Shown here: positions 1 through 64,000 of the stretch, in pieces
Layout: the number at the start of each line of letters is the position of its first letter
How positions within the stretch are numbered: position 1 is the first letter of the stretch
NCBI RefSeq assembly: GCF_027579695.1
Contig: NC_083596.1
Span: forward strand, 50,281,257-50,345,256
Direction of reading: 5' to 3'
Length of the DNA stretch: 64,000 nt
Origin: Neoarius graeffei
Lineage: Eukaryota; Chordata; Actinopteri; Siluriformes; Ariidae
Made by a program: the position numbers and the translations under genes
The notes under the pieces: generated by a model
What the model was told of the DNA's origin: nothing
Databases searched by the model: none
What the model saw: only the letters and a program-made list of their open reading frames with translations

Positions 1-8
1 TCCCGTAG

Positions 9-1794
9 ATGGTGTGCGGAAGGAGGCAGTCTGATTGGCTGTGACTACTGCAGCAACGCTTTCTGCAAGAAGTGTGTGCTGCGGAACCTCGGGCGGCGGG
101 AGCTGTCGGCCATCTTGGAGGAAGAGCGCAAGTGGTACTGTTATGTGTGCAGCCCGGAGCCGCTCATGGACCTGGTGCTGGCCTGCGACTCGGTGCTCCA
201 GAACCTGGAGAAGATCTGGGCTCGCAAACGGGCAGGCGTTGGGGGCGGGGCCCGTGGGAAGCAAAGGGGTGGGCGGGGCGGGGCCGGGATCGGTTTTCCG
301 CTTAGTTCGGCGCCCTCAAGGGGTCTGTGCGAGCGAATGCAGCGCGTGGTGGAAATGACAACGTCGCTGAACCGCTCATTCGTGGAGTTCATGCAGAGCG
401 AGAGGGACGAGGAGGCGAGCGAAGAGGAGGACGCAGACCGAGCGAGGAGACTAATGATGTTCCGCACCATCCTGCAGGACCTGCACCAGGCACACGCTGC
501 CCTGCAGGTAACGTCAATATCGTCTGCTGTGGAATTTTCCTGTTGCCACGTTACTGTGTTTCAGTGTTGTAGAAAATTTGCCAAGAACCAGTGAAACGAT
601 CTGAACTGATGACTGTGTACGTTTTTACAGGAAGCGCTGGATCGGGAGTTGTACGGGGGCAAACGGGAGCCTCCGAGACAGCGTGCGAAACCTCGGCAGC
701 GGAAACCTCGGGCTCCCAGAGGCTCGGGTGTCACGAAGGAACTGGTGGTGAAGCTGACGCCCGTCCCGTTAGAGACATCTCTAAATCCTGACACTAACGC
801 TGACGCGAGCTCTGCCGGTGACACCGCCATAGACACAGCAGAAGTAAATACACAAATGAAGGAGGAGGAGAAACAGGAAAAGGTGGAGAAAATGGAAGGC
901 AGGGTTGATGGAAAGGAGGAAAGTGAAGAGGTAAAAGTAGAAGAGGAGTGTGAAGGGAAAGGAGATGCGGCGATGGAGGAGGAAAACACAGACGAAGAAG
1001 ATGAAGGTAATGAGCTGGAGATGGCGGAGGAAAACAAGCGCTCTCCTCGCGTCAAGACGACCCCACGGCGACGGCGCTCGGACGCCACGCACGCCGGCCT
1101 GGAGGAAGATTCAGATTCTGATGAAGTGCCTGCTGTGCTGCTGCAGACTGCCGCCACTGCCATGGCAACCAGCGAGGAGGAGGGTGGGGTCGATAGTGAT
1201 GGGGGCAGGTCTGATGCAAACCAAGAAGTCAGAAAGCAGTGCCTCTTTGGCCTGGTCAAAACCACGCCCCCTTGCCAAGACAGAACTTCACGCAAGCGGA
1301 AACTTAAGGAGAGGTCCTCGTCTTCATCCTCCTCTTCTTCGGTCGCAGAAGTCGTGGATCCTGGGTCGCAGGTCAGGAGGACTGTAGGTCTTGGCCACAA
1401 GGTTGCCAAGACAACGGTGGATAGTGAGAGTTTGTCAAGTGATCAGGAAATGGACAGCAGTGACTCGGACGAGTTGGACCAGAAAATTAAACCGCTGAGT
1501 GACGTTACACTGATGGGATGCGGAACGTTCCAGCAGTCCTCTGGTACAGTCGATACGCGTACACGCATCACGTTTATGTCAGTATGGTCATTGATACTAT
1601 TCGACTTGGTATTTGAATATGTTTAAATGCTAATGAGCGTCTAATGTTTTTCTTTCACATTGCCTCTTTCTTTCTTTCACTTCCCCACTTTGTCGTGTTT
1701 GTGCGCTCTTTCTCTCTCTGTCTGTGTGTGTAGGTGATGAGGTGGACATGTGCCCCGCCCCGGTTGTGCTGGATGAAGATGATGTGGAGAATAG
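9..1794 (+). CDS. atrx: ATRX N-terminal segment: ADD domain end, HP1-binding-like motif, acidic linker
   Basis: Three exons. Exon 9-507 opens in the ADD zinc finger, with the cysteine pairs CDYC, FCKKC and YCYVC and the run [12 protein letters not shown], close to human ATRX. The known family role of ADD is reading H3 tails (unmodified K4 with K9me3). The exon then runs through a glycine/arginine-rich insertion (about residues 76-100 of the segment) into a helical stretch ending HAALQ. Exon 631-1543 carries [14 protein letters not shown], matching the HP1-interacting region of human ATRX, and [22 protein letters not shown] and DQKIKPL, which are all conserved islands in an acidic, serine-rich and probably disordered linker. 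Exon 1734-1794 ends DEDDVENR, joining the DAXX-binding motif in the next exon. This linker exon is only 913 bases, much shorter than the mammalian counterpart. Confidence 0.92.
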
Positions 1795-4700
1795 GTACGG
1801 TTTGGATTCGGAGTGCGCAGGCCGAAGCTCTCCGTCCGAGTCTGAACCTCTGAATCCCATCAAACCCCCCGACACGCACACGGGTGCCACCACTGGCATC
1901 CAAACACGCTTCAAAAGCTCACACACTTCAGGACCTCCCCTCACACCCACACGCACGCGACACACCCGGGCGGCGGCCAGCACGGGCCTCGTGCTCCGCA
2001 GACTCAACATGTAACACACACTAAAGCTGAAACGCAAAACCCCAGTCTACTCTACTGACAGAAGCTGGAGGCATGTGCTGATAATCAGCTATCCAATACA
2101 TCGTGATAATCGGCGTGAACGAGGTCATCAAGGACGCTGCATTAAATCCTGTGTCAAGGTCCGTATTGTGGACGCAATTAAAAATAGTCACGTGTTGCTT
2201 AAAAATCTGACAGAAAAAACCCCACCTGATCTCGTGATATGAAATCAGCACATGCCTCGTTGGCTCACCTGCTGTGTTTCCTTCCTTTTTATTTCCAAAC
2301 AAAGCCAACTGAACAACCTGTACACGATTTTACTATGGATGGGATGTAAACATGCCCCAGGGCCGGCGTTTCAATTCGCGTTCAACGGTTTGCCGATTCC
2401 CAGAACCGGCCCGCGTTTTCATAACGTAATCTCTTGCCTGAGATCCCAAGATCAAACGCATCGGTGTCTCTTCACAGCGCAGTGATCTCACGCAACACGT
2501 GCGTTTTTATTTCTTTTAGCTGATTATTTATTACGAGTAGCATCTCCAATGAAATTTTGTTAGCATTAGCGATTTACGTTTTATAATACTAGTCATGTAA
2601 ATTCTAGGAGCCGCTCGAGCTGTTGTCATGGTGATGCAGTGACGGTAGAACCGATTTGGTTTGCAGATTTTCGTGTAGCTGTTGAGTTTCGTTAGCATTA
2701 GTAACCAGGGGAGGAGTCGGTTTGCTGTAAAATGGACCTTGAGCATTGTGTGGTGCGAGTTTCCTCCTGAGTGTGTGTTAGTGTTGAATGGCAGTAAAGA
2801 AGAGTTGATTTCATTGTATTGATGGAGTTTGTGTTCCTCAGACGTTGTCGGAAAGCAGAAAGGCTTGTGAAGGGGCGGAGCTTTAATAGAACTAGCTGCG
2901 TTGCTATAAAATGTTGGTACACTATTGATTCAGGAACAATTTCAGAAACATTTGATGCAGATTTTGTGAATTATTGCCCTGCCCCGCCCCACCCCGCCCA
3001 TAGCCATGGATGTAGCGAGGAACCCTCTTGGCTGGCTAACTAATGTCGTGCTAACGTGACACCGGTCAATACCCATTCATGGAAATGTGTTCTTCAAGAA
3101 AGCAGTTAAATGTGCATCACTGTGATTGGGTGTTTTGTTTTTGGCCCCTCCCCCCGGGAGCTGTTATAGGTAGAAATGAGGCTAGTTTTGAAAACGGCAT
3201 CTCAAGTCCTGTGGCTCCTTTTATTGGTCGATTCGTAACCAGTTGTAATCCTTCCTGCTGTACAAATTACCCATAATCTTCCACGTCGACGCCATTTTTT
3301 TCCCTCCTCTCCCACTATGTGAAGCCGTGTGTACTCAAGACCCAAGTCTGCATAAATAACTTGCATCCTCTTGTTGCCTGGGTGCTGTGTGGGCGGAGCT
3401 AGAAACAGCAATTTAATAACTTTGTTTCTCCATAGTGAAGTTTTCATATCACCTTGTAGTTTGACTGTACCGTTCCCTGTAATCCAAGTAACATCCTCCA
3501 TCTCGTTGGGGAAAATCCCAAATGCCTTGTTTGTGCCCTACATGTGTCGAGTATCAGTGAACGGAGCTGAACACGTTTCGACCGACTGTCCTCGCACATC
3601 GTCAAGAAAGATTAAGATTCAGCCACAGATGCATGATTCCTTGTGATTTGGTCAGCTCAGATTAATTAAAGGAAAGTATTGGCAACCCAGGTTTTTTTTT
3701 TTTTTGGTTGTGGATGGGCATTTCGTGAAAATGTGGGTTGAACGATTTAAGTATTGTCACATGCTGCCTTTTTAAAAAAAAAATCACTTGAAAGAAACAG
3801 TACGTTTACATCAAATAAGTAGAAAAATCTATATATTTTTGTTTTGAGTTGTAGTTCCTTCTCGGACGCGTGGATTTCCGGTGGTTATATCTCTGCGCCA
3901 AATAATTGCCATGATCTTGCCTGGTTTATGAGGTGGTGGTTTTGTTTTCCTCAAAAATGAGATTTTTCTCAAATCTGTTTTTGCTTCCCCCCCTCCCCCC
4001 CTTAACATTTTTGATTTGCATGTTTGTTTATTTATTTAGAGGCTGAACCAGTTATTATTGTGGTGTGTGTGTGTGTGTGTGTGTGTAAAGTGGCTGCACC
4101 TCCACACCGGTCAGTGGTCTTTCTTGGTAAGCGAGCACTTACTCCTGTGTCTTGTCTGTGTGTGTTTGTAGGCCACAGCCTGGCGGTTCTGGAAGTGCAA
4201 TATTGTCGGTCAGACATTTCAAGGGCTGTTTGGTTTGCTAACGGTAGGTGCGCAAAAAAAAAAAAAAGATGCATAGATTGGCGTTCAGTCTTTGTATAAA
4301 AATCTTCATATTTGATTGAGGGGTGGGGCTTCAGGGTTTGTTTGTCCCCCCCCCCCCCCCCCCAGTGTATAAAATGCGTGTCTCGTGAAGGAGGACGGGT
4401 TTCTGATTGAAAGTTGGAGATTTCACGAAGACTCTGGTCTTGTTTCAGTTTTAATGCCCTTTCAATCCGAATCCTGCAGTTAGTGGACAAAATATTTAGC
4501 CATACTGGATGCATAGCAAGTACCTGACCATGTAGCTCATGTGCTGATGTGTAATTAAAACAGTATCTGGAGGCTGGTAGTGATGTCACAAAACCAACTT
4601 TGCAGTTGGCTGAAATCCACCACAAGCTCCACCCATTCAACTGATCAACCCAGGCATGCCTCTGCAAAATTGGGGGTGGGGTGGGGAGGAGACACCGCCA

Positions 4701-6092
4701 TCTTAAAGGTGGTCTTTGAAGTGTTCAAGATTTTGAGCACTTGCCCATAATGCATTGCGGTCTGATGGTGGATGAAACTCCAAATTTGAAATTCCTTCAC
4801 GTGGAAATGTTTCGTTCATTTAGCACGCTAGCTTGTTAGCAAGTCACGCTAACTCATTTGTGTATATAGTACAAAGGAAACTGTGAACCTGTTCAGACTT
4901 TTTTGGGTGAGGCAACATCGTAGGGTTCTAGCTCTGAAAATTCTGAACATAAGTGATTCAGCCCTCAGTTCTTGTATGTTTAAGTATTGGAGCTCGGCGT
5001 TTTGTTTTGTGAGTTTCCAGGAAGTGATTAATTTCCTATTTCGACTCATATTTGCGCGCGCGGTTCTGTCGGCAAGTTTCCACGCCGAGACGAGGCAGAA
5101 TTTCCGAACAAAGTTCTTTGTAGCCATTTCCTTTTGTGTTGGTTCTTTTGGGTTCTATGTCCACCATCACCCGATAGTCTTTACCTCCCATTCTAGTCTG
5201 TTAACGTATTCACACATTGTGCATCATTGGGTTGCTGAATGAGAGTGACCATTAGTATTGGCACCCTGAGTAATGGCTATCTGGCTCATTAGCCTTTGTT
5301 CAGAATTGATTTTTTTCTTTAAAGTATCTGAGACGGGCTAAAAGTCTAAACAAATGATTGTGTCGTGTGAAGGTTTTCAGTCCTTACAGTTCCGAGTGTA
5401 GCAATAGGAATTCAAACCAGCTGGACTTGAGTTATGAACTAGCAAGCGATCTTTTTAGAGTATCAGTTATTTTAGTTTTTATGCTTTGTACAGTGGCCAA
5501 ACTTCTCTTCCCCATCCTGCCCTAGGAGGATGTACCAGGACCCTGCATTGTCCCCGAGCAAGTAGCAAGATACCAACAATCTCTCCTCCTTCCTTACAAC
5601 CTTTTTTATTTTTCGTTCATGTTTCTGCCCATTAAATAAGATTTAAGTTCCATACTCCCTGCAGGAAGAAACTAAAGCGGGGAAATGAAGAAACCTCAGA
5701 CCTCCCGTTTCATCCAAGGAATCATTCAAACTTGTCCAAAGTTGTTTGGATTGTGTAGCTTTACTGCAACGCATCAAATTTTCGTAAAATTCAGATATCT
5801 CGATTATGACCCAAGTCCAGTGGTTTAGCTTGAATGCAGTGTTCTGTTTTCGACGACTTGTGTTTGCTGAAACGTTACAAACCGTCCTTGTGTTTAGTGT
5901 TCGTTGGGAGATGTTCTCATTGCCGTCTGCAGTGACCAGAGCTGAGGCTGTGTGTGGGGTAAAACGGTCGAGGCCACAGTGTGAAATTTATTTTTTTTTT
6001 TTTTCCCTTTCCTCTCTCCCGTGTTTTCTTTGTCTTTCTGCAGCGTAGCGTGAGGCGAGCCACTTTTCCAGGTTGCCGGCCCGGTTTTTCAT

Positions 6093-6150
<58 letters not shown>

Positions 6151-9100
6151 CCCTGTGGTGCTGTCTTCTTCTTTTTTTTTTTTTTTTTATTTCTGGAGCT
6201 TTCTCCACCACAACAAAAGACAATTTTAATGACTGCATGCTAAGTTTTTTTTTTTTTTTTTTTTTTTTTATTTTTTTATTTGTAAATAAGGTGCATGCAC
6301 CCACATGGGTCACGAATAAACTGTATCTGTATGTAAGTGGCATTGTAATAAAATAATTTACCCCACACTCGTCTCGTCTCTGTGCCTTCATTTATTTTTT
6401 TTATTTGTTCAGTTGAAACCATGATGGCTATGTAAGGATGTTTTAAGTCTACAGCCATGCACCAGCTTAAAAACAAACCTGAGCTTATGAGTGCAGTGAT
6501 GGTGAAACAGGCACTTATCTGAATGTGGTCAGATGACAGAGCAATACAGGTCGGAACACTTGACCTTTTATCGTGAGAGGATGAACCAGTAACTTGGTTT
6601 ATCCACCAGGAGTTTCTGATAATTACCCATAACGCACTGTGAGGCTGCATCAGATTTAACTTAAAAAAAAAAAAATGATCAGTTTGGGTTTTAAAATCTA
6701 GTGCATTTTTTTTTAGAAATCTCTGTAAAAGCTTAATTTGTCTGAAATGAAAAGTTAACACTTAGCTGTAATGTCTAACTAGAGGTTGAACGTGTGTCAA
6801 TCCAGTTAGCATATTTGTTAGCTAGCAAAAGAGCACAACGATGAGATGAGTTCCTGTCAGGGTGAATTTGTCCAATGTTTCCATAATGCTTGCTTTGTGT
6901 TTTTTGTAGATCATAGATCTATAAAATATTCACATTTCAAAATCAGGATTAAAAAGGTGTAGGTGTGTGAACATGGACAATACAGACCGACTCCTGGTGG
7001 GTCTGTCTCCGCAGCACGGCCATAACCAAGCCTGCTTTCTGAGACACGTTCATGCTAAACACGAGCTGAATTCCCTTTTCATCCTTTTTAGAAACTCATG
7101 TTGCTGATGAAAATGATGGCCAGGTTAGAATTTAAAGGCCAGGAGCTTTGCTTTTGTTTTTTTAAAAAATATAAATAAAATGTCATTCCTATCACATCAA
7201 GTAGACGTGGATATAACATTGTTGCAGAAACTAGCAGCAGTTAGCCTGCCTAGCTAGCTTTGGTTTATTCTTCAGTTTTGTCTATAACCCAATGTACAGG
7301 CCCAAGCGCAAACAAAAGCAAGGCTGCGACTTCACCAAACAGTGAACTGGAGACGGGGGACACAAAAGGCATCAATCTAAATGAAAAGAGAATAGAAGAT
7401 AAGTTTATTTGTATTGCACTTTTAACAGATATTGTCACAAAGCAGCTTAACAGAAAATTAAAGTCATTAAACGTGAGCTAAATGTATCCCTAATTTATAC
7501 AGAAAAGTATCACGCGTGCAAGTTTGCCTTGACTTGGGGGGGGGGGGGGGGGGGAGCAGTTTGTGAGCCTGGTGGGAGAACAGGTCGTGGATGGGATGGG
7601 AGGGAATAGACTGGTACCAAAATTCAAAAAAGTGCTTATTTAAGGAGTTAAAGGCATTTTTGAGACAAAGTCGGCAAACAGTCTTATTTTGTCAACTTGG
7701 GTGTGCCGAATTCAAATCTGCAATATGCCCAGCTCTATCTGACCTCTGTTGACCTCTCGAGGTCATTGAACTTTGGGCCTGTAAACGTCTCAGCTGAACC
7801 CAGTTTCTCAGCTTTCTAAGGAATGAAATGTACTAAAATGATTAATGAAGTTAGCAAACGGCCTTGTTTGTTAAATGTTTGGGTGCTGAATTCATTTTTC
7901 ATTTGTAAAACGACATATGACCTCTGATAACCTCAAGGTCATTAAACTTGGCCTATAGGCCTATGCATTTAACGGCATTTTTAAACTGACTTTACTCCCC
8001 CAAAAAGAATATGAACAGACAAAAAACAAATAGAAAGGAACAAATACAACATTAAATGCCAGTCCATGTACATGTGACTTACTTTTCACAATGAGAATGC
8101 CTCGGCGATCACCTTACATAACATTGCATTACATTTAGCGGTTATTGTTTATACAAAGCTACTGAAAAAAGGACAGATTCAGCAGCATACAAAATGTGGG
8201 GGCGTACAGGGTATACAGGTTAATCAGGGTTAGTGTATATGAGAGTTTTTTTCTTTTGTTGTTTGTTTTTTGTAAAGGCTTTACCCTGTTTAAAACAAAA
8301 AACAAACAACAAAGAAAAAAACTCTCATATATACTAACCCTGATTAACCTGTATACCCTGTACGCCCCCACATTTTGTATGCTGCTGAATCTGTCCTTTT
8401 TTCAGTAGCTTTGTATAAACAATAACCGCTAAATGTAATGCAATGTTATGTAAGGTGATCGCCGAGGCATTCTCATTGTGAAAAGTAAGTCACATGTACA
8501 TGGACTGGCATTTAATGTTGTATTTGTTCCTTTCTATTTGTTTTTTGTCTGTTCATATTCTTTTTGGGGGAGTAAAGTCAGTTTAAAAATGCCGTTAAAT
8601 GCATAGGCCTATAGGCCAAGTTTAATGACCTTGAGGTTATCAGAGGTCATATGTCGTTTTACAAATGAAAAATGAATTCAGCACCCAAACATTTAACAAA
8701 CAAGGCCATTTGCTAACTTCATTAATCATTTTAGTACATTTCATTCCTTAGAAAGCTGAGAAACTGGGTTCAGCTGAGACGTTTACAGGCCCAAAGTTCA
8801 ATGACCTCTAGAGGTCAACAGAGGTCAGATAGAGCTGGGCATATTGCAGATTTGAATTCGGCACACCCAAATTGACAAAATAAGACTGTTTGCCGACTTT
8901 GTCTCAAAAATGCCTTTGGATGTCACAATTCTGGATTTTGGTACCAGTCTAGAATCTCTACTGATGCAGAGACCTTTCCTCGGGCAGCGTTTATGGGGAA
9001 TGTTATGACTCGGAGCTGGGTTCCAGTGGTACGCTGGGCTTTCTGATGTGCAGTGACTGTACCACACTGAGATGGAGCAGGTGAGGATGCTCTCAGTGGT

Positions 9101-12100
9101 GCAACGGTAGAAGTTGGTGAGTATTTTGGAAGACAGGTGGACACTTAACAGGAAACGCAGACATTATTGGGCCTTGTTCATGAGGAAACAGGAATTTGTT
9201 GACCAGGTGAGGTCCTCATTGATATGGACTCCAAGAAATTTAAAGCTGGGGACATCTTCCACTTCCTGAAGTCCATGATCAGGACTAAGCTGGTCAACCA
9301 GGGTTTCTGGTTGGTGGAGGTGCGGTTGTGATGGTGCAGTGGATGTATATTAAGTAAAGTCTGGATGAGAGCCATGGGTGGCTGAGCGTGTAAAATTACT
9401 TCAGCCTGTGTTATCAAAGCTGTCCTGGAGATCAGAGACGGCAGACGGGCTGCTGGTTTGATGCGTTTTATCAGCCGGGAACAGGCAGAGATGGTCAGAG
9501 TGCCCATGGTGGGGGCTGAGAATAGACTTGTACGAGAGCTTATCGTTCGTATAAAGGTGTTCCAGGGTGTTTAGTCCCGTGGTGGGGCAGGATACTGTAT
9601 GCGCTGGTGACCTTGAGATAAAACAATTTTAAATCAATTCAAATGAAGAATAATACATTTTATCAGTTGAATGCGTGTTCACCTGATGAAAGCCGTAAAT
9701 TACGGACCATCTCTTATTTGTCTTATTTTGGTATCCATGCAAACGTCTCGTCCCGTCCGTCCTGTGTCTGAATGAACAGCGTTGATCTCACCACTGATAC
9801 AGCGTTAAAAAAGGACTCCTACATCTGCGAAACTGACTCTCAGTCGGACCAAATTGCTTTTCTTCTTTTCTTGATCTTTGTAGAATTGCTAAACAGATCC
9901 TGTTGGCTGAGATCAGGGCCAACTACTCGTCCAGCTCTGGGCAGGACGACACGTCCGACGACATGAGATCCACAGCCGAGGATGAGGAGGGCATGATGGA
10001 GAGCAAGAGGAAGAAAGGAGATGAAGAGAAGGACGACGCTAAAGACAGTGAGGAACTGCTTGATTGTATCAGCAGGATGCCGTTGAAAGCTTGCATTATG
10101 TCAGTTGTCCAGAGCTCTTACTCCGTAATTCCTGTCTAGTGGATCGAGTCGTGATCCGATGTTAAATAAATATGGCTGCGTCGCAAATGGTAGAGGTGCA
10201 GTATGCATGAGATGCAAAACTCTATACCCTTGTAGGGTCGGAGGAGGTCAAGTTCAGCAATAAATTCCAAATGAAATTGAAAATTGGTGTGATTTAAACA
10301 GAAATACAGTGACTGGATGGATGGATGCAGCCATAGCAACAGTAATATAATGCTAGTCAACAAAAAAATGTCCTGGACACCTTTTTTTTTTTTTCAGGAT
10401 CATCTATGATATTAAGTATTCTGCTTTAAAAAAAAAAAAAGCAAACATGATTGACCGTTGTACAAAGCTCGAATTGAAAAGACAGAATTGCATTCGGGTC
10501 ACGGCACCATCAGAATGGTCACAGCTACACCTTGTTTTGTTGTGTGTGTGAAGTCAAAAATTGCAGCGAGTCTCACAGATCTGTTTTTTTTTTCCTTTCT
10601 TTTTAACCAGTTACATAATCTGTGTTCATATATAACCATCGTGTTGATGCTGTACGTGCTCCTTAATAATTATTATATTGTAGGTGAGGTGACTGATAAC
10701 AGCTCCGACTTGGACGATCCTGCTAAAGCCCCGCAGTCCCGTCACCACCTGCTGCGCCTTCGCCTGACCCCGTGGGAGTCTGCGTCTGGAGATGACGCCG
10801 GCAAACCTGCAAATCAAAAAATGAAAATGCAAAAAGCAGAAATAACCAACCCAATAGTCGGTGAGAAATGTGATCTTTTTTTTTTTTAACAACTGAAAGA
10901 GTTTCCTGTCTGCTGAAATATTTCCTGGAGGGAAAAAAAACCCCCATGAATATAATGATGTATAATTGTAAAGAAATTCTGATATCGTCAGTGATATAAA
11001 AACGAAGCAAAAACTGTTTACCTCTCGCCTTTCACCTGATAGTGAGTAGTGACGAGCGAGAGTCGGCCAGTGAGGAGTCGGCGTTGAGTGAGACGCTCAG
11101 CCAATCAGAAGACGAGGATGGCAGGTAAATCCGCCAATCCGGGATTAATACATAACATAGAACCATGATTATTTCAACAGTGTGAGATGTTCAGGTTTTA
11201 GGTTTTCGCTCTACATGGACATCATGATTAAAATGTCGTGTTTATGCGCAATACAGTGATGAGTTCCAGATTACTGATTGCTTTTTACTGGATTGTTGTG
11301 CAGCATCGTGAAGCAGAAGGATTCAGTTGTTGACGGCGAACCTCACACACCTCCTGGAAAGGTAAAAAAAAACAATGCATTATTCGTTAATTAGCTGCAA
11401 TTTTAATGATGGTACAAGAGGAATAAAACATTAAGTCACCATGCTGTTATCGGGTCGACACCAACTCTGCTTCATCACTCCTCCCTGTCGCTGATTATTT
11501 TCCACGGAGAATGTTTTAAATCCTTCCGCTCCGAATGTTTATCGCTCTAAAGAAATGATTTATTCGTGTATGTTAATTTTCTGACTTGAGATGTGCTTTT
11601 GTATTGTGGAACAGAACATCAGTCCTTATTTGTTTAAGAACTCATGTAGAAGAGTAACAGGCCACGCCCTTGCTCATTATGGCCACACCTACTCAGCATA
11701 ATGCGTACGCGTGTGTGTGTGTGAATTGACGAATCAGGATGGTCATTCCGATGCCGATCAGAACGCAGACGAGTGCACGAGCACACCGAAGGGCCGCAGG
11801 AAGATCCGGAGGATTCTGGAGGTGCAGCAGCTGGCGAAGGAGACGCAGGAGGCGCTGAGGGAGGAGCAGGAGAGAAGGAACAGGCTGGCCGAGAGAGACC
11901 GGCAGCGAAGACAGGAGGAGAGCAGAGAACAAGGACGAGACGACTCGGAGGTGTGTTAACTGCGTGACGTGAAAAGAGCGAAGGAATTTGTTTAGTGATG
12001 TTTCTGTCGTCATGTGTTTGGTTTATAGTCGCCTCTGGAACTGATCTTCAGTTAATTAATGGATGTGTTGTGTGAGTGGACTTGCTGAAAATTGAGAACC

Positions 12101-15100
12101 AGCATTATTTTTTTTTTTTCAAATAAAAGACATTTTTGTGAAGTGAGGACTTTTTTGCTGGTCCTCACTTCTTCAAAGGGCTGCTTGAGGGTTAAGACTG
12201 AGTTTTAGGGTTCGGGTATGGGGGTTAGGCATTTAGTTGTGATGGGGTTCAGATTAGGAGCCCTAGGTTAGAGTAAGGGGCTTGGGAATGCATTGTCAAT
12301 GAGTGTCCCCACAAAGATAGAAGGACAAGTGTGTGTGTGTGTGTGTTATTCAAGGTGATGATAGTAGCTGAGACTCCTGCCCCCAGACCTGTCCCTCTGG
12401 TGCTAGAACTTGATGATGCAACACGGGAAAGTCTGGTTCAGGTGGATACACACCTGCTGAGTAAACTCAAACCTCACCAACGAGAGGGTAAGTGAAGTGT
12501 GTGTGAGAGAAACCATATTTTTTTTTTCATCAACATCATTTCCATTCCCATTGACTTAATTTGTGAGTTTATTTCTAACACACTGCGGTGTATGTGTGTG
12601 TGTAGGTGTGCAGTTCATTTGGGACAGCTGTTGTGAGTCCATAGCGAAGGTGAAATCGTCTCCTGGTTCCGGTTGCATTCTCGCCCACTGCATGGGCCTC
12701 GGAAAGACGCTGCAGGTGTGTGTGATGAAGAGGCTCAAGAGAATTGAGCATGTGGTGTCATTTACAGGAAGCGACTTATTAGGAAGTCATGTGTGTGTTT
12801 CAGGTGATCACGTTTCTGCACACGGTGTTGACGTGTGAGCTGGTGATGCTGAAGACGGCGCTGGTGGTTTGTCCTCTAAACACAGTGCTCAACTGGAGAG
12901 CCGAGTTCGACAAATGGCAGCGTGGCATCATCAAAAAGAAAATGGAGGTCAGTGTTTTTTCAGAATGTTCGACTGAATGAACTGTATACATAAACACAAC
13001 TTTTAAATGCACTTCATTCTTAATTCATAGACTAAAAGTGATGTGCATTTATGTACATCTCTGTCTCTCTGGCGTCCAGGTGATGGAGTTTGTGACGGTG
13101 AAGTCCGTGTGTTCTCGTGTGAATGCTCTGAGCAGTTGGCACAACAGAGGTGGTGTGATGATCATGAGTTATGAAATGTACCGCATTCTCACACACGGAG
13201 ATCAAACCAAATACGGCAAACAGCAGGAGAACCTGCGTGCAGCACTGCAGAACCCGGGTACGGAGCTGCCAAATACTAATCCATTATTCACACTGTAGTG
13301 CATAACACACCCTGCCAAATCCTGCTCCATATACATAATGTACTGTAGTCGCACCCTGCAGAATCCTGCTCCTTATACATAATGTACTGTAGTCGCACCC
13401 TGCCGAATCCTGCTCCTTATACACAATGTACTGTACTCGCACCCTGCCGAATCCTGTTCCTTATACACAATGTACTATATTCGCGCCCTGCCGAATCCTG
13501 CTCCTTATACACAATGTACTGTACTCGCACCCTGCCGAATCCTGCTCCTCATGCACAATGTACTGGACTCGTACCCTGCCGAATCCTGCTCCTTATACAC
13601 AATGTACTGTACTCGCACCCTGCCGAATCCTGTTCCTTATACACAATGTACTGTATTCGCACCCTGCCGAATCCTGTTCCTTATACACAATGTACTGTAC
13701 TCGCACCCTGCCGAATCCTGCTCATGCACAATGTACTGGACTCGTACCCTGCCGAATCCTGCTCCTTATACACAATGTACTGTACTCGCACCCTGCCGAA
13801 TCCTGTTCCTTATACACAATGTACTGTATTCGCACCCTGCCGAATCCTGTTCCTTATACACAATGTACTGTACTCGCACCCTGCCGAATCCTGCTCCTTA
13901 TACACAATGTACTGTACTCGCACCCTGCCGAATCCTGTTCCTTATACACAATGTACTGTACTCACACCCTGCCGAATCCTGCTCCTCATGCACAATGTAC
14001 TGGACTCGTACCCTGCCGAATCCTGCTCCTTATACACAATGTACTGTACTCGCACCCTGCCGAATCCTGTTCCTTATACACAATGTACTGTATTCGCGCC
14101 CTGCCGAATCCTGTTCCTTATACACAATGTACTGTACTCGCACCCTGCCGAATCCTGCTCCTCATGCACAATGTACTGGACTCGTACCCTGCCGAATCCT
14201 GCTCCTTATACACAATGTACTGTACTCGCACCCTGCCGAATCCTGTTCCTTATACACAATGTACTGTATTCGCACCCTGCCGAATCCTGTTCCTTATACA
14301 CAATGTACTGTACTCGCACCCTGCCGAATCCTGCTCCTTATACACAATGTACTGTACTCGCACCCTGCCGAATCCTGTTCCTTATACACAATGTACTGTA
14401 CTCACACCCTGCCGAATCCTGCTCCTCATGCACAATGTACTGGACTCGCACCCTGCCAAATCCTGCTCATTAGACACAATGTACTGTACTCACACCCTGC
14501 CGAATCCTGTTCCTTATACACAATGTACTGTACTCGCACCCTGCCGAATCCTGCTCCTCATGCACAATGTACTGGACTTGCACCCTGCCGAATCCTGCTC
14601 CTCATGCACAATGTACTGTACTAGCACCCTGCCGAATCCTGCTCCTCATGCACAATTTACTGGACTCGTACTCTGCCAAATCCTGCTCCTTAGACACAAT
14701 GTACTGTACTTGCACCCTGCCGAATCCTGTTCCTTATACACAATGTACTGTATTCGCACCCTGCCGAATCCTGTTCCTTATACACAATGTACTGTATTCG
14801 CACCCTGCCGAATCCTGCTCCTTATAAACAATGTACTGTACTCGCACCCTGCCGAATCCTGCTCCTCATGCACAATGTACTGTACTCGCACCCTGCCGAA
14901 TCCTGCTCCTCATACACAATGTACTGTACTCGCACCCGCCCGAATCCTGCTCCTTATACACAATGTACTGTACTCGCACCCTGCCGAATCCTGTTCCTTA
15001 TACACAATGTACTGTACTCGCACCCTGCCGAATCCTGCTCCTCATACACAATGTACTGTACTCGCACCCTGCCGAATCCTGCTCCTCATGCACAATGTAC

Positions 15101-18100
15101 TGTACTCGCACCCTGCCGAATCCTGCTCCTCATACACAATGTACTGTACTCGCACCCTGCCGAATCCTGCTCCTCATACACAATGTACTGTACTCGCACC
15201 CTGCCGAATCCTGTTCCTTATACACAATGTACTGTACTCGCACCCTGCCAAATTCTGCTCCTCATGCACAATGTACTGTACTCGCACCCTGCCGAATCCT
15301 GCTCCTCATACACAATGTACTGTACTTGCACTCTGCCGAATCCTGTTCCTTATACACAATGTACTGTATTCGCACCCTGCCGAATCCTGCTCCTTATAAA
15401 CAATGTACTGTACTCGCACCCTGCCGAATCCTGCTCCTCATGCACAATGTACTGTACTCGCACCCTGCCGAATCCTGCTCCTCATACACAATGTACTGTA
15501 CTCGCACCCGCCCGAATCCTGCTCCTTATACACAATGTACTGTACTCGCACCCTGCTGAATCCTGCTCTTTATACACAATGTACTGTACTCGCACCCTGC
15601 CGAATCCTGTTCCTTATACACAATGTACTGTATTCGCACCCTGCCGAATCCTGTTCCTTATACACAATGTACTGTACTCGCACCCTGCCGAATTCTGCTC
15701 CTCATGCACAATGTACTGTACTCGCACCCTGCCGAATCCTGCTCCTCATACACAATGTACTGTACTCGCACCCGCCCGAATCCTGCTCCTTATACACAAT
15801 GTACTGTACTCGCACCCTGCTGAATCCTGCTCTTTATACACAATGTACTGTACTCGCACCCTGCCGAATCCTGCTCCTCATACACAATGTACTGGACTCG
15901 CACCCTGCCGAATCCTGCTCCTCATACACAATGTACTGTACTCGCACCCTGCCGAATCCTGCTCTTTATACACAATGTACTGTACTCGCACCCTGCCGAA
16001 TCCTGCTCCTCATACACAATGTACTGTACTCGCACCCGCCCGAATCCTGCTCCTCATGCACAATGTACTGTATTCGCACCCTGCCGAATCCTGCTCCTCA
16101 TGCACAATGTACTGTACTCGCACCCTGCCGAATCCTGCTCCTCATGCACAATGTACTGTACTCTTACCCTGCCGAATCCTGCTCCTTATACACAATGTAC
16201 TGTACTCGCACCCCGCCGAATCCTGCTCTTTATACACAATGTACTGTACTCGCACCCTGCCGAATCCTGCTCCTTATAGACAATGTACTGTACTCGCACC
16301 CTGCCGAATCCTGCTCCTCATACACAATGTACTGTACTCGCACCCTGCCGAATCCTGCTCCTTATACACAATGTACTGTACTCGCACCCTGCCGAATCCT
16401 GCTCCTCATACACAATGTACTGTACTCGCACCCTGCCGAATCCTGCTCCTTATACACAATGTACTGTACTCGCACCCTGCCGAATCCTGCTCCTCATACA
16501 CAATGTACTGTACTCGCACCCTGCCGAATCCTGCTCCTTATACACAATGTACTGTACTCGCACCCTGCCGAATCCTGCTCCTCATACACAATGTACTGTA
16601 CTCGCACCCTGCCGAATCCTGCTCCTCATACACAATGTACTGTACTCGCACCCTGCCGAATCCTGCTCCTTATACACAATGTACTGTACTCGCACCCTGC
16701 CGAATCCTGCTCCTTATACACAATGTACTGTACTCGCACCCCGCCGAATCCTGCTCCTTATACACAATGTACTGTACTCGCACCCTGCCGAATCCTGCTC
16801 CTTATACACAATGTACTGTACTCGCACCCCGCCGAATCCTGCTCCTCATACACAATGTACTGTACTCGCACCCGCCCGAATCCTGCTCCTTATACACAAT
16901 GTACTGTACTCGCACCCGCCCGAATCCTGCTCCTCATGCACAATGTACTGTACTCGCACCCTGCCGAATCCTGCTCCTCATGCACAATGTACTGTACTCA
17001 CACCCTGCCGAATCCTGCTCCTCATGCACAATGTACTGTACTCTTACCCTGCCGAATCCTGCTCCTTATACACAATGTACTGTACTCGCACCCGCCCGAA
17101 TCCTGCTCCTCATACACAATGTACTGTACTCGCACCCGCCCGAATCCTGCTCCTCATGCACAATGTACTGTACTCGCACCCTGCCGAATCCTGCTCCTCA
17201 TGCACAATGTACTGTACTCGCACCCTGCCGAAACCTGCTCCTCATGCACAATGTACTGTACTCTTACCCTGCCGAATCCTGCTCCTTATACACAATGTAC
17301 TGTACTCGCACCCCGCCGAATCCTGCTCTTTATACACAATGTACTGTACTCGCACCCTGCCGAATCCTGCTCCTCATGCACAATGTACTGTATTCGCACC
17401 CTGCTGAATCCTGCTCCTTATACACAATGTACTGTACTCGCACCCGCCCGAATCCTGCTGCTCATGCACAATGTACTGTACTCGCACCCTGCCGAATCCT
17501 GCTCCTCATGCACAATGTACTGTACTCGCACCCTGCCGAATCCTGCTCCTCATGCACAATGTACTGTACTCTTACCCTGCCGAATCCTGCTCCTTATACA
17601 CAATGTACTGTACTCGCACCCCGCCGAATCCTGCTCCTTATAGACAATGTACTGTACTCGCACCCTGCCGAATCCTGCTCCTCATACACAATGTACTGTA
17701 CTCGCACCCTGCCGAATCCTGCTCCTTATACACAATGTACTGTACTCGCACCCTGCCGAATCCTGTTCCTTATACACAATGTACTGTACTCGCACCCTGC
17801 CTAATCCTGTTCCTTATACACAATGTACTGTACTCGCACCCTGCCGAATCCTGCTCCTCATACACAATGTACTGTACTCGCACCCTGCCGAATCCTGTTC
17901 CTTATACACAATGTACTGTACTCGCACCCCGCCGAATCCTGCTCCTTATACACAATGTACTGTACTCGCACCCTGCTGAATCCTACTCCTCATACACAAT
18001 GTACTGTACTCGCACCCTGCCGAATCCTACTCCTCATACACAATGTACTGTACTCGCACCCTGCCGAATCCTGTTCCTCATACACAATGTACTGTACTCG

Positions 18101-21100
18101 CACCCTGCTGAATCCTGCTCCTCATACACAATGTACTGTACTCGCACCCCGCCGAATCCTGCTCCTCATGCACAATGTACTGTAATCGCACCCTGCCGAA
18201 TCCTGCTCCTCATGCACAATGTACTGTACTCTTACCTTGCCGAATCCTGCTCCTTATACACAATGTACTGTACTCGCACCCCGCCGAATCCTGCTCTTTA
18301 TACACAATGTACTGTACTCGCACCCTGCCGAATCCTGCTCCTTATAGACAATGTACTGTACTCGCACCCTGCCGAATCCTGCTCCTCATACACAATGTAC
18401 TGTACTCGCACCCTGCCGAATCCTGCTCCTTATACACAATGTACTGTACTCGCACCCTGCCGAATCCTGTTCCTTATACACAATGTACTGTACTCGCACC
18501 CCGCCGAATCCTGCTCCTTATACACAATGTACTGTACTCGCACCCTGCTGAATCCTGCTCCTTATACACAATGTACTGTACTCGCACCCTGCCGAATCCT
18601 GCTCCTCATACACAATGTACTGTACTCGCACCCTGCCGAATCCTGCTCCTCTTGCACAATGTACTGTACTCGCACCCTGCCGAATCCTGCTCCTCATGCA
18701 CAATGTACTGTACTCGCACCCCGCCGAATCCTGCTCCTCATACACAATGTACTGTACTCGCACCCCGCCGAATCCTGCTCCTTATACACAATGTACTGTA
18801 CTCGCACCCTGCTGAATCCTGCTCCTTATACACAATGTACTGTACTCGCACCCTGCCGAATCCTGCTCCTCATACACAATGTACTGTACTCGCACCCTGC
18901 CGAATCCTGCTCCTCTTGCACAATGTACTGTACTCGCACCCTGCTGAATCCTGCTCCTCATGCACAATGTACTGTACTCGCACCCCGCCGAATCCTGCTC
19001 CTCATACACAATGTACTGTACTCGCACCCTGCCGAATCCTGCTCCTCATACACAATGTACTGTACTCGCACCCTGCCGAATCCTGCTCCTCATACACAAT
19101 GTACTGTACTCGCACCCCGCCGAATCCTGCTCCTCATGCACAATGTACTGTAATCGCACCCTGCCGAATCCTGCTCCTCATGCACAATGTACTGTACTCT
19201 TACCCTGCCGAATCCTGCTCCTTATACACAATGTACTGTACTCGCACCCTGCCGAATCCTGCTCCTCATACACAATGTACTGTACTCGCACCCTGCCGAA
19301 TCCTGCTCCTCATACACAATGTACTGTACTCGCACCCTGCCGAATCCTGCTCCTCATACACAATGTACTGTACTCGCACCCTGCCGAATCCTGCTCCTCA
19401 TACACAATGTACTGTACTCGCACCCTGCCGAATCCTGCTCCTTATACACAATGTACTGTACTCGCACCCTGCCGAATCCTGCTCCTCATACACAATGTAC
19501 TGTACTCGCACCCTGCCGAATCCTGCTCCTTATACACAATGTACTGTACTCGCACCCTGCCGAATCCTGCTCCTCATACACAATGTACTGTACTCGCACC
19601 CTGCCGAATCCTGCTCCTCATACACAATGTACTGTACTCGCACCCTGCCGAATCCTGCTCCTCATACACAATGTACTGTACTCGCACCCTGCCGAATCCT
19701 GTTCCTTATACACAATGTACTGTACTCGCACCCTGCTGAATCCTGCTCCTTATACACAATGTACTGTACTCGCACCCTGCCGAATCCTGCTCCTCATACA
19801 CAATGTACTGTACTCTTACCCTGCCGAATCCTGCTCCTCATACACAATGTACTGTACTCGCACCCGCCCGAATCCTGCTCCTCATACACAATGTACTGTA
19901 CTCGCACCCTGCCGAATCCTGCTTCTTATACACAATGTACTGTACTCGCACCCCGCCGAATCCTGCTCCTCATACACAATGTACTGTACTCGTACCCTGC
20001 CGAATCCTGCTCCTTATACACAATGTACTGTACTCGCACCCTGCCGAATCCTGTTCCTCATACACAATGTACTGTACTCGCACACTGCCGAATCCTGCTC
20101 CTCATACACAATGTACTGTACTCGCACCCTGCCGAATCCTGCTCCTCATGCACAATGTACTGTACTCGCACCCTGCCGAATCCTGCTCCTCATGCACAAT
20201 GTACTGTACTCGCACCCTGCCGAATCCTGCTCCTCATACACAATGTACTGTACTCGCACCCTGCCGAATCCTGCTCCTCATGCACAATGTACTGTACTCG
20301 CACCCCGCTGAATCCTGCTCCTCATACACAATGTACTGTACTCGCACCCGCCCGAATCCTGCTCCTCATACACAATGTACTGTACTCGCACCCTGCCGAA
20401 TCCTGCTCCTTATACACAATGTACTGTACTCGCACCCTGCCGAATCCTGCTCCTCATACACAATGTACTGTACTCGCACCCCGCCGAATCCTGCTCCTTA
20501 TACACAATGTACTGTACTCGCACCCTGCCGAATCCTGCTCCTCATGCACAATGTACTGTACTCGCACCCTGCCGAATCCTGCTCCTCATGCACAATGTAC
20601 TGTACTCGCACCCTGCCGAATCCTGCTCCTCATACACAATGTACTGTACTCGCACCCTGCCGAATCCTGCTCCTCATGCACAATGTACTGTACTCGCACC
20701 CTGCCGAATCCTGCTCCTCATGCACAATGTACTGTACTCGCACCCTGCTGAATCCTGCTCCTCTTACACAATGTACTGTACTCGCACCCTGCCGAATCCT
20801 GCTCCTCATACACAATGTACTGTACTCGCACCCCGCCGAATCCTGCTCCTTATACACAATGTACTGTACTCGCACCCTGCCGAATCCTGCTCCTCATGCA
20901 CAATGTACTGTACTCGCACCCTGCCGAATCCTGCTCCTCATGCACAATGTACTGTACTCGCACCCTGCCGAATCCTGCTCCTCATACACAATGTACTGTA
21001 CTCGCACCCTGCCGAATCCTGCTCCTCATGCACAATGTACTGTACTCGCACCCTGCTGAATCCTGCTCCTCATACACAATGTACTGTACTCGCACCCGCC

Positions 21101-24100
21101 CGAATCCTGCTCCTCATACACAATGTACTGTACTCGCACCCTGCCGAATCCTACTCCTTATACACAATGTACTGTACTCGCACCCCGCCGAATCCTGCTC
21201 CTTATACACAATGTACTGTACTCGCACCCTGCCGAATCCTGCTCCTCATGCACAATGTACTGTACTCGCACCCTGCCAAATCCTGCTCCTTATACACAAT
21301 GTACTGTACTCACACCCTGCCACATCCTGCTCCTTATACACAATGTACTGTACTCGCACCCGCCCGAATCCTGCTCCTTATACACAATGTACTGTACTCG
21401 CACCCCGCCGAATCCTGCTCCTTATACACAATGTACTGTACTCGCACCCTGCCGAATCCTGCTCCTTATACACAATGTACTGTACTCGCACCCGCCCGAA
21501 TCCTGCTCCTCATACACAATGTAGTGTACTCGCACCCTGCCGAATCCTGCTCCTTATACACAATGTACTGTACTCGCACCCTGCCGAATCCTGCTCCTTA
21601 TACACAATGTACTGTACTCGCACCCCGCCGAATCCTGCTCTTTATACACAATGTACTGTACTCGCACCCTGCTGAATCCTGCTCCTCATACACAATGTAC
21701 TGTACTCGCTCCCTGCCGAATCCTGCTCCTCATACACAATGTACTGTACTCTTACCCTGCCGAATCCTGCTCCTTATACACAATGTACTGTACTCGCACC
21801 CTGCCGAATCCTGCTCCTTATACACAATGTACTGTACTCGCACCCCGCCGAATCCTGCTCTTTATACACAATGTACTGTACTCGCACCCTGCTGAATCCT
21901 GCTCCTCATACACAATGTACTGTACTCGCACCCCGCCGAATCCTGCTCTTTATACACAATGTACTGTACTCGCACCCTGCCGAATCCTGCTCCTTATAGA
22001 CAATGTACTGTACTCGCACCCTGCCGAATCCTGCTCCTTATACACAATGTACTGTACTCGCACCCTGCCGAATCCTGCTCTTTATACACAATGTACTGTA
22101 CTCGCACCCTGCTGAATCCTGCTCCTCATACACAATGTACTGTACTCGCACCCTGCCGAATCCTGCTCCTCATACACAATGTACTGTACTCGCACCCTGC
22201 CGAATCCTGCTCCTTATACACAATGTACTGTACTCGCACCCTGCCGAATCCTGCTCCTCATACACAATGTACTGTACTCGCACCCTGCCGAATCCTGCTC
22301 CTCATACACAATGTACTGTACTCGCACCCTGCCGAATCCTGTTCCTTATACACAATGTACTGTACTCGCACCCTGCTGAATCCTGCTCCTTATACACAAT
22401 GTACTGTACTCGCACCCTGCCGAATCCTGCTCCTTATACACAATGTACTGTACTCGCACCCTGCCGAATCCTGCTCCTCATACACAATGTACTGTACTCG
22501 CACCCTGCCAAATCCTGCTCCTCATACACAATGTACTGTACTCGCACCCTGCCGAATCCTGCTCCTCATGCACAATGTACTGTACTCGCACCCTGCCGAA
22601 TCCTGCTCCTCATACACAATGTACTGTACTCGCACCCTGCCGAATCCTGCTCCTCATGCACAATGTACTGTACTCGCACCCTGCCGAATCCTGTTCCTTA
22701 TACACAATGTACTGTACTCGCACCCTGCCGAATCCTGTTCCTTATACACAATGTACTGTACTCGCACCCTGCCGAATCCTGCTCCTCATACACAATGTAC
22801 TGTATTCGCTCCCTGCCGAATCCTGCTCCTCATACACAATGTACTGTACTCGCACCCTGCCGAATCCTGCTCCTTATACACAATGTACTGTACTCGCACC
22901 CTGCCGAATCCTGCTCCTCATACACAATGTACTGTACTCGCACCCTGCCGAATCCTGCTCCTCATACACAATGTACTGTACTCGCACCCTGCCGAATCCT
23001 GTTCCTTATACACAATGTACTGTACTCGCACCCTGCTGAATCCTGCTCCTTATACACAATGTACTGTACTCGCACCCTGCCGAATCCTGCTCCTCATGCA
23101 CAATGTACTGTACTCGCACCCTGCTGAATCCTGCTCCTCATACACAATGTACTGTACTCGCACCCTGCTGAATCCTGCTCCTTATACACAATGTACTGTA
23201 CTCGCACCCCGCCGAATCCTGCTCCTTATACACAATGTACTGTACTCGCACCCTGCCGAATCCTGCTCCTCATGCACAATGTACTGTACTCGCACCCTGC
23301 CGAATCCTGCTCCTCATGCACAATGTACTGTACTCGCACCCTGCCGAATCCTGCTCCTCATACACAATGTACTGTACTCGCACCCTGCCGAATCCTGTTC
23401 CTTATACACAATGTACTGTACTCGCACCCTGCCGAATCCTGCTCCTCATACACAATGTACTGTACTCGCACCCTGCCGAATCCTGCTCCTCATACACAAT
23501 GTACTGTACTCGCACCCGCCCGAATCCTGCTCCTCATACACAATGTACTGTACTCGCACCCTGCTGAATCCTGCTCCTCATACACAATGTACTGTACTCG
23601 CACCCTGCCGAATCCTGCTCCTCATACACAATGTACTGTACTCGCACCCCGCCGAATCCTGCTCCTTATACACAATGTACTGTACTCGCACCCTGCCGAA
23701 TCCTGCTCCTCATACACAATGTACTGTACTCGCACCCTGCCGAATCCTGCTCCTCATGCACAATGTACTGTACTCGCACCCTGCCGAATCCTGCTCCTCA
23801 TACACAATGTACTGTACTTGCACCCTGCCGAATCCTGCTCCTCATGCACAATGTACTGTACTCGCACCCTGCCGAATCCTGCTCCTCATACACAATGTAC
23901 TGTACTCGCACCCGCCCGAATCCTGCTCCTCATACACAATGTACTGTACTCGCACCCTGCCGAATCCTACTCCTTATACACAATGTACTGTACTCGCACC
24001 CCGCCGAATCCTGCTCCTTATACACAATGTACTGTACTCGCACCCTGCCGAATCCTGCTCCTCATGCACAATGTACTGTACTCGCACCCTGCCGAATCCT

Positions 24101-27100
24101 GCTCCTTATACACAATGTACTGTACTCACACCCTGCCAAATCCTGCTCCTTATACACAATGTACTGTACTCGCACCCCGCTGAATCCTGCTCCTTATACA
24201 CAATGTACTGTACTCGCACCCTGCCGAATCCTGCTCCTTATACACAATGTACTGTACTCGCACCCCGCCGAATCCTGCTCCTTATACACAATGTACTGTA
24301 CTCGCACCCGCCCGAATCCTGCTCCTCATACACAATGTACTGTACTCGCACCCTGCCGAATCCTGCTCTTTATACACAATGTACTGTACTCGCACCCTGC
24401 CGAATCCTGCTCCTTATACACAATGTACTGTACTCGCACCCCGCCGAATCCTGCTCTTTATACACAATGTGCTGTACTCGCACCCTGCTGAATCCTGCTC
24501 CTCATACACAATGTACTGTACTCGCTCCCTGCCGAATCCTGCTCCTCATACACAATGTACTGTACTCGCACCCTGCCGAATCCTGCTCCTTATACACAAT
24601 GTACTGTACTCGCACCCCGCCGAATCCTGCTCTTTATACACAATGTACTGTACTCGCACCCCGCCGAATCCTGCTCTTTATACACAATGTACTGTACTCG
24701 CACCCTGCTGAATCCTGCTCCTCATACACAATGTACTGTACTCGCACCCTGCCGAATCCTGCTCCTTATACACAATGTACTGTACTCGCACCCCGCCGAA
24801 TCCTGCTCTTTATACACAATGTACTGTACTCGCACCCCGCCGAATCCTGCTCTTTATACACAATGTACTGTACTCGCACCCTGCCGAATCCTGCTCCTCA
24901 TACACAATGTACTGTACTCGCACCCCGCCGAATCCTGCTCTTTATACACAATGTACTGTACTCGCACCCTGCCGAATCCTGCTCCTCATAGACAATGTAC
25001 TGTACTCGCACCCTGCCGAATCCTGCTCCTCATACACAATGTACTGTACTCGCACCCTGCCGAATCCTGCTCCTTATACACAATGTACTGTACTCGCACC
25101 CTGCTGAATCCTGTTCCTTATACACAATGTACTGTACTCGCACCCTGCCGAATCCTGTTCCTTATACACAATGTACTGTAATCGCACCCTGCCGAATCCT
25201 GCTCCTCATACACAATGTACTGTACTCGCTCCCTGCCGAATCCTGCTCCTCATACACAATGTACTGTACTCGCACCCTGCCGAATCCTGCTCCTTATACA
25301 CAATGTACTGTACTCGCACCCTGCCGAATCCTGCTCCTCATACACAATGTACTGTACTCGCACCCTGCCGAATCCTGCTCCTCATACACAATGTACTGTA
25401 CTCGCACCCTGCCGAATCCTGTTCCTTATACACAATGTACTGTACTCGCACCCTGCCGAATCCTGCTCCTCATACACAATGTACTGTACTCGCACCCTGC
25501 CAAATCCTGCTCCTCATAAACAATGTACTGTACTCGCACCCTGCCGAATCCTGCTCCTTATACACAATGTACTGTACTCGCACCCTGCCGAATCCTACTC
25601 CTCATGCACAATGTACTGTACTCGCACCCCGCCGAATCCTGCTCCTTATACACAATGTACTGTACTCGCACCCTGCCGAATCCTGCTCCTCATACACAAT
25701 GTACTGTACTCGCACCCTGCCGAATCCTGCTCCTCATGCACAATGTACTGTACTCGCACCCTGCCGAATCCTGCTCCTCATACACAATGTACTGTACTCG
25801 CACCCGCCCGAATCCTGCTCCTCATACACAATGTACTGTACTCGCACCCGCCCGAATCCTGCTCCTCATACACAATGTACTGTACTCGCACCCGCCCGAA
25901 TCCTGCTCCTTATACACAATGTACTGTACTCGCACCCTGCCGAATCCTGCTCCTCATGCACAATGTACTGTACTCGCACCCTGCCGAATCCTGCTCCTCA
26001 TGCACAATGTACTGTACTCGCACCCCGCCGAATCCTGCTCCTTATACACAATGTACTGTACTCGCACCCTGCCGAATCCTGCTCCTCATGCACAATGTAC
26101 TGTACTCGCACCCTGCTGAATCCTGCTCCTCATACACAATGTACTGTACTCGCACCCTGCCGAATCCTGCTCCTCATACACAATGTACTGTACTCGCACC
26201 CCGCCGAATCCTGCTCCTTATACACAATGTACTGTACTCGCACCCTGCCGAATCCTGCTCCTCATGCACAATGTACTGTACTCGCACCCTGCCGAATCCT
26301 GCTCCTCATGCACAATGTACTGTACTCGCACCCTGCCGAATCCTGCTCCTCATACACAATGTACTGTACTCGCACCCTGCCGAATCCTGCTCCTCATGCA
26401 CAATGTACTGTACTCGCACCCTGCTGAATCCTGCTCCTCATACACAATGTACTGTACTCGCACCCGCCCGAATCCTGCTCCTCATACACAATGTACTGTA
26501 CTCGCACCCTGCCGAATCCTACTCCTTATACACAATGTACTGTACTCGCACCCCGCCGAATCCTGCTCCTTATACACAATGTACTGTACTCGCACCCTGC
26601 CGAATCCTGCTCCTCATGCACAATGTACTGTACTCGCACCCTGCCGAATCCTGCTCCTTATACACAATGTACTGTACTCACACCCTGCCAAATCCTGCTC
26701 CTTATACACAATGTACTGTACTCGCACCCCGCTGAATCCTGCTCCTTATACACAATGTACTGTACTCGCACCCTGCCGAATCCTGCTCCTTATACACAAT
26801 GTACTGTACTCGCACCCCGCCGAATCCTGCTCCTTATACACAATGTACTGTACTCGCACCCGCCCGAATCCTGCTCCTCATACACAATGTACTGTATATT
26901 TCGATTACGTTCATTATGTCTTATATTAAATATAGTTAGTATTTTTTTTTTTCTTTTTTAACAGACATCTAATTTTTTAGGTTTGTTTACCTGACATGTT
27001 TCGACGTATAACTTCCGTCTTCCTCAGAGTGTCTCCGGATGTTGTTGGTGACGCATCTTTTATCAGCTGATGTTTCTGAAGGCGTGGCCTTCCTGTCTGG

Positions 27101-30100
27101 ATTGACAGGTCGGTCACGCCTTATACTGTCTGTTCGTCCCCTGCAAGATGGCACTCCAGGTATGGGAGAGCATGTATGCTCCCTCATCCCGGTTGATGGT
27201 CCTCGGGCTTCGCTTACGGATCTCCATGGCCTCCCTGATCCAGCGCTGATGTTTGTTATCTTCTGTGCGGATGACTCTGGCATTCCCCCAGTCCATAATG
27301 TGATTTTCCCTTTTGCAATGATCTGTTATAGCTGACTTATAATTTTCCTGTTGTGCCTTTTCTTTTATTGTTCGGGTTTGTCTTGTAGCTGTCTCCTTTT
27401 CGCACTCTTTCTTATGTTCATTTTTTCTTGTATTAAAACTCCTTCCTGTTTCCCCAATGTAAGTTTTATTGCATAATTGGCATGGAATCTCATATATGGT
27501 GTTGCATCTGTTGTCCGGATGTATTCTGTCTTTGGGATGAACCAGGATCTGACGGAGTGTTGTGTGTGGTTTGACAGGTGTGTTAATGTTGTGTTTCCTC
27601 ATTACTCTTTGAATGCGTTCAGTTATTCCCCTGATGTATGGTAATGTAACTACTCCCCTGTGTTCTTGTTTGTTAGTTTGTTTTTTCCCTTTCTTCTGTG
27701 TTTTGTTGTTCTTAACCTGTTCCGCCCCTTTGGATATTGCCCATTGTGGATATTGACATGCCTTCAGTGCGTGTTGTATATGTTGTTCCTCCTGTTCTTT
27801 GTCCTGTGAATCTGTAATTATTGCTGTGCGTTCATGTAATGTTCTAACTACTGATATTTTGTGCATTATGGGGTGTTCGGAAGTCCAGTTTAAATATTGG
27901 TCGGTGTGTGTGGGTTTCCTGTGTACTTTTATTTTGATGTCCCCATCTTCCGTGTGTTGTATTTTCAAATCCAAAAATGCTATTGACTGCTCTGTCTCTT
28001 CTTCATGTGTGAATTTTATATTGCCGGTATTGTCTATGGTGTTGAGATGGTCGGTGAGCTGTTGAGTGTGTCCCCTCTTCACTTTTTCCAATATGTCGTC
28101 CACATACCGTTTCCAGAGTGTTGGTCTGTATTCCGATGGTATTGTAGTGAGTGCTTTCTGCTCCAGATCTTCCATGAAAAAGCCGCACATGATGGCTGAT
28201 AGTGGGTCTCCCATGGCAAAACCTTCCTTCTGTCTGTAAATTGTATTCCTGAACTGAAAGTATGTGGATGTGGCGATGAATTGAAGGAGCTGAGTGATGT
28301 CTTGTACAGTGAGGTTTGTGCGTTTCTTGAGCGTCCTGTCTGTTTTTAATTTGTCTTGTACTACCTGTATGGTGGCTTCCGTGGGTGTTCTGGTGAAAAG
28401 AGATATGACGTCGTGTGATATGAAAACTTCATCTTGCTGCATTTTGATGTTTTTTAGTTCTTCTGCCAGTTGTTTTGAGTTTTTGCAATGTTGGTCTGTG
28501 AGTCCTAGTAATGGTTTAATTATTTCGGTGAGTGCTTTTGATAAGTTGTATGTGACTGAACCAATGCTGTCTACTATGGGGCGTAATGGTGTTCCTGGTT
28601 TGTGTATTTTTGGTGTGCCGTAAATCCTGGGGATGACGTTGGCTGTGGGTACTAAATGATTGTAAGCCTGCTTGTCTATTTTGTTTTCTTTGAGTAATGG
28701 TTTGAGTAGTGCTTTAAGTTTCTTTTTCTTGTCTTCTGTTGGGTCTTTTTTTAATATTTCAAATGCGTTGTCACTGAGTAATTCATTCATTTTTCGTTCA
28801 TATTCATCCGTGTCCATAATGACTGTTGTCCTGCCTTTATCTGCTGGGAGGATTGTGATATCTTTATTTTTTGATAACGTTCTCATGGCTTTGGCTTCCT
28901 GTTTTGTGATGTTACTGGGTGGTGGTTTGGCCGTTTTCAATATACCAGCTATTGCGTTTCTTAGTGCTGCTTTTTGTCCCTGATCCTGTATTTTCTCACA
29001 TGCTAATTCAGTTGCCAGAATGAATTCATCGTGAGGTATATTGTTCGGTGTGACAGCGTAGTTGAGTCCTTTTGCCAGTATACTGCGTTCTGCTTGTGAG
29101 AGTTTGTACCTTGATATATTATGAATCCATTTTTCGTTGATGTGCGCGTGCTCCGGTTCTGCCTTCTTTTTCCATGCGATGAGTTTGTCCAGTTTTCGTA
29201 TTTGTCGGGTTTTTGTCATGGTGAATTCCTGTTCGTGTATGTCTGCCAAGTGTCCGTGTATTGCCATTTCCATTTCCTTGCTTTGGGGAAACCGGCGTTT
29301 GAAAGTTTCCGTCTCCCTGTGTAGTTCGCTGTTGATATTGTTTAGTTTATCCGTTGTGCACCGTATCCGTTCTTTTACCAGAGTCATCCGCACTTTCCTG
29401 ATCATCTTTTCCGCGTTTCTGGTTGGAATCGGGTTCTTGATGTTCAGGCTGGCCGGTACCACTTCTTCATCCCGGCAGCGCAGATTGAACCTCAGGTGAT
29501 TCCTGTAGCGTGCCCGTTTCTGTGTCAGTCTCTCTAGGCGGCGAAACTCCTTGATGCTTTCGTCTCCGTAACTAATTCTTAATATTTCGATTACGTTCAT
29601 TATGTCTTATATTAAATATAGTTAGTATTTTTTTTTTTCTTTTTTAACAGACATCTAATTTTTTAGGTTTGTTTACCTGACATGTTTCGACGTATAACTT
29701 CCGTCTTCCTCAGACGGAATATTTAAACTGGACTTCCGAACACCCCATAATGCACAAAATATCAGTAGTTAGAACATTACATGAACGCACAGCAATAATT
29801 ACAGATTCACAGGACAAAGAACAGGAGGAACAACATATACAACACGCACTGAAGGCATGTCAATATCCACAATGGGCAATATCCAAAGGGGCGGAACAGG
29901 TTAAGAACAACAAAACACAGAAGAAAGGGAAAAAACAAACTAACAAACAAGAACACAGGGGAGTAGTTACATTACCATACATCAGGGGAATAACTGAACG
30001 CATTCAAAGAGTAATGAGGAAACACAACATTAACACACCTGTCAAACCACACACAACACTCCGTCAGATCCTGGTTCATCCCAAAGACAGAATACATCCG

Positions 30101-33100
30101 GACAACAGATGCAACACCATATATGAGATTCCATGCCAATTATGCAATAAAACTTACATTGGGGAAACAGGAAGGAGTTTTAATACAAGAAAAAATGAAC
30201 ATAAGAAAGAGTGCGAAAAGGAGACAGCTACAAGACAAACCCGAACAATAAAAGAAAAGGCACAACAGGAAAATTATAAGTCAGCTATAACAGATCATTG
30301 CAAAAGGGAAAATCACATTATGGACTGGGGGAATGCCAGAGTCATCCGCACAGAAGATAACAAACATCAGCGCTGGATCAGGGAGGCCATGGAGATCCGT
30401 AAGCGAAGCCCGAGGACCATCAACCGGGATGAGGGAGCATACATGCTCTCCCATACCTGGAGTGCCATCTTGCAGGGGACGAACAGACAGTATAAGGCGT
30501 GACCGACCTGTCAATCCAGACAGGAAGGCCACGCCTTCAGAAACATCAGCTGATAAAAGATGCGTCACCAACAACATCCGGAGACACTCTGAGGAAGACG
30601 GAAGTTATACGTCGAAACATGTCAGGTAAACAAACCTAAAAAATTAGATGTCTGTTAAAAAAGAAAAAAAAAAAATACTAACAATGTACTGTACTCGCAC
30701 CCTGCCGAATCCTGCTCTTTATACACAATGTACTGTACTCGCACCCTGCCGAATCCTGCTCCTTATACACAATGTACTGTACTCGCACCCCGCCGAATCC
30801 TGCTCTTTATACACAATGTACTGTACTCGCACCCTGCTGAATCCTGCTCCTCATACACAATGTACTGTACTCGCTCCCTGCCGAATCCTGCTCCTCATAC
30901 ACAATGTACTGTACTCTTACCCTGCCGAATCCTGCTCCTTATACACAATGTACTGTACTCGCACCCTGCCGAATCCTGCTCCTTATACACAATGTACTGT
31001 ACTCGCACCCCGCCGAATCCTGCTCTTTATACACAATGTACTGTACTCGCACCCTGCTGAATCCTGCTCCTCATACACAATGTACTGTACTCGCACCCCG
31101 CCGAATCCTGCTCTTTATACACAATGTACTGTACTCGCACCCTGCCGAATCCTGCTCCTTATAGACAATGTACTGTACTCGCACCCTGCCGAATCCTGCT
31201 CCTCATACACAATGTACTGTACTCGCACCCTGCCGAATCCTGCTCCTTATACACAATGTACTGTACTCGCACCCTGCCGAATCCTGTTCCTTATACACAA
31301 TGTACTGTACTCGCACCCTGCCGAATCCTGTTCCTTATACACAATGTACTGTACTCGCACCCTGCCGAATCCTGCTCCTCATACACAATGTACTGTACTC
31401 GCTCCCTGCCGAATCCTGCTCCTCATACACAATGTACTGTACTCGCACCCTGCCGAATCCTGCTCCTTATACACAATGTACTGTACTCGCACCCTGCCGA
31501 ATCCTGCTCCTCATACACAATGTACTGTACTCGCACCCTGCCGAATCCTGCTCCTCATACACAATGTACTGTACTCGCACCCTGCCGAATCCTGTTCCTT
31601 ATACACAATGTACTGTACTCGCACCCCGCCGAATCCTGCTCCTTATACACAATGTACTGTACTCGCACCCTGCCGAATCCTGCTCCTCATGCACAATGTA
31701 CTGTACTCGCACCCTGCCGAATCCTGCTCCTCATGCACAATGTACTGTACTCGCACCCTGCCGAATCCTGCTCCTCATACACAATGTACTGTACTCGCAC
31801 CCTGCCGAATCCTGCTCCTCATGCACAATGTACTGTACTCGCACCCTGCTGAATCCTGCTCCTCATACACAATGTACTGTACTCGCACCCGCCCGAATCC
31901 TGCTCCTCATACACAATGTACTGTACTCGCACCCTGCCGAATCCTACTCCTTATACACAATGTACTGTACTCGCACCCTGCCGAATCCTGCTCCTTATAC
32001 ACAATGTACTGTACTCGCACCCTGCTGAATCCTGCTCCTCATACACAATGTACTGTACTCGCACCCTGCTGAATCCTGCTCCTCATACACAATGTACTGT
32101 ACTCGCACCCTGCCGAATCCTGCTCCTCATACACAATGTACTGTACTCGCACCCTGCCGAATCCTGCTCCTCATGCACAATGTACTGTACTCGCACCCTG
32201 CCGAATCCTGCTCCTTATACACAATGTACTGTACTCGCACCCTGCCAAATCCTGCTCCTTATACACAATGTACTGTACTCGCACCCTGCCGAATCCTGCT
32301 CCTTATACACAATGTACTGTACTCACACCCTGCCAAATCCTACTCCTTCTACACAATGTACTGTACTCGCACCCCGCCGAATCCTGCTCCTTATACACAA
32401 TGTACTGTACTCGCACCCGCCCGAATCCTGCTCCTCATACACAATGTACTGTACTCGCACCCTGCCGAATCCTGCTCTTTATACACAATGTACTGTACTC
32501 GCACCCTGCCGAATCCTGCTCCTTATACACAATGTACTGTACTCGCACCCCGCCGAATCCTGCTCTTTATACACAATGTACTGTACTCGCACCCTGCTGA
32601 ATCCTGCTCCTCATACACAATGTACTGTACTCGCTCCCTGCCGAATCCTGCTCCTCATACACAATGTACTGTACTCTTACCCTGCCGAATCCTGCTCCTT
32701 ATACACAATGTACTGTACTCGCACCCTGCCGAATCCTGCTCCTTATACACAATGTACTGTACTCGCACCCCGCCGAATCCTGCTCTTTATACACAATGTA
32801 CTGTACTCGCACCCTGCTGAATCCTGCTCCTCATACACAATGTACTGTACTCGCACCCCGCCGAATCCTGCTCTTTATACACAATGTACTGTACTCGCAC
32901 CCTGCCGAATCCTGCTCCTTATAGACAATGTACTGTACTCGCACCCTGCCGAATCCTGCTCCTCATACACAATGTACTGTACTCGCACCCTGCCGAATCC
33001 TGCTCCTTATACACAATGTACTGTACTCGCACCCTGCCGAATCCTGTTCCTTATACACAATGTACTGTACTCGCACCCTGCCGAATCCTGCTCCTCATAC

Positions 33101-35584
33101 ACAATGTACTGTACTCGCTCCCTGCCGAATCCTGCTCCTCATACACAATGTACTGTACTCGCACCCTGCCGAATCCTGCTCCTTATACACAATGTACTGT
33201 ACTCGCACCCTGCCGAATCCTGCTCCTTATACACAATGTACTGTACTCGCACCCTGCCGAATCCTGCTCCTCATACACAATGTACTGTACTCGCACCCTG
33301 CCGAATCCTGCTCCTCATACACAATGTACTGTACTCGCACCCTGCCGAATCCTGTTCCTTATACACAATGTACTGTACTCGCACCCTGCCGAATCCTGCT
33401 CCTTATACACAATGTACTGTACTCGCACCCTGCCGAATCCTGCTCCTTATACACAATGTACTGTACTCGCACCCTGCCGAATCCTGCTCCTCATACACAA
33501 TGTACTGTACTCGCACCCTGCCAAATCCTGCTCCTCATACACAATGTACTGTACTCGCACCCTGCCGAATCCTGCTCCTCATGCACAATGTACTGTACTC
33601 GCACCCTGCCGAATCCTGCTCCTTATGCACAATGTACTGTACTCGCACCCTGCCGAATCCTGCTCCTCATACACAATGTACTGTACTCGCACCCTGCCGA
33701 ATCCTGCTCCTCATGCACAATGTACTGTACTCGCACCCCGCCGAATCCTGCTCCTTATACACAATGTACTGTACTCGCACCCTGCCGAATCCTGCTCCTC
33801 ATACACAATGTACTGTACTCGCACCCTGCCGAATCCTGCTCCTCATACACAATGTACTGTACTCGCACCCTGCCGAATCCTGCTCCTCATACACAATGTA
33901 CTGTACTCGCACCCTGCCGAATCCTGTTCCTTATACACAATGTACTGTACTCGCACCCTGCCGAATCCTGTTCCTTATACACAATGTACTGTACTCGCAC
34001 CCTGCCGAATCCTGTTCCTTATACACAATGTACTGTACTCGCACCCTGCCGAATCCTGTTCCTTATACACAATGTACTGTACTCGCACCCTGCCGAATCC
34101 TGCTCCTCATACACAATGTACTGTACTCGCACCCGCCCGAATCCTGCTCCTCATACACAATGTACTGTACTCGCACCCGCCCGAATCCTGCTCCTCATAC
34201 ACAATGTACTGTACTCGCACCCTGCCGAATCCTGCTCCTTATACACAATGTACTGTACTCGCACCCCGCCGAATCCTGCTCCTTATACACAATGTACTGT
34301 CCTCGCACCCTGCCGAATCCTGCTCCTCATGCACAATGTACTGTACTCGCACCCTGCCGAATCCTGCTCCTCATACACAATGTACTGTACTCGCACCCGC
34401 CCGAATCCTGCTCCTTATACACAATGTACTGTACTCGCACCCTGCCGAATCCTGCTCCTCATGCACAATGTACTGTACTCGCACCCTGCCGAATCCTGCT
34501 CCTCATGCACAATGTACTGTACTCGCACCCTGCCGAATCCTGCTCCTCATACACAATGTACTGTACTCGCACCCGCCCGAATCCTGCTCCTCATACACAA
34601 TGTACTGTACTCGCACCCTGCCGAATCCTGCTCCTTATACACAATGTACTGTACTCGCACCCCGCCGAATCCTGCTCCTTATACACAATGTACTGTCCTC
34701 GCACCCTGCCGAATCCTGCTCCTCATGCACAATGTACTGTACTCGCACCCTGCCGAATCCTGCTCCTCATGCACAATGTACTGTACTCGCACCCTGCCGA
34801 ATCCTGCTCCTCATACACAATGTACTGTACTCGCACCCCGCCGAATCCTGCTCCTTATACACAATGTACTGTACTCGCACCCTGCCGAATCCTGCTCCTC
34901 ATGCACAATGTACTGTACTCGCACCCTGCCGAATCCTGCTCCTTATACACAATGTACTGTACTCGCACCCTGCCAAATCCTGCTCCTCATACACAATGTA
35001 CTGTACTCGCACCCCGCCGAATCCTGCTCCTTATACACAATGTACTGTACTCGCACCCTGCCGAATCCTGCTCCTTATACACAATGTACTGTACTCGCAC
35101 CCTGCCGAATCCTGCTCCTCATACACAATGTACTGTACTTGCACCCTGCCGAATCCTGCTCCTCATACACAATGTACTGTACTCGCACCCTGCCGAATCC
35201 TGCTCCTTATACACAATGTACTGTACTCGCACCCCGCCGAATCCTGCTCCTTATAAACAATGTACTGTATTCGCACCCGCCCGAATCCTACTCCTTATAC
35301 ACAATGTAGTGTACTCGCACCCTGCCGAATCCTGCTCCTCATGCACAATGTACTGTACTCGCACCCTGCCGAATCCTGCTCCTCATACACAATGTACTGT
35401 ACTCGCACCCTGCCGAATCCTGCTCCTCATACACAATGTACTGTACTCGCACCCCGCCGAATCCTGCTCCTTATACACAATGTACTGTACTCGCACCCTG
35501 CCGAATCCTGCTCCTTATACACAATGTACTGTACTCGCACCCTGCCGAATCCTGCTCCTTATTCGTTTTGTTGTCCATGGAACA

Positions 35585-35623
<39 letters not shown>

Positions 35624-36407
35624 AGGACCCGACATAGTGGTGTGTGACGAAGGCCATGTCCTGAAAAATGAAGCGTCTGCCATCTGTAAAGCAATGCGCT
35701 CCATCCGCACGCGCCGGCGAATCGTCTTGACCGGAACACCGCTTCAGAACAATCTCAACGAGTGTAATGACCTTTGACCTTTTACCCTGACCAAGCTTTT
35801 AAAAAAAAAAAAAAAAAAACTTTTTTTTTTTTCCCCCAAACAGTCTTTAGAAGCTCGTGTGTGTGTGTGCTACAGATCACTGCATGGTGAGTTTTGTGAA
35901 GCAGAACCTCTTGGGTTCTCTGCGCGAGTTTCGGAACCGTTTCATCAACCCCATCCAGAACGGCCAGTGTGCCGACTCCACGCTCTCCGATGTGAGACTG
36001 ATGAAGAAACGTGTGCACGTCCTCCACGAGCTCCTCGCTGGATGTGTTCAGGTCAGAGAGAGAGAATCAGACAGAATGCGAGAGACAGAGAGAGAGAGAG
36101 AGGGAAAACATTTCGAACAGAATATTCTATAGTTACTTTGTCACCAAGTTACATGAGGTTGGTTTCTAACTCTAGCTGGCTATGCTAAAGTGTGTGTGTG
36201 TGTGTGTGTGTCTGTCTTGTAGAGACGGGATTATTCCGCTCTGACACCTTTCCTGCCACCCAAGCGAGAGTACGTGCTGTCAGTCAGGATGACAACACTA
36301 CAGTGCAAACTGTACCGACACTACTTACAGAACTACACTGGTCAGACAGGCACACACACAACTCAATAACCACAGATGATTTCTTCTAGCTAACCTTGCA
36401 CTTTAAT

Positions 36408-36460
<53 letters not shown>

Positions 36461-36747
36461 CTGAAGGAGTGGGCGTAAACACTTTATTTCAGGATTTTCA
36501 GATCCTGAGCCTGATTTGGACGCATCCATGGTGCCTGCAGCTCTCTGATCAGAATAGAGGCAACAGGGTGTGTAGATCTAAACACACACACATATACACA
36601 CAGAGTTTATTGCTCACTTTGTGTCTTTTTCATCGTGTGTGTGTGTGTGTGTGTGTAAAATGCAGGGCAAAGGGGAGGAGCTTACAACTGAAACTGTGGT
36701 GACTAGTGAACATTCTGAAGTGGCAAAACAGCAGAGCCCCGATGAAC

Positions 36748-36787
<40 letters not shown>

Positions 36788-37185
36788 TGTGGAGTGTGTT
36801 GGTTTATTGAGGTGTGTGTTTGTGTTGCAGTGCGGTGGAGAAGAGCAAAGATCCTAACTCAGCCAAAACGACAGCAGAAGAGGGTACACACACACACACA
36901 CACACGCATGCACTCGCTCACTCACTCACTCATTCTCTCTCTGATGTGTGTGTGTGTGTGTAGAGCACAGTGTGTTGAGCAGACCCGCAGCAGGTTGGTA
37001 CAGAGAGTTTGTGTGTGACGCCGACGCTGAGCTCCTGGAGCATTCTGGGAAATTAATGCTGCTGATGGAGATCCTGCACTGCGCTGAACAGCTGCAGGAT
37101 AAAGTGTGAGACTTTCTTCTTCAAGATTTCAAACCAGTACACAAACATTTATCACATCACGAAAGACTACTTTATATTTCCGTTT

Positions 37186-37238
<53 letters not shown>

Positions 37239-37542
37239 GCTCTGTGCTCCCTGAGTCAATCCTGAGGACTGGGATTGTGCGGTGCGCTGCAGTGCATCAC
37301 CACAGAGCAGGAACAGATTGTATTTTGTTGTCTTTCCATGACTTCAGCACACAGTGACGCATGATGGTGTGTGTGTGTGTGTGTGTGTGTGTCTTTGAGT
37401 AAAGATAGCGTGTTTGATGAATAAACACTGTCATGCTGCAGGTTGGTGTTTAGTCAGTCTCTTGTTTCACTGGACCTGATTGAAACCTTCTTGGAGTTGG
37501 CTGATAAAGCAAAGGAAGAGGGAAAGGCCTGTGTGTATAAAG

Positions 37543-37590
<48 letters not shown>

Positions 37591-37827
37591 GTAACTTAAT
37601 AAATTATTACTGTAATTAGACCAGTGTAAACAATGCAACATACACAGCACTTCTCACCTGAAAAACTGGGTGCGGTGTTTTGGTGTGTGTGTGTGTGTGT
37701 GTGTGTGTTTTTTAGGGAAGCGGTCGTGGGTGCGTGATAAGGACTATTATCGTCTGGATGGTTCAACCACCGCAACAGCACGCAAGAAATGGGCTCAGGA
37801 GTTCAACAACGTCAGAAACACAACGTA

Positions 37828-37867
<40 letters not shown>

Positions 37868-40800
37868 AAATAAAACAGGGTTCCCTCTTTGGATAATCAT
37901 TCCACCCCCACCACCCCCCTCTCTCTCCACTCTCCCCCTCCTCTCACTACCTCCCTCTCTCTCTCCCCCTCCTCTCACTACCTCCCTCTCCTCTCACTAC
38001 CTCCCTCCCTCTCTCTCCACTCTCCCCCTCCTCTCACTACCTCCCTCTCTCTCTCCACTCTCCCCCTCCTCTCACTACCTCCCTCTCCTCTCACTACCTC
38101 CCTCCCTCTCTCTCCACTCTCCCCCTCCTCTCACTACCTCCCTCTCTCTCTCCACTCTCCCCCTCCTCTCACTACCTCCCTCTCTCTCTCCACTCTTCCC
38201 CTCCTCTCACTACCTCCCTCTCTCTCTCTCCACTCTCCCCCTCCTCTCACTACCTCCCTCTCTCTCTCTCCACTCTCCCCCTCCTCTCACTACCTCCCTC
38301 TCTCTCTCCACTCTCCCCCTCCTCTCACTACCTCCCTCTCTCTCTCTCCACTCTCCCCCTCCTCTCACTACCTCCCTCTCTCTCTCCACTCTCCCCCTCC
38401 ACTCTCCCCCTCCTCTCACTACCTCCCTCTCTCCACTCTCCCCCTCCTCTCACTATCTCCCTCTCTCCACTCTCCCCCTCCTCTCACTACCTCCCTCTCT
38501 CCACTCTCCCCCTCCTCTCACTACCTCCCTCTCTCCACTCTCCCCCTCCTCTCACTACCTCCCTCTCTCCACTCTCCCCCTCCTCTCACTACCTCCCTCT
38601 CTCCACTCTCCCCCTCTCTCTCTCCACTCTCCCCCTCTCTCTCTCTCTCTCCACTCTCTCTCTCCACTCTCCCCCTCCTCTCACTACCTCCCTCTCTCTC
38701 TCCCCCTCTCTCTCTCCACTCTCCCCCTCCTCTCACTACCTCCCTCTCTCTCTCTCTCCACTCTCCCCCTCCTCTCACTACCTCCCTCTCTCTCTCCCCC
38801 TCTCTCTCTCCACTCTCCCCCTCCTCTCACTACCTCCCTCTCTCTCTCCCCCTCCTCTCACTACCTCCCTCTCTCTCTCCCCCCTCTCTCCACTCTCCCC
38901 CCCTCTCTCCACTCTCCCTCCCTCCCCCCCTCCTCTCTCTCCCTCCCTCCCCCCCTCCTCTCTCTCCCTCCCTCCCCCCCTCCTCTCTCTCCCTCCCTCC
39001 CCCCCTCCTCTCTCTCCCTCCCTCCCCCCCTCCTCTCTCTCTCCCTCCTCCCTCTCTCTCTCCCTCCACTCCGCCCCATCTTCACTCCCCCCCCCAGCTG
39101 CAGGTTGTTCCTGATCTCGACTCGAGCCGGCTCTTTAGGGATTAATCTTGTCGCGGCGAATCGAGTCGTGGTGTTTGACGCATCATGGAATCCGATGTAT
39201 GACGTTCAGAGCATGTTTAGAGTTTATCGCTTTGGCCAGAAGAAACCCGTGTACATCTACCGCTTCCTAGCACAGGTACGCACGCACGCGCGCGCACACA
39301 CACACAGGTGCTGTTCTCACTTTACAGACAGGAGAGAGAACTTTAAAAGGCAACACAGATAAAATCAGTGGTGATGATGATGATGGTCCTGCTGTTCCTC
39401 AGGGAACAATGGAGCAGAAGATCTACGAGCGTCAGGTGGCGAAGCAGTCTCTGTCATCCCGTGTGGTGGACCAGCAGCAGATCCAGCGCCACTTCACACT
39501 CAGCCAACTGAGCGACCTGTACCGCTTCCAACCTGACAGCCGCGGCAAGAGCCACACTGTGGAGCCTGCGGTACACACTCTCTCTCTCTCTCTCTCTCAC
39601 TATAACACAACACGTACATCAATATTAATCTTACTTTAAATTTCTGTCCACCTGTTCAGGTGGGATTAGTTTTCCTGACTCGCGTGGGCGTCTTCACCAT
39701 GCACCAAAAAACCACAATTCCATGTGTCCTACGTCCGCATCATTTTAATTTTTGTCCTTTATTATTTAAGTGCTCGGTGTAGGGGGCGTGGCCACACAAG
39801 TTAGGACTACTGATGTCATATTGGTGTCATGATAACACATCACGATACTTTTCTGAGATTTTACAATGTTTTTATTATTATATTATCAATTAGATTAGCA
39901 AAGATTTGTAATTTTTTTCTTTTCAGTGTTAGATTTCTTAAAAAAAAAGTTTTAAATGTAAAAAATACAACAAATGTACTTTTGTACACTTGATTTCACA
40001 AACTGAGCAATTAATCAAACAAAAGAAACACGACTGCACTGCTGAGCCTGTCAAAGCTCAGCTCATCGTGAAGACATCTTGAAGGATTGTGATTTTTTTT
40101 TTTTTGAGACGTCACTCGGCCCTAACACAAGTTCATCATGAGTAGGTCACATGGTCATAAATCCGGAAGCATCGCCTCTCCGACACATCTTTTTAAAACG
40201 ACTTTTTTATTGTTCTGTTTCATTTTAGAGCAGTGACGAGATGAACTATTACCTGCGATTATTAAGTCGTAAATTACGATGGAATTTTTCCAGCTCAGTT
40301 TGTAAAAACTTAAACAGAATAAATCCCAGATATTCCGGGAACGACGACATTCCTCACCTCCACGTGGAAAGTTAATCCCGCCTTGATGCGGTTGAAGATG
40401 CAAAGCACGTACAATCGTTTATTCGTGATTTGACATTAGCTCCGCCCCCAGACACGTCACTGCGATACATCTGTGCACCATCATAAGGTGGAGTTTGAGC
40501 AGAGGGGGAGGGGTCAGTTTGGGAGAGAAAGGCTGGTCGGTGTTTTCATTGTGATTGCAGTTCACCTCACAGCCAGCAGATGGCGCCAAACATCACAAAC
40601 TGCTGCTTTAAAATGAGTGTGTGTGTGTGTGTGTGTGTGTGTGTAGGACAAGGTGCTGGCGATGCTCCTGAAGCACTGTGGGCGAACCATAGTGTCGTTC
40701 CATGAACACAATTCGCTGTTGGATCACAGGGTGGAGGAGGAGCTTAGCATGGAGGAAAGGAAGGAGGCGTGGGAGGAGTACAAGCTCGAGGAGACGAAGC

Positions 40801-41944
40801 AAACACACACACGTGTATATATACATACATACACACACTGCCATCCTCTGTGTCCATTTTCTGTTCATTTTTTTCCTCTCACTGTTCGTTCACAGATCTC
40901 CAGCCAGGATTCAGGTGAGCTGTCGAGGAAAAGCAACCAGGAGCTGGAGGTAGTGTGTGTGTGTGTGCGCGCGCGTGCAAAACTGGTACCAAGGATGGTG
41001 AAAGAATAAGAAAGACAAACTAGAGAATGAGAATTAAAGAAAGACAACGAAGTTGGAAGCTTGAAATGAAAATAAAGAAACTCTGAGGAGCAAAACAGTG
41101 CTGCTGTTTTTTTTTTTCTTTTTCTTTCATTAGGTGATGTTAAGGAAAGGACGTCTGGACCTGCAGAAAGCTTCACAGAACATCAACCGCCTAAGTCTGG
41201 AGTTCTTCCAGCAGGAAGTGGTGTGTGTGTTTTAGTATATACAGTCTGCATTGTGTAAATAAATCACATCCCTTTTTCTATGTAATTATGACGTGTACGT
41301 TGTGGTGTGTGTAGAAGAAATATCACCCTCTGCTGGATGAAGAGGGAATAAAGCAGAAGGCCACTCAGGCTTACCAGGGCTTTGAAAGAGACAGACAGCG
41401 CAGGATCGAGATTTACCAACGCAAGCTCAAGAGTCAGCAAAAGGTGTGTGTGTACACACACATGCGCACACATTTCATCAGCATGAGTGCACTCGTTGTA
41501 TCGCAGTGTATTTTGCACTGGAAGTCTTCCATTTTGTTTGTGGACCCTCTAAATACTCGGTAGTGAGCAGGGCTTCAGAAGCATGTTGCTGTTTATTGTT
41601 GGAATAATCACCTCTCTGTGTCTCAGCTCATTCGGTACACGCAGCAGATTCTGGCTAAAAGGGCGGAGCATAGCCACAGAACTCCTCCCACGCCAGTCGA
41701 GTCAAGATTTCAAGCGGGTGAATCTTCCTCAGCCACGCCTACTCCACAGGTCCAGCACAGCCAATCGTACGGCTCTTTCTCTCAGCCGTCATCATCTCGA
41801 GTCGTACGTCAGACAGGACTTCCTGTCGGAGCTGGTCTAGATCTTCTCACAACAACTGCGGAGCACCAGGGTGACAGGTGGTTAAAGGGGCGGTCTGATA
41901 ACGGTACACACGCTCACGCCAGCGGTTCAGTCGGTTTTTCCTGA
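9..41944 (+). CDS. atrx: ATRX chromatin remodeler, 3' part of the gene (28 exons, starts inside the ADD domain)
   Basis: SNF2-family nuclear ATPase that, with DAXX, deposits histone H3.3 at repeats and heterochromatin (family knowledge). Exons read: 9-507, 631-1543, 1734-1794, 9884-10047, 10684-10860, 11043-11124, 11304-11361, 11738-11950, 12355-12487, 12606-12715, 12804-12947, 13080-13257, 35626-35763, 35876-36051, 36223-36340, 36461-36567, 36666-36748, 36831-36883, 36964-37105, 37442-37542, 37716-37824, 39098-39275, 39403-39570, 40647-40814, 40896-40949, 41134-41220, 41315-41443, 41627-41944. All introns are GT-AG and phases match at every junction, giving about 1,619 residues. The 5' exons lie outside the window. 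Human ATRX is 2,492 residues; the deficit here is mainly in the acidic centre. The least certain points are the donor at 40814 (the read-through to 40895 is also open) and whether 41627-41944 is the only last exon. A fish atrx paralogue is possible. Confidence 0.93.
6093..6143. repeat. (CT)n microsatellite
   Basis: About 25 uninterrupted CT units within the large ATRX intron, followed by a poly-T run near 6173-6189 and another near 6245-6268. Confidence 0.95.
7390..7500 (+). repeat. Fragment of an interspersed fish repeat ('AAGCAGCTT' family)
   Basis: Resembles 56985-57090 in this same window: both carry AGTTTAT, a TGT(C)ACAAAGCAGCTT-like core, a GAGCTAA word and ATCCCTAAT in the same order. 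Two copies 49 kb apart show that it is dispersed. This copy is truncated at about 7500, just before a poly-G tract (7536-7554) and the palindrome. Confidence 0.65.
7607..8953. repeat. 1.3-kb near-perfect palindrome (inverted repeat)
   Basis: The left arm, about 7650-8273, is the reverse complement of 8295-8917, with only a handful of differences (for example CTCGAGGTC versus CTAGAGGTC). A 21-base spacer (8274-8294) separates them. Similarity continues more weakly outwards to about 7607 and 8953 through a shared GACTGGTACCAAAAT word. The mirror symmetry explains two almost identical 70-codon ORFs on opposite strands (8159-8371 and 8196-8408), which are artefacts. The arms contain no recognised protein. 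It may be a foldback element or a local inverted duplication. Confidence 0.93.
8925..9510 (-). pseudogene. CR1/Rex1-like non-LTR retrotransposon relic (reverse transcriptase C-terminal part)
   Basis: On the minus strand, broken frames read [24 protein letters not shown], a WYSHCTSE segment and [21 protein letters not shown]. In order these match the C-terminal end of fish Rex1/CR1 reverse transcriptases (pattern VDFRR ... FKFLGVHI ... ILTNFYR ... WYGNCT ... TRCLRKA). Frameshifts and missing pieces show that it is dead. It adjoins the palindrome and lies inside an ATRX intron. The section 9300-9510 is only weakly assignable. Confidence 0.6.
9884..13257 (+). CDS. atrx: ATRX middle segment: DAXX-binding motif, linker, first half of the SNF2 ATPase
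   Basis: Nine exons. The first (9884-10047) reads [17 protein letters not shown], equivalent to the human DAXX-binding helix IAKKMLLEEIKANLSS, followed by an acidic stretch. Exons 10684-11361 encode a divergent linker with [13 protein letters not shown]. Exon 11738-11950 is a charged coiled-coil-like helix ([26 protein letters not shown]). Exons 12355-12487 and 12606-12715 give [19 protein letters not shown] and the Walker A motif [10 protein letters not shown]. Exon 12804-12947 has motif Ia ([14 protein letters not shown]). Exon 13080-13257 has [12 protein letters not shown] and stops at AALQNPG, immediately before the DEGH box, which lies 22 kb downstream. Phases agree throughout. Confidence 0.93.
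11405..11470 (+). repeat. Short dispersed repeat with ACAAGAGGAATAAAACA core
   Basis: The word ACAAGAGGAATAAAACATT followed by a TGCTGTTAT word occurs at about 11413-11456 and again at about 63963-63993 at the window's right edge. This shows a dispersed repeat whose full extent is not visible here. Confidence 0.5.
12130..12345 (+). repeat. Interspersed MITE-like repeat with GTGAGGAC/GTCCTCAC ends and (GT)n tail
   Basis: Contains the inverted pair GAAGTGAGGAC ... GTCCTCACTTC near 12139-12171, a TTAGGGTT-like middle and GAGTGTCCCCAC near 12300, then (GT)n. I recognise this arrangement as a common teleost intronic repeat. It sits in the ATRX intron 11951-12354. Confidence 0.5.
13305..26896 (+). 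repeat. Giant 44-bp tandem array, left block (about 309 copies)
   Basis: Head-to-tail units of 44 bases containing CTCGCACCCTGCCGAATCC, a CTTATACACAATG-type segment and TACTGTA. Length is almost invariant; one unit near 13722 lacks three bases. Variants recur: CATGCACA for TATACACA, ACCCGCCCG or ACCCCGCCG for ACCCTGCCG, CTCTTTATA, TGCTGAATCC, CTCTTACCC. The 5' edge (13265-13390) has degenerate units, while the interior is homogenised. It lies wholly inside the ATRX intron 13258-35625. The unit contains no stop trinucleotide in any forward frame, hence the very long ORFs across it, which I do not regard as genes. Confidence 0.97.
26897..27028 (-). repeat. Penelope pLTR-like repeat, left copy
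   Basis: About 130 bases identical to 29583-29714 in the same orientation. It includes an A-rich tract (minus strand), the ORF start region and a hammerhead-like core at its inner edge. Confidence 0.9.
26993..27028 (-). ncRNA. Candidate hammerhead ribozyme core (left pLTR)
   Basis: Minus strand reads CTGAGGA, then a GACG/CGTC stem around a nine-base loop, then GAAAC and ATGTC. This fits the hammerhead pattern CUGANGA - stem II - GAAA - short stem III - UH. Hammerheads are documented in Penelope pLTRs. Stems I and III look weak as monomers. Confidence 0.6.
27114..29600 (-). CDS. Penelope-like reverse transcriptase / GIY-YIG endonuclease, intact
   Basis: Protein of 828 residues catalysing target-primed reverse transcription of the element. 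Visible motifs: a charged N-terminus; [14 protein letters not shown] near residue 265; [17 protein letters not shown] near 340; motif [12 protein letters not shown] near 400; motif [17 protein letters not shown] near 460; catalytic YVDDI near 500; LDLKI then LNWTSEHP near 580-600; and a C-terminal GIY-YIG nuclease starting [19 protein letters not shown] near 695, followed by RKNEHKK, a histidine/cysteine segment ([10 protein letters not shown]) and the glutamate region [10 protein letters not shown]. The start codon lies inside the pLTR-like repeat. There are no stops or frameshifts, so it may be active. Length is typical of the family. Confidence 0.95.
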   Translation of the reverse strand: MNVIEILRISYGDESIKEFRRLERLTQKRARYRNHLRFNLRCRDEEVVPASLNIKNPIPTRNAEKMIRKVRMTLVKERIRCTTDKLNNINSELHRETETFKRRFPQSKEMEMAIHGHLADIHEQEFTMTKTRQIRKLDKLIAWKKKAEPEHAHINEKWIHNISRYKLSQAERSILAKGLNYAVTPNNIPHDEFILATELACEKIQDQGQKAALRNAIAGILKTAKPPPSNITKQEAKAMRTLSKNKDITILPADKGRTTVIMDTDEYERKMNELLSDNAFEILKKDPTEDKKKKLKALLKPLLKENKIDKQAYNHLVPTANVIPRIYGTPKIHKPGTPLRPIVDSIGSVTYNLSKALTEIIKPLLGLTDQHCKNSKQLAEELKNIKMQQDEVFISHDVISLFTRTPTEATIQVVQDKLKTDRTLKKRTNLTVQDITQLLQFIATSTYFQFRNTIYRQKEGFAMGDPLSAIMCGFFMEDLEQKALTTIPSEYRPTLWKRYVDDILEKVKRGHTQQLTDHLNTIDNTGNIKFTHEEETEQSIAFLDLKIQHTEDGDIKIKVHRKPTHTDQYLNWTSEHPIMHKISVVRTLHERTAIITDSQDKEQEEQHIQHALKACQYPQWAISKGAEQVKNNKTQKKGKKQTNKQEHRGVVTLPYIRGITERIQRVMRKHNINTPVKPHTTLRQILVHPKDRIHPDNRCNTIYEIPCQLCNKTYIGETGRSFNTRKNEHKKECEKETATRQTRTIKEKAQQENYKSAITDHCKRENHIMDWGNARVIRTEDNKHQRWIREAMEIRKRSPRTINRDEGAYMLSHTWSAILQGTNRQYKA
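29583..29714 (-). repeat. Penelope pLTR-like repeat, internal copy
   Basis: Direct repeat of 26897-27028. On the minus strand it precedes and overlaps the ATG of the 828-codon ORF, the position expected for the element's promoter and ribozyme region. Confidence 0.9.
29680..29714 (-). ncRNA. Candidate hammerhead ribozyme core (internal pLTR)
   Basis: Same core as the left copy, located upstream of the reverse transcriptase ATG on the minus strand. The sequence beyond CTGA differs because the inverted fragment is joined here. Confidence 0.58.
29719..30502 (+). pseudogene. Truncated inverted Penelope copy: C-terminal 250+ codons only
   Basis: Encodes [15 protein letters not shown] onward to the same terminal NRQYKA, residue-for-residue the same as the C-terminal part of the minus-strand ORF. 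It lacks the reverse transcriptase palm and so cannot work alone. It joins the upstream pLTR of the full copy at about 29714-29719, making an inverted repeat of about 0.88 kb with 27025-27905. Confidence 0.93.
30585..30680 (+). repeat. Penelope pLTR-like repeat, right inverted copy (incomplete)
   Basis: Reverse complement of the left copy, missing the outermost roughly 37 bases; it ends TACTAA directly at the target duplication. Confidence 0.88.
30587..30624 (+). ncRNA. Candidate hammerhead ribozyme core (right inverted pLTR)
   Basis: CTGAGGA at 30589-30595, GACG/CGTC stem, GAAAC at 30614-30618, then ATGTC. It is identical to the other two copies. Confidence 0.58.
30681..35562 (+). repeat. 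Giant 44-bp tandem array, right block (about 111 copies)
   Basis: Continuation of the same 44-base array after the Penelope insertion. It ends at CTCCTTATTCG, then unique sequence, then (TG)n against the acceptor at 35625. Multi-unit blocks are shared with the left block: the variant strings at 30700-31200 recur at about 21600-22060 and 32460-32990. Confidence 0.96.
35626..41944 (+). CDS. atrx: ATRX C-terminal segment: DEGH box, helicase C lobe, C-terminal region and stop
   Basis: Sixteen exons. 35626-35763 holds motif II ([14 protein letters not shown]) and motif III (LTGTPLQNN). 35876-36567 holds [18 protein letters not shown] and [21 protein letters not shown] short acidic insert (36666-36883) replaces the longer mammalian one. 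36964-37105 gives [13 protein letters not shown], and 37442-37824 gives [14 protein letters not shown] and [17 protein letters not shown]. 39098-39275 holds [20 protein letters not shown] and motif VI ([21 protein letters not shown]). 39403-39570 holds [20 protein letters not shown]. The C-terminus keeps [11 protein letters not shown] and [10 protein letters not shown], then diverges. The stop is at 41942-41944, and the first AATAAA downstream is at 42486-42491. Confidence 0.92.
36414..36457. repeat. (TG)n microsatellite abutting an ATRX splice acceptor
   Basis: TG repeat running straight into TAG at the 3' splice site of exon 36461-36567. Similar tracts lie just before exons 12606, 35626, 36223, 36964, 37716, 40647 and 41315, and after the donor at 36748. 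Confidence 0.95.
37910..39095. repeat. 1.2-kb polypyrimidine minisatellite in an ATRX intron
   Basis: Almost pure C/T on the plus strand, with regular single-A words CACTACCTCC and CTCCACTCTCCCC, in units of roughly 30-45 bases built of CTCTCC blocks; the last part changes to CCCTCCCTCCCCCC. It runs directly into the acceptor (…CCCCCAG|CTGCAGG) of ATRX exon 39098-39275. Long ORFs across it are low-complexity artefacts. Confidence 0.95.
39571..40646 (+). other. ATRX intron, 1.08 kb, no recognisable feature
   Basis: AT-rich intron between the EPA and DKV exons; apart from a terminal (TG)n I see no element or exon. Confidence 0.7.
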
Positions 41945-42485
41945 AGTGCGTTCTGACACTTGTTTGCCAAAAGAATTGGCTTGATTTTGTTCTCGAACAG
42001 CGATCCACAAACCTGCTGCTGAAAATCCGGATCGCTGTCGAGCCAAAAGTTCGTTTATTTTTCTCCGTGATCGAATGTAATTGCGTCCCTAAGTTACGAT
42101 GCCAACTTTTGAACCACGACGACGACTTTCCCTCGAACGGCGTCAGTTAGCGAAATCGCTAATGTGTTCAGTATCTGAAGTTTTGTGCTGCAATGTAGCG
42201 AACCACTAATGCAAGCTAAGTTAAGCTAAGCTAATCTCATAGACTACATTTGCTCGAAGTTAATTTTGGCCAAATATATATTAAAAAAAAAGGAATTATT
42301 CTCTTACAACACTGCTGTAGTTGTGTATATCACAAATTGAAGAAAAAAGAAAGTGTGTGTAGCATGTGCTGTGTTTACATGTTTAAACCTGTCGTTACTT
42401 GTTAAGTAAAAAGGCAGATTTTGTCAGAAGACACTCAGAGTCAATGTTTTACTGTCTGCTGAACTGATATTTGACTCATTAACTC

Positions 42486-42491
42486 AATAAA
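42486..42491 (+). terminator. Candidate ATRX polyadenylation signal AATAAA
   Basis: First canonical AATAAA after the ATRX stop, about 540 bases downstream; it is directly followed by a copy of an ATRX exon fragment. Confidence 0.45.
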
Positions 42492-42534
42492 GGAACATCA
42501 AACCCCAAAGTCTGGAGTTCTTCCAGCAGGACGT
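42492..42534 (+). pseudogene. Duplicated fragment of an ATRX exon in the 3' flank
   Basis: About 43 bases resembling 41177-41219 (exon 41134-41220): GAACATCAA, then AAGTCTGGAGTTCTTCCAGC and AGGA, with a few changes between. It lies 1.3 kb downstream of the original, after the stop codon. Confidence 0.8.
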
Positions 42535-42979
42535 TTGTTAATTTCATGCTGCAGAGTTGTGCAGTTGATGATTAAAGGGTTAAAAAAATATATATCTTTA
42601 ATCTGTCGTGTGTGAGAGCGATATTATCATGGACAAGAATTTCCTGAAGTGAGAAATTAATAGAAAACATGTTTACTTCAGTCTGCCTTATAATGCAAGT
42701 CGAAGGGCAGACGTCGAATGGTACATACAGTCGCGGATTTTAAGACACGATAGTCGGAATTTAAAACTTTAGCCATTAAACAAAGACAGACATGAGAGAA
42801 AATCTTCCCGAAACTTCTTATTTCGAGCTGTAACTCATACCGCAAAAATGATATTTAAAAGAAAAAAAGATCTGGTTGCTTTACTTGTCGCCAGACGCCA
42901 TCACAGCTGCACAACAACAACATGGTGCATCTTTTAAATCAGCTTAACTATGCTTTCTTCCCTCACATAAAACCATTCA

Positions 42980-44258
42980 CAGAGATGCCTACCCCAAATT
43001 TTGAATTTCAGTATTTTGGAATGACTTTCAGTAACATTAATTTATGCGCATTTCCATTATAAAGAGGTGTATATACACCAATATGTTTAACATTTAAATT
43101 ATTAAAAAGAACTCTTTTTTTGTGTGAATTGAGTAAACAAAACACGAGCAGCCATCTCAACTGAATTTCCACTCAACAAATTTCTAGCGCATACAATACA
43201 TCACATTTTTCTAAATACAATAGTGTTCCCTGTTTGCAGACATTACGGTTGACTACCAATCGTTGGTACTGAATGTAACTCCTCAAAAAGTATTATATTA
43301 TATTGCCTGGCAAAATGTTCTACCTGTTAACGGATTCTAATAAAATTTAAAAAAAATTTCTTATTTCATGCCAAAGAGAGTCTGACATTGTTATCTTAAT
43401 GTCCCAATATATAAATACTTCAGCATAATGCTTCAGAAGAGACAGTGAATAAAATGACATTTATAATTGTATTTAAAACAGTGGAATCATCAATTTTTTG
43501 CCACAATCCCAAAAACATTAATCATAAAATTCTGTTGTTTTTGATCATACTACATGGACATTTGCACTTGCAACACTGAAAAGACTTTGAATTAAAGAAG
43601 TGCAGCCAGTGTTTGATGTTTCAGTGAATAAAAATCAGACATGTAAAAAGAAACTGAATAAGTTTAACTCACATTTCATGGCACTAATCGGCAAGTTCAA
43701 CTCCAAGCACAGGTCAACCATCACCGCTTCAGCACGTGTCACGTTCCGTGTCTTTTCATCCACAGATTTCGTAAAAAACTGCTGGATACCCCCAGATTTA
43801 CTTTCCGCCTGACTCGCCATTTCAGCATACTCCATATGTTTTTTTTTTTTTTTTGTAGTTGACATGCCGTGTGCAGTCATCGCGACCACCATGAGTGATG
43901 TTAATGTCAGTTCTACACAGTTTGCAGTGCGCGTATCCATTGCCCTTTTGACTGGGTGTAACGCACGGCCATTCTACCGTATATCGTGGGAGGAACACCT
44001 GTCCCGATACTGAGCGTTTCATTTCCACTATTGAGAAGCAGCACCATGCGTGTGTGATGTCGAGCGAAAATAGTGCGAACAAATGTGTGGTTGTCGTAAA
44101 AATAAGTAGCCGTGAATCGCGCATGGATTGAAAAAGTCGCTTGGACATTTAAAAACAACTCACTGGAATTTAAGACTTTATAATAATTCCGTACAGAATA
44201 ACACTGCTTGCCGTAACATCGTGTTTACGTAACTTTTCCGTACTAGTAGGCATCTCTG
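42980..44258. mobile_element. hAT-like DNA transposon, non-autonomous, 1.28 kb with terminal inverted repeats
   Basis: The left end CAGAGATGCCTAC (42980-42992) is matched by its exact reverse complement at 44246-44258. Both ends are flanked by the direct repeat CATTCA (42974-42979, 44259-44264). CAG-starting inverted repeats fit hAT; the usual 8-base duplication is seen only as 6 matching bases. Inside, on the minus strand, is a zinc-finger relic (separate entry) but no transposase core. Confidence 0.75.
43635..44030 (-). pseudogene. BED-type zinc finger / hAT N-terminal relic
   Basis: Minus-strand frames read YAHCKLCRTDINITHGGRDD, TRHVNYKKK, then after a frameshift EYAEMASQAES, GGIQQFFTKSVDEKTRNVTR and AEAVMVDLCLELNLPISAM. 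This resembles N-terminal parts of fish hAT-related ORFs (CxxC ... H finger followed by an 'FF/RAE…HNLP'-like segment). The frame break near a poly-T run (43842-43856) and the missing catalytic domain mark it as dead. Confidence 0.6.
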
Positions 44259-45170
44259 CATTCAAATTCTAGATTTACAGCTTCATTTATATCCAGGAAG
44301 AATTTCTGAAAATGTTAACGTCATGTTTATTAAATGTTCAGCATCTGCCCTTAGACTTCCATTCCAGGGGATTTGGAGGAAACTGGCTTTCTGGGGTTTG
44401 CCGTGCAGGGAAACATGCATCTTCCTCTCTCTCGCACATTACAGATGTGTTGAACAGAAATTAAATACAAACACGTTAGACTTTCCCTTTAATATCACAG
44501 CAAGCTCGGAAAAGGACATCAGGCTCCTCAGTGAAGCTCATGAATTCATGTGCACGACCTGAACTTGAAAGCTCAGTGGAAAAAGTACTAAATCTGGTGT
44601 GTGTGTGTGTTGGCATCACTAAAGCTCTGCTTATTTTCAAGGCAGTAGCAAGTCGTAGAATGTTTCAGATCTGACCCTAGCAGAGACTCCTCCTCTGTGA
44701 CATCACACACAAAATCTCATGGAAATAAAAACAAGCCTCTTCAGTACAAAATATTTATTAATTTTTTTCATATATAATATATATATATCATCAGCACTGA
44801 TTCAGCAGAACGTGGAGGAATAATCCAGTGGATGAGCCGAGTATCAAAGCTGGAATGTGTCCTTTAAACTCTAGAACACGGCAGAATTTTCTAGAACGGC
44901 AAAGGCGTGTTCTGAACACGGACCGTACACAAGACGGACGTGGCAACTGAAGCCAAAATCGTAATCGGATGCCCTGGGGTGGAAGGCTGAAGTACAATGT
45001 TTAGCCCCGCCCACATCCAGATTTGTCAGTGCAAAGAAACAGGAGATGTGGGTTATTTTTGAGACTCTGACACCAAAACATTTAGAGTTTGCTATTCACG
45101 AGAAGCATCTATCTGCTGATGTGAACGAAGCCTTGCAAAAATGAGACGTCAGAAACTGTCAGATCAATAA
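44259..45170. other. Intergenic stretch without recognisable gene
   Basis: AT-rich, with (TG)n at 44598 and an AT repeat near 44770-44788. Minus-strand TTTATT words here could serve as UPRT polyadenylation signals. Nothing else is supported. Confidence 0.5.
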
Positions 45171-45179
45171 GTCCTGATG

Positions 45180-45900
45180 TGCTGGAAAGGTTTACGAAGC
45201 AGTCTCGATATTCATCAGTCCACGCTCAGCCAAACGAGACGACAATTTAGTAGTGTGGCTGTTCTCCGTAGAAGTGGGCGTCTGGCCGAGGTTACTCCAA
45301 ACGCAGAATCCTCAATGAAGTAAAGAACCTGAGAGTAAGAGCTAAAGGCTTGAAGGAACCATTGGGACTCGTTGATATCTCTGTTCATGAGTCAAACATA
45401 CGCAGGACACCATGGAGGAAACCGCTGCTCTCCAAAATAATACTGGAAGAACACCGAGCACGACCTATGGCATTTAAAAAAAAAAAAAAAGCAGCATGGT
45501 GGTGGGAGCATCATGATTTTCTGCCTCGGAAAGTGGCCCAGTCAGAGCTCAGACTTTAACCCGACATCCTGATAATACAGCCAAGCTGAAAACGTTCCGT
45601 CAGGAAGAACGGACCAAAATTCCTTCTGAACGGTGTGCAGCTCTGATCCACAACTCCCAGCAGCACTTGTTTGAGGTCATTACTGCCACCAGGAACTAAA
45701 CCTAAGGGTTCGTTTACTTTTCCCAACAGCACTGTGCATGTATAATGGCTGTGTTCAGTAAAGATGTGAACGATTAACTGTTTGGGTGTTATTAGTTAAA
45801 ACTTTTATTGTAAACATGGATGAAGATCAGACCGTATTTAAAAATACAGAAATGCAGGTCATTCCAAAGGGTTCACTTACTTTTTCTTGCCACTGTATGC
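45180..45900 (+). pseudogene. Tc1/mariner transposon relic
   Basis: Plus-strand fragments resemble a Tc1 transposase: AAWWWEHHDF at about 45490 (cf. GGGSIMxWGxF), a P-x-S-DFN-like WPSQSSDFNPTS pattern near 45535-45570, and HNSQQHLFEVI-like text near 45650. The right end GGTTCACTTACTTTTTCTTG-CCACTGTAT (45868-45897) is a standard Tc1 family terminus. It carries multiple frameshifts, a poly-A expansion (45476-45490) and internal deletions; I do not see a left terminus. Confidence 0.75.
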
Positions 45901-46685
45901 AGTTTAAAGTAAAGTAACAGCGCTCTCCATGCTGGATGAGCAGCAGCTGTGCTTCGTGTCTCTCCCACTTCAGTCTTCGCTAACAGCGTTTTACAAAATC
46001 AATTTTATTCACGTCAACACTTTTTTTTTTTTAAATGCTGTTTTCTGAAAAAAAAAAAAAAACATTAGCATCCATGAGAACGCTGTTTTCTGAAAGGACT
46101 CTAGCGTCCATACACGCGTCATTTTTTTGTAAAAACAATTCCATTCATGCAAATGCTGTTCGAAAAAATAAAGTGCTGTACATCAAACTGTCTTGTCAAA
46201 CAACTCGTGAGTCATGTGATGAATCCAAAGTATTCGCGGTGAGGTGAGGTGCGGTACAGCGCCTATCGCATTCAGTAACAACTCGGACAGCGGCTGATAA
46301 ACCGAGTCCTGGCAAAACGTACGTAAAACCGCAATTTTTAAAAAGCTTTGCTGTCAGTGAACCGAATCGTGTTTTTGTGAAGACAGAAGGCGAGAACGCA
46401 GAGGAAATATCTGTAGACGGGCCGAGTCACTGAGCACCGTCTTAGCGTGAAGAAGAAGGCGTGTCTGTGACAAATGTGGGCAGGGCATCAGATGTTCTGT
46501 TCGACTACAAACGCTCCACCCACACGTTGTCCGTTGTGTGTACGGTCCGTGATGTCAGGCTGAACACAGTGAGAATACTAAAGCAAGTACGTTTCAGAAA
46601 CACTGGAAATGGACCAAATCAGAAATATTACTGGACTTCCTGTGACGGGTCAGCGGAGCAGGAGCCTTCGGGTTGCGTGCGTCAG

Positions 46686-49600
46686 TCAGTCTGTGCCGAA
46701 GTATCTCTGGCCGAAGTGTGTTGGAGCAACAGCGTGAACCTCGGTTGTCAGGATTGTGATGTCAGGAAACTCTGTTACTATGGATTTAGCACCTACACAC
46801 ACACACACATGGTGAATGTTCTCTGTGTGGTACATAAACATTATACGTTCACTAATAATCAAAAAGCTCTAATGGAACGTTTCGGTTAAGAATGCAGCTC
46901 TGCCAGAGAGAGAGAGAGAGAGTTACCATGTGGTGTGGAGAAAAGACTCAGCAGGATGATGTGTTTGGCTTGGAGGCCATGTTCCTTTAACACCCTCACT
47001 GCCTCAATCACTGTGTTACCTGTACCTGAGGGGGGCAACAAAAAAACACACGCACGATAAAACTCATACATGCAGCTGCGTTCTTCACCCAGTGTTGGAT
47101 TAAATACAAAAAATAAATAAATATGAATTCAAAGGTGTTCGTGAAGCCATGACGGAAATAACAGCTGAGCTCACTTCCTGTTTTGACGTCCATCTTTGAC
47201 TGGCTGGATGGAAAAGGAGTGCAGATGAAACTTCGGAGGCTGATTTGTTAAAGATGACCTGACGCTCAGTTTGGATTGGTTTACTCTGTGGTTACAAGTT
47301 GTTCGTTGTTTACAGACCGATCACAGCGGAGGATGAGATTAAATACTGAATCCACACCGGCAGCTGATGCTTTATTATATTTGAGTCTCGCTGATCACGG
47401 CTGATGGTTTAAACACTCAAACTGGAAGGGCTGGGATAAATCCTCACCGATCCTGGATACTCCTCCATTCAGTCCCCCCAGGATTCCACAGGCCTTTTTT
47501 GTGATCGTTGCGGGCTAAAATGTCTGATGTTGCGGGGGTTTTCCAAAAAATTGCAATGAAAGTTGCGGTGTTTTTTAGGTTTTGTTGCGATTACATTGCG
47601 GGAGGAAGTGAAAGTTGCGATTTTCTCTTTTTGTGATTAAAATTGAGTGATATGTTAAATATTAAGTTATTACTGAAAAACTATTGATTAAAAAAACAAA
47701 AAGACACTGAGAAATGGTCCTATAAACAACTTTACCAATATAAAAGATTACCAGGACTACAAAAATGCAGAAAAATAGGCTTTACTTATCCAAATGCACC
47801 TGTTGGTTCAAAAGTTAAAGTGCAGAGAACCTCACAGCACAACATGAAGTTACCTTAAAATATAATATAAATGCCTCAGCTTTCATGTAAGAAAAAACTA
47901 TTAATACTAGTACTGTGTGCAGGCAGTCTCTCCTGAAGACTAAATTAAACAATAATTATAAACTAATAAAATAAATGGCTCAGGCTTCATAGAAGAAAAA
48001 AACAACTTGAACAGAATCTCACAGTATGATGCTGAAGCTGCCTAGACAATGGAAAATAAAATACCATTTTGTCAAAAATGTTGGCATCCATTAATTTCCT
48101 GTATTAAGTAAAAAATAATGTAAAGTGCGCACAGTCCTTCACTGTAAACATAACACACTTTCAGTAACAGAATTTAAGCCTACAGAAACACTGACTCACA
48201 CATGCAATGTTGCCAGATACTGCTGACGTTTTCCAGCCAAAAATATGTTCAAAACCCGCCAAAGTGCACTTAAAACCGCCCAATCTGGCAACACTGCGCA
48301 CATGCTGCTTCTCTTGAACGTATACACGGAAGTAAGGCGGAAGGTAGTTTGTCGACGTCACCTCAAGACGACGCCAACGATTGGTCAAATTTGCGGGAAA
48401 GTTGTGGTGATTGGATATAATTGCAACACCGCCCTGAATTCGCGGGGATTGGTTGAATTTGTGTTGAAGTTGCAAATCTCAACATCGCGAAATCCTGGAG
48501 GGTCTGTCCATTTTAAATACTGATTACAGCTGAAACACTCACTGACCAACCACAGCCAATCATCAGGGGAATACTAATCACACACGAACCAGTCAGAGCT
48601 GATCTCTGGGTTAAATCCTAACTGATGATCTTGGAGTTAAACTCGGCGTGATCTCAGCTGATCCCTGGGATTAATACTCACTCAGTATGGGGTACATGAG
48701 CAGCACCTTCCTGCGGCTGATGTCAGGAGGAAACTTGGCGTAGAAAACTTTGGCTTTCTGAGTCTCCTCATCGCTCTGGATGAGAATCTTTCCGATGCGG
48801 ATTGACCTACAGCAGTCTCTCAGACCCTGCTCCATCGCCTCGCCTACACACACACACACACACACTTTAGTCTGAGGTCACTGACAAACTTCTCACACAT
48901 TATTCAGTACACAGCATGTTACCTTTAAATCAGTGTTTGACCCAGGGTTCAGTCATATTCATAACTCCAGCTGTTTGAAAACATCTGCAGCTGGACAGCG
49001 TTGTGCGTGGGTGTGTGTGTGTGTGTGTGTGTGTGTGTTGATGCAGTTCTCGCTCACTAACTCACCACTGCGCATGATGCTCACACCACAGTTTCCCTTC
49101 TCAAACTTCACCCCCTCATACTTGTGACCTGAACACAGAGCAAGATCACAAACACCACACCCTTCAGGAAGTGCGAAGCAGTGTGTGAAGTGTTTATATC
49201 CTTGTGGTATAAATCTGTAATGAAACGCTACATGAAGAAGCAGGAGTGTGTTAAATAAAGAGGTGAAGAGCATACTGTGTGGGAGTGTATCGCATTTCGT
49301 AGTGCCGTGGTCTAACGTTAGCGAGCGAGCAGGTCATTGTTTAATACTGTAGTGTGTGTGTGAGACAGAGTGGTGTGTTCACCTGTGGGTGTGATCACAG
49401 TGCACTCACTGTACGGAAGCTGATTGAGTCCCTCTTCAACCACCAGTCTGATCTACACACACACACACACACACACACAAAAATCAATCAGCCAATCAGC
49501 GGCTCATTCTGGATCAGCTGATCTACCTCATGAGTCAGTCATTTTAGGAAACTCGGAATGAGGAAACAAATTAACACCTGACACACTCCGTCCATCCCCT

Positions 49601-52600
49601 CCGCTGTGGAACCGTGTAGCGTGGTCCATAACTTCTGATCGCTGGTATTATATTGTGGAATTATATATTCTATTCTATTCTTGTGGTTCGCACTCAACGT
49701 GCGAGTCGTGATGTCATGTCAAATTGAACTTAAGTAAGCCCCACCCCTTGTTGACCATTTGAAGTGATATAATGCTTTGTAATTACATGATAATAAACAA
49801 CCACATGGTCCTTACCAATCTGTCAGCAGAAAACACAAAATCCCCTCGACTGGTGGACCTGAGAGAGACAGCAGAGTGCATAAATAACATGATATGCACC
49901 TTCACGTTTAAGTTGTTAGCGTATCGCTTATCCTACATGGATTACGTCACTCTACCCAATGGAGAATGAGCGTTGAATATCTCATCTCATTATCTCTAGC
50001 CGCTTTATCCTGTTCTACAGGGTCGCAGGCGAGCTGGATCCTATCCCAGCTGACTACGGGCGAAAGGCGGGGTACACCCTGGACAAGTCGCCAGGTCATC
50101 ACAGGGCTGACACATAGACACAGACAACCATTCACACCTACGCTCAATTTAGAGTCACCAGTTAACCTAACCTGCATGTCTTTGGACTGTGGGGGAAACT
50201 GGAGCACCCGGAGGAAACCCACGCGGACAACATGCAAACTCCGCACAGAAAGGCCCTCGCCGGCCACGGGGCTCGAACCCGGACCTTCTTGCTGTGAGGC
50301 GACAGCGCTAACCACTACACCACCGTGCCGCCCCAGGGTTGAATATAGTTTACAATATTGCACAGTTGTCAAGACATGACGTCACATTCCAGAGACGTAA
50401 AACTTTCATGCTAGCGAGCGACTGACAATTTGTAAACAAAACATGGCCGCCATATTTGCTTCATTACAAAAATACAAAAGATTGAGAGAATTTTGAAAGA
50501 GAAAGACGCGTTGAACACCCGAAAGGAATGTCAATAATAATAATAATATTGGCTGGTCTTTTTTCGTGGTCTATCAGATATATTCCATTCAGCTCCTCGT
50601 CTTCGACTCGTTCAGTATCATGCTCGCTGAATGGAATATATCTGAGAGACCACGAAAAAAAGCCAACCAATATTATTTAAATACGTCACTCAGATCTGCG
50701 ATGGGTCTCGTATGAAAAATGCGAGTTTTTCAACACGAGAAGATAAACTTCACCTCTTCAAGCCAACGTGTGATTTTCTTTTTATTATAATCGACACATT
50801 CACAAACAAAAAGTACCCAAATTTATCAAAACAATTCATCGATTTCCTCACGAGTGACAGATAGAGATTTATGTCCCGGTTTTGGTTCTCCGTGTCCCGG
50901 ATGGAGCTCGGATGAAAAATACGAGTGGCGAATTTCCCAGTAACACACTCGTGTCTATGTAATATATATTTATATATTGGATTATGCACTAGCTAGCATG
51001 ACACTGAATGAGTTGAAGACGAGTAGCTGAATGGAATATATCTGACAGACCATGAAAAAAAGCTATTATTATTATTATTATTATTATACTACATACATAC
51101 TCCTTTCAGGTGTTCAACGTGTCTTTCAAAATTCTCTCAAAATCTGTATTTTTTTCAATGACGCAAACCAGGCCACCATGTTTGTTTAAAAATTGTAACT
51201 CATTAGTGCGGAAGTTTTACATCTCCGATACGTGATGCCATGTTGCCTTGAGAACCGCGCAATATTGTAAACCGTATTCAACGCTCGTTCTCCACTGGGT
51301 AGAGTGACATAATAGACATAGGACAAGCGATATGCTAACAATATTGCATGCTACCAAACTAAATGAATGAAACTCACTAGAAGGGAATAGAACACGTTTT
51401 TATTCCGTTGAAAAAGTGTCCTGTATGGATAATAATATGGCATATTGGTTAATATCACAAAATGATGACGTTAAAAACCGGAAGTTACTGAATCACTGCT
51501 TTTGGAAGGAAAACTACTCGCCATCTGACAATTTTTACTTCAGGTCATATCATCTTTACGACACCTCATTAGCATGATACAGCGTTCTGTAAACATGGTG
51601 ATATCGGTATAGTATCAGTTGATAATATTGCGATAGGTACCGCTTCCACTCGTGATATAACCACTCAGCCTGCAGTCCGTCAGCTCTGCCCTGAGTCTCC
51701 CCAGAGTCCCCTCAGAGTCTCCCCCTCCCCAGAATCCCCTCAGAGTCTCCCCAGAATCCCCTCAGAATCCCCTCAGAGTCTCCCCAGAATCCCCTCAGAG
51801 TCTCTGTCTCCCCAGAGTCCCCACAGAGTCTCAGTCTCCTCACAGTCTCCCCAGAATCCCCTCAGAGTCTCCCCAGAATCCCCTCACAGTCTCCCCAGAG
51901 TCCCCTCAGAGTCTCTGTCTCCTCACAGTCTCCCCAGAATCCCCTCAGAGTCTCTGTCTCCTCACAGTCTCCCCAGAATCCCCTCAGAGTCTCCCCAGAA
52001 TCCCCTCACAGTCTCCCCAGAATCCCCTCACAGTCTCCCCAGAATCCCCTCACAGTCTCTGTCTCCTCACAGTCTCCCCAGAATCCCCTCAGAGTCTCCC
52101 CAGAATCCCCTCAGAGTCTCCCCAGAATCCCCTCAGAGTCTCTGTCTCCTCACAGTCTCCCCAGAATCCCCTCAGAGTCTCTGTCTCCTCACAGTCTCCC
52201 CAGAATCCCCTCAGAGTCTCCCCAGAATCCCCTCAGAGTCTCCCCAGAATCCCCTCACAGTCTCCCCAGAATCCCCTCACAGTCTCTGTCTCCTCACAGT
52301 CTCCCCAGAATCCCCTCAGAGTCTCCCCAGAATCCCCTCAGAGTCTCTGTCTCCTCACAGTCTCCCCAGAATCCCCTCAGAGTCTCCCCAGAATCCCCTC
52401 ACAGTCTCCCCAGAATCCCCTCACAGTCTCCCCAGAATCCCCTCACAGTCTCCCCAGAATCCCCTCACAGTCTCCCCAGAATCCCCTCAGAGTCTCCCCA
52501 GAATCCCCTCAGAGTCTCTGTCTCCTCACAGTCTCCCCAGAATCCCCTCAGAGTCTCAGTCTCCTCACAGTCTCCCCAGAGTCCCCTCGGGCCCCTGCTG

Positions 52601-52992
52601 TGGCGCGGTTCGGTAATCAGGACAGCCGTCTCACACGGTTTACTCACTCACCTCACCGGAACTAGCCGCTTAGCTAACGTTACTGGAGTGAAAGTAACGG
52701 TCGCGCGCACTCACTTGTCCCGGATGATGGTCTGCAGCTCTCGGATTTGGTCGTTTAAAGGCAGCAGTTTGAGCTGCGGTCCGATCTGTCTGGCGGTGTC
52801 GCAGCTGGGCGGGGCTCCCGGCACGCTCGCAGCCGCCGGTTCTCCTGCTCGCGCTGCGCTCGCGCTGCTGCTGCTGCTGCTGCATTTCCCCGCGAAGCGG
52901 ACCTGCTTGGCCGCGTGCTCGAGCTCGCGCCTCTCGCTGTTCACCACCTGCCTCTGACACAGCATCCCGTTCTCCACACAACCCGTTTCCAT
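46686..52992 (-). CDS. uprt: UPRT, uracil phosphoribosyltransferase homolog (complete, 7 exons, 273 residues)
   Basis: Type I phosphoribosyltransferase-fold protein related to uracil salvage enzymes (uracil + PRPP to UMP); vertebrate UPRT activity is reported as doubtful. Exons: 52715-52992, 49816-49858, 49383-49452, 49066-49128, 48682-48843, 46927-47025, 46686-46792. Phases agree and the total is 822 bases. The start is set at METGCVENGMLCQ because it aligns with the vertebrate N-terminus; an upstream in-frame ATG exists (53109). Conserved runs: IGPQLKLLPLNDQIRELQ, TSRGDFVFSADRLIRLVVEE, HKYEGVKFEKGNCGVSIMRS, EAMEQGLRDCCRSIRIGKI, SDEETQKAKVFYAKFPPDIS, the PRPP-loop region YPILSTGNTVIEAV, LLSLFSTPHG, TTEVHAVAPTHFGQRYFGTD. 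Exon 2 is only 43 bases. Human UPRT is 309 residues; the difference is N-terminal. Convergent with ATRX. Confidence 0.95.
47476..48505. mobile_element. Non-autonomous DNA element (MITE-like) in a UPRT intron
   Basis: Left end CCAGGATTCC (47479) and right end GAAATCCTGG (48489-48498) form imperfect terminal inverted repeats. The subterminal regions are rich in TTGCG/GCGAAA-type words on both sides (TGTTGCGGGG, AGTTGCGATT; GAATTCGCGGGG, CATCGCGAAA). The middle is AT-rich and noncoding. It lies between UPRT exons 46927-47025 and 48682-48843. I could not define a clear target duplication. Confidence 0.55.
49900..51345. mobile_element. Long-inverted-repeat element in UPRT intron 1 (interrupted by a SINE)
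   Basis: The left arm runs from about 49913 to 50560 and the right arm from about 51070 to 51340. Matching reverse-complement words include TTGTTAGC-TATCGCTT-TCC, GTCACTCTACCCA, GAACGAGCGTTGAATA-like, TTTACAATATTG, AAAACTTCC/TTTC, AACATGG and GAGAGAATTTTGAAAG. An internal word CTGAATGGAATATATCTGA also occurs on both strands (50567-50665, 51032). No coding potential is visible. It starts about 50 bases from UPRT exon 2. Confidence 0.7.
49981..50337 (-). mobile_element. tRNA-derived SINE, minus orientation, with target duplication
   Basis: Reverse complement of the SINE at 62691-63085. On the minus strand it has an A box (GGTGTAGTGGTTAGC), a B box (GGTTCGAGCCCC), the body GGAGTTTGCATGTT…GTCCAAAGACATGCAGG and a 3' end GATAATGAGATGAGAT. 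It is flanked by the 9-base duplication GTTGAATAT (49972-49980, 50338-50346). Inserted inside the long-inverted-repeat element, so it is younger than that element. Confidence 0.9.
51675..52600. repeat. Minisatellite in UPRT intron 1 (22-base unit with a 17-base variant insert)
   Basis: Tandem units TCTCCCCAGAATCCCCTCAG + AG/CAG, alternating irregularly with units containing TCTGTCTCCTCACAG. About 40 copies, ending 115 bases downstream of the UPRT exon 1 donor. Confidence 0.95.
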
Positions 52993-53290
52993 AGAAACGA
53001 AGCTCCGAAATAAAATATAAAGGTAAATATATATCTGCACCGGAGCCGAAACCGCGCGCGCCTCGCTGAGCTTCCGGAGACGCGGCTCACGCTTCCCGAT
53101 TCTGCTCACTCGCCATTTCTCACCGACTCATCCGTAAATGACGTTTCATTCAGGAACCAAAACAGACCAACAGGACGTGACGTCACGGCAGGGCTGAGCG
53201 CTGATAGGTTGAATGGCTTGTCAGTCAGCGACTCGGTGTCAGAAGAGGCGGGACGTTTAAAGGGACAGTTTGAGAATGATGAAGGCGTCA
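52993..53290 (-). promoter_or_regulatory. UPRT 5' flank / promoter with CRE
   Basis: A perfect palindromic cAMP-response element TGACGTCA lies at 53178-53185, 186 bases upstream of the UPRT ATG, in a CG-containing stretch just before the tandem array. The start site is not visible from sequence alone. Confidence 0.5.
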
Positions 53291-53299
53291 AACACCGAA

Positions 53300-54445
53300 C
53301 AGCACACTGCTGATCCAACACTGCTGATCCAACACTGACCCAACACTGCACACTGCTGATCCAACACTGCTGATCCAACACTGCACACTGCTGATCCAAC
53401 ACTGCTGATCCAACACTGCACACTGCTGATCCAACACTGCACACTGCTGATCCAACACTGATCCAACACTGCACACTGCTGATCCAACACTGCTGATCCA
53501 ACACTGCACACTGCTGATCCAACACTGATCCAACACTGCACACTCCTGATCCAACACTGCTGATCCAACACTGCACACTGCTGATCCAACACTGCTGATC
53601 CAACACTGCACACTGCTGATCCAACACTGCTGATCCAACACTGCACACTGCTGATCCAACACTGATCCAACACTGCACACTCCTGATCCAACACTGCTGA
53701 TCCAACACTGCACACTGCTGAGCCAACACTGCTGATCTAACACTGCACACTGCTGATCCAACACTGATCCAACACGGCTGATCCAACACTGCACACAGCT
53801 GATCCAACACTGCACACTGCTGATCCAACACTGACCCAACACTGCTGATCCAACATTGATCCAACACTGCTAATCCAACACTGCACACTGCTGATCCAAC
53901 ACTGATGATCCAACACTGATCCAACACTGCTGATCCAACACTGACCCAACACTGCTGATCCAACACTGCACACTGCTGATCCAACACTGCTGATCCAACA
54001 CTGATCCAACACTGCACACTGCTGATCCAACACTGATCCAACACTGCTGATCCAACACTGATCCAACACTGCTGATCTAACACTGACCCAACACTGACCC
54101 AACACTGCACACTGCTGATCCAACACTGATCCAACACTGCACACTGCTGATCCAACACTGCACACTGCTGATCCAACACTGACCCAACACTGCTGATCCA
54201 ACACTGCACACTGCTGATCCAACACTGATGATCCAACACTGATGATCCAACACTGACCCAACACTGCTGATCCAACACTACTGATCCAACACTGATCCAA
54301 CACTGATGATCCAACACTGCACACTGCTGATACTGCTGATCCAACACTGATCCAACACTGCACACTGCTGATCCAACACTGCATCCAACACTGATCCAAC
54401 ACTGCATACTGATGATCCAACACTGCACACTGCTGATCCAACACT
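53300..54445. repeat. Minisatellite upstream of UPRT (GATCCAACACTG-type units)
   Basis: About 1.15 kb built from GCTGATCCAACACTG (15 bases), GATCCAACACT (11-12 bases) and CACACTGCTGATCCAACACTG blocks in irregular order. Open frames of 150-450 codons on the minus strand (CWISSVQCWIS-type) come from the repeat. Confidence 0.95.
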
Positions 54446-54499
54446 TTTGAACTTTTCCTGAAATCACCTGTATGTTTTGGTTTATCAGTCCTCATGAAT

Positions 54500-54850
54500 C
54501 TCCTCATGGACCGAACCAATGAGAAAAGAGCTCTTCATTGATGAGAGGAGACCTGGTTGTTAATGTGAGAAGAGATCCGTTCATGTGACCAATGACAGGA
54601 GAGTACTTCCTTAGTCTGACCAGTAAGAACAAAGCTGTTCATTCACGTGACCAATGAGAGGAGAGCTGTGTGTTGATCTGACCAACGAGAGAAGAGCTCT
54701 TTGTTAGTCTGATCAATGAGAGGAGAGCTCATGGACCTATTAGAGCCAAATCGAGCAGTTTGGACCAATGAAAAGACGAGCCATTAGAGAGTTCAACCCA
54801 TAAGAAAGAAGCTGATGAAGCAACAAACCAATCAGAGGAGAGCTCCTTAT
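54500..54850 (+). repeat. Degenerate tandem repeat with recurrent CCAAT words
   Basis: About seven units of 30-70 bases resembling ACCAATGAGAGGAGAGCTC at 54514, 54589, 54649, 54681 (CCAAC), 54711 (TCAAT), 54763 and 54825. Confidence 0.7.
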
Positions 54851-55124
54851 GCCATCTTCTGAGCTTATCTGTTGAGGGAGAAAAAAAATCTGATTTTATG
54901 TTCGAAACTAAAGAAAAACGTTATTTCCCCAACAAGATATCTATTGTGTTGTGGTGCCATCATTTTATTTAAGAGAATGATGCAAAAACTCAGACTTCCT
55001 GCTTTTGTTCTGGTATTTTTTAATAGAATGCCTTCATTGTCACTGCACAACGAAATTTAATTCATCATAGGAGCGCAAAGCTGCTACATACATGCGCGCC
55101 GCCACTCTTGGGCACTTCAGCCCA

Positions 55125-55310
55125 AGGCCATCCCATGTTACCCTAACTGCATGTCTTTGGACTGTGGGGGAAACCGGAGCACCTGGAGATGAGGAGAACA
55201 TGCAAACTCCATGGAGAAAAGTCCCCATCAGTCACTGGGCTTGAACCCAGAACCTTCTTGCTATGAGGCGACAGTGCTAACCACTTACAGCACCTGTGGT
55301 GACATTTCTG
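55125..55310 (-). mobile_element. Old, diverged SINE of the same family as the copy at 56357
   Basis: Minus strand carries GGTTAGCACTGTCGCCTCA-like, CAAGAAGGTTCTGGGTTCAA, GGAGTTTGCATGTTCTC and TCCAAAGACATGCAG in order, with many changes and no tail. Confidence 0.75.
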
Positions 55311-55327
55311 CTAATGTTGCCTTCGGC

Positions 55328-55690
55328 TCGACTGCGAGTTGGCCTAGTGGTTAGCATGTCTGCCTCTCGACTGAGAGATCGCAAGTTCTACTCACGGTCA
55401 GGTCATACCAAAGACCATCATAAAAATGGTACCTACCGCCATCTGGCAAGGCACGCTGCAACACAGATGTGAGTTGGGAAGTCAAACTCTCGCGGTTACC
55501 AGAAGGACCCCCCCACTGTAACCCTAGCTGTATAGGCGAGAGGCCGAGGGCTATGGAAACGGAGATTGATGCTGCACCCATATGCCTCAAAGAGCTGGTT
55601 AGTACTGGGACAGGAGACTGCCTGCCTGGGAAGACCAGATCCTTGATTGGAAGTGACTTTGATTTGTTGCCTTCAGATTGCCATCTTGCT
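55328..55690 (+). mobile_element. Second tRNA-derived SINE family
   Basis: Begins GAGTTGGCCTAGTGGTTAGC (A-box-like), then a B-box-like AAGTTCTACTC, and continues as a structured noncoding body to about 55690. No second copy in the window; the assignment rests on the tRNA-like head. Confidence 0.55.
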
Positions 55691-56180
55691 GCAGGACACA
55701 TCAATATTTTACAAACATTTTTCTTTTCTTTTCTTTACATAAATCATAAAACAGAATTACTCTTCTCATTTTTTCGCCCTTCTGAGAAACCATGAGGATA
55801 CAAACTTTACAAAACTAATCTTTGAGTAAACAGCCTGATGGTGGGCGAAACCAACGTTGGTAGAGACAGAAACCATAAGGCTCAGAGAACCAGAGGTTTT
55901 CTCACTGGACTCTGAAGTGGAGTTCCAGCTGCTGTTCCAGCACACAGGAGCAAGCGACTGAAATCAGCGACGCAACCCTGATGTAGTCGAGGTAACATCG
56001 ACAGAGCTCTCGAAAGAGTCAGAGCTGAGAGACAGCAGTGCTGTCTGCAAATAAATTCACCCGAAAAGTCTCGTCTTAACCACTTCATAACACTCGGATT
56101 CTTTAATCTGATGTCAGAAGATCAAGAACGAATAAATCACTGTGGGTTTAATATGGAGTCTGACAGTTGTTCTGGGTCCT

Positions 56181-56182
<2 letters not shown>

Positions 56183-56221
<39 letters not shown>

Positions 56222-56222
56222 G
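56183..56222. repeat. (AATC)n microsatellite
   Basis: About ten perfect AATC units in AT-rich intergenic DNA. Confidence 0.95.
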
Positions 56223-56354
56223 TTAATTAATAAAAATTCATTTTAATATGACACACTTTTTTATCATTTATTTGATCTTTATTTTAAATTTTTACATGTA
56301 TATTTTGTATAAACACAAATAATATTCTGTATTTATGTTTTCATACACTGTCCT

Positions 56355-56756
56355 TGGGGCGGCACGGCGGTGTGGTTAGCACTGTCGCCTCACAGCAAGA
56401 AGGTCCTGGGTTCGAGCCCCGTGGCCGGCGAGGGCCTTTCTGTGTGGAGTTTGCATGTTCTCCCCGTGTCCGCGTGGGTTTCCTCCGGGTGCTCCGGTTT
56501 CCCCCACAGTCCAAAGACATGCAGGTTAGGTTAACTGGTGACTCTAAATTGAGCGTAGGTGTGAATGTGAGTGTGAATGGTTGTCTGTGTCTATGTGTCA
56601 GCCCTGTGATGACCTGGCGACTTGTCCAGGGTGAACCCCGCCTTTCGCCTGTAGTCAGCTGGGATAGGCTCCAGCTCGCCTGCGACCCTGTAGGACAGGA
56701 TAAGCACAGATAATGGATGGATGGATGGATGGATGGATGGATGGATGGATAGATAT
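56355..56756 (+). mobile_element. tRNA-derived SINE with (GATG)n tail
   Basis: Same family as 62691-63085: GGCGGCACGG head, B box GGTTCGAGCCCC, full body, then ATGGATGG tail. The duplication ACTGTCCT flanks it (56347-56354 and 56757-56764). Confidence 0.9.
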
Positions 56757-56984
56757 ACTGTCCTCAAACTCCACTGTCTTTCTTTGATATTTTAATTTGT
56801 TTTACATTTAGTTTACAACTGCATATTCATGTGACAACTGTTTCATATTAATCTTTCATGTGTTTTACTTCTATTTATTTGTTAGTTTGACTGCATTTTT
56901 ATTTAGTCTGACTAACCCTGTTTTATTCATCATCTTATCACTTATCAATATTATTGAATATTTGTCTTTGCTGCTTAATAATTC

Positions 56985-57790
56985 AAGTCAAGTTTATCTG
57001 TATAGCGCTTTTAACAATAAACATTGTCGCAAAGCAGCTTTGCAGAATTTGAATGACTCAAAACATGAGCTAATTTTATCCCTAATCTATCCCCAATGAT
57101 GAAGCCTGTGGCGACGGTGGCAAGGAAAAACTCCCTCAGACGACATGAGGAAGAAACCTCGAGAGGAACCAGACTCAAAAGGGAACCCATCCTCATTTGG
57201 GCAACAACAGACAGCATGACTATAACATTAACAGTTTTAACATGAGGACAGTTTTGGTGATGTTATAAACTCTTCATTGATGGAAACTTGAGTGCAAAAC
57301 TCTTCATGACAACTGCAGTCCAAACTGTAGTCCTCAGCCATAAAAGCATTACTGTAAGAGTCCAGAGTGTCTTCCAAGTGTGATTCTCAACTGTCCACAT
57401 GGGGCCGTCCTCCACAGGAGCGATGCGATGAGACTCCAACCAGACACAGGGCACCAGGATGGATCAGGCAGGTCCGAGGAGCAGAACAGGTTCAGCATCT
57501 TGATCCCAGGATTGACATGTAACTCAGAGGGACAGATTTGGGGGGGGGGGGGGGGGGGGGGGGGGACACAGGTTGTTAGGTATGCCCAATGTCACCTGAA
57601 TAAGTAGGAACAGTATACATATTGCACTGAGTACAAGCAGGGACTCCGGCAACTAACTATGACAGCATAACTAAAAGGGGAGAGCCAGAAGGTAACACAG
57701 GCATGAGGGGCCCCGGGACATAAAGCAGCAGCCACTACAAACTCGAGTGAGCAAGCGAGTGGGGGACTGACAGCAATTACCGACAATAAT
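56985..57790 (+). repeat. Composite interspersed repeat ('AAGCAGCTT' family), nearly 0.8 kb
   Basis: The start resembles 7390-7500. It continues with GGCGACGGTGGCAAGGAAAA, GAGAGGAACCAGACTCAAAA and GGGAACCCATCCTCAT, which I recognise as a very common ray-finned-fish repeat. It contains a 26-base poly-G tract at 57540-57565. No coding function. Confidence 0.7.
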
Positions 57791-57989
57791 GATTGTCATT
57801 TGAAGAAATGCATTTCAGTGTAATGAAAGTGCTTTATAGAGTTATTGTTCTATAATTCTAATAATATTGCTAAAAAATTATATACTACTATTATTATTAT
57901 TACAACAAATGACTATAAAATAGTACAAATTCTTATTTTTCACAAAACCCTGATCATATTTGAAAAAAAGAAAAAAAAAGATAGCGAGT

Positions 57990-58523
57990 CCTCTCGGGTG
58001 ATGAGTTGTGCGCATGCTCAGTGCAGTGCACCTGCTCAGCAGTAGGGCGCGTCCCCGACGGTCCGAGCGCGCCATCGTCAAAAATCTGTGGGCGCGCTCT
58101 TTATGGCAAGTCTCAAAAGAAACAGGGGGAGCAGGAGCACGGGAACGCGCTGGAGTTGTCAGGGACGGACGGGGTGCAGCTGGGGAAAAAAACACCTATA
58201 TATATATATATATACACACACACACGCGCGCACACACACACTCTCCCTCCGTCTCTCTTTCTCTCGCGCGTGCGCGCACATGAGCATATACGGCGAACCG
58301 ATCCGGCAGCTTACCGACGGGGAAACAAGGCAGCAGGCTTCGTCATGACGGTGACACCGCCCGCGCGCCGTTAAAAAAAAAATAACAAAAACCCGTGAAG
58401 CATGGCGCGCGACTCGGGCACCTTTTGTTCCTTTACCGGAAACCCTGGAGCGCGACGGGAATAAAAATGGAGCGGTAGGGGGACAAGACGATGCGCGATT
58501 AACGCGCGCGTCCACCTGCTGCT

Positions 58524-58560
<37 letters not shown>

Positions 58561-58711
58561 CACCGCAGGAGTGTTTGCTCGTGCGCGCACGAGAGAGAGA
58601 GAGAGAGAGAGCCCGTGGGGAAGAGATAAACATGCTAACAGGCGAAGCGCAGAGCGAGAGGAAGGAGTCCATTTAACGGGGAGGACAGAGCGAACCCGAG
58701 ACGGGAAGGTG

Positions 58712-58743
<32 letters not shown>

Positions 58744-58881
58744 CGCGCGCGCCTGTGATGCGGCGGTGAACGGTTTTCAGCTGGGCCACTGTGGCGCGCG
58801 CGTCAAAGAGCTGCAATGGGGGGGGGAAGAGGGGGGGGGGGGGGTTGTGTCAGCTGTCATCTTGATGAATCCATAATCCAG

Positions 58882-58932
<51 letters not shown>

Positions 58933-58995
58933 GGATAAATGGTATTTAAAAAAATACAGCCGCGCGCGTATTCACGAATACGCATTGGCAAACAC

Positions 58996-59030
<35 letters not shown>

Positions 59031-59400
59031 CACCCGCTTATAAAGGGCCGGAGAGTGTATAGACGCACCCCGATCGGCACGCGCAGAATAACGAGCATCA
59101 CGTGCCGTTGTGTGTCAACCGTTTTAAGCATATAACGTGTGTGTGTGTGTGTGTGTGCTGCATTACTGGCCGAACCTTTGCGGCACGCTGAACCGAGGAG
59201 GAGGAAGAACAGAACGGCTCTACAAGCCATCAGCGCGCGCGCAATCAGTGCGTCAGGAAAACCGTTAGAATCGAAAGGCGCGTCGACGTCATCATTGTTT
59301 TCCCTCCGGACTCGGGGTGAGCGCGTGAGCTTCCACCAAGCCGCTTCAGGAGGCTGTAGCGCGAGTGTGAACCCGACCCGGGGGCCCCAGTGAGCCCGCT
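57990..59400 (+). promoter_or_regulatory. CpG-rich promoter-like region with candidate first exon (donor at 58708)
   Basis: CG-dense compared with its flanks, with an NRF-1-like GCGCATGCTCAGTGC at 58010 and many GCGCGC words. The segment ending ACGGGAAG|GTGAGTGCGCG at 58708 looks like a 5' splice site of a noncoding exon on the plus strand. (TG)n and (AC)n tracts follow (58882-58931, 58998-59028). No coding exon follows within the window, so the gene is unidentified. Confidence 0.4.
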
Positions 59401-60032
59401 GTCCGGTCCAGCAACTTCACAGCGTTATGGTTCCGTGTTTATAATTCCACAAGTCATGATGCGTTTCTCAAACTCGAGAACACCACAAGTCTGCTGCGGT
59501 AGCTAAAGCTAGCTTCCACTCTGACTGACCATCAGGAGCATCGGAAGCTAAACGCTCTTTCGTTGTTTGTTTGTCATCGTAGCGTGGGGCGAAAAACCCC
59601 AAACGCCTGAAGTTTAAGTTCGATAGCGCGTCACACACCTTAATTTTTTTAAAATGTATGTTTTTACTGTGTTTTAGCATTTACGCTAAAAACGTGTGCA
59701 GTCAAACATCGACGCGAGACCGAGGTACAAGACGAGCGGTCAAAAACTCCACAAGGTTCGACTGCGATTTCAGAAAAACACTCGCTGTTTTGTTTGTTCT
59801 TCATTCGTGAAACTGAGCGGTTATCGATAGCAATATTTGTTTACATCCATTATTTAGATTTCTTCATGGATTTGAAATGACTCACTGGGTGTTCTGCTGC
59901 ATTGTTCGAGAGAGACAGAAATCAAAACTAACATCTGTTTACCTCAGTAATTTGTGTTACTTTGTCCACAGGTGACCATTATCATCATTACTTTTCCATC
60001 AGCGTTTCTCAGAAATATATATATATATATAT

Positions 60033-60175
60033 GTTATTTACCAGCTGGGAGGTCGGTATCGTGAAATACCGTGACCGAGGTCTTGAAAGTACTGAGCGAG
60101 GCCCTCTGGGCTGAGGTCCATATTCAAGGCCGAGGTCACGGTATTTCACCATACGGACCGACCTTAAGCTGGTAA
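60033..60175. mobile_element. Foldback element with about 50-base inverted repeats
   Basis: TTATTTACCAGCT…GGTCGGTAT-GTGAAATACCGTGACC…GAGGTC is mirrored by GAGGTCACGGTATTTCACCATACGGACCGACC…AGCTGGTAAATAA. A related GGGGTCCGTACCATA tract occurs at 60680-60705, so the element may extend further right. Confidence 0.65.
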
Positions 60176-60930
60176 ATAATATATTTATTTTTTTCTTTAC
60201 CAAATTCTAACAGAAAATGAGAGCGCCCGAAAGGGAAAACCGAGCCGCCATTTTGAATCCTCATTCACGGCTGTAATGCAAATTGCTTCCTCCTCGGTAT
60301 ACAAGTGCACTTCCATGGCAGGAAAAAAACTACATTTTGCCGCCTATGTCGTCCCCGATTTATACAAATAGGAGTCATTCAGGATTCAGCCATGTTTTTG
60401 CTCGGCGTTAGCAAGTTACAGGTTTTTAGCTTTCTCCTGAAATGTTTTCTTTTATTTCTTCTTCCTCAGGGTAGTAAAACTCGCTTTCGCTGTGAACACT
60501 GTCGTTATCGCTATCCATGCTGTAAAATTAATGCTATTATACTGAGAAATGCTGGCAAAAATTTATAAGGTTTTTGATAATCTTATAAATAAATTTTATA
60601 AAAAAAACATAAATGTTGACAAAAAATGCTACTATGTCTGTTGTTGTTGTGAACAAGCGAGTCGCCAGAGGTCCATAACCGGGGTCCATAACCGGGGTCC
60701 GTACCATAGGATATGGATCTGCTCGCCAGCCAATCAGAGCGCAGGATTTGGACCGCGAAAAAAATAAGTAATGTTACAGAAGAAAATATGAAACGTTTTG
60801 GTTTTTGTTATCTTGAAACCTTCAAAGGTCGCTAATCAGCTAGCAGGGGGAAAATGTTTGGGGTTCAGACTCATCACGAAAGAGGACGTCGTAATGTCTT
60901 GCCTGTTCAATCGCTAACTTGCTAATCACT

Positions 60931-60965
<35 letters not shown>

Positions 60966-61122
60966 CACTGTGACCTCAGCCGTATTTGACTACACAGTCA
61001 TTTTGGTGTTATGTTTGTAAATGGACTTGCTGTGTTTGAACGGATTGTGTGCGTCACATTCTTTGGAACATTTTTAAAAGGACAGAAATGACTTTGGTTG
61101 GAATTTGTTTATTATCGATTGT

Positions 61123-61735
61123 CATATTCGCCGTTGTGAATTCAAGTGCCTGGGGTCAACTGTGCAGGAAAATGGGGGCTGCGATAGTGAGGTGAGAAAG
61201 CGAGTGCAGGCAGGGTGGAGCAGTTGGAGAAGGATTTCGGGAGTCATTTGTGATCGGAAAGTCCCAGCAAAAGTGAAAGGTAAGATGTATAAGACAGTAG
61301 TGAGACCAGCTGTGATGTACGGATTGGAGACCGTACCCTTAACGAAGAGACAGGAGGCAAAGTTGGAGGTGGCGGAGTTGAGGATGTTAAGGTTTGCGAT
61401 GGGAGTGATGAGGTTGGACAGGATAAGGAACGAGCACATCAGAGGGACAGCACATGTGGAGAGCTTGGGAATGAAGCTAAGAGAGATGAGACTGAGATGG
61501 TATGGGCACATCCTGAGAAGAGATGCAGAGCATGTTGGAAGGAGAATGTTGAGGATGGAGCTGCAAGGCAAACGAAAACGAGGAAGGCCAAAGAGGAGAT
61601 ACATGGATGTGGTGAGAGAGGACATGAAAGTGGCAGGTGTGGTAGAGAAGGATGTGGAAGACAGGGAGCAATGGAGATAAAAGATCTGCTGTGGCGACCC
61701 CTAATCGGGAACAGCCAAAAGAAGAAGAAGAAGAT
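61123..61735 (+). pseudogene. RTE-like LINE 3' end (reverse transcriptase C-terminus)
   Basis: Reads CEFKCLGSTVQENGGCDSEV, KRVQAGWSSWRRISGV, MYGLETVPLTKRQEAKLEV, RLDRIRNEHIRGTAHV, RLRWYGHILRR and GRPKRRYMDVVREDMK, then a 3' end with GGCGACCCCTAATCGGGA and an AAGAAG tail. This is the C-terminal part of an RTE-type ORF, about 190 codons, open to a stop at 61678. The copy is strongly 5'-truncated, which is usual for LINEs. Confidence 0.88.
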
Positions 61736-61769
61736 ATTCGCCGTTGTGTCCTCACAGCTCCAGAGAGCC

Positions 61770-62030
61770 TAGTTTGATCCTGAATTCAGGTTATGTTCTT
61801 GTATGGAGTTTCTCTGGATGATCTCCCTGTGGGTTCCTTCCGGGTTCTCCGGTTTCCTCCTACCTCCTAAAAATATGCTGGTTGGTGGCTTGGTGTATCT
61901 AAACTGCCCCTAGTGCGTGGGTGTGTGTGTGGTGTCCAGCGATGAACTGGTGTCCCAACCGAAGTGTATTCCCATCTCACTCCCAGTGTTCCTGGGATAC
62001 ACTCGGGATCCCTGATCAGCGTTTACTGAT
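61770..62030 (+). repeat. Old SINE-like repeat, headless
   Basis: Carries GGGTTCTCCGGTTTCCTCCT, CTAAACTGCCCCTAG, GCGATGAACTGG and CACTCCCAGTGTTCCTGGGAT in the order typical of fish SINE bodies, but lacks a recognisable tRNA-like head and tail. Confidence 0.55.
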
Positions 62031-62660
62031 GACAAATGAAAAGCAAATTTTCTTCATTTTGATTCTGTCTTATTCGAACTCTTCTCCTCAGAACAGGATG
62101 ATTGTTATGATTGTTTTGTAGCAACAACTGATAGACAGGACACACAGACATAAAAAATAATAATAATAATAAAAAACTTTATTGCTCGACAAACAAACAA
62201 ATGAAGAACAAGATAATGAATGTCTGAAATCTGTTCCAGACATCCAGCTGATTTTAAATAATTAGCCAATTAGCTAGTTATTGTGATTGTAGCACTCAGC
62301 CAGACACGGTGCACAGGTCAGGTTCGTAACTTGCTGCTTTCTGTAATGAAAGGTTTAACGATTCGGGGGGGAAAAAATCTGTTGAAAAATCTACACTCTG
62401 CATTTCTAGCAGTTCGCTTTCAGCAGAAAAAAAAAGACTGTCACATGGAATTAATTATAATCACTTCTCCTGGAAGAAGAGGTTTGTATGTAACAGCATG
62501 AAAACCTTAAAAATGAGTAAGAGGTATTATTTGGAGTTGAAGCGCCTCAGTGCAAGTGACTCAGTGAAGCGAGCAAGTGTTTTACCTCAAAGGTGTGTTA
62601 GTAGGCCAGTGGGACTTTGGGGATTCTGGGATAGTCCTGAACTTAAAGGAACAGTTCAGC

Positions 62661-62690
<30 letters not shown>

Positions 62691-62691
<1 letters not shown>

Positions 62692-63085
62692 GGGCAGCAC
62701 GGTGGTGTAGTGGTTAGCACTGTCGCCTCACAGCAAGAAGGTCCGGGTTCGAGCCCCGTGGCCGGCGAGGGCCTTTCTGTGCGGAGTTTGCATGTTCTCC
62801 CCGTGTCCGTGTGGGTTTCCTCCGGGTGCTCCGGTTTCCCCCACAGTCCAAAGACATGCAGGTTAGGTTAACTGGTGACTCTAAATTGAGCGTAGGTGTG
62901 AATGTGAGTGTGAATGGTTGTCTGTGTCTATGTGTCAGCCCTGTGATGACCTGGCGACTTGTCCAGGGTGAACCCCGCCTTTCGCCCGTAGTCAGCTGGG
63001 ATAGGCTCCAGCTCGCCTGCGACCCTGTAGAACAGGATAAAGCGGCTACAGATAATGAGATGAGATGAGATGAGATGAGATGAGT
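62691..63085 (+). mobile_element. tRNA-derived SINE, best-preserved copy
   Basis: A box TGGTGTAGTGG and B box GGTTCGAGCCC are intact, followed by the shared body and a (GATGA)n tail. It follows an (ATA)n tract at 62662-62690, so the target duplication is hard to see. ORFs within it are not genes. Confidence 0.9.
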
Positions 63086-64000
63086 AAAATGTCCATAGTT
63101 TCCACCGTAGTCAAAACACAGTAAGTCAGAATGTGTCTGCTGCCTGAAGGGTGCGTTTTTTTTGTTTTTTTTTTTGAGTGACTGCAAATTCTGCTATGGA
63201 AATAAAAGTGTCTTGGTTGCCCAAAATGACAACATTACATCCTAGTGATGTTTATAGATGACAGGAAGTTCCCTGTCTGTGTGAAACCGCATCAGTAAAT
63301 CTGTAAGAGGCAGAAATTTACCCAAAAGATTTTGAGTAGCACACGTCAATGGAATTGTAATTGAACAAGTCAAGCAAGCTGGAGACTTAAATGCTTTCAA
63401 AAAGAGGAATTAAAATTGTCGACAAGGTTGTGTCTGCATTGGTGTTGATTAATTTTCTATAACAGCAGTTCTGACTGTGGTGTTGCTGCAGGTCACAGGT
63501 TTATATTCATGTGCTCGTTCTATACGAACACGTTATCGTTTCTTTAATAACAGCTTGTGTACGGACGATAATAAACAAATGAAAAACAATTGATGTGCAG
63601 AAGTTTTCTGCAAGGCGACATTTATGGAACACTTCTGGAAGGAGTCTCCAGTATCAGAACTTTATAACAGTCAGAGGTGAAGCTGTAACGTTTACATTTT
63701 CCAACATCTTCAGGACAGAGGAGTTTATGCTTCTTTGCAGTTTCTCAGTAACATGATAATTTGCGTTTTTGGTCTGATTAATTTCAAGGAAGAGATTAAA
63801 AGAGAGAGAGAGAGAGGCTGGTCAGGGAACGACTGTTTTAATAAAGCTGCTGTAGAACATGAACTAACTTGCATGGACGTTCCACAGGAATAAATGGATT
63901 AAAAGTATGATGTGTCGTTTTTAAAAAAATGAAAAAGCTCATCGTTAGCAAACTGCTGTGGAACAAGAGGAATAAAACATTGTGCTGTTATTGGAACATA
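63086..64000. other. Right edge, no recognisable gene
   Basis: AT-rich sequence with a (GA)n at 63800-63816; the last about 40 bases resemble the dispersed repeat at 11405. Confidence 0.6.

Follow-up and report, generated by a model that had tools for sequence, protein, structure and literature searches.

An unusually large and regular 44-bp intronic minisatellite, carrying a Penelope-like retrotransposon, in the ATRX gene of Neoarius graeffei

The closest known counterpart of the repeat described here is TRACT, a human VNTR of 30-bp units that occupies 3-30+ kb of a CACNA1C intron; an effect of its composition has been reported in the cerebellum and an effect of its length in two tissues (PMC13131567). 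Tandem repeats in introns that are transcribed together with the gene have also been described for the Drosophila Y genes kl-3, kl-5 and ks-1, whose introns contain megabases of short satellites (for example AATAT) and are served by a dedicated expression programme (PMC6508621). Concerning ATRX, the protein has been reported at G-rich repeats, and in ATR-X cases the length of such repeats has been found to matter for both alpha-globin and NME4 (PMC9203812). Here we describe an array of 44-bp units within an intron of the ATRX gene itself. Like TRACT, it is intronic, consists of hundreds of units of tens of bp, extends over several to tens of kb and carries many single-base variants. It differs from TRACT, as described in PMC13131567, in its unit length (44 bp) and in the gene concerned, in harbouring a retrotransposon and in its longest perfect stretch of 44-bp period, which is 219 bp; the array is known from one genome. 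It shares with the Drosophila genes of PMC6508621 the position of tandem repeats in an intron, where transcription with the gene can be presumed, and is distinguished by its scale and unit, 18 kb of 44-bp units. Among the titles and abstract openings listed from an open-licence library, we found neither an array in an ATRX intron nor a 44-bp teleost intronic repeat. The exact 34-base word of the unit had no match in viral or prokaryote genome collections.

We first consider the identity of the host gene. The translation of positions 1-300 of the window (the whole stretch of 64,000 nucleotides that was analysed) had four PDB matches, of which three were ADD chains of ATRX at 2.6e-34 to 1.5e-33 (2jm1, 2.6e-34; 3ql9, 1.5e-33). 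The remaining match, Sm D1, was far weaker (0.0005), and Pfam gave a weak PHD match alone (0.0066, under the cut-off). The exons flanking the array matched ATRX 9l06 at 1.4e-148, and the runner-up among the best 60 of 72 PDB matches was a RAD54-like chain at 6.1e-44. A chain named ARIP4/RAD54L2 was absent from these best 60 of 72, and ATRX is preferred over this paralogue because of the ADD match. The exons around the array were matched by SNF2-rel_dom of Pfam (4.9e-52), and positions 39060-39359 by Helicase_C (5.7e-10). With its DEGH box, the region thus encodes an ATRX-type SNF2 domain. The first-pass annotation had assigned the gene to ATRX, and both the ADD and SNF2 domains indeed match ATRX best in the PDB.

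Exon joins were then searched from -3 to +45 of each upstream exon core for donors and from -45 to +3 of each downstream core for acceptors. All 12 joins between the 13 ATPase exon cores (12355-39528) had at least one in-frame, stop-free GT-AG pair. At several joins there was a choice of candidates; for the array intron there was a single one, 13257 to 35626, which defines an intron of 22,368 bp:

13080..13257, + strand: ATRX exon preceding the intron, with core peptide EFVTVK...RAALQ (13086-13250) and ending in NPG (PDB match, join search)
13258..35625, + strand: intron, 22,368 bp, with donor CGG/GTACGG and acceptor TTTAG/GACCC (join search)
35626..35763, + strand: ATRX DEGH-box exon (PDB match, join search)

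Judged from the sequence, this in-frame join places the array wholly within the intron and, as had been proposed, the intron interrupts the catalytic SNF2 domain.

The period of the array was examined with the tandem repeat finder TRF, which returned a 44-bp array at 13308-35559. The 505.5 copies given in this row are too many because the row spans an insert. By direct count, the array comprises two blocks:

13308..26896, + strand: 44-bp array, first block, through the left target duplication (TRF, unit count, insert junctions)
30683..35559, + strand: 44-bp array, second block, starting with the right target duplication at 30683-30693 (unit count, insert junctions)

The blocks measure 13,589 and 4,877 bp, 18,466 bp in total, and subtraction of one 11-bp target copy leaves 18,455 bp, corresponding to 419.4 units. 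These values agree with the 18.4 kb and about 420 copies of the first-pass annotation, as does the TRF period with its 44 bp. When units were delimited by one anchoring word of the repeat unit, 420 anchors in the two blocks gave 418 anchor-to-anchor units, all but one of them exactly 44 bp long (417 of 418; the exception is 41 bp), which bears out the "nearly invariant" unit length noted earlier. The 44-bp units comprised 77 distinct sequences. Identity to the consensus was 96.6% on average and 84.1% at the lowest, and mean pairwise identity was 94.6% (5,000 random pairs). The head-to-tail arrangement and a unit of tens of bp are those of a minisatellite, and the array stands out within this known, non-coding kind of intronic repeat by its unusual size and regularity. 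Its strictness in unit length exceeds that of the other long arrays of the window, as TRF rows above 700 bp elsewhere showed 7-27% indels; a small 31-bp array (54578-54730) had 0 indels in TRF.

The insert, which was absent from the first-pass annotation, is a 3,786-bp Penelope-like retrotransposon that splits the array in two. Its features are as follows:

26886..26896, + strand: 11-bp target duplication AATGTACTGTA, left copy (insert junctions)
26897..30682, - strand: Penelope-like element, 3,786 bp, within the array (junctions, reading frame, Pfam)
27114..29606, - strand: stop-to-stop frame of the element, 830 aa, with RVT_1 and GIY-YIG (frame list, Pfam)
29582..29714, - strand: pseudo-LTR flanking the frame on its 5' side, identical over 133 bp to 26896-27028 (blastn self-comparison of the insert)
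26896..27028, - strand: pseudo-LTR flanking the frame on its 3' side; the alignment extends one base into the target duplication (blastn self-comparison of the insert)
29718..30682, + strand: second, partial copy in inverted orientation, about 965 bp long and 99.8-99.9% identical to 26935-27898 in the main copy (frame list, blastn)
26998-27027, - strand: hammerhead-like core (motif match)
29684-29713, - strand: hammerhead-like core (motif match)
30589-30618, + strand: hammerhead-like core (motif match)

The two flanking copies of AATGTACTGTA are themselves a piece of the repeat unit. When the flanks were rejoined at AATGTACTGTA, they matched an uninterrupted stretch of the array, 24048-24632, with 4 mismatches in 585 bases, and further uninterrupted relatives of the insertion site were found at 32157 (7 mismatches in 586) and 21232 (9 in 586). 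In the 830-aa frame, residues 334-526 matched RVT_1 (1.8e-05; 25 bits against a curated Pfam cut-off of 29.6) and residues 702-776 matched GIY-YIG (0.0018; 19 bits against 22.6). The succession of RVT_1 and GIY-YIG in one frame is the order of EN+ Penelope-like elements, with both scores under the curated cut-off. A search of the frame against PDB sequences gave no match at E up to 0.1. The 133-bp direct repeats (100% identical), the inverted copy (99.8-99.9% over about 965 bp) and the 11-bp duplication fit the pseudo-LTRs, often accompanied by an inverted copy, and the short target duplication of such elements. The core of hammerhead ribozymes follows the motif CTGANGA-N18-GAAAC, and this occurred three times in the pseudo-LTRs against 0.05 expected. 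The predicted fold at this hammerhead-like core contained stem II and lacked the other hammerhead stems (z -0.49). Rfam gave nothing at gathering score across the window and, for 26850-30750, nothing even with the E limit raised to 1.

Rotifer Penelope elements have been described with two direct pseudo-LTRs and a further, inverted copy at their 5' end, and with a target duplication of 8-10 bp in several cases and none in some (PMC3846280). The insert resembles the Penelope-like elements of PMC3846280 and PMC11167929 in its reverse transcriptase followed by GIY-YIG, direct pseudo-LTRs, inverted 5' copy, a 3' end that runs into the start of the frame, and a short target duplication. It is unlike the elements described there in that its inverted copy is longer (about 965 bp) and its host site is a minisatellite, and the duplication is 11 bp rather than the 8-10 bp of the rotifer examples that have one. 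Taking into account that the element's copies are nearly identical (99.8-100%), the insertion is probably recent, and it would have occurred after the array had reached a large size.

The order of units, encoded by variant, is a mosaic. Stretches of 8 to 13 consecutive units recur unchanged at separate places (7 pairs). When 40 windows of 880 bp, taken at steps of 440, were compared without gaps to the rest of the array (offsets below 880 bp excluded), best partners lay at whole unit numbers, and in 12 of the 40 windows they were 40, 58 or 122 units apart. The top partner identity was 99.43%, with none of the 40 windows above 99.4% to one decimal; the lowest best-partner identity, 64.8%, was that of the first window, which contains the 41-bp unit. 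Units at the 5' edge bear distinctive variants of their own. These block similarities point to growth in blocks, through unequal exchange or gene conversion.

As assemblies tend to fail at long arrays, we considered whether a short array had been inflated, or whether reads from a dispersed satellite had been placed in the ATRX intron. The block pattern, however, appears unlike what would be expected of a collapsed or artificially copied assembly. With partners identical to at most 99.4% and a single transposon whose clean 11-bp duplication lies inside one unit, we judge an artefact decidedly unlikely; the exact length of 417 of 418 units, the distinctive units at the 5' edge and the in-frame exons on both sides of the array also speak against it. 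Concerning length, loss of perfect stretches has been proposed to have stabilised the CACNA1C VNTR (PMC13131567), and by the same reasoning the ATRX-intron array could be fairly stable at present. By analogy to the same VNTR, variation in array length between individuals is plausible, as the first-pass annotation had suggested.

Our results are very probably explained by a giant intronic minisatellite that was amplified in blocks, invaded by a transposon, and is passively transcribed, spliced out and tolerated. A 44-bp unit in the ATRX intron would have expanded to about 420 copies by repeated block copying (unequal exchange or gene conversion), its length being preserved while point variants arose and spread. 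The Penelope-like retrotransposon would then have inserted into one unit. We infer that the array, neutral in itself, is transcribed along with the gene and cleanly removed with the intron; that this must happen each time, as had been remarked, follows from the gene structure. The strict unit length counts against this passive explanation.

Tolerance of the array can be attributed to a sense strand nearly free of AG, which would offer few competing 3' splice sites, and to GTs that are weak donor matches. In 18.5 kb of array, we observed 15 AG on the sense strand against 578 expected from base composition, and possible cryptic acceptors are few as a result. On a simple donor consensus the GTs of the array scored at most 5 of 9 and the real donor 6; the best donor candidates of the other ATPase joins scored 5 to 8 of 9. 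We also examined whether acceptors had been selected against. Distinct variants that create AG were not depleted (6 against 4.65 expected), and the copy numbers of AG-making variants were not significantly lower than those of all others (P 0.11) or of other transversions (P 0.36). Moreover, among 38,335 44-mers taken from the window outside the array, 7.4% are free of AG. The scarcity of AG can therefore go back to the founding unit itself, since the variants are not depleted and AG-free 44-mers are ordinary. Low AG helps to explain tolerance, and selection for the lack of AG was not significant in the variant tests.

The array starts 50 bases past the donor and stops 66 bases short of the acceptor. 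Because it lies close to both splice sites, which counts against the passive explanation, it could in principle affect splicing, an effect that had been raised in the first-pass annotation. Branch points follow the consensus yUnAy. The last unit contains CTTAT at about 35558-35562, which fits this consensus, and the branch point may thus lie within or beside the last repeat unit. If the intron were retained, the frame would run into a stop codon at 13296-13298, upstream of the array. A coding role for the array was rejected: its frames of up to 1264 aa stem from a stop-poor unit (12.8% of random 44-mers from the window are without all three stops), and the frame of the upstream exon terminates before the array. 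Structure in the array RNA was likewise unremarkable in the one three-unit stretch that was folded (z 0.62 for the sense and -1.37 for the antisense strand).

The position of the array raised the possibility of a connection with the ATRX protein. Like the G-rich repeats bound by ATRX, such as the psi-zeta VNTR (PMC9203812), it is a tandem repeat connected to ATRX, here by lying in the gene. Unlike repeats of that type (PMC9203812), it lacks quadruplex patterns. G-quadruplex patterns in the array numbered 0 on either strand, which rules against a quadruplex array bound by ATRX, and GG occurred on the sense strand only 8 times. As there is no predicted G-quadruplex, binding of ATRX to its own intron at the array is without sequence support. 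The same counts argue against a regulatory element in which the length or composition of the array alters ATRX expression. Precedents for such an element exist: long alleles of CACNA1C are associated with reduced expression of CACNA1C in fibroblasts and of CACNA1C-IT3 in testis (PMC13131567), and in ATR-X cases NME4 is downregulated in step with the length of a G-rich repeat inside a gene (PMC9203812). The length effect at CACNA1C is, however, missing in the other 47 tissues (PMC13131567), and we regard a dosage-regulating element as unlikely.

A different tract was found in a later ATRX intron. Positions 37893-39072, about 1.18 kb, are without any G on the sense strand and almost wholly pyrimidine, and they stop about 25-31 bases ahead of an ATPase exon. 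Counted over 37919-39077, the tract contains 6.5% A and 0 AG and has 5 quadruplex patterns on the opposite strand. On sequence grounds, this tract would be a better candidate than the array for ATRX acting on its own gene. We could imagine that ATRX or heterochromatin partners load on the transcribed array, or on the quadruplex-capable purine strand of the tract, and slow transcription of ATRX, so that repeat length sets its dosage. In a milder form of this idea, only repeats free of AG on the sense strand would grow this large in introns, a filter that ATRX would show twice. Taken jointly, the two forms seem very unlikely to us. The preferred explanation remains the passively transcribed and tolerated minisatellite.

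In satellites, a core can be kept by a bound factor, as in CENP-B boxes. We looked for a comparable core in the 44-bp unit and found that the 11 columns ACAATGTACTG carried 7 minor copies over 417 units. This gave a permutation P of 0.018, uncorrected and the best of four widths, the others giving 0.033-0.085. When invariance of ACAATGTACTG was evaluated by distinct variants it was not significant (P 0.20, range 0.20-0.58). The anchor word by which units were delimited overlaps this core, though the spacing of the units makes clear that none of them was missed. The low variation of ACAATGTACTG is a weak hint; such constancy is not required of a neutral array and we count it, too, against the passive explanation. 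That a bound protein maintains the near-invariant core is extremely unlikely when the 7 minor copies are set beside the uncorrected P value, the result by distinct variants and the overlap with the anchor word.

The locus offers a clean, large natural case of minisatellite growth inside a gene whose protein reportedly acts at tandem repeats. It can serve as a test case for whether intronic arrays are filtered for a lack of splice acceptors and whether the length of an intragenic repeat tunes expression, and the inserted transposon provides a relative time mark for growth of the array.

Other repeats are present in the window. Two downstream minisatellites, at 51693-52588 (22-bp unit) and 53304-54445 (14/21-bp units), are those above 700 bp with 7-27% indels, and are far less regular than the ATRX-intron array. 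An open frame of 200 aa at 61078-61680 looks like the terminal part of a LINE reverse transcriptase. By eye, similar translations on both strands at 49912-50379, 56288-56763 and 62714-63193 suggest an interspersed repeat that is present in three copies.
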